The notes beneath the pieces were generated by a model. It made no database searches. It was not told the DNA's origin and was given only the letters and a program-made list of their open reading frames with translations. A program made the position numbers and the translations under genes. Source: Branchiostoma floridae (taxonomy: Eukaryota; Chordata; Leptocardii; Amphioxiformes; Branchiostomatidae). Taken from it: 64,000 nt of DNA. The DNA lies in the NCBI RefSeq assembly GCF_000003815.2, contig NC_049986.1, forward strand, positions 9,725,244 to 9,789,243. Direction: 5' to 3'. Positions 1 through 64,000 of the stretch are shown here, one piece after another; the stretch's first letter is position 1; every line of letters starts with the position of its first letter.

Positions 1-168
1 AGAACGGAAACTAAGAAATGTATAATGAAATAAATGTAACTGAAACAGACACATAGGGTAATATAGTAAATGATACAACATATAAATCTATCAATATCAT
101 TAATCCTTAAAAAATCGTTATTGGCTGATAAGTTGTGCAGGTTAGGTATGTATGTGAAAAGGGCCTAC

Positions 169-354
169 GTGCACACTGCAGCTGGAACTGCTGCGGCCGC
201 CACTGTCCTTTCCAACAGACCAGTGTATTGAGACCCTTGCATTTTTGGAAGCCTGGAAGACACCTGTATGTACAAGTATCAAGATGGCTGAGACCAGTTG
301 GGCTTCCAAAAGCAATGACCGAGCCTGGGTTTGGTGCTGGTGGCCATGGACAAG
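169..354 (-). CDS. Sushi (CCP) domain exon
   Basis: A 186-nt phase 1-1 exon, acceptor TTTCATCTAG and donor GTAGGC. It encodes one complement-control-protein module: CPWPPAPNPG at the start, then TCTYRCLPGF, LVCWKGQW and a final QLQC, i.e. the four-cysteine, G-x-W pattern of sushi domains. Such modules bind proteins in complement and adhesion receptors. More exons are expected left of the window. Confidence 0.75.
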
Positions 355-3300
355 CTAGATGAAAGAAAAGAAGCAAAGATAGAAGAAAAGTAAAATAAGA
401 CGAGGAAAGGACATTTTTTGAGACTTTGTTATTGTAGCAAGAATAGAAAATCTATCTTGTTTTCTCCATTGTCATTGAAGCACGACTTGTTAAGATGATT
501 AGAATTGCACAGTGGGGAATGTGGACTACGATGTGGCAGATTGATTTTGAATCTAGGAAAAGCTTTTTTTATGTTTGGCTTGCATATGCAATATCAGATT
601 TATTCTTTGTCAACTTTGAATAAAACATACTGTTAGAGACTCATTTGTGGTCGTTTTGGGATTTGAAGAATTTTTCAACCGACGAATACATAACTTCACA
701 AAACAATTGAATCCAGAACTGTTACTTTTTGTCATGCAATCAATTGTCTGATCCAATGAAATATAAATCAAGGGGTGACCAGGGGTTACTTAACGCGTGC
801 TTGTAGCTGGTAATTTTTCCAATATGCCTTTCTCACGCGGCGGCCATGATAGATCGAAAACGAGGTCAATGAGGCAAACAAAAGCAGTTCAACCAATGAT
901 AGCATGGCATTTAGGAAATAGAGTAATAAGAGTATGGCTGCATGTTCAAATATTTGCATTATTATGTTTTTATTTTGCATCTCTTAAGGGACTATAGGGT
1001 CAGTCTACGCTACTCTTAATTGCGACATCTTTCGGTTCGTAACACAATATTTATTGTTTGATCTTGTATTGTGAAAATTTGTGTGGTTTGGGGAAAACTA
1101 ATTGAGACGTGATTTTAAAAATATGCTTTGTCTGTTTGCCTCATTGACATTGACATAGTCTTTGATCTATCATGGCCGCCGCGTGCTAAAGGTACCTGGG
1201 AGAGGAATGAAGACCCAAATCCCGAACCAGAATTCACGACGTATGATCATGACTTTGATTACAGGGATCACCACTCTAATGCCACAGATGATGTAGATCT
1301 CATAACATGGGACTGGAATAATCAGATATTCGCTGAAACTGATTTCCCAGCAAGCCATGAGGAAGAACGGTAGCCTTCGAAGGGTGAAGCGCGAGTTGAG
1401 CCGTATGGAGTAGATCGCGGTGCCGCAGTTGGTCGGGATGACTGTCTGAAGGGACACCGTCTGCCTCATCTCCATATACCGGTACTGGAATTGGCGTAGG
1501 TAGCGCTCGTTGTACGAAGGGAAGCCGGAGAGATCACCGAGTTGAATCTCGTTGGGTAATTCAGAAGCTGCAAAGAATACATTTTACATTTATGTGAGAC
1601 ACAGCAAAGTACTCTACAAAATGTTTGTATGTCAACAATGATCCTACAGCTGTTTAGCTTTCAATAGAAGTAATGGTCACGCAAGTAGTAAGAATGAGAT
1701 CAAAATATCATTCATGTCAGTTTGTAATTAAAACATGGCTCTACGGTACTATTTATCAAATTAAAGTATTTGGAATTCAGTTAGATACATAGACTGAATA
1801 TTGGGAGTATTGGTCATTTGGAAGCTATTTCAGATCAATCAAAGCCTCAGTCATAACAGAACATAATAACTATCATTAAAAATAAACGCTCCAGCAATTC
1901 TTATTGAGTCATTTCTTCAAAATCAGGCTTGGGATGGGGGCAGTGAAATGCCCAAAAAACTTGGAATACAAAAAACAATTACTGGTTCACCATCCGGTCA
2001 TTCTAATTTGTCAATTGGAAGTCAGATGCACAGACCATAATGAATGAATGAGAGCAACGTTTCAATGACACTATACCATTTGGATCAAAGTCTTCTAGCA
2101 GGATGCTGGTTTCCTCGTCTTCCGGTGATTCCTGGTACGTCAGGACCCACTTGTCCTTGAAGCCGTTGACTGTGTCTGTCACGGCACCCTCCATGGTAGA
2201 GAGTGCGGTATTACTTTGACCCTGCAGTTCCTCATTATATACAAACCTGAACTGATCTACATAAAGTTCGGATGCCATGTCTCCAGACACTGAAGACATG
2301 AAGTTGTCCATTGCCATATTCAAGAATGATGATGAGTACCCTAAAATTAGAGACATATAATTAGCATCTTCTATACATACATGTATATGTAGTAAGCCCT
2401 ACACAAGCCCGTTCCTTAAGGTGAATATAGGGCTTTGTCACTGAGTGTGATCAGAACATACACCTTAGAGCTGGCAATAGAAACTTAGAATATGATATGG
2501 TGAAATTGGTGACTAAACCAACCATCGATATATTTCATAATGGCCAAAAATGGCAAATCAGTGATTTGCTCTTATGTCCAGCATGGAACAAATGAAAACA
2601 TATACGTTTTATGTGGCTTCTACAGAGTAAAAATCTACATATATGTTTTTTTATATATCATTTTACTATTAACATTTTTAACATTTCCCTGGTCTTCATT
2701 TTAAGATTTCATTGCTGATAAAAAGTATGTTAAATTTGAAAACATTTTTAGTATGGAATGTAAAATCCTACCAGCAACTTTCATCTCCAAAACGTCATAG
2801 CCCATAAACACCTAAAAGGTTAATGTTAACATTCAATATTACAATCATATTCTAAAATAATATACAAGCCTTTGTATATGTTTTATCTAAAGTGAACAAG
2901 GCTAGTATCAAATGAATGATATTACATTGAAAGCAAAGGTATTAAATCATGTAAAATACCTTCATAAGGAGCTATAGCACCCATGTCGGGATCTGGGCAA
3001 TCTAGATGAGACAAAATGAATGAAATTTTTTTTTTATGATATTAAGATAACAGCTGTCAAATTTTAAACAGATATATAGATAAAAGAATTCATAGAGAGA
3101 GAAAAGGTTAATCATATATAATGGTACAAAGTAATTATTCAAATTGAGACAGACTTGGTCTGTAAGTCATTTAAATTTAGTTTACAAAATGTACAATCAA
3201 CCATGGCAACCATATATTGCAATGAATCATACATATCTTTGAATGAGTCTTCCATTGCTTTCCCGTCGATGCTAGAAATTGCTTACACAGTAAAACATTG

Positions 3301-6300
3301 CATCCAATTGTAGTTGTAGTTACATTGCATGCCATGATTGGATCTGATATATAATTTGATTGGCTGTCAATTATTATATTTTGGTACCTGGAAGTGGCTG
3401 CACTGCCCACACAGGGAAAGCGGTGATCCACCAATACCTGACCCAGTAGGTGATTTGTATAAACAGCAGCTTGACGTAGATTCTTGTAATCAGAATCCAC
3501 TCACAAACAGGTTCACCTATCCAGAACCAGGTTTGAGAATAGCAAACTACGGGGACAATGATGACCGCTTCGCACTCTATTGTAACACAGGCCACGAGAA
3601 CCAGGGGTACCTTAACTAGACTGAAATACGCATTCAGCTGAATTTCGGTTATGATTTCGCAATCTGGGATGAAGTCTGGTATGTATATAGTAAGCTTCAA
3701 TGCTGCATAACGCTGTTTCAAGAGGTACAGTTTATCTTTCAGTTCATAGCTATAAGAGACACCCGAGAAGTCTAGGTCCTCTGGCAGCATCCCTGTATCA
3801 AGGGAAAACAAAGCAGTACATTGAGGATATGAGTGAGCGGTATCAAATGTTGGCCCTAGCACAATACATTGTGACTAGAATATCCCTCACTAAACATGGT
3901 TGATGTCAAAACAATGATCACACATCTAATAAAGTATCACAATACGGTTATTCTAAATTCTCTATCAAGCAAATAAAACCACACAAACCTGGAACCTAAA
4001 GTACAAGTTCTATTAATCAGTGTCAACATGCAGTGTAAAACTAATGGATGTATTCAATCTTGTAGCTTTTTATATATATTCCAAGAGTGGCATGGACTAT
4101 CAATGCAAGTCATCATGAAGTATCTTCCATTTACAGTAAGTTAAAATCTTGTCCGAAATATTGCAGTGTATAGAGCCCCGTGCGTCTATCGTTGTTTCTT
4201 TATGTGGGACCAAGCAGTTCTACATGTATATGGACTATATAGCATGTGTTTGCATTTAACTGTCCTACTCTTTCCCATTGTGCTAAATAGAGAGAGTAGG
4301 ATCACCATGATTCACCCAGGATTTGAACTCGTGACCTCCCGATCACTCTACCCACCAGGCCGCCACAAGATCGTCTAAGTCTATTCTACTACAAGTATTT
4401 GCTGCCCTTGAAACCTACATTTCCTCTACAAAACGGCTCTACAGTTAAACCACTTAATTCAGTCTATACTGTAGCTGCCAATCTGTTACTGAATAGTACG
4501 TAGACTATAGACCTCTGAACCCCTAGTTCCAAACCTATATGTCAAGTTTAACTTATGTTTTACTCAAGAAGGTTTGCCTTTATGATTTAATATTGCTATT
4601 TCAGTTGAAGTAAACAATTTGAGTTAATTATGTGTAGGAGAAGTGTAAATGTATGTATGTGTTGGCACCCAATATCAGCTAAGCTGCCTAGGTCTGACTT
4701 GTATTGCATGTCTGCTATATCTCAATAAATCGAATTAAATTAGGCTATTGCATCGATGCACATGTACCTGTCGCGGGGTCAAAGTCTTGAAGAAGAATGG
4801 CCAGTTCGTAGCCAGTCTCAGAGTCGGTGTACTGCAGGACCCAGACGTCATTCATAGCTTTGATGGTGTCCGTGAGATCTCCTGTCATGCCTGACAGATT
4901 CTCTCCGTCTTGGTAACTCAACTTCTCAAACTGTTCTTTGACCTCATCGAATTTTACCTCACCGGCATTCGGATCGGATCGATAGTACATCAGAGCTTCG
5001 TACATGGCTTCATAGTCGAAAGCTGTCAGACAGAAATATAGAATCTGTTTTCTCCCAAATTGACTGTACGTCTTTTTCATAAAGTATATGCCATCATAAT
5101 GATATCACATTCCATTCTGTTGCTTCTTTCAAAAATATTAGTTGAAATGAAGGTTCTAAATGCCATTCAGTTAGCACCAAACATGTCAAAATGTAAGTGT
5201 AAAGCAAATCTAAATACAAGTAGATCCCGAGGTAATTTTGAATCATCTTTTGTACTCATACGTATACATAGATGTTCATCACTTTAAATTTTCGTGGTGT
5301 TTTTTTTTGTTTTGTTCTCGGACTGTCATTCCCATTTCAGACTTTGAAAGATTTAGCCCCTGGACATCAATATTATTTCACATATCTTAGGCACATATGA
5401 CATGGGTTCACACAGTGACTGGCATGGATAAATATGATATCATATAGAGAGGTCAAAAGTTACAACAGGACTATGAAAAAGAACATTCTGAAGCAAGAAA
5501 GGATACAATTGTTCATACAACATGTAAAAGACACTACATTTTGTTCTGCTAGTTGTGCAGGCTATACATACTCTGTACAAGCCATTTAATGTGGAATTAA
5601 TATTTATTGGATTTAAAATAAAATAACACAGAGCTGTAATTCAGTTCTCCACTGCGTATCATTGTCTATATACCTACATTTGGATTATGACAATTGTGTA
5701 AATGTTTCCCCTGTCATCAAATATTTATAATGCAATTGATGGTAATTGTATGTACATACAATAAGAAGGGGACAGATAACATAATCATGTGTACCTTAAG
5801 ATTAGAAATATTAAAGTATTCACATCATAGTATCAGTATTTAGTATTTGTAAACATAATAGCTAAACTATAACCTTGTACCTCTGTCGCTTGGTATGGTT
5901 GCCATCACGGGCAGTCCACAACCTAATGTGTTGGAAAAAGAAGTCCTTAGCGAATAGAATAATTTGTTTCAACGGTATCAATCTAGAAATATATCGACAT
6001 TAACAACAACAGTTAAGAAACACACAACAGTTTGTGAATGTTACATAGATATACTTCAGTCTGCTAAGTAAGCTTAAAAAACAATTGATTTCAAATCACT
6101 ATTAACAAAAGATTGTGTTTTCTTGAAGAACACTGATGCTATTTCCCTTAATATAGCACGTATAATATTCAAAGTTTTATGCATCTATTTACTAATATGT
6201 AAATGAATTATCAATGTACAATGTCTTGATAGCAATCTGTGTATGCGCCTACATGTGGCACATGGAGTCAACAAAATAGTCACAAATTTATCAGTGAAAC

Positions 6301-9300
6301 TTTTGCTTTTTTTACATGGTTCGTACATGTACAAGGACAGTATTTTCTATACAACGCCCTTTGTATTGGATCCAACACCTGTTGGATATGAAAAAGTTTG
6401 AGGTTATGTGGTGGCGTACCATGCTCATCTGTTGAAGGTGGTGGGTCCGTCATGGGACATGGTGTTGGAGTAGGAGTAGGAGGCTCTGTAAGCTCTGTAC
6501 CGATTGGCGGAGAAAATAAATTACATCAAACACCCAAAGCAAAGCAGTTTCTGCATATTTCTTACGTAAAACCATCAGGAAAAGCACATTTGTTGTCATT
6601 TGTTTTCCCATTTCAAGACGAAAGTCAAGAGGACTTTAACACTAGACCACTTTTGGACCATTAACATTCACATTATAATTTCTTTTACCCATGGAAGAGA
6701 AAAAAAATCAATTACATTACACTTATATGTGTGTCTTTTAAGGAAAATTATGTTTACTGCCCATCTAGCTCACCACTAGAGCCATTGTTGTTTGAAAAAT
6801 AATAAGGAATGCATAAAACAAAGGTGTGTCAAATACATGATAAAGATGACATTCAAAAGATAATCATACCGATTGATATTGTTGCAGCACAAATTTACTT
6901 GATTTTATTACTCTGTTGTTTCCAGTAATAAAATGATTCCCCCAGAACATTCCAGTCACGAACATTGCATATCATTGCAGGCTTTTAACATCTTAAGAAT
7001 GTATAAAACAAATGTGTCAAATACAGTGTAAAGATGCCATTTATAAGATGATCATGCAGATTGGTACAACATACATTTTGGTTGCCTTTATCATATGTCC
7101 CTTCCAGCAATATGATATTTCTCCACACATTATTCTACTGGTCACTGCAACACTGCTTAACATAAGGAATGGATAGAATCTTTTGTCTAAGACATGATGA
7201 ATATGTCATTCATAAGGTAATCCTACCAATTATTGTTTGTTGCCTCTATTATTGTTTTGTTTTCTCACCTCACCGCAACTTTTGTTTTTAGTAATGAAAT
7301 AATTTCCAAATATCATTCAAGTGACCAACATAGCTAATCATAGTTAAGATAAGGAATGGATAAAACAAATATTTGTAAATAAAACACATTACTAATTGAT
7401 TCGATTAATTTTGCTGTTTTAGGTATACAAAATTTCCCCCTCACTTACAGCATTCAACCACGCCAACATTGCTTATCGTGGTTGGGGCATTCCTGATAAG
7501 TACCTTCTTTACAACAGCATTCCCTGCCGTCGTCACAGTAGCACTGCTCGGGAGGCATCCAGTTCCCATCACAGCCTTCCTCACTATACCGACACTCTCC
7601 GTGACAGTCTGATCCACAGTTGTTCGTCTTTTTTGGCACACAGCAACGATCGCCTTCCGTCGGACAGGCACAATCATCCCCTTCGGGGGCCCACTCGAAG
7701 TCTCCAAAACACTGGAACAGTTCGGTGGGATCACGGCACGTGCCGGTACAGTCTACTTCACATGGTATTTCTGGGAAGGGGGGGATGTTAAGAAGGCGAT
7801 GTGTCGTTTTTTGTCTAATTGTTTATTCAGAAACCATCATTTTCATTCTTTCCATAGTATCAAAAAAGAGCTACTAGTCTTGTTTTGATTTTTTTTTTAA
7901 CTAGCGAAATTTAAAAAATTGACTTCCATGCAGCAATGTCCTTTCCTTTCTCTGCTTCTTGTTAACAGTGCAACAAAGCACACATTACATAGTACTATAT
8001 ATGATATGTTTATGTTTATTCAGAAATGTGACAAATACATAACACAGACTCAAAGGCAGCATTGATCATATGATATATATGGTATAAAACTACTTTGTAC
8101 CAAAAACGTTTAGACAAGATAAAAAGGAATACTATAATGAAATGTAAACTTAGTAATTTTCTCTATGATATGTAAGGATCTGAGTTCAAATCAGAATTTT
8201 AGCAATAGACCAATGATTGATGATTATATTACCCTTAATACGTATCTGTTAAGATGGTGATCTTGATTATTTGTAACGTTGGCCGGAAATAAAGATATTG
8301 ATCAATTCTAGTACAAAATTCATGAGGCCACACAGACTTAATTTTATGGATGACATCCAGAGGAGACCCCAAAACGAATGCGCGCGGGCGAAGAAAAATC
8401 CAGCAAAAATAAAACGTTCTGCTTAACCACAGGGCTAAACATCCAGACCATTATTTCCCAGGCTTGGTTTCACTTATGATTCTCGTCAAAAAATTTAAAA
8501 GGCATTCCAACTTACCCAAGGTAAAACTAAGTTTAATCAGTTCATGCTACAGCAGTACACACACGGAGAAGCTGAGAAAGCTGTTGGGGATGTTAACACG
8601 GAGAAGCTGAGAAAGCTGTTGAGGATGTTAACCATATTGCGAAAATAATATCAATGGCAGCAGATCTACCATGCATTAGAATAAATTCGGGTCTCCAAAT
8701 GAAAATGGAAACCCGCTTGTAAGCCATGGTATGACCAACAGTGCGGTGATCTAAGGTCAAAAATTAGAATTCTTGCCGCAGAAATAAGGAAGTATCCTTG
8801 GAGACAAAACACAAGACAGGCGTGCACTTTAAAAGTGAAAGAATTCAAAAAGTTAATCAAGATGACAAAGAAGCATTATAATGAAAAGAAAATGACGCAA
8901 ATTTCTAGATTGTCTAAAGAATACCCAATAGAATTAAGTCAGTGGGGCCTAACCCGTAAAGAACATTATGTTTAGTAAAGCGTGTGAATATTGATATTAA
9001 TATTTTCCCAAAGTTATCATAGTATTTTATGCACTTTGTTCCGCATCATTAGTACAATTTTGCTGCTTGGGAAACTTGAAGAATAAATCAATCTTTTTGA
9101 AAATCTGTGTCAATGGCATAAAGAAGCGGCGATTGCATTTATAGCTCATAACAAGTATAAAAATATGACTTGATTACTGTACAGTATTTCAAACAGCAGA
9201 ACAGATACAGCGGGCACTATTCAAATGACTACCTTTTTTGCAACAGCAGCGCGTTCCGTATGGGCAGGGACACGTGTCGGCATCCTCCCATTTTCCGCTA

Positions 9301-12300
9301 CAGCCTTCGTTGTCCATATCTGGGTCAGGCTGCAGACATTTTCCTGAACAATTCATTGCGCATGAAGGCTCATCAGGTGGTACACAGCAAAACTCGCCTT
9401 CTGGACAGGTGCACTGGGAGTCCGAAGGAGCCCGCCGGCCGGCCGGCCCACTACAGCCCAGCATGCCTTCCTTCCAACACTTGCCATTACAGTATAGTTC
9501 ACATTCCGTCTCTGTTGGGGAAAATTACGTGGTCTGTATTTTTTTGGTATTCTTATAACCATACACAGTTTGGCCTAGAAATGTAATATTTTAAAATTTA
9601 CCATATTATATCTTAAAGCAAATATTTTCAACCTTACATCTAATATACATTTGACTCTAATCCGAGTATATCTATAACTCCCATGTCTACATTGTTGTTT
9701 AGTTGCTTTCTTCATATATAGACTGTATAGACTGACTGACAGTAGCAGAAGCAGTATTGGAGAAAATTTAATTCTTCTATGAGTTTGTATGTACTTGTCT
9801 TACAACTTCTAAGAATGTTTATTGAGATTAAACCATTGGTATGAGTTATATTTGAACCTTTGTGTCTTGTTGAAAAATACAAGTCTTCACTATTTTTGCC
9901 GAGATTTGCACATTGCTGTCTAAGTTAACTAAATTATTTATATTTAAAAGACTGTGTCTTGTTCAGCAAGGTCTAAGTGGACTCCAGCAAACAATGCATT
10001 GTTTACTTCGTAACAGGCATTTGTTGTAATTGCTGTCATAGCAACAAGTTATAATTGTTTCCAAAAGAAAGGCCCAGACTTTAAGAAAAACAAGATTTTA
10101 GTACAATATGCATGAATAGTAATAATTAGTACTAGTTTTCTTTACTACACACGTCCCTGATAGATTGAATAACAATATATCGACAGCAGTCACAGTAGGA
10201 ACCAACATGAAATAGATCTATATTCATCATTTTACCATCAATAGTATTGTTTTGTAAACTGATACGGCACAATTGTTATCAAAATATGGGTTTCATGTAG
10301 TTTTTAAGCAAAATACGGGTTCTCTTCATTTTTACCTCCATGAAATGTCATGGAATGGAGGTTATATTTTCTGTTATGTGTCTCTGTCTGTGTAGATGAT
10401 TACTCAAGAACGGCTGGATGGATTGGTTTCATACTTGTTGTGTTGGTGGGGTGTGATGAAAGCTCGAATCGATGAGATTTTGGGAGCCGTATCTGTCGTT
10501 ATAATTGATGTAATAATATCAGAAATCACCCCTATATTTGAGATATATTGGTACAGGCATCTTGCTTTATGTGTTTGTTAATGGGCTTAGCTCCAAGCAG
10601 ATGGTGAGGTGACAGCTGTTTGGGGAATCCCGAGTTTTTTTAATATGATAATTAGTTTTATTTATGTCTGCTTAGGATATCATGGAGATGTGAAGCGTAA
10701 GTATAATTGTAAGAAGTTGAGGAACATTTAACGATAATGCTTAACAGGTATGGATGTCTCACATACTGTACTGCTGATTTGAGTAACATGGTGATTAAAA
10801 TGCCATTAGGTCCTCTCATCTGGGTTGGGTGTCAGAAGTTTTATGGGCAATACAGATGTTCTGATTTTGTTACGATAAGGGACAGTTGTTAGTTGTCTCT
10901 TTCGCGCCAATGGTACTTGTTTTTTAGCAGACGGGGTTGGCGCCAAGTATTCATCTTACAGTTGGTGTAGGGCTGTCAGAGGAAAGTGTGCATCTCGTTT
11001 TTGTACCGTGTGAACAGCTGATGTTATGACATATTGGTGGAAAATCAAATCACCATCTGACTAAAGTTGGCCACATCCCTTCTTCTTTCTGAGTTTCTGA
11101 GGCACATAGTCGAACCTCAATAATGCTGACAACCTTAGACAGTTTAAATGCCAAACATCAAGCTTAAGGAACACCACGCTACCATATGCCGTCGACCTCT
11201 TAAACGCACATTACACAATAAAGTGACACATTTTGATAATTACTAATCAGATGGACATCCTCTGTGTCCTTAAATAAATACACCACTACTTTCCCATAAC
11301 ATTTATATTATATAACCATTACTCTCAAATACAACCGACTATAAACATACATACCATCCACAAAAAAGCAATAAATATTTCATGGAGGTATGAGGTCCCC
11401 GAACTCTAGTTGTGTATAAACTATGGTAATGAAGATTAATGATTGACACAGAAACGTATCAAAATATAACTAATAGATTAATAATGAAACAATTGCAATA
11501 AATATGTGCATAAAAATATGATATGATAAAAAGAACCACCAGAAAAACATTAATGAGTAAAACAGAATGGGGTCTGTTTGGAGCCCGCACGGTCAGATTC
11601 GTCGCAAGAAATGTATCGGTCTGATGAGATATTACCCTTGCCAAGCCAATTACAATCACAAGTATGGTTGATTTTGGTGTCATCAAACAATACATAATAC
11701 AAGTCTTAACGCTATGTCACAATTTATAAGATTTATTATAATACTTAAAGTTTTCAGTAACTGCATGAATTCAGAAACTGGTTAGAAAACTTGAGTATGT
11801 ACATGCTTTGGGACTCTAAGAACTACCTGCATAACCAGCACGAATAACAATTAATGTAAATAAAAAATACCTTTATTCCACATTTTTGTTCTAACAAGTT
11901 AAGTACAGATCATAGCTGCAATAAGGAACAATTTGACATCTTAAAAGATATGGTATTTTATCACATCTACAGAGACCAATACAGGCTTGTATGCGGAGGT
12001 TCAACTTCTTCTTGCCTCTTAATTTTTCCATTTAGATAGCGGAAATCATCTTGCATACAATTATCGAAGAGGACATCTGTCTCGTCTGTGTATAAAGTAC
12101 AGCTTAATTAGTGCAAGTAAAATCCGTAATTGTACAGGTATTTCTGAAGATGGTGACTACCTGCCTGCACATGGCTTGGCCTATGCACTGGGTATTATAT
12201 TCCTCTGTTGCCAAACTGAAACGCCTTACAAATCTTACACTTACAAACGAAAGATGCTGCCAGGAACACTTTAGAAATTTATTAGGATATTGTTTTCTGT

Positions 12301-13694
12301 GGTCTTGAAGGAAAAGTAGCACAGGTGATATTTGTTTATCACAGGTAATCTATGATGTGTACCGGTGTGTAAAAAACTTTTGTCTGGATATTCTCATATC
12401 TACAGCTTTATTACAATTACGTAATGATGTCATCAATATGTTATTATTATCATCACATTATTCATATGTTGAAACTAATGTGATATCAGATTATTCATAT
12501 GTTGAAACACTGTACATAGGTAAATAATCATTGCACTTAAAGAAGATACTGAACATAACATTCTTGAAATGAATAATGAGTTTCATTGTTAAAAACCATT
12601 TTGAATTTTATGATAAAACTAGATAGTAAGAAAATGTGTTACAGAGTCCATATTTATAAATTCAATTCTTATTGTAAGATGAAATTGGAAATTGAAAGAT
12701 ACATATGTATTGATTCACTAACCTTTAGGAATCTGGCAAATGTACTTGTAGTAGTAGTCCCTGAAATTAGAAAGCATGGCAGTTATTATAAACCAAGTTT
12801 ATAAAAATAGAATCATAAATTGGCAAAAAGAAGATGTAACTTTGCCCTTACGGTGGGTATTCCTCCACACAGTCAGCAGAAGTCTGAGGGTTGATCCAGT
12901 ACCTGTATGATAGCAAAACAAAGAATAAATTGCATCACTGCATTCCCAGATTAATATACAAATATGCTACATTTCCTGAATTATGAATACATAGCTATAA
13001 AAGCACATATGCATTTTTCCATGGTTACATTTATGAAAGGAAATAGTTGAACTAAATGTAAGCTTTATTGTAGTTACCAATGCTGACGGGCAGCACAAAG
13101 CAGCATATCGGTACAAGCTAGTGTACTTATGAAGTTGCAAGGGGAATATGTTGCCAGAAGGTGTTGCCAATGCATTAAAAAGACTTACGGACAAGGCTCG
13201 GCACTTGATGTAACCTCTCCCAACGTTTCACAGTCGTCAAAGGTGGCCAGGGAGCCACCTAGGTATTCACAGTCCCACTTCGCCTCGTCTATTTCTTTCT
13301 TATCGTTCGAGAAATAGTAGCAAGTCCCGTCAATGGCCTCAAACCCATCGGGACAAATACAGGCTACAAAAAGATACATTGTTTTCCATTTGTTATCAAA
13401 TCTATTAGTGTTGTGTTATGTTGTTGAATGTAGTAATTAAGTCAGCTAACGGACATGTGTTGCACCTACTTCATTCTATTTCTTACGGGAGGAGGGAATT
13501 ACATATTTCATCATGTTTGTCTTTTTTACATAACTGTTCCTTATGATTGGCCAAATTTGAAATCCTGTTTCTCCAGCAAATGGAAACATATGCAGCTCAT
13601 TGAAAAGCAAAGAAAAGAAATGGTATATATTACGGTCATCGGTCAATGCCGGCACAACCAGGAACAGAAGGAGAAGAAAACATCGACCCTCCAT
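169..13694 (-). CDS. Secreted mosaic gene: signal peptide, short CTLD, Cys-rich exons, tandem modules, sushi (3' partial)
   Basis: Fourteen exons on the minus strand can be chained in phase: 13634-13694, 13189-13363, 12852-12902, 12723-12760, 9233-9511, 7504-7770, 6420-6494, 5881-5922, 4768-5022, 3388-3792, 2960-3001, 2077-2340, 1196-1567 and 169-354. They total 2,512 nt, ending in phase 1, so the gene runs on past the left edge. From the fourth junction onward every exon is phase 1-1, the classic arrangement of shuffled extracellular domains. The product should be secreted or membrane-anchored and probably takes part in recognition or adhesion; no enzyme motif was seen. The ATG directly follows a splice acceptor (13695-13697), so the 5' UTR lies in one or more upstream exons I could not place. 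Whether all fourteen exons belong to one transcript rests on phase and order. Two adjacent genes remain possible. Confidence 0.6.
1196..3001 (-). CDS. Unrecognised three-exon module, copy 2 (short exon, A exon, B exon)
   Basis: Exons 2960-3001 (42 nt), 2077-2340 (264 nt) and 1196-1567 (372 nt), in the same order and phase as the copy at 3388-5922. Shared features: the 42-nt first exon (CPDPDMGAIAPYE), the A-exon end KWVLTYQESPEDEE with ILLEDFDPNG, and the B-exon pattern from IP...IYSIRLN through MACWEI...LIIPVPCYE to IPLPG at the same kind of donor (CCCAG then GTACC). Protein similarity is clear but diverged, so the duplication is old. Function unknown. Confidence 0.55.
1568..2076. other. Intron of the minus-strand mosaic gene, nothing further seen
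   Basis: AT-rich, with no coding signal on either strand. The other introns of this gene (355-1195, 2341-2959, 3793-4767, 5023-5880, 5923-6419, 6495-7503, 7771-9232, 9512-12722) are likewise non-coding apart from the repeats listed separately. Confidence 0.5.
3388..5922 (-). CDS. Unrecognised three-exon module, copy 1 (short exon, A exon, B exon)
   Basis: Exons 5881-5922 (42 nt), 4768-5022 (255 nt) and 3388-3792 (405 nt), all phase 1-1. The short exon encodes CGLPVMATIPSDR. The A exon is acidic and amphipathic and ends VWVLQYTDSETG...ILLQDFDPATG. The B exon starts with a charged helix-like part (YELKDKLYLLKQRY), then has long alternating hydrophobic stretches with an AC...IIVPVVCY signature and ends QPLPG at the donor. 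The hydrophobic half could be beta strands or membrane segments. The whole set is repeated at 1196-3001. I do not recognise the family. A plus-strand ORF inside the B exon is its antisense shadow. Confidence 0.55.
4319..4367 (-). repeat. tRNA-derived SINE head
   Basis: On the minus strand a tRNA-like promoter is visible: box A TGGTGGGTAGAGTG and, after a tRNA-like spacing, box B GAGTTCAAATCC. There is no convincing acceptor stem, so a SINE rather than a working tRNA gene. It lies in an intron of the mosaic gene. Confidence 0.5.
6420..6494 (-). CDS. Pro/Thr-rich linker exon
   Basis: A 75-nt exon, phase 1-1, encoding TEPPTPTPTPCPMTDPPPS and flanked by acceptor GGTACAG and donor GTACGC. The Pro/Thr content suggests an extended, probably O-glycosylated hinge between the cysteine-rich domains and the repeated modules. 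The polypyrimidine tract before the acceptor is poor, so use of this exon is less certain than its neighbours. Confidence 0.45.
7504..7770 (-). CDS. Cysteine-rich domain exon, copy 2
   Basis: A 267-nt phase 1-1 exon, acceptor TTTCCCAG and donor GTACTT. It contains CEVDCTGTC, then DDCACPTEGDRCCVP, then a second half with CGSDCHGEC, EGCDGNW and CYCDDGRECCCK. Cysteine order and the W after the G-N/K pair match the copy at 9233-9511 across the whole exon, so the two are tandem duplicates. No catalytic motif is visible. The family is not recognised. Confidence 0.65.
8561..8630. repeat. 35-bp tandem duplication
   Basis: The unit starting ACACGGAGAAGCTGAGAAAG occurs at 8561 and again at 8596 with one difference. 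The surrounding 8.3-8.9 kb looks like decayed transposon sequence; it includes a GGATGACATCCA motif shared with the element at 51.9 kb. Confidence 0.6.
9233..9511 (-). CDS. Cysteine-rich domain exon, copy 1
   Basis: A 279-nt phase 1-1 exon between acceptor CAACAG and donor GTAGTC. It holds two similar half-repeats, each with a C-x-G-(K)C start, then GCSG or GCSGKW, then a C-x-CP-x-G stretch ending in CC or CCC. The spacing suggests compact disulfide-bonded knots. I do not recognise the family; it vaguely resembles small protease-inhibitor or WAP-like cysteine folds but lacks a clear WAP pattern. It is homologous to the exon at 7504-7770, so the domain is duplicated. Its place between a lectin domain and a Pro/Thr linker suggests an extracellular spacer or binding domain. 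Confidence 0.65.
10333..11390. mobile_element. Non-autonomous element of the ACCTCCATGAAA family
   Basis: The left end ACCTCCATGAAATGTCATGG is itself a short foldback, and the right end TTTCATGGAGGTATGAGG is its inverted counterpart. About 170 bp of the left part recurs almost unchanged at 22,578-22,749, and related elements lie at 33,955-34,718 and 38,041-38,804. No transposase is coded, so it would be mobilised in trans. Confidence 0.55.
12723..13694 (-). CDS. Signal peptide plus short C-type lectin-like domain (four exons)
   Basis: Exon 13634-13694 (61 nt) encodes a hydrophobic signal peptide beginning MEGRCFLLLLFLVV. Exon 13189-13363 (175 nt) carries the N-terminal CTLD hallmarks: CPDGFEAIDGTCYYF, then a helix-1 stretch with WDCEYLGGSLATF. 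Exon 12852-12902 (51 nt) begins YWINPQ, and exon 12723-12760 ends the domain with YKYICQ. The domain has only about 80-85 residues, against about 110-130 for an ordinary CTLD; the segment that usually holds the WND/EPN-type calcium and sugar-binding loop is missing. Sugar binding cannot be assumed. Exon sizes 61/175/51 and all phases match the plus-strand CTLD exons near 29.5 and 49.0 kb. A clean donor follows each exon. Confidence 0.8.
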
Positions 13695-14224
13695 CTGAAA
13701 AAAAGATGGACTTAGTTTAATACGCCAAAAATTCCAAATCCTCACGTGTATTAAGATGGTTCCAACTAGAGGTGGGTACCGGTACAGCAATTGAGGTACA
13801 GGTACGGTGACGGTCAAGGTCCAGAAGATCAGATTCAGCAAGAAAAACTGGGTCCGACAAGAAAACCGACTAGTTCAGACATATATCTTCACCCTACAGT
13901 ACAGCTGTTTTCCTCTTACCTTCTGACACAATGATGTTAACAGAGATGTAGCATCCTAAAAAGGTTCCATGTCATTTGGTGTTATTTGGTGTTTCTTTTG
14001 GCTGGAATAGAAGCCTATCATCAACATGATTATGGTGACATACTCTATATACAATTGATTTAGTCTGAAACATTACAACATGGCAAGTCTTTGCTAAAAG
14101 TGACTATAACCTAGACCTAATACTCATCGCAGAAATCGTGCAAGTGATGAAGAAACAAACTGTCTTTTCAGGTCAAAACTACTGGTGGTAGGATCTGGTT
14201 AGACAGTCAGGAGACGATTCATTT

Positions 14225-14712
14225 TATGGTCTCATTGATGATCACTCCAAGTGGGTACTAAAATAGATCCGAGCCAAAAAATAAACGACTGCATGGACGC
14301 GTGTTTTCAGCGGTGGGAAATTCTCTTTTAGCCAGCCGAACTGGTGTCAAAAGTTAGATGGGTGAAAGCTTGTTTGTAACTGATAAAAATTAGCAGGTAA
14401 AGTTTGGCAGCATCACGCTAGGTCGCGGAGGAACACAGTCCTGGGTTCTGAGTGGTGCGATTGTACATGACCAGCGAAAAAGTGCCTCATGCGGGGATTG
14501 ACTAATTGTAGTTTGTAATTGCTATAAACAAAGCACGTATGTCAATTTGACGTTAGCGATTTACCACGACATAGGGTAAAGGTGCTCAACATAGAATGAA
14601 ATATATGTTGATCTTCGCCGTAGCTTCATTATGTACGCTTCTATGTTAAACACATATTGTAACATAGACGTCTATGGGAAGAAAAAACTCATCAATGTCA
14701 ATGATACCTTAA
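14225..14712 (-). mobile_element. MITE-like element, inverted relative of 63,064-63,541
   Basis: Bounded by GGTCTCATTGATG at the left and a related CATCAATG...GATACC at the right. Its reverse complement aligns over its whole length with 63,064-63,541, sharing blocks such as GGGATTGACTAATTGTAG and CTATGGGAAGAA. No ORF. Diverged, so not recently active. Confidence 0.55.
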
Positions 14713-15554
14713 TTCACTGCACTCTAAAACGTCAATCAGCTGTATGGCATCTGTGAGAGGCATGCTTCTATATCATATGTGGTACATTGCATTAATACCA
14801 AATATTTTGAGGCAGATTCAAGCTTTCCAACTTTCAAGTTGCATCACGGCGTTTTCTTACATTTACAATATCTGTATCAAATAAACATAAGTCACTCCAA
14901 CACAATTATGAGTAACGCCGAATACACCACTTCCAATAAACTTCGGTATGTTGAAGTGAATGTATTAGAAGAATGGTAATTTGATTCAAATGATTGTGGA
15001 AATACACCAATAACGAAAATACCGAGTAGAATACCATGATCTAGCCAAGACAGACAAAGGGGGCGAATTGCGAAATCTTGTAGAAAGGGCCGATCTCGAG
15101 AAAGAAGATTTCTTCTTTAACCATGAACACCACCACAAAATCATTTGCACAAATACACACAAAACGGATATTTCAAGCAACAAGCTATAACGTCATGAGA
15201 TGAATTGCAAAGATAAAAACTGCAAGAATTATCTTTAGATAGATATATCAAGGAATGACCATCTGATACAAGTAATCATGGTAATGAAAGAACAACAAAA
15301 ATACCAAGTAGGACACAATCTAGCCAATAAAGACAAGTGTAAGAAATCGCGTGACACGGAGAAAAGTTCATTATGCATCTAAAGCTTGCCTGTTGATGAC
15401 CAGAAAATTCACCTACCTTGAACTGCATTCAAGTACTGAAGTTATGCTACCGGTAAAATTGAGATATTGGAATAGCCCGGGTGTTCCACGTGGCATTGAC
15501 AAGATTGAGCATTATTTTACCCCACAAGTTTGTGATTTCTGTTAACGTTGTGTG

Positions 15555-15562
15555 AGTGTATG

Positions 15563-15603
<41 letters not shown>

Positions 15604-15632
15604 GTGCGTGCGTGTGTGTGTGTGTGTCTGAC
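15555..15632. repeat. (TG)n microsatellite
   Basis: An almost pure TG tract with CG interruptions. ORFs predicted across it are artefacts of the repeat. Confidence 0.9.
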
Positions 15633-17167
15633 TGCCTGTCTGTTTGCTATCTGTGAACAGCAAAAGTCGAGAAGTCTTAGATGGATCCTGATGATATTTC
15701 TAAAAGGCCATTGTATTTTTCCAACGACATGCCTAAATTTGAGACATTTTTAATATTAAACATATGCCCCAAAATCATGTATGGGCACTCCAGAATTGAA
15801 AATCATGGTTAGTGTAAGTGTCATATCGCGCGCATTGATATTAGCTGTGTTCCCTGAAAATCACGACCCGCATTGATATTGGTGGTGTGCCCCAAAACGC
15901 CTCGAATCTTTTTTATAGATTTTTCGCTTCAGGTTGAGTAGTTGAAAAATGCGCCCAAATTCCGTAAGGTACTTTTTACAGATTCGTTCTAAAACACCGC
16001 TGCTTCGCCGTTCTATATTAAATATTCAAGAGGATCATGAAAATTACACAGGTTTTGTACATAATGAATGGTGTGGGATTGAAGACGGAGTACAAAAAAA
16101 TATGCCCCGTGCATAATGAAACCAGACAGAGGGCCAAAAAGACACTGTAGTATTGCTGTAGAGAAGAAAACTGCTTTTTCCGGTTGCCTTTTATTTCATT
16201 ATGGTTGTTGATTCAATGTAGCATAGATGGCTACCCACAGTCTAGTTTCAGCGTGAATCGGGTTGAATCTCGGTTGCTAAGTATTTGTGTGGAAGTTGGA
16301 AGCTACGGCTGAAATTTATCGTGTCAGCTGCATGCCAGCATTTTGTTCAATGCTCAATCTTAAAAGATAAGAAAATGAAGTGTTTTATGGCCTAACTTTT
16401 GTTAAAGAGGGAGTTACTCCCACAGTAAGTCAAGCCTGTATTACCATGTCTAAGGGATGTTTCTGTGCATAGTTATTTAGAGAATGCCCTTCATATACCG
16501 ATTGAGGGAGTAAGCGCATATTCAGTCTTCCAAGATTAAGTCTATATTCAGACCACTGGACTTACTATGGGTGAAAAGAGGAGTAAAGTTCATGGTATGT
16601 AATCCTTACATCCAAAGCTTGTAAGGTAACTCAGTCGTAACAACTTTAACACTTCTATCGTTGAGATCAGAATAGCTGCTCCGATTCAGGAATTACAAGA
16701 ATATACGAAAGAATCCAAGAACCGGTGCAATGACGGTCGGACGCGAGTTCGATCCTGGACGAGTCGACGTCAAAAAAAGTACTGCTTTCTCTTCTTAGCA
16801 CTCAGCATTTTGGTATGACACAAACCACTACCAAAGTGTACTAGCCCCCTGCTGTAGTGATTGCACAAAACTGTGTAGACCAGGGCTATAGGAGCGGAGA
16901 TGAGCGAAGCCAGATGCACCAATTGATGGGGGAAGGAATTTGTAAAGCTATGAAAGTCCCTACGTTAAACGTTCTTCCTAGCCTAAGTCTCTAGTAAATC
17001 ATTTATCGAGGATTAATATTGCTTTGAAAAGACTTGAATGAAAAGCCTAAAACAGCTCCGGGCAATTTTTCTAACGTATAAATCATTTCAATCTTGTCGT
17101 CGGCACTCGACATAATTCTATAAGTCAGTATTTTAACACAATATGTTACCAGAAGTCATTAATTTGT

Positions 17168-17560
17168 CTTCTTGAAATGTAACAACACGAGAACTAAATT
17201 CACCGTTAAGAAGTCTACTAGTATATGAAGATAAATGCAGATTTGTGGAAAATAAAATCCAAGCCACTGAGCTCATAGAAGGTGTTACAATCATATCCCT
17301 TCAAAAACCCAGCCGATGCACGCAAAAAATGCAAGATAAAATAGAAAATGAAAAAAAAAACAATTCCACACACAAATGTAATAAAATTGTCTTCGTTCAA
17401 TGTAACACAACACGAAAAGTAACTTCGCCGTTAAATATTTATATCAAGATAATTGCAGGTTGGTGGAAAACAAAATTTTAACCACTGCGCTCATAATAGG
17501 AGTTACAATCATACCCCAACAATAACCCAGCCAAAGCACACAAAAACACAAGATTAGACA
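17168..17560. repeat. Diverged local tandem duplication (about 17,168-17,345 and 17,390-17,560)
   Basis: Both halves share TGTAACA-ACACGA, ATCAAGATAA or AGATAAATGCAG followed by TTGGTGGAAAACAAAAT-like sequence, then GTTACAATCATA and CCAGCC-A-GCAC. Non-coding. Confidence 0.5.
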
Positions 17561-18587
17561 TGGAATTAAAAGCAATACCGTATACAACATGTAAAACGTT
17601 AATCTGAACATTACTAACAAGATACGAGATGGCCAAATAATTCTAAATCTCAATCTCCATGTTACAATGCTTCCAGGACATTTCTTGTGCGGCCAATTGG
17701 AATGTTTACCTACCTTGGACTGGCGTTGTTCTCTTCTTCACCTCGAGTCGGATTCTGGGGCGGCGGCTGAGATTCTCCTGTATTTGACTGTGGCAGTTAG
17801 TACATGCCGGATATTACACGTGGCATGTTATGATTGTAATATCTTATGATAATGTTATGAGGACATGATATAGAACTTCGGTGTCAACCCCTTTGAGCAT
17901 GCATTATTTACCGTAGACTTGTCAATAGCCACCCAATATGTGATTTAATATCATGTATTTGGATATCGTATATTCTGTGGTCTGGCAGTGTATTATAGAC
18001 AAGTAGCATTTGATGTTGTATGCGTTACATGAACGTTGTCCAGCAGCATTCAGTTATTTGAAAGTGGCATCCCACGTTTCTATGCCAACCAGTTTGTTGT
18101 AGCTACGTCATTTCCGGATCCGAAAACAGAGCGATGTCCGCCAGCAGAGACTGCACCTACAAGCGACGTGTCACCCACACGTTGGCGTATCGATTCAGAA
18201 ATGTTCAGAAATATTTTGCTTTGTTTATGTCCACGATGTCTGTGATATCAACCTGGACGTTTTCTTTTATCTTTAGCGCCAAGTCCATCAGAATTGTATC
18301 TCTTTGAATATGAACTTTACGTTTCGCTATAGGCTCTTCTCTGTTAGTCACACATGCTTTTACTGGGGACGGAACCTGTGTTGTTTTGGTGACCTATACG
18401 TCCTACAACACACATACAAAATGTATTGTATGTTTTCATAGCTACGAAAACACAGGCGTGCGTGAGTTTGCAGGAATTTTTTTGTCTGCCGCCGCTCCAC
18501 TCACTCACTCACTCAGAATATATGCATCGTTTTCATCCCTTGTTTAATTTCTTCTTTTAGTTATGTGATTTTATCAGTTTGTAGTGT

Positions 18588-20310
18588 GCAATGGATATGT
18601 CTTCATCGAATCCTGTACATTATCTCATTTTGTGCACAGCATATTTTGAGTGTTAATGTATTTGATACAGTTCGTTAATAGTTTTGGTCGGCTAGAACAT
18701 GTCTAAAGCCGTACGAATACAGCATCAAGCGGTCTTGCTATCATGAAAGCTGTCCACCAAATTATTTTTGACCGCTAGTAAACGTCGAAAACAGACGAAT
18801 ACAGTAGCAACCGGTATGCTATTATCATAGCATATCGATTTGACATTTGGGACATACTTTTATGATGTCTCTGATGTACACTGTGAGTTTATGTTTTCAA
18901 TATCAACTGTCAATCAAATTTGTTTTTCTCAGACGCGAAACATCATACCAGACAGCATATGTTTATAGGTACCTATAGTTGAAACAAAATGAGCTCATCT
19001 TTGTTGTCAGTTTGCTGTGTGATATTTTGGGTCAGGAGCTACAAAGAAAAGTAAACGCGTGGGTGTTGTTGCCGGTTAGTATCGTGGTGCCAACTTGAAG
19101 GATCTTCTAAGTTCTATTTAGGTCACAGCAAGTACATTTTATGGATGACATCAATGCGCTCATTAATTTTTACCAGATTTCAGGAAAAAATTCCCATTCG
19201 GGCATGATCAGATAGACCAAGATATGCAAACATGTTGTGTTAGAGCCTAATAATTATACTTGTGACACTAGGGAGGTAGCCATGACTTAAGTTGCAGAAG
19301 TGAAACTTGTTGGATAGTTGTAAAAGTGCCACAAATATGGAAGCCATGAATGTAGTTGCCAGCTTGGTAAGTGATACCAATGTACCAAACTAGTATCACT
19401 TTTACAGTAGCTTACTTCTTTGATATAGGAATAAATGCCTTGTAAGTTGTGATGCCAAGTTTTGTCACTTCAAATCTTGTTACGACGTTTATTGTGTCTA
19501 TTTTGAAATTTAGCCATCTTGAGCCAGGAGTAGGCCCCCGTATGCGCACAAGGCCTATCTGAGTTAGTCTTGTTCTTATTGGGTGGGCTGACTACTCTCT
19601 CATCCCAGCCAGGGTCTCAATTGTGTGGAGCTTACAATAGGTGGGGCTAGATCACAAGGGTCTGAAGTTTTGAACCACTCACACCGGGAAAGACCCCCTT
19701 TCGATAAGTGTGCTGGGTTCTTTTACGTGCTCGAGGTGTGGCTCTCCTCAACCACGGGACCAACGTCAATAGTTGGTACACTATGCAATTTTGGCCGAAT
19801 ATAACGTTTTTGACAATTCATGGCAAATTTCAAAATTTTTGTGTGTGGGGGGAGGGGGGCAGTGGATATGTCTTCATTGAATCCTGTACATTTTATTCCA
19901 TTTTGTGTAAAGCATATAATTATGAGTGTATAACACATTTACAACAGTTCATTAGGATTCATTTGGTAGTCGCACGTCAAGTTAAATATTATTTTTGACC
20001 GCTAGTAGACGTCTGGAACTTCAGACGAATACAGCAGCAAGCGGTATGCTATCATCACAGAATATCGATTTGACATTTGGGACATGCTTTTATGATGTAT
20101 TTGATGTGCACCGTGAGTTTATGTTATCAACGTACACTTTGAGTTATGCTATCAATCAAACTTATTTTTCTTGGAACTGAACATCATAACAGACAGAACA
20201 TATGTTTATAGGTACCTATTGTTGGAACAAAATGAGAACATCTTTGTTGTTAGTTGGCCCTGTGATCTTTTGGGTCTTGGGCTTCAAAGAAAAGTATCCG
20301 TGTTGTGTAG
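18588..20310. repeat. Diverged direct duplication (18,588-19,060 and 19,858-20,310)
   Basis: Both copies start with GTGGATATGTCTTCAT-like sequence, then AATCCTGTACATT, and share ACAGACGAATACAG, GGTATGCTAT, ATCGATTTGACATTTGGGAC and TATGTTTATAGGTACCTAT in the same order. About 800 bp of unrelated sequence separates them. No conserved ORF. Confidence 0.65.
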
Positions 20311-20628
20311 GCGGTTGATGTCGTGCACCAGACTTTACGGATCTTTGGGTTATATTTGGGCTAGAGACGCACACTATCCAGACAGCGAAAATAGGGAGCA
20401 ATCAAGAGTGATACATATGACCGAAGAAAAGCTAGCGGATCCAGAGAGAAAGAACTTTGCAACAGACTGAGTCAGCTTACAGCCCAATGTGGAAGAGACT
20501 GTCATTCTCGTATAGGACTGTTTATAGCCAAACCTGTAGGGCTGATATCAATTAGCATTTTACCGTGGTCAATACTGACCGAAGGGGATCACTGGTCTAC
20601 CTGATAAACTGATCAGGTTATTGCCCCC

Positions 20629-21048
20629 TCCCTCTACCCCTTTCCACTCCTACCCACTCCCCCCTCTCCACTCCTACCCCCTCCCCTCTCCACTCCTACC
20701 CCCTCCCCTCTCCACTCCTACCCCCTCCCCTCTCCACTCCTACCCCCTCCCCTCTCCACTCCTACCCCCTCCACTCTCCACTCCTACCCCCTCCCCTCTC
20801 CACTCCTACCCCTTCCCCTCTCCACTCCTACCCCCTCCCCTCTCCACTCCTACCTCCTCCCCTCTCCACTCCTACCCCCTCCCCTCTCCACTCCTACCCC
20901 CTCCCCTCTCCACTCCTACCCCCTCCACTCTCCACTCCTACCCCCCTCTCCACTCCTACCCCCTCCCCTCTCCACTCCTACCCCCTCCCCTCTCCACTCC
21001 TACCTCCTCCCCTCTCCACTACTCCCCCCTCGCCTCTCCACTACTCCC
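20629..21048. repeat. 22-bp polypyrimidine minisatellite
   Basis: About 19 near-identical copies of a 22-base unit of the form CCACTCCTACCCCCTCCCCT. One strand is almost pure pyrimidine. The long ORF through it (Pro/Leu/Ser repeats) is a repeat artefact. Confidence 0.9.
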
Positions 21049-22365
21049 TAAATAAAGCATTTTTCTTCTTTTTCACATCTTTGTGGATTCTCTAAGAATA
21101 GATTTTCCTGCATTCAAAGAAAGACATGCATATTGTTGTACGTACTACTAGACAGTTTATCTTAACCCAGACCAAACGAGGAATTCCCATCGACGTACAA
21201 GTGTAAACAAAATTAATCATTGATTTTCTTTTCCAAAATCACTGTCTCTGTTTTTATGGTGAAAGTTGCAGAAGCTTCTACATCGGATGCCGCATGAACC
21301 ATTTGTAGAAAACTGCAGAAGGTGTAAACGATGTAACGTTATAGTTTGCCTTAGGTATTTTAAAAACAGTAGTAGAATAATAGGTGACAATTTTGGCTAA
21401 CCTTAGCTTTCCCCCGCCCTATCAACAATAGGGCCCGTACATTAATATACAGTATATTTGTGGTTGGTTGGTCGCAGTCTACAACATGAAGTCTGTTTTC
21501 ACGTTTTCAAGGATCTGCCTTGTCTTAACTTTTAGCCCTTTTCTTTGCCGCCTCATTCAAAAATAATTCTATCTGTCCTTTCCCAGAGCGGTTAAATGGT
21601 ACGACCCTTACTGTAAACACACTACGATACAACTACGCGAAACTATATCGATTATACTCAGAGCTTATTTTCAATTCTACACATGTCCAAACTTACAATT
21701 TACTTCACAAAACGAGGCATATGTCTACTGTACGCTTTTAGATAAAATGCCAGTCAGTCAATTACCGGTTCAGTAAAGCAAAGTCATAAATTTATATCAA
21801 ATCCAGAAAAACACAGTCATACCTGCGGCACAAACAATGTTTAGCATGACAGGACTCTGTTTTGCCATCATGACTCAATGTTCAGGATATGGAGCTGTAA
21901 TTTGTTAAACTTCCGCAAGGAGTCACTACTACACTGCTTTGCCGTCATGACTTCAAGTTCAGGAAACGCAGTTGAAATATAATGTGTTCAAATTCCGCAA
22001 GGCGTCGCTCCTGGGATGTTTTGCCATCATGACTTCCATTTCAGGATATTGAGTTAAAACGTGTTGAACTTCCGCAAGACCACGCTACTTACATATGGGG
22101 AACTCCATGGCTATTGACAGGATCAATGGCCAATATTTCTTCTGGGAAGAAAACAAAATTAAATTTTGCATAAAAACATGTTGAAGAACATTAGAAGAGT
22201 GACTATATTTCGGACTAACGTCTGTGTTTATTGACTAATACTTGTTATGGTTTGCTATCATGAAGATATGTTATATTTTGTGTCAAAACTCAAAAGTATT
22301 GACACTGAGTAAGTGAGTGGGTGCCACAAGCATGCGTAAGAAAGGAGTAGAAATAGAAATAAACA

Positions 22366-22440
22366 CATGCCGACACCTGGGATCGGACCCGGGCAGGCAG
22401 ATCACAAAGCAGCGCTAACCACTACGCTAAAAAGGGCTGA
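22366..22440 (-). repeat. tRNA-derived SINE
   Basis: The minus strand reads AGCGTAGTGGTTAGCGCTGC (box A) then GGGTCCGATCCC (box B), a tRNA-like promoter with no closing acceptor stem. It lies inside the promoter-side duplication and is absent from the other copy, so it inserted after the duplication. Confidence 0.65.
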
Positions 22441-22577
22441 TCAGCCGATTGGCGTAGTTGTTGGCGCTACTTGAACCCCACTGTTACACATGCTAACGTT
22501 CATCTGATGTACTATGTCAACTGTGCTGAAAGCTAACCACGAAACCACGCTATATTCATGGTATCCGCGCGCTCATT

Positions 22578-22749
22578 ACCTCCATGAAATGTCATGGAAT
22601 GGAGGTTATATTTTCTGTTATGTGTCTCTGTCTGTGTAGATGATTACTCAAGAATGGCTGGATGGATTGGTTTCATACTTGTTGTGTTGGTGGGGTGTGA
22701 TGAAAGCTCAAATCGATGAGATTTTGGGAGCCGTATCTGTCGTTATAAT
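22578..22749 (+). mobile_element. Truncated copy of the 10.3-kb element
   Basis: About 170 bp nearly identical to 10,333-10,505, from ACCTCCATGAAATGTCATGG on. It ends abruptly and joins a fragment with GAGATCGCTGTGACACC, which resembles the end of the foldback element at 31.1-32.3 kb. Confidence 0.65.
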
Positions 22750-24029
22750 ACGGGGGAGATCACGTGGGGGTGAGATCGCTGTGACACCTGTCCAACAAGA
22801 AAAAAAACGACTGGGGACGGGGGCGTAGAGGTCAATAACCTAACAGCCCAGCGACTGACAAAATATAAGAGGCACCACAAGTTCCGTCAAGTTAGCGCAT
22901 TGAATCTACCCGCCACATCAAATCCACTTCACTCCGTGTTGTCAGTCTCGTTAGAGATCACTCGGCCAAGTGTTGCCACCATCAACAAAGATGTACTGCT
23001 TTTGTCCGAAGATTAGATTACTGATAACACACAAATGTTGTATCAATTTGGAGGATAACTTTAACAAAAGCTTGCGTGTGTATCTCATGTTGTCACATAC
23101 GTTTGACGTTAATCGTCATTTGTGATACCAAGACAAAATAAAGTGGATCAAAAACGTCAGACAATATTGCCATATTGAAGATCAAAATAAAGTCTCTGTG
23201 AAATATTGAATTGCTGCAAATACGTGAATAACTTTATGAGATAAATCACTGGAAAGACATAGATCATGACATACTACATCGTACAGTTGTGTACTATTTA
23301 CCATTGCGGTATACTGGTGAGTAAGAATTTGTGACACTGAAAACGTCTGGGTTAAATGTTGTGTATACGTTAGGGGATTTTGACTGATGTTTGTGTCCGC
23401 GTTTTAGAGTACATTTCTGCGTATATCCAAGTCCGTACGAGTTCTGTATTAACAATTTTGACCCTCGGTGGAGTAGCCTGTACACCAAACCGAAGAAAAC
23501 CTTCTTCATTCCTGAACCAAAAAAATATTAATACGAAAATCATACGGACTTAAATACTAGTATAAACACAAGTGTGGACGGGCCTTTACAAACGAGGTAG
23601 GACAAAATGCCAAGTATACACTAAACATGCTTCAAAGTATTAGCCAAATGTCGAACCAATTTACTCGTAGTACAGTACATCTTTGATAGACTGTATGCGT
23701 GCACATGTACACAAAATTAAGAGGTTTTACGTCCGGCAAAAACAAAACTGAGAGGGCCTTTCCCTTTAGATGTGAAATTCATAATAGATAAAGCCGACTG
23801 AAATAGCGTCATGTGATATTTCATAAACAAGTCATAATATGTTGCATATTTGTGACAACGTCTTGTGCGAAAGCAGCCAACGTGGCCAGATATGCCTATT
23901 CAACACCGGATATGGCGTCATCATAAATCAGGCGTTGCCATGGAAACATACTATTTTAGCATGTGATTTCAAAATACTTCATTGCTATTGGCTAACCTAT
24001 CCACAAGCAATATTACTTCCTACTCTATG

Positions 24030-24098
24030 TATAAAGTAGAGCCAGACCAAAGAACATACCACAAACCAAGAGATCCAGGGAGCCTCCACATGTTCATG
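24030..24098 (+). promoter_or_regulatory. TATA core promoter and non-coding first exon of the lectin-amidase gene
   Basis: TATAAAGTAG at 24030 is followed about 30 bp later by GAACATACCACAAACC and, at 24099, by the donor GTAGGT. The same arrangement (TATAAAATAG, the AGAACATACCACAAACC block, a GTAGGT donor) is conserved at the paralogous locus near 47.71 kb, although surrounding sequence has diverged. Start site near 24,060 and a leader exon ending at 24,098 are inferred. The coding exon begins directly after an acceptor at 29,511, which a non-coding leader exon would explain. Confidence 0.6.
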
Positions 24099-24978
24099 GT
24101 AGGTGCACATATCCGCACATATATTTTGTTGTTTTATGTTTTGGAACTGTTGCTTTGCAGGTATGTCAAAATGATTTGATGTCATAATGTAGTAATGAGA
24201 AAGGGTGTTCGGTGACTATATTTCTTAATGTACATTGTATATTTTTAAAAAAAGTGTAGCAAAAAGTTAGGAGATTGTAAGAAAAATAGTCAATGAGCTT
24301 GTATACCTGATATGCAGGTTGCCAACAATTTCTTATTTAATGCCTGTTAGAAAATATTGATAATGGGCAAGTAGGCAATGGGCAAATAGCATATCTTGTT
24401 AATTGAACGGTTACCAAAACGTTGAAAATAAGTGCCAATTGCTATAGTGCAATAGTGAATGTTGTTTTTTCTGTATATTTTCTTCCTTTACGGTCTAGTT
24501 ACAGGATTATTTCACTATTTGTTTAAATTTATAACAACCGCAAAATAAGGGCTGCTACATTATAACCTTATGTCCTGGAATTATTGGTATAAGTTCGTGG
24601 CCTTATGGCCTAAGCGTTAAGAAATATTCTATAGCAGCCACCTGTCTAATCACGGCCTCACAATTTCTGGTCCCATAGATACAGACACACTGCCTATTGC
24701 AACCATACGGCTGCCATATGTCACCCTGTGCCGAGCTTAAGATCGTAGTTTGCGAGGATTTGGAGTTCTCGACAAGTTCATTTGGACGATAGCGGAAGGT
24801 CCGCGTGGCTTGACCGTTAGACCGCAAGTCTTTGTCAGCGAATTTCCGCACATTGGGCATGGCAATATCAATCATTTTCGGTAGATTTGACTTTGTCAGT
24901 TGAATTTCGAGACGATCGAGACAATGTTACTTGGTGAGAAAGATTAGTGGGTACTGAAAGCATGTGTAACTTATTGCT

Positions 24979-26925
24979 CTTTCTTTCTTTCTTTCTTTAT
25001 TGACGATGAGACATGTCATTACAAGGGTCTGCCTAGGCAGCTTTGGGCTGGTAGCGGCAGAACCTACAAAATACGGACGAACATACAAAGAAGTCATACA
25101 ATATAATACAATAAAATAATCAATGATTAAAAGGTGTCATGCAACTATACAGATTGATCTATACCATTTGTCAGCTAACTTAAAAGATTGGAGTAGGTGG
25201 AAGGTCAGTATACTATCATACGGGTTTAATATTAAAATCCTGACAGGAGGTGGCTTCTGCAACGGGCTTTGAACTGTGGGAAAGTGGTGGAGTCGGTGAT
25301 GTGGTTTGGTAGGTTGTTCCACAGTCTGGAGGTATATGGAATAAAGCTGTTGCTGTATGTTGTAGTTCTGCAGCGAGGGATATGGAGGTGTGAAGAGTTT
25401 CGCAGACGAAGCTGGGTTTGGGTTTGTCTTGTTTGAGGGATGAGTGGTTGCAGGTGGGGTGGTACAGTGCCGGTAACCAGTTTGTACATGATGACTAGAC
25501 GGTGATAGTCTCGCCTAGTTGAGAGCCTGTCCCATCCAAGCTCTTGAAGCACGTCCGAGTAGGGTGTTCTTGGCGCTGCACCTGTAACTAGGCGGCCTGC
25601 ATGGTACTGTACGCGCTCTAGTACTTTGGAGGCGGCTACACTCATGTTGGTGAAGAGGATGGAGGCATACTCCAGCCTAGGTCGCACAAGGGTAAGGTAA
25701 GCCAGTTCCAGTGCTTCCTTGGACAACTTGCCTCGCAACCTCCAGAGGTATCCAAGTACCTTTCTGGCCTTACTGGAAGTATTCTGTGCGTGGTCGTTCC
25801 AGCCCAAAGCCTGGTGTAAGGTGACACCAAGATGCGAGTAGAAGGGAACCTGTTCGATGAGCTGGCCTGAGATGTAGATAGGAGGAAGTACAACTCTGCT
25901 TCGTGCAGACTTGATGCAAATAACCTTGCACTTCCCTGGATGCAGTTCTAGACCCCAGACATCAAACCAGTCAGAAACAAGCTGTAAGTCGGAGTTAGTG
26001 GTGCTGGCTACCTGCTCGGCCGTCGGTCCCGAGTTTGACAAAGACGTGTCATCAGCAAAACTGTTGATGTCCGATGTACAAGGTAAGTCCTTGATGTCGT
26101 TTATGTAGACTAAGAATAACAGCGGGCCAAGGATACTGCCCTGTGGGACGCCCGCGTACGTGTACCTCCAAGACGACGTAGCACCATTAATGACCACACG
26201 CTGCTGGCGGCCTGTGAGGTAGTGATTAAACCAGCTGATGAGTGGTCCACTAACTCCGTAACGCGATAGCTTGTACGTTAATCCATCGTGCCACACAGTA
26301 TCGAACGCTCTACGGACGTCCAGAAAGACGGCGGCCGTACAGGAGACATTGGAGTCATCAATGGACTTGGCCCAGTTGTCAACCAATCGCAGGAGTTGTA
26401 GGACTGTCCCATCCCCTTTTTTGAAACCAGACTGGTTGACGTTTAACAGATTGTTGACGGTAAGATAAGTGTACAGGCGGTTGTGAACGACTCTCTCCAA
26501 CACTTTGGCTACGGTGGGCAGAAGTGCGATCGGTCTGTAGTTTGATGGATCAGTCCGATCACCCTTTTTGTATATTGCCGACACGTTTGATTGCTTCCAG
26601 TCTTTTGGTATTTGTCCTGTAGCGAGTGACAAGTTGAAAAGCTGACAAAGGGAGGCGCTGATGGCTGGTGCTCCCTCCTTAAGGAGTCGGTTGGTTATTC
26701 CATCGGGGCCTGGAGCCTTGTTAGGATGTAATCCTTGCAGCACACCCAGGACTTCTTCCTCTGAGACGTGAATTGTAGAGAGTACTTCATCAGTGAACTT
26801 AGGGAGCCTGCTTGTAAAGTTTGGATGCGTAGCTTCCTTAGTGACTCTGACAAAGACGTCATTAAGGGTTTCTGCCTTATCTTTGTTTTTGTCCAGGACG
26901 ATGCCATTTACGGAGAGTGCTCGTG
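24979..26925 (-). mobile_element. 5'-truncated LINE with reverse transcriptase ORF
   Basis: An open frame from about 26,925 to the stop at 25,232 on the minus strand encodes the reverse transcriptase of a non-LTR retrotransposon. Visible blocks: HPNKAPGPDG, SNYRPIALLP, the AFDTVWHDGL region, GVPQGSILGPLLF and the catalytic FADD (26,048-26,059). No endonuclease domain is present, so the copy is 5'-truncated, and the frame breaks near 26,925. The 3' end has AATAAA and an (AAAG)n tail near 24,979-25,000. The motifs fit the jockey/CR1-like group; the exact clade is not determined. The ORF is intact over 500 codons, so insertion is fairly recent. It sits antisense in the first intron of the lectin-amidase gene. 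Confidence 0.85.
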
Positions 26926-28537
26926 GTCAATTGATCAGCAATTTCTCTATAGTGGCCACCTGTCTATAGTGGCTACATTTCTCCAGTATCGCTATAGACA
27001 TGGTTGGCTGTATCCAGAAGTAAGGTGGATACAACACGTTCCCATATGGATTTAATTGCGATGAAATAGCTTAGAACTGATAGTCAGCGGTTATAAGTTC
27101 CTGATTTTCGGTTCCATTTCTAGCTGAATCTATCTTTTGAAAACGAGCTTTTTCTGATGATCTTTGCAGTTTTATGGACAGAGAAGTAAAACGTAGACGA
27201 CATGCAAATGTCAGTTATAACCTCTTCTTTTGTCATCCCATGGCCATCCTTTCAAATTTCTAGTTGTGCAGTGAACGCTTCACTTTGACCGGATTACCAT
27301 CTTCTCCATAAGTATGTTGGACTCTTTTCCATGGAGAGGTTTGACACTTGGGACTTTCTCTTGAATCTTATAAGGGCACTGTCGGTCAAACAATTTTGGT
27401 AACGTTATATGTTTCTTCATTGAGATAAGTGTCCATTACAGAGTTCCTGTGGGAAAATGACCGATATAGATAACAAAACAAAATAGTAACTAGTACAGAG
27501 AAGTAAAGGCAAAAAAGACTTACGATAGGTGGTCAAGACCGAAGACCCAGGAACAAGTGGCAAAACTCAAATTTCGGGGGATGAAGGTAAAGTGTAAAGC
27601 CCTTCATGAATATGTACCGAAACTCAGATCACTATTGTTACTCTGTGACACTGGAGGGTAACCTCCAGTAACAGAGTATTGTAATCACTTTGTGCGTTGG
27701 GTGTTCGCACCTATATCTCTATGTTCCGTATGCCGCAATCGCATGTGGATTGGCATGTCGTCTGTACTCGGTTAGGAAATGATGCACGTTGTTTTTTTTT
27801 TCGCCGTAGCTGTTTTTATTATGGATGTAATAATTTCAGTTTTCACCCCTACGCCGTCCGGTATAGTGGTTCAGGTCTTCCTTATGATTGTGCCTTAAGC
27901 GTTGTAGCTATTTGATACCGTCAAGCAGATGTTGGCCTCGTCGGAATATGCAATCTCGTTCGGGCTTTGCGTTTCCAATATTGAGGTTGGTTTGACATAG
28001 CATACTGTTAACATTTTGCGCGGTTGATAGTCATATGCATGTTATGGTTAAAACGTGTTTGATCTTTGGGAACCTTTTTTTTCGCGGTAGCTATTTTCAT
28101 TATCGATGTAATAATTTGAGATGTCACCCCTATTTCCCTGGTATTGTAGACCAGCTGGCTTATAGACGCTGGGGTCTGACAATTACTTATCTCGAAGCAG
28201 ATATGGGGTTATTTCCACAGCTGTGATTGACCTACTTTTAAACGAGGTGTGCGTCTCAAGTATCCATTGTGAAGCGCTGTTGTTGTTTCATTTGTGTCGT
28301 TCGATTGAGACGCTGAATTAGCTGTGTTTTAAATTTGGCAGTGATAGGTATCGTAGCTTTTAAGTAGGTTTTTTGTATTAGCTGATGTGATGTGTCTTGT
28401 ATGCGATTCACTACTATATAGGTGGGGTGGCCATGCTCTTAATCTGTCGGGTAGGAACGTGTCTTTTGTGACCGGAACACCGAAAGTAGAGGGAAATAGC
28501 AGGGACAGAAGGGGTATGATCTTGGAGGGAAATTATA

Positions 28538-28637
28538 NNNNNNNNNNNNNNNNNNNNNNNNNNNNNNNNNNNNNNNNNNNNNNNNNNNNNNNNNNNNNNN
28601 NNNNNNNNNNNNNNNNNNNNNNNNNNNNNNNNNNNNN
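28538..28637. other. Assembly gap (100 N)
   Basis: Exactly 100 undetermined bases, the usual placeholder for a gap of unknown size. Flanks at 28.27-28.39 and 28.90-29.04 kb are similar to each other, so repeat collapse may have caused it. Confidence 0.99.
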
Positions 28638-29511
28638 AATGGAAATTATATATTTCGCATATACACAGAATTAGCCATTGTCGGTGGGAACTCAAACTTT
28701 ATGAAATTATTTGTGTACCTTATATTTGTAGCACTTGGAGGAGCGTGTGCGTTGTATACGACATAGGTTGAGTATGTTTCGTTCCGGCTCACCGAAAGAA
28801 AGGCGTTATGATCAGGAACAGAAAGGGACTGTTATGGACGGTGATTATGTTTGAACCATACACACAGATTGTTATGTCTGTACGTTTTGTGCTCGACCTG
28901 TGCTTGTTTTCATTTGGTGTCGTTCGATTGAGACGCTGATTTCGCTGTTAATGCGTACAGGACTGTGTTTTAAATTTGGCAGTGATAGGTATGTTAGCTT
29001 TTAAATACGTTTTTGGTATAAGCTGATGTGATGTGTTCTGTATGCGATATAAACACCGAGAAATACACCACAGAAAACATCACAACCGACATTAGCCATA
29101 ATTATGTCACAGAGTATGTTACCTACGGTCACTTGATATCTTTGAAGGCGACATCCTTTTGAAAATCAGTAACAACAAAAATTGGTGTAACGTTATATCT
29201 AGCTGTCGCCTGCTTTGTCACTAAAAGCCTCAGCCATTAATCTACGGTACCTGAAAATAGCCTCCTACGTTGGATAAATGTCTATCTGTACTGTAACGGT
29301 ATTTCACCTTTATCCGCGGGGTAACCTACAACTGTTGTTTTCATAAACAGGTTATTTAGGGATTTCAATTGACAGTTGTTCCAAATTAAATGAAACGGGC
29401 ATAGGTTATGATGGGGAAAAGGTGACTACCAATTGACGGCAATAAAAGTGAGAGGAGGAAGAAGAACGTGGATGCTACATAATCTTTACTACATAATGAT
29501 TTTTTTTCCAG

Positions 29512-32500
29512 ATGGAAAAGAAACTCCTGTTGTGCCTTGTGCTTCTCGCCATACCAGTGGCGACAGCGCAAGGTTTGTCTTATAATTTTCTTGTAGGAAA
29601 CATATGAATATTAGTGACTTTTTGAGAAATGGAAGTGTTAAACACACACGCGCATGCATACGTACGCGATGGTTAATGGTTAAAGTTGATTCTACATGGG
29701 TGTTGCAGAAAGCAAAGTAAAAAGAAATACGCGATTGGAAGAAAGGTATATGGCTCCGAGGGTGTGGATGATATATGAGAAAACACACATAAGGGCAGTT
29801 TGACTAAGGGTTTGACAAAATTAGTTTGCTTCATTTTACACAAGCCGACACATGCTAGCCTTTTGCGTCAATGAGTCGACATGTTCTGGACTTACGTGGA
29901 GCCTCAGAGGGGGTAATTTTTTCGTAAAGGTGAGAAGTAATGCGCGCGGCGGATGGCATCCATAAAATCAAGTTTGTGTGGCTTGACGGCGAAATGAGTC
30001 ATTCGAAAATGACTGAATCTACAATAACCGCTGCCCTAACAAAGACCAGGATGTGACTGAAAATGATTATAAGAACAAAGAGTGATTAAATACTAATATC
30101 TGATAAGATACTAATATCATGTCGCAGACTGCGCTGCTGGATACCAGGAGATTGACGGAAGTTGCTACTACTTCTCCAAAGTGGCCAAAAACTCCCGCCA
30201 GGCCATAGCCACGTGCGAGGCCTCGGGGGGCGAACTGCTCGAAGTTGACGACGACGCTACGAGGGCCATCATCGACAACTATGCCTCGCGTTGCGTGTAT
30301 GTCATCCATTGACAACTTATATCTATATCCAACACATAACTTAGTACTGTGTGTATCCCAATCTCCGAGCAGATCCGGATATCACAATTGTGTTGTTTTT
30401 TGCAAATTTTGGATTTTCAGGTTTTAAGTGAAAAGTTAGGTACTGTAGTAGAAAACAGGTAAGAACTGTAATTGTTATGTTGCAAAAACAGTCGTAAAAC
30501 ACTGAAATGAGACAATCTTAAGCTTCTAGATATGTTTATCCATAGTATATTTTTTCCTATAGTCAATTTCTTTATATCCAAATACAATCATCTACTCATA
30601 TTGGCGACACCCTAGGGGCGAGCCAAATGGTATATAATTGTGTTCAGTTAAAAAAACTCTAGGTATTGTGCCGGAATATTTCCACAGGAATGATAGTAAT
30701 CAACATGCATCTTTGGTATGTAAGTCCCTCAGAAATAGGAATGCTAATAGTCCACGTGTAGTTTGGTATGTAAGTCATTCAAAAGATCTATACAGGATGT
30801 GCTGATATCTCGGTAATCATGAGAAATGCAATGGTGGAAAGTGGCTCATGCTGTATAGTAGTAGTCATGTTGGCTCCCTGGACTGGAGGTATTTGTCATA
30901 GAAAAATAGTCCTAGATAGGGAAAGCCATATAACATAGTTAGACAGGAAGTGTTACATATGAAGGTCATAATAATTTTGAATAATGGCAAATGGTAATTA
31001 TATTCTGAGCGAAATGTATTTTTATGGCATATATCACACACTGGTATACGCACTCACACAATAATGCATAATCATGTGTAACATGTAAAACATAAAATTT
31101 ATTATGTCATACCTGTGACGCGAAAACGTTCGATACGGGTGTTCCGGTGTGACAGCGTTCTCGCCCCCCCCGTGATCTTGCCCCCCCGGGGGCGAAATCA
31201 CTAGCGATCTCGCCCCCCCGGGGCGAAATCACTAGCGATCTCGCCCTCCCCGGCTAGTGATCTCGCCCCCCTACCTCGCCCCCCTTTAGCGATTTCGCCC
31301 CCCCCCCAAAAAAAAACGGGTTTACATGACATTTTAGAAGTTGATTGGTATAAATCACACAATGTAGTTTCAGAATGATATAAGTACACGAGTTTGATAC
31401 ATAACTCCATTCATAGTATCAATATTAACGTAATTACATGGTAATAAGATAGTTGAACTTGTTTCAGACAAGGAGGGTTTGGTCCCTTGTATTCCCATTA
31501 TTGCATATACCTGAGTCTTGACATAAGATGTATTTCATTGTATTCACCTGTCCTCAAGCAACCTATATATCTCCAATATGAAGTCTCTACAATGAAGTGA
31601 CCACAAAAGAACTATGTAATGTCTTTATTAATTATGCAAATATTAGGTATTAATTAGAATAACGCACATTTTGGTATATGCACCTGGCCAAGGGATATCT
31701 TCACCTCCAACATGACTGTCTTTTCTAGTATTTAGGAACTGATGCATTTACCCGTGTTTCTTAAGACAGGTATTTTACCAGTGTTTGTGTAGCATTTAGC
31801 AACAGCTATATCAACTTGCGCGTAGATAGTGTTTATAATGAGAAACTATTATTCACGTGTGTTTTTGTTAGTGCTTTGGAAATGTTTCCAGCACAAGAAA
31901 GAAAACACTGTGACAAATTGAAAACATATAGCTGACGTATTCCGTACCATAGACGGTGTTGATTTATACGTTCGCAGTAGCACTGTTTTATGCCACCTCA
32001 GCTGCAAAAATTGTCTTTTTTCATTTCAATGTCATGTTTGCACCGAACAATATAATATTGACTTTCGAGGTATGACATCTTACGGTAATAAGGTGCCATA
32101 TAGGTACCAGGTAACACACCATATACGTTACTCCCCAGGTGCAGTATAGTACCAGGTTGCGCACCTGTAATATGTAGTAGCCAGCTGCTCTGGGAGGGGG
32201 GGGGGCGAAAACGCTAAAGGGGGGCGAAAACGCTAGTGATCTCGCCCCCCGGGGGGGGCGAGATCGCCGGGGGGGCGAGATCGCTGTCACACCGGACCGG
32301 GCCGTACGTTTTCGTATCGCACAGGTTCGAAAGGCGTATCACACAGGCTCCATTCGAATAAATCGAACTGTTTCGAGCGGGCCGAATACGGCACTTCGAA
32401 GCAATTCGAATACCTGATTCGGACGCTGTTGCAACACTTTTTGTTCGAGGGCCCCAAATTTGTTCAACTTCTGGCGCATTTTGCATCAAAACATGGGTTT

Positions 32501-33008
32501 TCTCAGGTGGGTATGACATAAATGAAATACAACACATTTAAAGGTATTTTTAATGTAGTTTGTAGTTCCGAAAATAAGGACTATCTGCACGAAGAAAAGT
32601 TGCCAATGTCGGATAATTGCACATTAAAACATCCAAGGAAATGGGAGGAATTGTGCAAAGTCTACCTGATAGTATTAAATATACAACTTTCATTACTTGC
32701 TCAATTTGTACATCACGTTTGGCTGACTGACTTTTCTAATACAAAAGCTCCAGGGAGAGTGTATGACCCAAATTCCTCCCAGTAACATTCCTCAGGTCTA
32801 ACATCTAACATTCCAAACATGCCTGTGGACTAGCATTCTTGTGGATACATTCCTAGAATTCTTGCAAATTGAGCACAACCCCTACAACACCCAACGTCGC
32901 CATGGAAATGTATTTTGTCATATAGCATTGCCAATCTTGTTTTCCTTTCTTTTCTAGGTACTGGATCAGCGCTGAATCGGCACTAGTTGACTACTGGCAG
33001 AGTGCAGA
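29512..33008 (+). CDS. Signal peptide and CTLD exons of the lectin-amidase gene
   Basis: Exon 1 (29512-29572, 61 nt) encodes the signal peptide MEKKLLLCLVLLAIPVATAQ; its ATG follows the acceptor TTTCCAG. Exon 2 (30128-30296, 169 nt) has CAAGYQEIDGSCYYFSK and the helix segment TCEASGGELLEV. Exon 3 (32958-33008, 51 nt) begins YWISAES after the Val-Tyr codon split at the junction. The domain closes in the next exon with EFKFICK. It is a short CTLD of about 80 residues, lacking the usual long-loop region. The weak donor of exon 3 is supported by the equal 51-nt length of its counterparts at 50,716 and 12,852. Confidence 0.8.
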
Positions 33009-33213
33009 GTTAGAACCAATGTTCAATACTTGCAATTTCCAATTAATTCAGTTACTACCTTCACCATGAGGATTATGTTATCGGCAGCACTTCTGTGTGT
33101 GTGTGTGTGTGAGTGAGTGTGTTTGTATGTGTGTTGTGTGCGTGTTGTGTGTTTGTGTGTGTGTGTTGTGTGCGTGTTGTGTGTTTGTGTGTGTGATGTG
33201 TTTGTGTGTGTTT

Positions 33214-33256
<43 letters not shown>

Positions 33257-36200
33257 GTGCGGTGTGTGTGTGTGGTGTGTGCATGTATGTGTAGAAGACC
33301 AACATAGCTTTAGAAGGTAAGGTTGAATTGGGTTTACATTTAGTATGTGAATAGGTCTTCATTGGACCTCAAAATGACTAGATTTTGTGCCCCTTGTATT
33401 GAATGTATTTCTGTTCCATTTGTTTAGCTGGATATGTATATCTGCCACATTATTTTTCAGTAAGGAATTCAAGTTTATTTGCAAAGCATCTACAAGTGAG
33501 GAACCTACACGTGAAACACCTACACGCGAAACACCTACACGTGAAACACCAGGTGAAACACCTACACGTGAAACACCACATGAAACACCTTCAGAGGAAA
33601 CACCACGTGAAACACCTTCGCCTGAAGATGATGAAGCTATAGGTGAAGAACCTACTACTCCAGACTTTGCAAAATTGTAGACAAGATTTCTCAATGTTTT
33701 CCCCCCTTGCCTTCCCTAATAAAAACGCAATTAATACTTTTAAATCTGAATAGTATTTATGCACAAGTATCACGCCTGACTGGGTGTAAATATCATTTTC
33801 TTTTAGACAAAAAAAAAACACTGGAGGAAGAACTATATATGTACAATCATATTGTTTGTTGTTCACGGTTGTGGGTGGGCGATGATTAACGTCCGCAGGC
33901 AGTGATGACAGACTGGGAATGATCCCGAAACTTTTCGCTTGTCTGGTAATAATTACCTCCATGAAAAATGGAGGTATAGTTTTTGGTGCGTCTATCCCTG
34001 TGTGTGTCTGTATGTGTGTTTGTGTTTCCGGATATTTGTGGTCACCATAGCTTTAAACATCTCGATGGATTGTAAGAATATTTGGTATGTGGGTAGGTGT
34101 TGGAAAGATGAAGGTCAGGGTCGATTTTGGGCTCCCTGGTGTGTGACTTTGGTACTGCAGCAGAACGTCTTTTTTACCTGGACATGCTATGATTTTGATT
34201 TATTGGTGGCAGATAGCTTGTAAGGAAGAAGTTTATTTATTTAAGTGATGTATGTTTGGGCCCCCTAGCAGCTTGTTCTGGAACTGCAGGGGCAATTTTA
34301 TCAAAATCTTCAAAGGAGCATAACAAGTATAGGAATTATGAATTTCCATGATATTTAGCATGCAGGTATCTTTGGCAGAGCTGTGCATAATGAGGTGCAA
34401 ATTATGCAAATTTGGACCTAATTTGCATACTTAATGAGAAAAATCGACATTTACAGTGTTTTCCATTATAGGACTCAAATACCTGTAACATATGTAGTTT
34501 GTGGTAGGTGGAATATTAGCAAATATCAATCAATACCCCTAATTTGCATGATATGGCATAAATTGATGTGAAAGTGTTCTAATTCATCTAAGTACATGTA
34601 GTAAATGATTGGATTGTCAACATTGTGTAAGTTGCTTAAAGGAGTGCATAACCAAGCATAAATCATGCAGATGTAGAAATCATTTGTATAATCAGAATAT
34701 TTCATGGAGGTATGAGGTATCCAAACTCTTGTTGAGCTAGGACTGGTCAAGGAGACGCGTGTTATCTTGTTTAAAACATGAATAAACATAGTATATTTCC
34801 ACCAACAAATTCTTAGATATATTACAACAAGAGATGTATACGAAATCACTATGGCGACGGATTATGCAACATCATGTGCGTATGGTTTCTTTATGCGCCC
34901 CTATTTCCCTGGAAAGGTGTAGAGAAAAACCTGAACAGGATTGAACAAGGGGCTACCGTAATTATAGTTGTTCCTACTTGCCAGAAATAGCGCTTTCATT
35001 TTCTTCCCCAAACCCCCACTGCCAAAGACTATCATTAAAAGTTAGAAAAAAATGTAGTAGGGAATACATTTGTGCAATTTTAGAATACGTTCAGAGCAAT
35101 CGTAAATTGTAAAAAAAAAATACCCCGCTCCAAAGGTGTTGCCAAAAATTATCAACAATAAGTTGACTGAACAAATACCAAATGCTTGGATTTCTAGTTA
35201 TTCCTGACAAATCACTGGTTTGTTTTGTTTTCAGCCTGGCCACCGTTTAGAAACTTGAAAAACAATTATCCCGATTCTACCCTCAGCGGGGATGATATCG
35301 TAGAACAGGAGGGTTTGGATGCCTGGCTGAAGGGCAAGGTAGACAACTCCTGTGCTATACGTGCTAGCTATGCCATCACTAAAAGTGGTAAGTAATAAAA
35401 GTTTAGATACACACAATAGGTTGGGAATACTTACTGTTCATTAGTCTGGTGAAAAAGTGGTTGTATTATGCAATATCAGAAATTCTTGCTCTGGGAGTCT
35501 TACTGTGGCCTCCTTCGGTCAATATTGTACACAGTTTATGTACATGTACCAAGAACCTCTTGCAGTCTACATTACATACTATTTCATGTAATCAATTGAT
35601 GAAGGCTACTTAGTATTTCCTTGGCTATTTTGTCTTACTGGGTGAGGTATAGGACTGTGTACTACCCAATTCTGTACCTGTAAAATATATCATGAACATG
35701 TAGTTCAAGTAATGGTCTGGGCCTGAACACCTAGTGTACAATACCTCTGTCTAAACAAATAAACGGACATCATTAGTGGACATCACTTTTTAAGACTTGG
35801 TAAATTTATCTCAAAGAGGACAATTTTGATAATTTGCCAGATTTGTTTTGAGACACAAATTTGTAAATGTCAGTGAAAAGATGACAATTAACTCCTTAAA
35901 AGACAGAAGGGGTACATGCATGTATACTAGGGGTGGGTATCGGTAAAGAAAATTCAGGTCCAGGCATAATCCAGGTCCAGAGGATCATGTCTAGCTGGAC
36001 CTAAATATCTGTGAAAACTTATGAATTGACGATACTCAAAACAATGGTACATTTCGCAACAAATGATTCTGTTTGACAAAGTTTGACGTTAGAAGCTTGG
36101 TAAAAATGACTATCAACTCTCCTCTACCTCGCTCTTTGACCTGTATTAGCCACACAAGTGCCGATGTAGGCTGTTCATTTTCGAGTCGGTCCAACATCCA

Positions 36201-39200
36201 CTATTTTTTTTTAGGTCCCGTTTAACTTGACCGGTAGGCGGTAAAAAAAACGGTTTTGAACTGCCATACCGTACCAGTACCCACCTCTAATGATTACAAT
36301 TTACAGATAATGATTCATAATTGTGTGCATGTAGGTCCAGAGCCAGATCTGGATCAATATGTAAAGCATGTACATGTATACTGTACCTGTACCTTTGTTT
36401 TTTAATCTAACATAATATAGGTTATTTGTACACAGCCGAAGTAAGGAGGTTCAAAATATTGACGGAAAGACACAATCTACCTACTAAATATGGTATGAAA
36501 TGATAGAAGAAATAATTTTAAAAACTTTAGGAATGACAATGGAGGTGCCAGATGAATGCAGAGAAAACTGGGCTGGAGTGAGGGACAGGAACAGGAATCC
36601 ATACTTCATTCGTGTTGCAACTATGTGCTGCTACCTGCAGGAGACCATAGGTGACCCAGCCATCACTGGAAAGAATCAGGCGGACTATGCGGTAAAGAGC
36701 AAGACAATAACATATGTCTTAATTAGAGAAACAAGCTGCTGGTCTAAGTATCACTGACGAGAGACATCGGATGGTGTCTGAAGCATCTGACCTTTTTCCA
36801 AAATCATATCGTAATGGATATGTTTTTGAAACGGTCAGACGTTTCGGATAGAATCCACTATCCTTCGTCAGTGACACTGAAGAGATCTGGAAGAAACAGG
36901 TCTTTTATACTCTAACTATGAATGAAGACAATTTCAGATGTCCAATAGGAAAGGTTGTAAGACAATTCAGACTGAAGACAATTTGGATTCCAAAGAAACG
37001 TCTGACCGTTTCAAAACCATATCCAGTTGCTTGAGTAACTATTTTTGGCGTATCTTATTACCTGGATGTCTAACCTACATCGACATATCGTAATGTTTGA
37101 GTAACTGCTATTTGGAGTACCTTATTACCTGGATGCCTTCAACAACGCAAATCATGCTCATTGGCAAAAATTGTCATTTCAGTGTCAGCATGGAAATAAT
37201 ACAACTGTTATAGCTATTTTTCAAATGTTCTCCTTACAGATCCATTAAGAGGCCATTAGACTAGTAGGTGAATGATGAATTGATCTAAACCTGGTACATT
37301 GTAATGACAAGAAAATGACAAAACCTGAGATTGTACTATTAAATAAGCTAAAAACTTGAAGGCAATAAGGCTATGACTTAATAATTGCTTGCATTATAGT
37401 GTTATGTATTATGCAAAGCAATACCATATATGAATGACAATAAAGCACAACGTAGCTCCTCCCTAGATCCACCTCAGCTACATTGTCTCACATATATGGT
37501 CCTATATGGTATTTCTCAACAGGGCCACCAGGGAATCATTGTATTCAAGGACTGTGACTTCGAGACTGCTACCGGACATGTGGACCTGTGGGATGGTGCA
37601 GATTGCTGTGGTCAATGCTACTTTGATAAGTGCGATGACATCAGGCTTTACAAATGTGAAGAAGATACAGATGAAACATCTACAAACGAAACACCTACAG
37701 AGGAAGATGCTGAAGATGATGACGCTATAGGTGAAGAACCTACTACTCCAGACTTTGCAAAATTGTAGACAAGATTTCTCAATGTTTTCCCCCTTGTCTT
37801 CCCTAATAAAAACGCAATTAATACTTTTAAATCTGAATAGTATTTATGCACAAGTATCACGCCTGACTGGGTGTAAATATCATTTTCTTTTAGACAAAAA
37901 AAAAACACTGGAGGAAGAACTATATATGTACAATCGTATTGTTTGTTGTCACGGTTGTGGGTGGGCGATGATTAACGTCCGCAGGCAGTGATGACAGACA
38001 GGGAATGATCCCGAAACTTTTCGCTTGTCTGGTAATAATTACCTCCATGAAAAATGGAGGTATAGTTTTTGGTGCGTCTATCTCTGTGTGTGTCTGTATG
38101 TGTGTTTGTGTTTCCGGATATTTGTGGTCACCATAGCTTTAAACATCTCGATGGATTGTAAGAATATTTGGTATGTAGGCAGGTGTTGGAAAGATGAAGG
38201 TCAGGGTCGATTTTGGGCTCCCTGGTGTGTGACTTTGGTACTGCAGCAGAACGTCTTTTTTACCTGGACATGCTATGATTTTGATTTATTGGTGGCAGAT
38301 AGCTTGTAAGGAAGAAGTTTATTTATTTAAGTGATGTATGTTTGGGCCCCCTAGCAGCTTGTTCTGGAACTGCAGGGGAAATTTTATCAAAATCTTCAAA
38401 GGAGCATAACAAGTATAGGAATTATGAATTTCCATGATATTTAGCATGCAGGTATCTTTGGCAGAGCTGTGCATAATGAGGTGCAAATTATGAAAATTTG
38501 GACTTAATTTGCATACTTAATGAGAAAAATCGACATTTACAGTGTTTTCCATTATAGGACTCATATACCTGTAACATATGTAGTTTGTGGTAGGTGGAAT
38601 ATTAGCAAATATCAATCAATACCCCTAATTTGCATGATATGGCATAAATTGATGTGAAAGTGTTCTAATTCATCTAAGTACATGTAGTAAATGATTGGAT
38701 TGTCAACATTGTGTAAGTTGCTTAAAGGAGTGCATAACCAAGCATAAATTATACAGATGTAGAAATCATTTGTATAATCAGAATATTTCATGGAGGTATG
38801 AGGTATCCAAACTCTTGTTGAGCTAGGACTGGTCAAGGAGACGCGTGTTATCTTGTTTAAAACATGAATAAACATAGCCTATTTCCACCAACAAATTCTT
38901 AGATATATTACAACAAGAGATGTATACGAAATCACTATGGCGACGGATTATGCAACATCATGTGCGTATGGTTTCTTTATGCGCCCCTATTTCCCTGGAA
39001 AGGTGTAGAGAAAAACCTGAACAGGATTGAACAAGGGGCTACCGTAATTATAGTTGTTCCTACTTGCCAGAAATAGCGCTTGCATTTTCTTCCCCAAACC
39101 CCCACTGCCAAAAACTATCATTAAAAGTTAGAAAAAATGTAGTAGGGAATACATCTGTGCAATTTTAGAATACGTTCAGAGCAATCGTAAATTGTAAAAA

Positions 39201-42200
39201 AAAATACCCCGCTCCAAAGGTGTTGCCAAAAATTATCAACAATAAGTTGACTGAACAAATACCAAATGCTTGGATTTCTAGTTATTCCTGACAAATCACT
39301 GGTTTGTTTTGTTTTCAGCCTGGCCACCGTTTAGAAACTTGAAAAACAATTATCCCGATTCTACCCTCAGCGGGGATGATATCGTAGAACAGGAGGGTTT
39401 GGATGCCTGGCTGAAGGGCAAGGTAGACAACTCCTGTGCTATACGTGCTAGCTATGCCATCACTAAAAGTGGTAAGTAATAAAAGTTTAGATACACACAA
39501 TAGGTTGGGAATACTTACTGTTCATTAGTCTGGTGAAAAAGTGGTTGTATTATGCAATATCAGAAATTCTTGCTCTGGGAGTCTTACTGTGGCCTCCTTC
39601 GGTCAATATTGTACACAGTTTATGTACATGTACCAAGAACCTCTTGCAGTCTACATTACATACTATTTCATGTAATCAATTGATGAAGGCTACTTAGTAT
39701 TTCCTTGGCTATTTTGTCTTACTGGGTGAGGTATAGGACTGTGTACTACCCAATTCTGTACCTGTAAAATATATCATGAACATGTAGTTCAAGTAATGGT
39801 CTGGGCCTGAACACCTAGTGTACAATACCTCTGTCTAAACAAATAAACGGACATCATTAGTGGACATCACTTTTTAAGACTTGGTAAATTTATCTCAAAG
39901 AGGACAATTTTGATAATTTGCCAGATTTGTTTTGAGACACAAATTTGTAAATGTCAGTGAAAAGATGACAATTAACTCCTTAAAAGACAGAAGGGGTACA
40001 TGCATGTATACTAGGGGTGGGTATCGGTAAAGAAAATTCAGGTCCATTTATAATCCAGGTCCAGAGGATCATGTCTAGCTGGACCTAAATATCTGTGAAA
40101 ACTTATGAATTGACGATACTCAAAACAATGGTCCATTTCGCAACAAATGATTCTGTTTGACAAAGTTTGACGTTAGAAGCTTGGTAAAAATGACTATCAA
40201 CTCTCCTCTACCTCGCTCTTTGACCTGTATTAGCCACACAAGTGCTGATGTAGGCTGTTCATTTTCGAGTCGGTCCAACATCCACTAATTTTTTTTAGGT
40301 CCCATTTAACTTGACCGGTAGGCGGTAAAAAAACGGTTTTGAACTGCCATACCGTACCAGTACCCACCTCTAATGATAACAATTTACAGATAATGATTCA
40401 TAATTGTATGCATGTAGGTCCAGAGCCAGATCTGGATCAATATGTAAAGCATGTACATGTATACTGTACCTGTACCTGTGTTTTTTAATCTAACATAATA
40501 AGTTATTTGTACACAGCCGAAGTAAGGAGGTTCAAAATATTGACGGAAAGACACAATCTACCTACTAAATATGGTATGAAATGATAGAAGAAATAATTTT
40601 AAAAACTTTAGGAATGACAATGGAGGTGCCAGATGAATGCAGAGAAAACTGGGCTGGAGTGAGGGACAGGAACAGGAATCCATACTTCATTCGTGTTGCA
40701 ACTATGTGCTGCTACCTGCAGGAGACCATAGGTGACCCAGCCATCACTGGAAAGAATCAGGCGGACTATGCGGTAAAGAGCAAGACAATAACATATGTCT
40801 TAATTAGAGAAACAAGCTGCTGGTCTAAGTATCACTGACGAGAGACATCGGATGGTGTCTGAAGCATCTGACCTTTTTCCAAAATCATATCGTAATGGAT
40901 ATGTTTTTGAAACGGTCAGACGTTTCGGATAGAATCCACTATCCTTCGTCAGTGACACTGAAGAGATCTGGAAGAAACAGGTCTTTTATACTCTAACTAT
41001 GAATGAAGACAATTTCAGATGTCCAATAGGAAAGGTTGTAAGACAATTCAGACTGAAGACAATTTGGATTCCAAAGAAACGTCTGACCGTTTCAAAACCA
41101 TATCCAGTTGCTTGAGTAACTATTTTTGGCGTATCTTATTACCTGGATGTCTAACCTACATCGACATATCGTAATGTTTGAGTAACTGCTATTTGGAGTA
41201 CCTTATTACCTGGATGCCTTCAACAACGCAAATCATGCTCATTGGCAAAAATTGTCATTTCAGTGTCAGCATGGAAATAATACAACTGTTATAGCTATTT
41301 TTCAAAGGTCTCCTTACAGATCCATTAAGAGGCCATTAGACTAGTAGGTGAATGATGAATTGATCTAAACCTGGTACATTGTAATTACAAGAAAATGACA
41401 AAACCTGAGATTGTACTAATAAATAAGCTAAAAACTTGAAGGCAATAAGGCTATGACTTAATAATTGCTTGCATTATAGTGTTATGTATTATGCAAAGCA
41501 ATACCATATATGAATGACAATAAAGCACAACGTAGCTCCTCCCTAGATCCACCTCAGCTACATTGTCTCACATATATGGTCCTATATGGTATTTCTCAAC
41601 AGGGCCACCAGGGAATCATTGTATTCAAGGACTGTGACTTCGAGACTGCTACCGGACATGTGGACCTGTGGGATGGTGCAGATTGCTGTGGTCAATGCTA
41701 CTTTGATAAGTGCGATGACATCAGGCTTTACAAATGTGAAGAAGATACAGATGAAACATCTACAAACGAAACACCTACAGAGGAAGATGCTGAAGTTGAT
41801 GGCGCTATAGGTGAAGAACTTACTGCTCCAGAATGTAGATAACTTTTATCTATTGCTTTTCCCTTTGAACGCCAGACAAGGACACTCGGCACCTATTTTA
41901 TAGGATGCCTCACATTTACCACGGCAAGCAAAGCTAAAATCTGTGTATAAAATCCTTGGAATGTCTCAAATATTTTGTGTACCAAGTTGAGGACATCCTA
42001 TTCCAGTTCAGTATTAGCCAAACCTGCCTATAGGTGCGGTCACCTCTTTATCCTGGTCATCCGTCGTAGAAATTTCTATAATAACAAAAGTTGTGATACA
42101 AATATGACAATGGCGACAGATTATGTAATCTAAAACATTATGTGCTTATGGTCTCTTCAGCTATGTGTCCTTCTTACTCTGGAAAGGTGAAACCAAACCC

Positions 42201-43968
42201 TCTAAAGTGAACAGCTATAATGTTGTTCTTACTTGCGATAGAATTTCAAGCATTGATCATCGTTCCATAAAATCATCATGTTTATCTTCATCGACATTGT
42301 CGTTCTACCTGGCCAAGATCATTTTCCACCCGAAAACTACACTGCTGAAGGCTACCTTAAAACGCTTTTCTTGGGAATAAACGTAACATTCTTTAAATAT
42401 TTTCAGAGATTGTAAACATAAAACAATATGCCTCTGTCCCCACGCAAGGCAAATACCGCACAAATACCAAAATGCCAGCATGTTTGGTCATTCCTCATGA
42501 ATCACAGTTTTTGTTTTTCAGAATGGCCAGCCTTTAGAGACTTGAAAGGCAATTATCCCCCTCCTGCCCTCACTTGGGATAATATCGTAGATCGGGAGGG
42601 TTTGGATGCCTGGCTGAAAAATCTGGCAAACAAAAACACTTGTGCAATGCGTGTCAGCTACGCCATTACTAAGAGTGGTAAGTAATTAAAGTTTAGATAT
42701 TTGTAACTACAATTTGCATGTACTTTCACAGTTGACTGGGAATGCAACAATTAATTTGTCTGGTGACCTTCATGTAGTCTTGCACCATCAGGAATTCCTA
42801 GCCTAGTGCCCAGCCTTGTTAGCTTTGGTCCGCTCCCAACTGTCAACCCGTCCAGAGCAGACAAAAGATAACAAGTCTAGACACTAGGCTAAAAAATCCT
42901 ACATTTGAAATTCTTGTTGCAGACTAAAATACTAGCTATCATGTACCTCTTTCAATCGACATGCGACATCTTTGATAGCACATATTCATGCCAAGCTTCC
43001 TGAAAAAAATTTAACGATTCATTGATTACATTACATGGTCATGGATAATGCCAACTTCCTTGGCCATGTCCCCTATTAACACCTATAGTATACATTTTGT
43101 AAATCAGTTGGGGACACACAATTTGAATACCCAAAGACATTATGCATTCAATCAATGTCTTTAATCTACCTACAAAATGATAACTGCATAACACAATTTT
43201 CCCGACTGTTTTAGGAATGACAATGGAGGTGCCAGATGAATGCAGAGAAAACTGGGCTGGAGTGAGGGACAGGAACAGGAATCCATACTTCATCCGTGTT
43301 GCAACTATGTGCTGCTACCTGCAGGAGACCATAGGTGCCCCAGCCATCACTGGAAAGAATCAGGCGGACTATGCGGTAAAGATCAATCCAATTACATATG
43401 TCTTTATTAGAGAAACAAGCTAATGGTCCAAATATCACTGACTGAAGATGTCGGATGGTGTCTCAAGCATCTGACCTTTTCCAAAATCATATCATAATGT
43501 TTGAGTAACTGCTATTTGGCGTATCTCATTACCTGGATGTCTAACCTTCATTGACACAAATCATATTAGTTAGAGATACGCTGCTCATTGGCAAAAATCA
43601 TCATTTCAATATCAGCAAGAAAAAACACAACAGCAATAATATGTTTTCCATACAGATCCATTAAAGAGGCTAATAGGCTTGTAGGTGAATGATGAATTGA
43701 TACAGAACTGAACAGGAGCAGATAAATGCCAAGAAATACTGGATATTATATTAAAAAATTATATTAATGACAATAAATCAAAATGTGAATGAATATTGTA
43801 GTAATATTATATGGTATCTCTCAACAGGGCCACCAGGGAATCATTGTATTCAAGGACTGTGACTTCGAGACTGCTACCGGACATGTGGACCTGTGGGATG
43901 GTGCAGATTGCTGTGGTCAATGCTACTTTGATAAGTGCAAGGACATCAGTCTTTACAAATGTGAATAG
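29512..43968 (+). CDS. Secreted lectin-amidase: signal peptide, short CTLD, Thr-rich stalk, three Tae4-family amidase domains
   Basis: Thirteen exons join in phase: 29512-29572, 30128-30296, 32958-33008, 33461-33642, then three amidase units 35235-35387/36531-36691/37523-37730, 39319-39471/40612-40772/41603-41810 and 42522-42677/43215-43375/43828-43968. The sum is 1,965 nt, giving 654 residues and a TAG stop. Tae4 proteins are type VI secretion effectors that cleave bacterial peptidoglycan; eukaryotic homologues acquired by transfer are known as dae genes. Here the domain has spliceosomal introns between its catalytic Cys and His exons, a signal peptide and a lectin-like domain, so it is a resident host gene, not bacterial contamination. 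Likely role: a secreted antibacterial cell-wall hydrolase (inferred). Base composition matches the neighbours, so the transfer is old. Uncertain points: the GTTAGA donor at 33009, and whether one transcript uses all three units. Confidence 0.75.
31111..32326. mobile_element. Foldback element with long, internally repeated inverted ends
   Basis: The left end ACCTGTGACGCGAAAACG, then TCCGGTGTGACAGCG at 31143, is mirrored by CGCTGTCACACCGGA at 32282-32296, then CGTTTTCGTATCGCACAGGT. Inside both ends are several copies of a GCGATCTCGCCCCCCGG-type subrepeat, so the arms are G- or C-run rich. The 0.9 kb middle is AT-rich and non-coding. It lies in the second coding intron of the lectin-amidase gene and is absent from the paralogous locus. 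Confidence 0.7.
33094..33292. repeat. (TG)n microsatellite
   Basis: Long TG/TTG tract with CG runs in the intron before the stalk exon. ORFs on both strands here are repeat artefacts. Confidence 0.9.
33461..33680 (+). CDS. Last CTLD piece and Thr/Glu/Pro-rich stalk exon, with an alternative stop
   Basis: After KEFKFICK the exon encodes a stalk of PTRETPTRETP-type repeats built from a 15-bp unit (33,500-33,625) and then an acidic stretch EDDEAI. Thr-rich repeats of this kind are commonly O-glycosylated. A donor at 33643 (ATAG then GTGAAG) leads in phase 1 to the amidase exons. If it is not used, the frame continues twelve residues to a TAG at 33678-33680, with AATAAA at 33718-33723. The exon could thus end a lectin-only form. 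Confidence 0.7.
33955..34718 (+). mobile_element. MITE of the ACCTCCATGAAA family in amidase unit 1
   Basis: Left end ACCTCCATGAAAAATGGAGG and right end TTTCATGGAGGTATGAGGT, with no coding capacity. A copy is at the same place in unit 2 (38,041-38,804); unit 3 has none. Confidence 0.6.
35235..37730 (+). CDS. Tae4-family amidase unit 1 (three exons)
   Basis: Exons 35235-35387, 36531-36691 and 37523-37730. Exon E1 has the family start WPPFRNLKNNYP and the nucleophile region SCAIRASYAI (Cys codon 35351-35353). E2 has the conserved YFIRVAT...YLQETIG segment. E3 has the GIIVFKDC strand and the catalytic-His motif TGHVDLWDG (His codon 37577-37579), followed by a Cys-rich end (ADCCGQCYFDKC). The roughly 150 residues match a full Tae4 domain, whose Cys-His pair hydrolyses a peptide bond in the peptidoglycan stem. 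E3 ends in an acidic Thr-rich linker and the same ATAG/GTGAAG donor (37731) as the stalk exon. Confidence 0.85.
35929..36288. mobile_element. MITE with AGGGGTGGGTA-type inverted ends, unit 1
   Basis: Left end AGGGGTGGGTATCGGTAAA and right end ACCGTACCAGTACCCACCTCT are inverted repeats; the type resembles hAT termini, but no 8-bp target duplication could be confirmed. A related end (AGAGGTGGGTACCGGTAC) is at 13,768. The copy in unit 2 is at 40,013-40,371. Confidence 0.6.
36815..37025. mobile_element. Small MITE in the second amidase intron, unit 1
   Basis: About 211 bp with ends TGGATATGTTTTTGAAACGG and its inverse near 36,995-37,025 (CCGTTTCAAAACCATATCCA). Inside are GACGTTTCGGATAGAATCC and CCTTCGTCAGTGAC blocks shared with 52.15-52.2 kb. 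The same place in unit 3 (about 43,498) is an empty site. Confidence 0.65.
38041..38804 (+). mobile_element. MITE of the ACCTCCATGAAA family in amidase unit 2
   Basis: Near-identical to 33,955-34,718. It was copied along with the 4.08-kb duplication rather than inserted separately. Confidence 0.6.
39319..41810 (+). CDS. Tae4-family amidase unit 2 (three exons)
   Basis: Exons 39319-39471, 40612-40772 and 41603-41810, nearly identical to unit 1 and offset by about 4,080-4,086 bp. Cys codon 39435-39437 and His codon 41657-41659 are intact. Differences from unit 1 are mostly in introns and in the linker (EVDGAI instead of EDDDAI). Introns carry the same three transposon insertions as unit 1. If the final donor at 41811 is skipped, the frame ends shortly after (GEELTAPECR then stop). 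Confidence 0.85.
40013..40371. mobile_element. MITE with AGGGGTGGGTA-type inverted ends, unit 2
   Basis: Same element and position as 35,929-36,288, carried by the tandem duplication; a few bases differ. Confidence 0.6.
40896..41106. mobile_element. Small MITE in the second amidase intron, unit 2
   Basis: Same element as 36,815-37,025, copied with the tandem unit. Confidence 0.65.
42522..43968 (+). CDS. Tae4-family amidase unit 3 (three exons, ends the gene)
   Basis: Exons 42522-42677, 43215-43375 and 43828-43968. It is more diverged: E1 has WPAFRDLKGNYP and CAMRVSYAI (Cys codon 42641-42643); E2 and E3 are close to the other units; His codon 43882-43884. It has compact introns (537 and 452 bp) without the transposons of units 1 and 2. 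It lacks the acidic linker: the frame stops at TAG 43966-43968 just after LYKCE. A polyadenylation signal candidate AATAAA lies at about 44,482; there may be a nearer one. Confidence 0.85.
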
Positions 43969-46210
43969 TTGATGAGTGGGAGAATATCCCACCAGATTGC
44001 AACAAAAACGGGTCACAGTTATGAAAGAAGCAAAGTACAGTAATACTTTTATTTGTCTTTGGCACCAGATATGAAGGTCCCTTCGAAACTGCAATGAAAT
44101 CCCAGTTACAAATTGAATGTAAATGTACATTGCACATGGTCTGGATGAAATGCATATCAAATACAAAACTTCACTTACATCTTTAATGGTCATATTGTTA
44201 TAGATTTTGGGTAAGCTCACCCTTCCTTACAATTTGTTCCGCTTGGTTTTATTTTGATGGCACACATAATATATCAATACACTAAATTAACACTGAGTAT
44301 TACTAAGTAACTAACTTAAAATTATTTTACTAAAAATGGCAGTCAAAACAACACAATTCATTGCACTGATCAGTTCCCAACCAATCTATGACAACATGCT
44401 TTATGATTGACAGATGAAACTCCTTTTTGGAAAGAGTAACAGACCACATTTTGAAAAATGAAATGCAAGTCAAATTTATAATAAAATTATGATCCATTCA
44501 TCAGGTCTGAACTTTTATTGACCATTGATCCCCAAATTTGATGGTTCAAGAAAACCAAATTTAAACGTATTTGAAATAAAAAATCATCACATATAAATGT
44601 TCATCCCATCATTTTGGCATGACATCAAGGGTTAAGTCTATTTCTGAGCCAAACGGTTCATGCTATGCAAGCTGCTTATTACTGCTGAAACATATGATAT
44701 AGATAAGTTAATTAATGCCAAACACTGGTCATTTCAGGTCAAAGAAGTACTTTTCCAGAGTACTGTGGCTAACAGCCGTATAAATGTAAAGAAAACATGT
44801 CTGTACATGTACATCATTCTAAAATTGAAGACGGCATAATTCTTTATATCATGTTTCCTAAAACTTAAATTTGACCATAACCAAAAATTAATGTATGTTT
44901 AATGTTTTACAAGCTTTATGATTTAAAATGACCAAATCATTAGTTCACATTTTATCTAATATAATACAATGCATGCAATAATTAAAAATTAGTAATTCTT
45001 GCATATTCAGACTACATAAGGCATATTATAACAGTAAAATCATAGCATTATATTAATGTTATATCAGTGCTTGTCTGTGAAACACGGAACATTGAAGTGA
45101 GATTTGCCATTATTTTTGAATGATCAAAAAAGTAGAAAGGAAACTTACATTTTGTCAGATAACTATATGGATTCAAAACTGTACTGCCTTATAAATTGTA
45201 ATGTAAAATTATGTAAACCATACATGGACATGGCACTTGTTAATTCAATGATTCAATACACTGACTTATAAGAAATTACTTTAATCAAGGAGGTTGAAAC
45301 CTCCTTGCTTTGATAGTTGACCAGTTACAAAGTGTCTCCTTGATTGGAATGACCTGATTTACTTGACACAATGCATTGCAAAACAACAAGATGTAAAAGA
45401 AAGCTATAAATCAAAGATGACAGAGACACATGTAGAATACTTAAACATTTTATGGTGTATAGAAATGACTTAAGGTAATGGGTTATGGAAACCATAAGTT
45501 AACTAAGCTACACCTTGTCCATGCCACATTACAGAGGTTGTGGTGTTTAGAGCATCTTTGTTGTTTTTCAATCAACATTGGATGGGTGAAAATCAGTGGA
45601 TTAGAAGTTGTCAACATCGAGTGTATGATGCATAATGAGGTTTTATGAAAATTATTTTTCAGAACAACAAAACAATGAGGAAGAGATGTAACAGTAAAAC
45701 ACCATCCTGGAGTAATATACATGGACATGATTTTTCAAGAGAAATTCTAATAATTTTGACATTAAGTCAATAGGGGTGAAATAAGTAATTTCAGTACGAA
45801 TGGGTGATCGCTTATCGAATGATTTAACAATTATGGATATACTTTTGTTTTGCTTCTAATTGCTGGGAATGCGGTTCTGTTCTGAATAAAATATGAAACT
45901 ATAAAAATGTGCCTTGCGTTCTTTCTCTGGTATGACTATGGTGCAGTTCCACATTTTGTCGACAGGAGGTGTAAGTGATTTTGGTATCAGTGGTCCCCTG
46001 GCATTGAAATGAATACTTCATATAATAATTTCCCCATTTTTGATGGAATGATTATTAGAACACCATCAGCCATAGCTAGACTGGGATTTGAACCTCAAAC
46101 GTGATTCATAAGAACACTATGAGTCGGACCCTGAAAGAAAAGGTACTACAGGCTTATCATAAAATAAAAAGTTATAGCCTTTTATCTTATACTTTTATGA
46201 CAGTCTTGCA
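43969..46210. other. 3' flank of the lectin-amidase gene; no further gene seen
   Basis: AT-rich with no coding signal. AATAAA occurs at about 44,482 and 45,885. From about 45,830 to 46,110 (GCTGGGAATGCGGTTCTGTT through GTGCAGTTCCAC to TGGGATTTGAACC) it matches 52,985-53,220 at the paralogous locus. The last part contains a tRNA-type box B on the minus strand. The duplication junction lies between here and about 46,210. Confidence 0.5.
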
Positions 46211-47900
46211 CTGTTAGATGTCGCTACGTATACATATGGGAAACTCCATGGCTATTGACAGGATTAATAGTCAATGTCTCTTCTGAGAAGAAAACATAAT
46301 GATTTGCAGGATTTTAAAACGCCAATGGACGTCGGATACGCCACCAAACAGAATGTTTTGTAGCGAAATTGTTTTGAGTATCGCAATTGCCCATTCACAA
46401 GTTTTCACAGATAGCCATCCCAAATTCTATGTCTATAGATCTTCAGTCCGGTTAGTCAGTGATCATGGGTAGAACGGAGGTCAATAACCTGAACAGTCCG
46501 TCAAACCAGCGACTGACAAAATATTAGAGACATCACAAGTTCCGTCAAGTTATCACATTGAATCTACCCGCCACATCAGATCCACTTTACTCTGTGTTGT
46601 CAGTCCCATTTTAGATCACTCGGCCAAGTGTTGCCACCATCAACAAAGATGTACTGCTTTTGTCCGAAGATCAGATTACAAACAATACATATATGTTGTA
46701 TCAATTTGTAGGATAGCTCTTACAAAGGTGTGCGTGCTTAAATCTTGTTGTCTCATACGTTAGACGTCAAACGTCATTAAATGTGTTACCAAAATAAAAT
46801 AAAGTGGATGAAAAACGTCAGACAATATTGCCATACTCAAGACCCAAAATAAAGCCTCTATGTAATATTGAATCGGTGCAATTTCGTGGATAACTTTATG
46901 GGATAAATCACTGGAAAGACAAGATAAATTATGACATACTACAACATGCCATTGTGTACTATTTACCATTGTGGTATACTGGTAGGTAAGAATTTGCGAT
47001 ACTGAAAACGTCTGGGTTAAATGTTGTGTTTACTTCAAGGGATTTTGACTGATATTTGTGTCCGCGTTTTATGGATTGTTCATACTTCTGCGTATATCCA
47101 GGTCCGTATGAGTTCCGCATTAAAAATTTTGACCCTCGGTTGATTAGCCTTTACACCAAACCGAAAAAATAATTCTTCGTTCGCAAACTTTGCCTAAAAC
47201 AAAAAAATATCAATACGAAAGGCATACGGACTTAAACACTAGTGTACACACAAGTGTGGATGGGCCTTGACAAAAGAGGTACACATAGAACAAAACGCGG
47301 AGTTTACCAAACATGCTTCAAAGATTTAGCCAAATGTCGAGTCAATTTATTCGTAGTACAGTACATCTTTGATATGCGGTGTACGAGCACATGTACACAG
47401 ATTTTAGAGCTTTTACAAAACAAAACTTAAAGGGTTTTTATCCTTAGATGCGAAATTCATAATAAACAAAGCCGACCAAAATAGCGTTATGTGATATTTC
47501 ATAAATACGTCAAAATGTGTTGTATTTTTGTGGCAAGGTTTTGTGCACCTTGTGCCAACTTGGACGGATATGCCTATTCAACACCGGATATGGCGTCATT
47601 ATAAATCAGCCAGTTGCCATATGGAAACGAAAGATTTCAGCATGTGATTCATAAATACTACAACGCTATTGGCTAACTAAACCCCAAACAATATTACTTG
47701 CTACTCTGTCTATAAAATAGAGCCAGACCAAAGAACATACCACAAACCAAAAGATCCTGAGTCAGAGAGCCTCAACATTTTCACGGTAGGTACACGTAGA
47801 CAGATTGCGTACCGATATTTTGCTTTTTAAGTTATGAAAACGTTGCTTTACAGGTATGCAAAAATGATTCAATATTATTATGTTGTGATGAGAAAGAATG
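46210..47900 (+). repeat. Promoter-side part of the segmental duplication, copy 2
   Basis: Matches 22,090-24,180 in order and orientation. It begins immediately after the 3' flank of copy 1, which is what a tandem locus duplication predicts. Confidence 0.75.
47711..47785 (+). promoter_or_regulatory. TATA core promoter and non-coding first exon of the paralogous lectin locus
   Basis: TATAAAATAG at 47711, then the AGAACATACCACAAACC block, and a donor GTAGGT at 47786. Conservation with 24,030-24,098 against a diverged background suggests that both are or were functional promoters. Confidence 0.6.
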
Positions 47901-48504
47901 TGCGGTGAATATAATGGTCAGTTTATATCTATCAAAAAGTGTAGCAAAAAGTTGAGGGATTTTCAGAAAAAAAAAGTTGTGCAATGTTTGTATGCATGCT
48001 GTCAATAGTTTCTCACTCACAGCCTGTGGAAAATGTTGACAATGTACAGAACATCGTATTTTGATTACAGAATATTTTGTCTGTAAAACTTCAATCAGTG
48101 ATGGAGTTCAAGCAATGACTAGAGCATTCATTGAAAGTTTAACGAAACGTTGGGAGATAGAGGCAGTGTCAAGTCCTCAATTTGTATTTCTTAACTAGAC
48201 GGCCACGGATTCTGTACATGTTTTTTTTTCTAAATGGTGCCCGTCGTTTAAGAAATATTAAATTAAAGCCACAGAGGTGTTTGTTGATGACATTCGCTAA
48301 AGAGGGGCTGTTATGATGTATTCGTATGTCCAGAAAGTAAAAATAAATGCGATGGTCACAAAAATATATGTACAAACACGACGAAATCCGTTCTATGTGC
48401 ACGCTTATAAGGGTTTCATTTTCGGTCACTCTAAGTTACATAATGTACCATTTTCTTACATAAGAATGTTTAGCGGATGAGATAAAAGTGTTTGTTATCC
48501 CTAA

Positions 48505-48826
48505 AGCTAAGCTTATGGCACAACCCGCCGTACGTGCAAATACGTGCTGTCTACGTGCCAAAACGTGGGCAATCTTTTGGGATCCGTAAGTTGTAAGTAC
48601 CGACGGATTTTGGAGCACGCAGACACGCCGTAGAATTTTCCGTGCAGGCAAAACTTTATGTGCCATCGAGCCGAGGATTCGCCCCCCGTACATGCCAGTA
48701 AGGGCGACGCGCCTGCCCTGTACAGCCTTAACGTTTTAACATATACATGACGGACGTTGCCACGTGGCCTCCCAAAAAAACGTACGGACAAATTGCACGT
48801 ACGGCGGGTTGTGCCCTTAGCTTAAA
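48505..48826. mobile_element. Small palindromic (TIR) element
   Basis: The left arm GGCACAACCCGCCGTACGTG (48,515-48,534) is matched by the inverse CACGTACGGCGGGTTGTGCC near 48,798-48,817, and AAGCTTA/TAAGCT flanks extend the symmetry. Higher GC than its surroundings. No transposase. Confidence 0.65.
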
Positions 48827-49019
48827 GCTTCCACATATAGAGGAAAGCTACCGGGCAAAAAAATTCTTTATATTTCTTCCCTCAGAGCAGTGTTTGTTGC
48901 AGCGTTTCTGTAATCAATGAGTGGGGAAATTGAACTGAATTAAAGTACCAATTGATGGAGGAGGAAAATCGTGGATGTTTCATAATCTTTATCAATACAC
49001 TACATTGATTTTTTTTCAG

Positions 49020-49329
49020 ATGGAAAAGAAACTCCTTCTGTGCCTTGTGCTCCTCAGCATATCAGTGGCGAAAGCACAATGTATGTCTTTTGAGTTAAGG
49101 AATTCTTGTAGAAAATATGTAAATATTGATAATGTGATCCCTACTTTTCACTAAAGTAATACAATGCACCCAAACATGTTTTAATGAAGTAATTGATACT
49201 ATAAGATATCAATTGAAAGTCGTCTGGAGTGGACACACACACGCGCGCGCGCGGGCACACACACACACATACAGCAAAGTATTTCCCACTAAAATGAACG
49301 AATCTACAGTAACCGCTGTATTAACACGG

Positions 49330-49379
<50 letters not shown>

Positions 49380-51126
49380 ACACACACGCACACACAGATG
49401 TACAGCAAAATGTTTCCTACTAAAAATAAAGTAACCGCTCTACTAACATGGACCAGGATATGAATGAAAACGATCATGATAAAAAAAAAAAATACTAATA
49501 TCATTATGCAGACGTCGACTGCCCTGCTGGGTACCAGGAGATTGACGGAAGTTGCTACTACTTCTCCAAAGTGGCCAAAAACTCCCGCCAGGCCATAGCC
49601 ACGTGCGAGGCCCAGGGTGGTGAGCTGCTCGAAGTTGACGACGACGCTACAAGGGCCATCATCGACAATTATGCCTCGCGTTGCGTGTATGTCATCCATA
49701 AACAACTTCTATCTATCTTTATAGATGACAAATAATTATTGATCATACACACAACTGGGCGCTTGTAGTCTAGTCTTCAAACAGATGCAAGGCATGCGGC
49801 TAATGCCTAGGTCACATTTCCAAACCGAGTAGCTTTTGGGAACGAAAACTATGATATGAAAGACACCAAAATACACAAACGCATAAAAGGAGAGCCGCGG
49901 GCATGCTTTGTGTTTATTTCTAGGTATACGTCTTTAGTTTTTGCTTCCTAAAACAGCCCAGCCGGACCTCACTTTGGAAATGTGACGTTTAATAGTCGAA
50001 GAGGTTTCTTCCAATTTTAGCAAAATTTGGTAGTAACGTTAGAGTCTGCCACCTTCTCACAAAAGACTCACCAGTGTCTACTAAAGAAAATCTAAAAATA
50101 CAAGTGCCCCACAAAGGACCCAAAAATGAAACAAATCGTTGGAACATGTTGGAACAATAACAAAAACACATAGATGTTTGAAAATTGTTCTAAATAAAGA
50201 GATTATACCATTACTTTACCAACTGTTCCAACAAATATAATTAGGTTCAAACATGTTCAAACTTTCGTTTTTAACTGTTTGAGCAATTTAGAACTGTAGC
50301 GACTGAAATATTCTTTTACTCAAAATGGTTCAAACGTATTACAAATATTATTCAAAATCCCTCTCGGTGACTCGGAATGGACTCTACTACACTTTTCCTT
50401 GTAGGAGGCGAACTGTTAGGCCGTATCTCACTGAAGATGCGCCACAATGGCGGCCTCGCTGCATCCTCAATTGGATTTCTGTTTGACTTTTAAAAGGGAA
50501 TATCATGCAAAAGTACAAGTATACAACCCACTTTGGAAAGCAGTTAAATGTTATGTTCTAAAAAAAAAAATACCAATACTGTTGCTAAAAACGGGATGGT
50601 GTAAACACTGAACAATGTACATCTGCTGGTAGATTATGTGTATTTATGGTATTCCTATTTCATTTCTTTATATTTCAATTCAAACATCATTTTTTTTCTC
50701 ATTATTTTGTTACAGGTACTGGATCAGTGCAGAGTCTCAGCTGATTGACTACTGGCAGAACGAAAAGTTTGAGTTCAATTTTACAGCAAATTCTTTTTCT
50801 TTTTTTATTGTGTTTCATTGTTTAGCTGCATATTTCGCTAGTTCACCTTTATTCGCATGGTAACCTATATCCGTTGTTTTAAACATTATGTAGTTTTAGA
50901 GATATCAAGTGGAAAGATGGTGGTTTAAAACAGCAGTATTTTAAAAACAAAATTGTAATCTGAAACCGCTGTCCCTCGACACTAAATGCCATGTTTAAAA
51001 CAACAGAGATAGGTTACTCATGCTCGGATAAAGGTGAACTAGCTTTATCTTTACTAAAACATTACCTTTTTTGCAGGAAAGAATTCAAGTTCATCTGCCA
51101 TGCAAATCCAGCCGCTAGCGAGGAAG
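49020..51126 (+). CDS. Paralogous signal peptide and CTLD gene (truncated lectin-amidase)
   Basis: Exons 49020-49080 (61 nt, signal peptide MEKKLLLCLVLLSISVAKAQ), 49512-49686 (175 nt, CPAGYQEIDGSCYYFSK and TCEAQGGELLEV), 50716-50766 (51 nt, YWISAESQLIDYWQ) and 51077-51126 (50 nt, EFKFICHA). Phases equal those of the gene at 29.5 kb. The last donor (GTTAGT at 51127, phase 1) has no intact amidase exon to join: E1 and E2 are missing and only a decayed E3 remains at 51,601. It may still be expressed as a lectin-only protein through read-through or an unseen exon, or be a pseudogene. The lectin exons themselves have no stop codons. Confidence 0.65.
49236..49400. repeat. (CA)n microsatellite with duplicated flank
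   Basis: Two CA tracts separated by a block ACAGCAAAGTATTTCCCACT that recurs after the second tract. It lies in the first coding intron of the paralogous gene. Confidence 0.85.
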
Positions 51127-51600
51127 GTTAGTAACGTTAGACAACATTTGAAAAAAAAATTTCATATTTAGTCTAGTTCATTTAGTCCACTAGACATGCA
51201 GGTACATGTACACTTAGTAGTAGTATTCAGTATGCTTTAATGTCTATCAAATATGTAACACACTCAATCCTATATTTTATTTCATATTGTTGCAAGACAT
51301 GTCTGACAGCCAAGAAAATGAATGTGGTTTGGTATGGTCTACACAATAATTGTTATTTCCAGTTGCTGGTTAATAGTCCAAAGCAGTAAATGTGTGAGCA
51401 AACTGGGATCTTGCATCTCGCAATAGGCAATATAGAATAGATAATATGACCTCTTGTTAAAATGTTTCAAGAAATGTTTGACAGCCAAGTTTTAGAAAAT
51501 ATGATCTGGCATGACCTAAAGTCTACAAAATAATTCTTTTTAATTGCTCCATATGTGTCGAAAGCAATGAGTAAAATGCTTTTATTGCATCTCTTGACAG

Positions 51601-51735
51601 CACCATAGGATCATGGTACTCAAGGTCTGTGATTGTGAAAATCCTACCAGGCATTTGGACACATGAATGACACCGGATACTGCGCACTACTAGTATGCTA
51701 TTTCGATAGATGCCAAGACCTTAAAGCTTCATAAA
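51601..51735 (+). pseudogene. Decayed third amidase exon (Tae4 family relic)
   Basis: After CTTGACAG the sequence follows the amidase E3 exon over its length: CACCATAGGATCATGGTACT against CACCAGGGAATCATTGTATT, the GCTATTTCGATAGATGC block, and the ending near CATAAATGG. In-frame stops and lost residues at the His motif show that it is not functional. No E1 or E2 relic was found in the 470 bp before it. Confidence 0.75.
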
Positions 51736-51911
51736 TGGTGAATAGATGCAAAATGACAGGATAATATTAGATTGCTAATAACAGTAAATCAGGCTACCAT
51801 GCATTAATGCAAAATGTACTACTACTACTACTAATTAATTACTATTAACTATAAGATATTGTTAGATTCCATAGGAGTGACTTATGTAGTAGCCATCCTT
51901 TTAGCATGTGC

Positions 51912-52579
51912 TAAGGCCATGTTGATTTGACTATAATTATGGATGACATCCAATGGGAATCCCAAAAACTGATGCAAGGTGCGAATAAAAAAAATTTTGA
52001 CAAAAAAAGTTGCCTTCATTATGAAATCAAAGTGGTCAGGAAGGTTGAACAGATCACTGAACACATAGAATATAGCATACTAAACAATAGATTCGTTTGT
52101 GAAGGTTAGACATCCAGGATATGATAAATAGATGTAGGTTCAAACTCTTCTTCTGGATAATATCAAAATTTTATTCAGACGTTTCGGAAGACATCCATCT
52201 TCCTTCCTCAGTGACATGAAAATGAAGACAAACAATTTCACGGAACAAAGAATAATTCTATGTTCTAAATAAACAAAAAAGGGTAACGGCTAAGGTGTTC
52301 TAAAATAAACAACACAGGTAACTTAGATTCTTCATTTTTCTTCATTCTTTATTAAAATAAACAACACAGGTAACAATAGATTCTTCATTTTTGTTCTTTC
52401 ATTCATCATCTTTTACTTTGTAAAGTACATGGCATTTAGTATTCGTTTTCCGATATTTATTTCTGAAATCCATGGCATATATTTGCTTATCGTGAAGCTG
52501 CTTTGTACAATTATTTGGAAACGGCCAAAAATTGATGCATCGTGGATGTCATCCATATAATCAAATCAACATGGCCTTA
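51912..52579. mobile_element. MITE with TAAGGCCATGTTGATTTGA ends
   Basis: Left end TAAGGCCATGTTGATTTGA then TTATGGATGACATCCA; right end TGGATGTCATCCATATAA then TCAAATCAACATGGCCTTA: perfect or near-perfect inverted repeats of about 40 bp. Related ends occur at about 8,335 and 29,945. Inside is a fragment with GACGTTTCGGAAGACATCC, as in the small amidase-intron MITE. Confidence 0.75.
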
Positions 52580-52984
52580 TTGTCAAGCATAGAATTGAAT
52601 CAGGTTTTGCCATTAATTACTTTCAATTTTAAATGTTATGAAAAGTAAAATGAAGTCACAAGTCCGAAAATACTATAAATTGTATATAGTTGAGTTTTAA
52701 TAGTTAATGTTATATTTACATAGCGCATTCATGTAAATTACATGTACTAGACTACTGGGAAATCGTTAAATGATCTCATAGTGATTTGGTGATTAAGGTG
52801 TGGTGGTTTTTCTTTTCAACTTTGGAAACATAGATCTACAAGCAGGTAGACATAGACATGACTTTGAAGTGAAATTCTCAATATGCAATGTTGACATATT
52901 GGGATAAAGTAGAAAATACTTTTAGTTTTACTAATAGATAATGGTTTATTGAATGATTTCACTCTTATTAGTACTTTTACTTTG

Positions 52985-53225
52985 CTTGTTAGGCAAGCTT
53001 GCTGGGAATGCTGTTCTGTTCTAAATACAACATACTGCAGACATGTGGCTTCTGTTCTTTATCAAGTATGTCTGAAGGTGCAGTTCCACTCCTTGTCAAT
53101 AGGGGGCATAGATGTAATAGTATCTTGTTTCTGGGCACTTTCTTCTGATTTTGCCTATTATGGTTTTTCCTCTTTTCAGATAGAATGGTTATATTTGAAT
53201 ATTGGGATTTGAACCCAAATAATTG
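52985..53225 (+). repeat. 3' end of segmental duplication copy 2
   Basis: Matches 45,860-46,110: GCTGGGAATGCTGTTCTGTT, GAAGGTGCAGTTCCACTCC and TTGGGATTTGAACCC in the same order. This marks the right limit of the duplicated locus. Confidence 0.65.
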
Positions 53226-56200
53226 TGATGCAAAGAACTATGTGATGAACATAAGGCCAATACAGGCTACAGTAATGTATGAAACAAAAACAATTAACCT
53301 ATAAAAAATGCCACACATACAAAAAATGTATAACGTTGCAAGCAATTTTTTATCAACATTTATCATATCAAAATGACATCAACCTGTTTATAAAAACATT
53401 TTCTTTATTTACAACAGGGAAAGACATTGTCAATACCCATGGAAACAAAATACACCTTTATCAATTTCCATACACCTTTTGGACATTAAACAATGTACTG
53501 GGTAACACTTAAAACATCTTGAATAGGAATTATGGAAGATACCGGGTATACATGTGTTATGATAACTTTGGACACCTATAAGTAACAAGCAACACTATAA
53601 ATCCAGAATGACAGTCTGACTTTTAGGGAAGACAATTCATAAACACATAATCTGATGCTGATGCTGAAGAATACCAATTATAGAGGGGAACATCTTAAAT
53701 TCTAATATAATATACAGTTTGCCCAAATTCTGTCAGTAGTTCCCAGAATTCTGAAAAGTCCTGCAGAATATTATATCATGCTGATATTATCAGAATTCTG
53801 CATAATTATAAGTCCCTGGACACATATAATTACAATAGATATTAATAACCTTTTGTTACATAATCCTGGTAGACAATTGATTCATTTGGCCGAACTACCC
53901 AGTAGAAAAAAATACAGTGTTGCGGGTTAAGACTTATTCTAGACTTATATTGTCACCTGTTTCAGAATACAGCTACTTCTGCAAAAGCACCTTTATTACA
54001 TGTAGGCCACGCAACTAAATTTTTGTGGTTCACAAAGGTTTTTCAACTTTAAGCCAAGCAAAAGGACAAGGTAAAGACAGAGGGCTGGGAGGCAATCTTG
54101 AATCTGGCTATATATTCACTCCAAAAATGTGTGCATCAAGGCCTAAACTTGGGACTCTTTGCATTATTTTTTCATTTCAAATTTATCTGGTATGCCCTAA
54201 ATCATTGCTAAATAGTATAACTAATGCTAGTTTACCTTCATCTGTGGTTTCTAAGAGTGGTTTCAAACTGCAATATAATCTAAAAATATTTCAGTTTGAA
54301 ACTGTCTGTTGACTCATAAATATCCCCAAATACACAGGTTTTCAAAAGCAATGGATATAGGTTACCCAACAGATAGAAAGCAATGGATATAGGTTACCCC
54401 ACGGATAAAGGTGAACTAGACTGTTAATGTTGTACACTAGCTGGGAACTTTCTCAAATACACTTAAAGCTACATTCTTATCAATCTATGAATCTTTTGAA
54501 ACAACTGGTCCTGTATGAATAAAAATATCAGTATGATACAAAAGTACATGCGATATTCAAACTTAATAGCTCTGCATGAAAATGGGTGAATTCTGATAAA
54601 AGAGAACAGAAACAGTGATCAAAATTCTTAATTTCTTGATGTACAGTCAGGTAAACTGTAACTATTTATCTAGTTGGGGAGGGGGGCAGTCTGACTTTTT
54701 GAAAAAGAGGCTTACCCGTTTACGATTGAGCATTAATACAGAGGAGGTGGCAGACAAAAGAAATCTTGGTCTTATGATTAGTTTGCTCGGAAGAACTTTA
54801 ATGTATGCGGCCTAATCAGCGTGAACCCATCGGACGGAAGCACTTGGAAGCGTGGTGCGGTGGACAACTGGCGCAAAAAATTTATCCTGGTGAGATATGT
54901 CACTGCAGAATAAGAAGAGTTCTTAAAAATGAGTCATATTAAAAGTATCCATCTGAGAAATGCATTATTTCTTGAAACATTTCAAGCAGGGTTCTTTGCA
55001 GCTCTTATATAGCTTTTAAATTCTGTCAGATAAAGTAATTGTGTACAATGTCACTTCCAACAATTGATAGCTTGCAGGGCATGTGAATGACAAAAACTAA
55101 ACTAAAACAGATTTTTAAAAACTCAAAATTCTACTAATAGACCTGATTAGGTTATGACTGTCAAAAGTCTACCATGTTTCGTCACATGACTTTGATTGAC
55201 CAATGAGTCTTCAGATACTGTTGCCTTCTGAGAAGATTACGGTAAATTGGACAAAAGTTTTGGGTACTTTTGCCTAATCTTGAAGTCTTTGTTGTTTGCA
55301 TGACTTTGTGAGTACAGACTGAATTAAATGAGCCAGAATCCACATTTATTAGTAAGATAGCAAGATTTTCTAGATATGTATTGTTGTCGGTTACATGTTT
55401 ATGATATTTGGTAATTGGGCTACACATATACAGATATTCTCCCAGGATGAAAATGGAATCATCTTTGGACTCCTCAAATAATTGTACAAACATGGCACTC
55501 ACTGAGGTACACTTCAACAGTTCAAGGTTGACTCTTCTGGACAAAGCAAGCTGCAGTTTGTACACAAAATGATAGGGGTCCTTCTTTCCACATACAAACT
55601 GCTACAAATTTCACTTATCCGATATTGTCACATCAACAGCACTGACATGATTTCAATTTTACATGATGCAAAACTGGCGCTTATCAAATTGAATCCAAAC
55701 ATCTGGCTGTCTGACTAGTCATATAAAATATCTATCAGTACTAATATTTCACTGACAACAGAAATTTAATACATCAGTGGGCCATATGGAAATCTTGACT
55801 TTGTATCTATGATGCACATGTTTTTCATTTAAAGATTATGCAGTAAGCTAAGCTTGTGACTGTTCATCTTTAACAAAGATTTTTTTTAAATTAGGGTAAT
55901 ATTTGACTATTTTCCAAACTTGTCATGCGAAGCCCTATAACTATACAAGAACTAAGCCTCTAGAAGGCTAAAAATGAAATTTCAAAAACATTTTTTTAGC
56001 ACAAATTTCTAATGGAGGTTAGTGCAAGCATGGTGTCAAAGACCTGCAGTATTTTTTGGTACTCACAATCCTTTGTTACAAAGATGTAACAAAAACATTA
56101 CAAAAGTTACATATTAGCTACATGTATGTGACATTATATCTTGGTAAACCTATGATCTATAAACAAAGTTGCTAAAAATCCTATCTTAAGCTTGCCAAAA

Positions 56201-57095
56201 ACAAAATCCAAGTCAATACATCATCTTGAATACTTCTGTATCTTTTAGAGTACAAGAACATAGTTCAGAAAATGTCTTAAAAAAGACATTTGCCAAATAA
56301 TATAAATATGTACACATAGTTTTGAAATGCCTTAGAAACTCCCTGTCAAAGGTTTCACATAAAAATTGCAACATTTCACACAAAAATATGTATACCTTGA
56401 CACTTTTTTATATGTTACTTTTCTAAACTAAAAAAAATGTGACTAATATCTCTATACTAAATTTACATGTATGCAACATATTCACTTACTGTCTGGTATA
56501 CATGTAAATGTCTTATATCTTACCCCCCTCCCACAAATATGAAAGATGTAAAAAAAACAATGTTGCAGTCTGTTGTACTAGAATTTACTTGAATGTTTTA
56601 AAACCTATTTAAATTGCAGAGTTGTGGTTGTCAGCACAGAACATTTACAAACAAATGTCTAACTCTAGAGTTACTGAAGTCTTGGACAACATTTCATGAT
56701 TGAAGTTTTCCTTTGTACATCGATGAAGGTTAGACATTCAGGTAAATAATGTACACAAAGAAACAATTACTCAACCAACAAAGCAAGATAGACTAATACT
56801 GAACAGTCCGACGTTACAGGTAGCATCCACTATAAGCCTCAGTTACTAATAAAGGGAAGTGAATGCTACCTGAAATGCCTGACTGTTTAATATAAATCTA
56901 TCCTTTGCTTAAGCAATTGTCAGCTTGAAATTTTCCTCTATCTCTTCAAATAAAGCAGAATAAAAAAACAACTTTTTTTCTTCAGATTTCTAGGATGGGC
57001 ACTTGATGTTGAACAATACAAGACGAGTCTTATTTGCTACAAGATGGCTACAAAATAATGTCTCCTTTTCTTATCCTATCGTGGCATAGCCTGTA
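53226..57095. other. Long AT-rich stretch without a recognisable gene
   Basis: No coding exon with good splice sites was found on either strand, apart from a doubtful sulfotransferase-like fragment at 54,823-54,890. A 32-bp repeat (AGCAATGGATATAGGTTACC) is duplicated at about 54,348-54,400. The left part of the 3' UTR of the sulfotransferase gene may reach into the right end. Confidence 0.45.
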
Positions 57096-60000
57096 CTACC
57101 GTGGCCGGATCTTCTCATAGAAAAACTGTGCTCCTAGCGGCGTCAACTCGCCGTTGACCCGTCGTAACGATCTCCGCACGACGTGGTGAAACTGATTGAG
57201 CGCGAACTGGTAAAAGTCGTTCTCCATCTGCCAGATTTGGGACCTCTGGATTTTTCTGATGGTCTCTTTGGACGGCTCCTGTTTGTTGGATGTTTTTCTG
57301 AGATGGGACTTCCCGCCTGAACAGAGAAAACAACAACGACACACCGTCTCATACGAAAGTTTGTTCTGGTTCGAAGTGTTGTTGATACAATGCACACAAA
57401 CAAGCAAACAAATGGAGCAGATAAAGATTGACGCAAACATACAGAGGGACACATAAGGTCAAAGGTAATCCGTGTCCCTTGGGAATCGAATACAAGAGCA
57501 CACACACCTGCCATATGATGTTAGTAAAAGACAAAGGCAAGAAAGTAGACGAGTACATAGTTGCTACCAACAGCAAACTAAGCACAACACAAAGCAAGAA
57601 AGGGTAAGTCGTTGTAGAACTCCCACTCTTTCTACCAACCAGTGTAATCTGTAATAAAAGATAGGTAGGGACATACCATTACTGTAAGTGGAAGGGTTGT
57701 GACAAGTTCTGAGAAGAAAATTCAAACAACATACTATTAAGAGTGAAATTGAAAATAACCGAGGGACAAATCGAGTATGATTTGGGGTAACTCAAATGTT
57801 AGCCACAACCCTGTCCTGGTTACGTATTGGTCTGTCCCTTCAACGAACAGCTGGAAAGTAGAGTTAGGGCCAGAAGAATTGAAGAAAAGAGCTGTACCGG
57901 TACCGGCGGGGCAGGGTGGACCTCCAGGCTTCTCCTGGCAGTTACCTGGGCGGTATGACATGAGTGTTACTAGCACCAGGTGGATAGCATGCATTAACCT
58001 CTCATCAGTACATTTAAACAATATAGACCAATCCCCTGCTAGCTCTCCCTAAACAAATTAACAGTTCAACCAATGAGAGAGTGGCGGCAGGTTTTGCTCT
58101 CCCTAAATAAGTTACAGCTCAACCAATGGCCACATATTTTTGCTCTACTTAAACAAATTAACAGTTCATCCAATCACAGAATGGCTGCAAGTTTTTGCAT
58201 TACTACATTTTTGGTTCCCTAAAAAAGAATTAACAGTTCGACCAATGAGAGGGTGGCTGCAAATTTTTGGCATTACTATCCATTTTCTTTGCAATTTTGA
58301 ATGACTTGAATATCCCGGGCTGGGCCATATATAGGATTGGTCTATTCATCAGGAACAAAATATGTATTAAGCACAAAGACAACAGGTAAGTACAAAAATC
58401 AAGGATGTCAAGAACATTGAAAGAAAAGGTTCAACACCACATAAAAATGAAGAGAGACAACCATGACATAACAGTTCTTGCTTCAAGTACATGTATATCA
58501 TAATACAAGGTAAATTTTTCATGCAAGTCTACCCTGAAAGTTACAAATGAAACCAGTACACAACATTGGACTAGGAAAATGCTTTATTAATATCACTTTT
58601 AAGTATCTATTATAATAGTAGGTGTAACCAGTATTAAGTAGCACCCAGTGGACTTGTATATCCCCAGCTGCATTCATTTCTCTACGGGTGACTGAACTCT
58701 ATGAACAGTGGGGCAAGAAATACTGCTAATTGCTGTCATTTGTCAACCCCCCACCTCAGATCTATTGTTCGTAATTCCACCCCGGGTCGGCCCCGGAATT
58801 GCGAGCGTTCGACACCGCCGTGATTAGTCGTGGCCCCGCACCTGAGAAACGTGCCCCCACAAACTGATTACCTGGTCAAATCGTCCCGACTCCCGATGGA
58901 TGGATGCTAAATACACCTGGTGAAAAATTAGGCATCAAATGGGACTCCACGGCCAACTGTTGGCGAGCCGATTTTTGGGCCATATACGGCGGCCGAATAC
59001 ATATCTCAGCAAGCCGAATGGTCAGTAGGGTTTTATTACAGAGTGGCCGAGATTGGGCCATGCATCATCTGGCCCACTTTATAGGTCCTAAAAGTGCAAA
59101 CTAGGCAATGAAAGAAATTGCTGTTGGAGTGAGGTGGAGCACTGGTCCGTGGGGGAGGGGGGCGTTCTTATGGCTATACAACATGCATTCAAGATGAAAC
59201 TACGTTGTACAATGTGTGTTGGAGGAGAAACATGGATTTTGATTGTGGTTGTGAGGACAACATTGCAGAAAACATGCACATGTACAATAGTCTTTCCATC
59301 ATGGAATGGCTGACATATTAAATGCTGAAAAAAAGGCACTCTCGACTTACTACTAGTATTGCGTTGTACCAGAAATCGATCAATGTTCCCCTCTCTTCAC
59401 TGGAAATATTTGTTATATTGTTGGAATACTCAATCACACCTTTCAAACTTTTGGGGTACTGTAAAGGTTTCATCGCACCTTAGAGCCCATAAGGCACTGT
59501 TATTTTAAAGTCCTGTGTGTCTTGGAAACAGTATTAGAAGCACTGGTACTATCCTTTTACTTCATTGGCCAAGTGTTCTGGTAAGCAGACATGGGAATGA
59601 GGCATAGATGGCTTGATCCCATGGCTCAGACATTGATTGTGTGCTTCAAACTCAAAGAGAATGGCTTCCCATACTCCACCCCAGTGAAACCTGACTTTGG
59701 TTGGGGACGAAAAAGTGTTTGGTAGAGACTTCTTTTCTGGCAAAGTTACCTTATAAGTCGAAGCACTTTTTGGCGCGTTTCTGTCCACCAAATTACAACA
59801 TTAACTGCCTGTAGTCCAAGATTAAATCCGGACTTTTATCAAACCTGTCGGCTTGGAATGTCCGACGATACGGCCCGTATCCCATAACATTCCATATTTC
59901 TGTACGTTGACACAAGAAATCAATCTGTGCGCTCCATCATAGAAGTTATACTGCGGCATTGGCAGTTCTTTAATAACCCAATTTTCCCCTTCAGGAGCTT

Positions 60001-62726
60001 TAACTGATTTTTTTTTTGCCGAGTCATCGTAATCCCGCTCTCCGACAGTGATGACCATTTGGAGAAACACCGGTCAGCAAGTCACCTTCGTAACGGCCTA
60101 TTCATAGCATTTTTCAAACCACGAGAATCTCCACAAAGAATAAAACGCTCGAAATAAGGAAGACGTTGGGATGTCTCCAGCTTTAATTGTTTTCCTGTCC
60201 CACTCATTGTCTATTAGCTCACATTCTTCATTTTTATTATCAAGTCTGTCATTCTAAGCTTACAAAAATACATTTTCCATAATTTAATTTCTTGAAGTTT
60301 AGGTTTTTGGTATGGATTGGGTTGAAATTTGTCTTGTTTCGACAAGAAAATTTCTGTCTTGGAAAGAGGGAGGGATGGGTCTTGGTGACAGTCCCAATCT
60401 AAAGTTTTGCTCCCCGTCCAAGTTTGTGACTGTGAGAGAAGTTGGTAAAGAATGCTTTGATCGTTCCAGCTTACAACACCTACTCTAATAATTCCACCAG
60501 GCGTCATAATACTGCCACATCAATAAACATTGTTATAGATGCTTTCCCAAGATTATCTTCAACAACAAAATATCTGAAGTGTTTATTCCTGAGGATTAAG
60601 GATGCTGCATTAGTACATCTCCTTAAATCACTTTCAATTGATGTATTCTTTATCATATTGTGGTGATATTGTAGCATCTGTTGGAAGTACACCATATGAC
60701 AGTTAGACCTATACATCAGAAATACCTGCATGCTTTTAATCCCTGATTCGGGTATAATTTATGGTATCTAATGACCATCAAGTGGCGAGGAAGCAGAGTT
60801 GATTATCTACAGCTCCACCCCAGTGAATCGCGTCCGGGCTGACTTCCCCACCCGATGCCATCTCATCTGCTTTAATTGCGTTAAGACTGGCTGATTTATG
60901 TGCAGCAGACTGGATGTTTCTGCTTGGCCACACCGATCATCTTTCATGATCAGTGCGCCGGTCGGCTCTCTCGCCAGAGATGAAGGACGCGAGCCGATAA
61001 CGTGCCCACAGAAACGCAATAACGTTCCGGAACAATAACCCTCTGCATACCGTCTCCCAGCCGACTCTCCCCAAAACTAATTTACTCCATTGTAAGTGAT
61101 GAAGCGAGAGTAAAAGCAGGCAAACCTTGTAGATTAGGGATAAGATTTGGCCTCCTGGTCACAGGATTGATGAGAATTGTGGTAAACTTTGCCTTCTTCT
61201 TGCTGTGCTTAATAGTTAGTGAGGCTATTTGCAGTTTTACTTGTGAGGATAAATGTCTAGCTAGCGACCTATTTGCTGGCAATGCACATTAAGGACTTAA
61301 AAAAAAGTTTTCTCAAGGTAATTCTAATAGATCGGTCCAAACAGACATAAATGGTGTCTGTGTGAGTGTATCAATCATTATACACATGTATGTCCGTGAA
61401 AGGTTTCAAAGGGTTAGTACATTACATGTATAACACTGTAAGTTCTGTGTTTCTCAATCAAAAGTCAATTCATCAGCCAATTGTTTGTAAGTCCTTCTAT
61501 TACCTTCCTCAGGGCAATACTCACTGTGTTGGGGGTGGGGGGCAAGGTAATACAAGATAATAGACAGAGAGGCAGATACACTTGCTGGATCAAGGAGGCA
61601 GTATAGATTATGCAATTCAAACTGTGATGAGGGGGGGGGGGATACAAACTTCTGTAACATTTGGGACTGCATTATTCTCACTGTAACGCCACCTAGCGGT
61701 AGGAAGTAGACAGCAGTGTCATACCTGTCCTGAGAAAGGTATGAAGGACTGATGAAACATTGGCATGTAAATTCTTTTGCTTATGAAACAATGAAATGTA
61801 TTCATAAATCTCTGGATATTGTCTGAGAGATTTTGACATACATTGTAGATTGCGTGAAATGTATTACATAATTTTTACGTACATAACATTGATTAATTTC
61901 TTATCTGAAAATTTGATTTATGGCAGTTATCAAACTGCAGTGATGGAAAGTGCTGCACTGCTGTTGTCCCTGTCCTTGGTGCTAAATCCTCAGCTGCTTA
62001 CAGTATTAAGAAAACCAAGTTTACTCCAACCTGTACTAGTGACCACCCTTGCATAGGGACATTCTGACAATTATGACAATTTTTATTTTCCCTAGGATCT
62101 TCCAATCAACTAGCATCACTTGTCTCATCAATTAGAGGATTTTGGCACAACACTAAACTCTCTTCTCATTCACATCACTACAATGTCCCAATCAATGTCT
62201 CTAAGTCCCTGTACAGCAACAGTTATTTTGCAAAGACACCAAAATACAGATCTTTCTTCCTGAGGAGTGCCTCCCACAGAAATACAACCCACAAGCCTTC
62301 AAAACCAATGTACACTGTTATCTCCTTACCTCTTCGAATTAGTTCAGTACCTAGAAGTGGCCAACACTAACCTTGCATTGAGCACCAACATTTAGAAAAA
62401 ACACAATCTAGAATACTGTTGGTAGTGGCTACTTGTCTACAGTAACAAAATCCTTCACATTCCAGACAACATCAAACACAGTTAACAAATTCAATGCCCC
62501 CCTCCCCATCATTTTCCAAATCTTACCACAGTTGCATCAGAACATTACAGATATACAAGATCACCCACCTTGTTGGAAGAGACTTGTCGCTCCCCTGAAG
62601 AATTTGGGCAGAGCTGCCTCCAGCAACATGACAAAATCCTCCAGCTCTTCGGTCACTCCCACCAGGAAGTAGTTGGCCACCAGGTTCCGCTTGGCCTCTT
62701 CTAAGGCCCACCTGTTTCCGGGTTCC
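57096..62726 (-). CDS. HS2ST1: Heparan sulfate 2-O-sulfotransferase, last two coding exons
   Basis: Exon 62569-62726 contains WALEEAKRNLVANYFLVGVT and FVMLLEAALPKFFRGAT. After a 5.25-kb intron, exon 57096-57316 starts GKSHLRKTSNK and has WQMENDFYQFALNQF and a C-terminus FFYEKIRPR before the stop. These are the C-terminal signatures of HS2ST, a Golgi type II membrane enzyme that moves sulfate from PAPS to the 2-O position of iduronic acid in heparan sulfate. Donor GTGGGT and acceptor TGTTCAG join in phase 1. Upstream exons lie right of the window. The gene has no visible link to the lectin-amidase loci; it marks conserved gene territory. Confidence 0.92.
57317..62568 (-). other. Intron of the HS2ST gene
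   Basis: No other exon of the gene was seen. It holds a fourfold degenerate tandem repeat (58.05-58.28 kb) and two blocks of raised GC and mixed composition (58,780-59,100 and 60,790-61,060) that stand out from the AT-rich background and might be conserved regulatory sequence. Short G runs occur at 61.5-61.65 kb. Confidence 0.5.
58050..58285. repeat. Four degenerate tandem copies containing CCAAT
   Basis: A unit of about 55-80 bp with AAATTAACAGTTCAACCAAT, then GAGAG-GTGGC and TTTTTGC-CT, repeats four times with indels. Each copy keeps a CCAAT pentamer. Confidence 0.6.
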
Positions 62727-62838
62727 CTAGAATAGACAGTCATGTACATGATGAATGTTAGGTTCAATCAGGGTTCTAGCCAGCATCCGTTCTTTCGGCC
62801 TTTGACGCAATTTTGACACTGGGGACAGACAAAAAGTG

Positions 62839-63005
62839 TGCCTATTCCATCCTCTGTGACAGACAAAAATTGGTATGTTAAGTTGAGTCTAAAAGCAAAA
62901 TGTTCCCCTCAAATCAAAGAGTTTGCCTATTCCATCCTCTGTGACAGACAAAAATTGGTATGTTAAGTTGAGTCTAAAAGCAAAATTTTCCCCTCAAATT
63001 AAAGA
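62839..63005. repeat. 85-bp tandem duplication
   Basis: The unit beginning TGCCTATTCCATCCTCTGTG occurs at 62,839 and 62,924 with few differences. It lies upstream of the HS2ST exon, in the next intron. Confidence 0.85.
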
Positions 63006-63063
63006 AAATAGCATTTCAGAGGGTTTAGATTTTCCTGGGAGAGTATACCCCTGGACCCCTTTA

Positions 63064-63541
63064 GGGTCTCATTGATGAGTTTCTTCTTCCCATAGACTTC
63101 TATGTTATAATTCTTGGTTTAAATGGGCGCGTTCATAATGAAGCTACGTGAAATTTCAGCAGATTTTTCATTCTATGTCGAGCACATTTGCCCTATATGG
63201 TGGGAAAAAATTGACAACGTAAACTATACATAAGAATTTTTTATAGCAATTACAAACTACGATTAGTCAATCCCCACAAAAGGCACTTTTTCGTTGCTGG
63301 TGTACAACCGCACCAATCAGAACCCACGACTGTGTACCTCCGACCTAGCACGCGGCTACAAAACTTTACCTGCTAATTTCTTCAGTTACAAACAAGCTTT
63401 CACCAATTTAACTTTTGAGATCAGTTCCGCTGGCTAAAAGGGAATTTCTCACTGCTAAAAACATGCGTCCGTGCAGCCGTTTATTTTTTATCTCGGATCT
63501 CTTTTAGGGTACCCACTCGAAGTAATACATCAATGAGACCT
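63064..63541 (+). mobile_element. MITE-like element with GGTCTCATTGATG ends
   Basis: GGTCTCATTGATG at 63,064 and CATCAATGAGACC at 63,528-63,540 are inverted repeats. The interior aligns in reverse complement with 14,225-14,712. No ORF. Confidence 0.7.
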
Positions 63542-64000
63542 TAGACTGCTGCGCCTTCGACAGGATTTCCATTCAAATTTCAGATGTAAAAAAATTCTTG
63601 CTGGCTAAAACACTGGATTCAATCATTCCTTTTAAATTACTTTCAATTAACACAACACAAAAAGAATGTGTGTCTGTTTGACATAAGTTTAAAGCTAAGA
63701 AGTGTGTGTTTGGTATGACTTTTAAGGAGTGTGTGAGCTTCACTTTATGTGTTTGATGTGTAAGACATGTGTGTTATAGGTGCGTGTGTGTGTGTGTGCA
63801 AGCTTGATGTGTGTTAACAAGCGTTTTTTTGTGTAACATCATTTGATCATTATGTGAGAACATGTTTGATGTGTATGTCTGCAGAAAATATGGAAATTTC
63901 AAGGAAAAATTTTCACTAATGCAGAGGACAATTAGAATCTGCCAATTTTGTACCTCAAACATGGTAGAAGATGAAGTGCACTTCACTGTTGATTGCGATA

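Follow-up and report, generated by a model that had tools for sequence, protein, structure and literature searches.

Does an animal lectin gene run on, in one frame, into the amidase of a bacterial weapon? The question is raised by a stretch of 64,000 nucleotides of the lancelet Branchiostoma floridae (the window; G000:C8:9725244-9789243), where exons for a signal peptide and a C-type lectin domain (CTLD) are followed by exons resembling Tae4, an amidase effector of type VI secretion. Here we ask whether the two parts are joined, both within the window and against the genome that holds it (513,431,437 bases in 431 contigs). The reading we prefer, with a probability of roughly 0.6, is that of one lancelet gene, predicted to encode a secreted precursor of 654 residues in which a compact CTLD-like module and a linker precede three Tae4 cysteine amidases of the NlpC/P60 type.

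The joined frame and its Tae4 units

Thirteen exons on the forward strand, from an ATG at 29512 to a stop at 43966-43968, splice into a single frame of 654 codons that is free of internal stops (Table 1). Each is bordered by AG before and GT after, the last closing at the stop codon, and the phases after successive exons (1-2-2-1, 1-0-1, 1-0-1, 1-0-end) are all mutually consistent; in fact, the donors of exon 4 and of T3 in units 1 and 2 each match the phase of the next T1. The product would read, in order, as signal peptide, CTLD-like domain (exons 2-4), a linker of ETPT-like repeats rich in Thr, Pro and Glu, Tae4 unit 1, an acidic linker, unit 2, a second acidic linker and unit 3. This 13-exon join bears out the original prediction that signal-peptide and CTLD exons are followed, on one strand and in phase, by Tae4 exons. 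The coordinates and frame of that prediction stood, but its set of CTLD exons did not, because a third one (32958-33008) had been missed. We infer that exon 4 is spliced to the Tae4 exons and that the product is secreted; the signal peptide, recognised by hydropathy, would precede Tae4 in the product only where exons 1-4 are spliced to the Tae4 exons. Inside intron 2, at 31143-32296, inverted repeats of 50-60 bases, rich in C and G runs, lie about 1 kb apart, an arrangement that resembles an inserted mobile element.

Table 1. Coordinates, in the window, of the gene model, its paralogue and the repeats around them.
Feature	Position	Strand	Remarks
Exon 1, predicted signal peptide MEKKLLLCLVLLAIPVATAQ, ends in phase 1	29512-29572	+	By eye and hydropathy; copy at 49020, 85% identical
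Exon 2, N-terminal half of compact CTLD, phase 2 end at CGT/gtatgt	30128-30296	+	Paralogue exon at 49517, 96% identical
Exon 3, 'VYWISAESALVDYWQSA', phase 2 to 2	32958-33008	+	Conserved in gene 2 at 50716-50766, 76% over 59 bases
Exon 4, CTLD C-terminus KEFKFICK and linker of ETPT/ETPR repeats, phase 1 end	33461-33642	+	KEFKFIC also at 51078 in gene 2
In-frame run-on to stop (33678-33680) and AATAAA 33718, possible lectin-only end	33643-33723	+	
Tae4 unit 1, T1, catalytic Cys (NSCAIR)	35235-35387	+	Pfam Tae4 match, genome search
Tae4 unit 1, T2	36531-36691	+	Pfam Tae4 match, genome search
Tae4 unit 1, T3, GHVDLW (catalytic His and Asp); acidic linker and phase-1 donor in place of stop	37523-37730	+	
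Tae4 unit 2, T1	39319-39471	+	Pfam Tae4 match, genome search
Tae4 unit 2, T2	40612-40772	+	Pfam Tae4 match, genome search
Tae4 unit 2, T3, linker and phase-1 donor	41603-41810	+	
Tae4 unit 3, T1	42522-42677	+	63% identical to unit 1 T1
Tae4 unit 3, T2	43215-43375	+	98% identical to unit 1 T2
Tae4 unit 3, T3, ends YKCE and stop	43828-43968	+	96% identical to unit 1 T3
Tandem duplication, 33622-37752 against 37710-41832	33622-41832	+	98.96% identical, period about 4.08 kb
Dispersed repeat in intron before unit 2 T1	38035-38819	.	99% copy before unit 1 T1
Gene 2, paralogue about 5 kb downstream	49020-51126	+	Signal peptide 49020-49080; compact CTLD exons 49512-49686, 50716-50766, 51077-51126; borders by eye
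Decayed Tae4 T3 exon, 475 bases past last gene 2 exon	51601-51742	+	Local alignment

The claim that the gene holds three Tae4 domains was confirmed with the Pfam Tae4 model (PF14113), which the spliced product matches in three stretches with an E-value of 2.3e-64 and 215.5 bits (cut-off 27). Taken singly, units 1 and 3 reach E-values of 7.2e-21 and 1.1e-21 (73-78 bits), and the domain sequence of unit 2 is that of unit 1. A six-frame search of the genome with the same model recovered the T3 exon of all three units independently. These matches are far beyond chance. Among solved structures in the PDB, the units match the Tae4 entries 4j30, 4hff, 4jur, 4hfk and 6ijf, with best E-values of 1.9e-14 for unit 1 as query and 4.3e-15 for a two-row profile; an NCBIfam search with the lectin part plus unit 1 gave no match.

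The active site can be followed residue by residue. Cys40 and His124 of unit 1 align with the Cys and His of the solved Tae4s. The third catalytic residue of StTae4, Asp137, is not conserved, its position being Gly in the lancelet unit; instead, Cys40, His124 and Asp126 match the HxD triad of the Serratia and Agrobacterium type (alignment; PMC3695027, PMC6277958), in which the catalytic Asp is described as standing two residues past the His (PMC6277958). Unit 3 keeps the same Cys, His and Asp, as does unit 2 by its identity with unit 1. The same columns are occupied in this way in 11 of 15 aligned bacterial rows, three others (Pantoea and Erwinia) reading HVT and the last carrying Tyr for His. 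Because their Cys and HVD residues align with those of HxD-type enzymes, the lancelet units look catalytically competent, and we predict that they are active. Bacterial Tae4 cleaves the gamma-D-Glu-mDAP bond of peptidoglycan and is encoded together with a type VI secretion system and a Tai4 immunity gene. The lancelet units resemble the bacterial effector in scoring above the Pfam cut-off and in their aligned Cys, His and Asp, but differ from it in having two introns per unit, a frame that opens with an animal signal peptide, and three copies in a row.

The compact lectin-like module and its paralogue

The sugar site of CTLDs is marked by the motifs EPN/QPD and WND. In the first half of the gene, comparison with gene 2 revealed exon 3, and what had seemed to be a missing middle exon of the CTLD proved to be this short exon, which completes a compact domain of about 80 residues. 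The module shares with CTLDs (Pfam PF00059) a C..G...C(Y/F) start, paired cysteines, a YWI strand, an FIC end and matches to CTLD structures, but it is shorter than the 110-140 residues described for the domain (PMC7618208), has neither a long loop nor an EPN/QPD or WND motif, and stays below the Pfam cut-off. In fact, the three forward frames of 29001-33700 gave no Pfam match, nor did exon 2 alone. Once joined, the CTLD reaches 16.1 bits against Lectin_C (PF00059) and the gene 2 domain 17.2, both under the cut-off of 22.6, and these weak matches span profile positions 3-56 and 3-54 of 107, so that the second half is absent.

A phmmer search of the PDB with the gene 2 domain returned 103 sequences at E-values up to 1, and nearly all of the 60 listed are CTLD proteins. 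Of the matches that have a stretch passing alone, 6a7s is the best (E 1.7e-6); two multi-domain receptors reach lower E-values only through summed weak stretches. Repeats of clostridial proteins that resemble the start of a CTLD were set aside, being likenesses of 15 to 17 residues with no stretch passing alone. No long-loop exon with a sugar or Ca motif was found at 30.3-33.5 kb, nor in gene 2, where the search was partly by eye. The CTLD of the original prediction is thus upheld by similarity in the PDB search, on which the CTLD nature of the module rests, but the label of lectin is not: the long loop is absent and the score is below the Lectin_C cut-off. Since it is the sugar-binding loop that is absent, 'lectin-like' appears the better name, and one would not expect the module to bind sugars through the usual site. 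Dectin-1 is described as recognising glycans even though it has no canonical motifs (PMC7618208). The idea that the module targets bacteria is a guess, because both its lectin nature and the joining of the exons are predicted and the sugar-binding loop is absent.

The compact form recurs among relatives. A genome search with exon 2 (150 of 270 candidates scored) found near-identical copies only twice, both in the window, the next being 44% identical (E 3.6e-6). Four of six relatives of exon 2 (L015, L017, L019, L020) are accompanied by an exon-3-like exon with the motif YW[IV]S...DAE, which was not seen in L016 and L018; by eye, an exon-4-like exon with CYICEAP or PYICEAP occurs at three of four loci (L015, L017, L020). 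On the minus strand of the window, a gene read by eye from 13694 down to 12723 has the same four-exon plan and phases, with a signal peptide and a compact CTLD, and its joined domain gave no Lectin_C match at E-values up to 1. Because four of these relatives have an exon like exon 3 and the minus-strand gene follows the same exon plan, the compact CTLD looks like a family trait rather than damage in one copy. One reservation is that L015 also carries, further on and behind an N run, a canonical CTLD exon; together with the lack of the exon-3 motif in L016 and L018 and of a Lectin_C match for the minus-strand gene, it counts against a uniformly compact family. The minus-strand gene is apparently followed by cysteine-rich exons (9189-9521 and 7454-7819, minus strand), whose modules matched no Pfam family at E-values up to 1; L016, on C13, has a similar layout.

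Gene 2 also keeps a trace of the amidase. The decayed T3 exon behind it aligns with a score of 83, against a maximum of 39 in 300 shuffles, and when 105 stretches of the window were scored (own array left out) the next best reached 37; no remains of T1 or T2 were seen behind gene 2. Because gene 2 thus keeps the CTLD together with a decayed Tae4 exon, the CTLD-Tae4 fusion probably predates the split between it and the gene described here (gene 1). The same remains, along with the reduced CTLD, could be read as signs of a fusion that is itself decaying, non-functional and without a biological role. We find this quite improbable: open frames, splice sites and catalytic residues are kept in all three units, and exon 2 gives a dN/dS of about 0.13 between genes 1 and 2 (dN 0.024, dS 0.185), on nine differences only.

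Other Tae4 loci and the question of separate transcripts

Tae4 occurs elsewhere in this genome. A search with unit 1 returned 20 rows, of which 19 are exons of seven Tae4 units (three at this locus, two on C15, one on C3 and one on C18), the twentieth having an E-value of 0.9; the second C15 unit and the C18 unit gave no T2 exon in this search. Upstream of the C3 unit is a predicted signal-peptide exon whose donor is in phase 1, and a similar exon precedes the first C15 unit. At the C18 unit (L013 5210-8300), five exons join in phase, Tae4 following a pair of six-cysteine 'GGQC...RxCC' exons and a pair of linker exons, all in phase 1; this locus is possibly a second, different Tae4 fusion. Further upstream on C18 are stanniocalcin-like exons (E 0.001, below cut-off). 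The exon 2 search (150 of 270 candidates scored) found this CTLD at none of the other Tae4 loci, and CTLD and array meet only here. Because the C3, C15 and C18 units follow differing upstream exons, Tae4 seems to be a cassette with a phase-1 entry that has been coupled to various N-terminal parts. Exon shuffling in lancelets is described as intense and biased towards 1-1 phase exons (PMC4284660). It is also reported that novel domain pairs and architecture differences in lancelets are often errors of gene prediction (PMC4967905), a worry countered here because the phases fit and because the paralogue has remains in the same order.

Could the locus nevertheless hold two or more genes, a lectin-like one ending at the stop at 33680 and, behind it, one or several Tae4 transcripts of their own whose first exon went unrecognised? 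The signal-peptide exons that precede Tae4 on C3 and C15 set a precedent, gene 2 retains its CTLD with only a decayed Tae4 exon, and past exon 4 the in-frame stop is followed, 37-38 bases on, by AATAAA, an arrangement repeated after unit 1 (AATAAA 37805) and not seen after unit 2. However, every T1 begins in phase 1 and therefore requires an upstream coding exon, for which exon 4 and the first two T3 exons, with their phase-matched donors, would serve. In keeping with the original prediction, a simple hydropathy and donor scan revealed no convincing alternative first exon for the Tae4 exons. It gave two weaker candidates before each of units 1 and 2 (hydropathy 2.6-2.8, where the two real signal peptides score 3.6 and 3.3) and no signal-peptide-like exon in the 711 bases before unit 3. 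These candidates (33919/33961 and 38005/38047), which would suit separate genes, were rejected as signal peptides; they are weak, and the unit 2 pair overlaps the dispersed repeat, of which at least 38 further long rows are found elsewhere in the genome at 77-81% identity (40 of 5007 candidates scored). We regard separate genes as unlikely.

The single-gene reading still leaves room for more than one product. Because a stop and an AATAAA lie past both exon 4 and unit 1, shorter products are possible, and one gene might, through intronic polyadenylation, yield a lectin-only form beside products that carry a single amidase or all three, and perhaps further kinds. Duplication would have placed these signals past two of the three joining donors, but the hexamer AATAAA turns up often in A+T-rich DNA, and we consider such a mixed output conceivable, if doubtful.

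Growth of the array and descent of the cassette

To judge from the long repeat, units 1 and 2 arose by a tandem duplication of 4.1 kb. The repeat has its first boundary within the exon 4 linker and its last within the T3 linker. The two linkers are 90% identical over 103 bases (33622, 37710), and boundaries of this kind would be expected from unequal exchange between them. Past RLFE, the frame of the four remaining genomic Tae4 units closes after one or two residues; that of units 1 and 2 instead stays open through a linker up to a phase-1 donor. Units 1 and 2 differ at none of 452 Tae4-exon sites, against 36 of 3671 other sites (Fisher p 0.028), which is weak evidence of constraint; between units 1 and 3, T1 gives a dN of 0.23 and a dS of 0.42 on 153 sites, a sign of moderate constraint only. 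Unit 3 is a mosaic when compared with unit 1 (T1 63%, as against 98% for T2 and 96% for T3), which suggests gene conversion.

An identity of 98.96% across 4.1 kb might also betray an artefact of assembly, in which units 1 and 2 would be one locus or two alleles and the triple array partly spurious. Yet no N run lies between them, the sole one in the window being at 28538-28637; the copies abut different neighbours (a lectin linker and a Tae4 linker); no further copy at this identity appears among the rows scored elsewhere; and unit 3 is clearly distinct. We judge this artefact unlikely as well. C-type lectin domains are described as over-represented among dispensable lancelet genes (PMC12373286), and copy number may therefore vary between animals. 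The gene is flanked by a 1.49-kb direct repeat, 82% identical (window 22848-24286 and 46506-47971). Elsewhere in the window are a sushi domain frame (107-448, minus strand; E 5.4e-5, above cut-off), a reverse transcriptase frame of 564 residues (25232-26926, minus strand; Pfam RVT_1, E 5.9e-35) and a repetitive stretch at 20579-21095, open in three forward frames with Leu/Pro/Ser/Thr repeats in each, around which GC skew is strong (-0.32 at 20001-22000).

Tae relatives encoded by eukaryotes are known as dae genes. The array, with three exons per unit and AG/GT borders, is such a Tae relative with introns in a eukaryotic chromosome, sitting on a 25.6-Mb contig beside CTLD-like genes and a sushi exon. 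Chou et al. are said to have described dae4 genes in lancelets in 2015; the earlier claim of lancelet dae4 homologues fits the other Tae4 loci found here, with the signal-peptide exon upstream on C3 and C15. To our knowledge, dae proteins are single catalytic domains, whereas the single chain predicted here combines three catalytic domains with a CTLD-like module. Tick Dae2, described as a putative gut 'guard' antimicrobial (PMC11347951), is an animal-encoded Tae relative, as are the signal-peptide-Tae4 loci of C3 and C15. Among the literature matches listed, in titles and the starts of abstracts, and with subscription papers largely outside the scope, we found no lectin-Tae4 fusion. The gene would be a variant of the domesticated amidase dae4, and its fusion and triple array appear new.

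Where did the amidase come from? A genome scan brought up three bacterial relatives, Tae4s of Pantoea and Erwinia, which are 37-39% identical to the C3 lancelet unit used to confirm them. Among 398 genomes drawn from the phylum of Pantoea, 13 (the Pantoea genome included) match at E-values up to 0.001, 12 of them above the cut-off, and a scan of viral contigs gave no match. In a midpoint-rooted tree of 19 rows with no other eukaryotes, the four rows from the lancelet form one group (93/95) whose neighbours are three Enterobacterales rows (93/84); support at both nodes stays below the star level. Five of 20 bacterial frames, partial or weak matches, had been dropped from it (L029, L039, L040, L041, L043), as had the second C15 and the C18 units (no T2 found) and unit 2 (identical to unit 1). 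The tree agrees with a bacterial origin of Tae4, the number and direction of transfers being beyond its reach.

We infer the following order of events. The Tae4 domain would have been acquired from bacteria long ago and kept as a three-exon cassette entered in phase 1, which was then shuffled behind a compact-CTLD gene. Later, unequal exchange would have replaced the stop of the cassette by the linker of the lectin exon and its phase-1 donor, such that cassettes could be strung in frame, and the further 4.1-kb duplication would have brought their number to three. The CTLD-like module may anchor the protein to a bacterial or a host surface. At its boldest, the locus might encode a surface-guided, multi-headed cell-wall hydrolase made from a captured bacterial weapon, whose heads grow by in-frame cassette duplication and whose number (none, one or three) is tuned by where the transcript ends, a picture that we offer as a long shot.

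The locus displays fusion, a neighbour's decay and the growth of an array as visible, testable steps. If the single-gene reading is true, a chain that unites a recognition-like module with three Tae4 domains would make a natural counterpart to modular lysins, and the gene would show a route by which a horizontally acquired gene can become a shuffling module of animal immunity.
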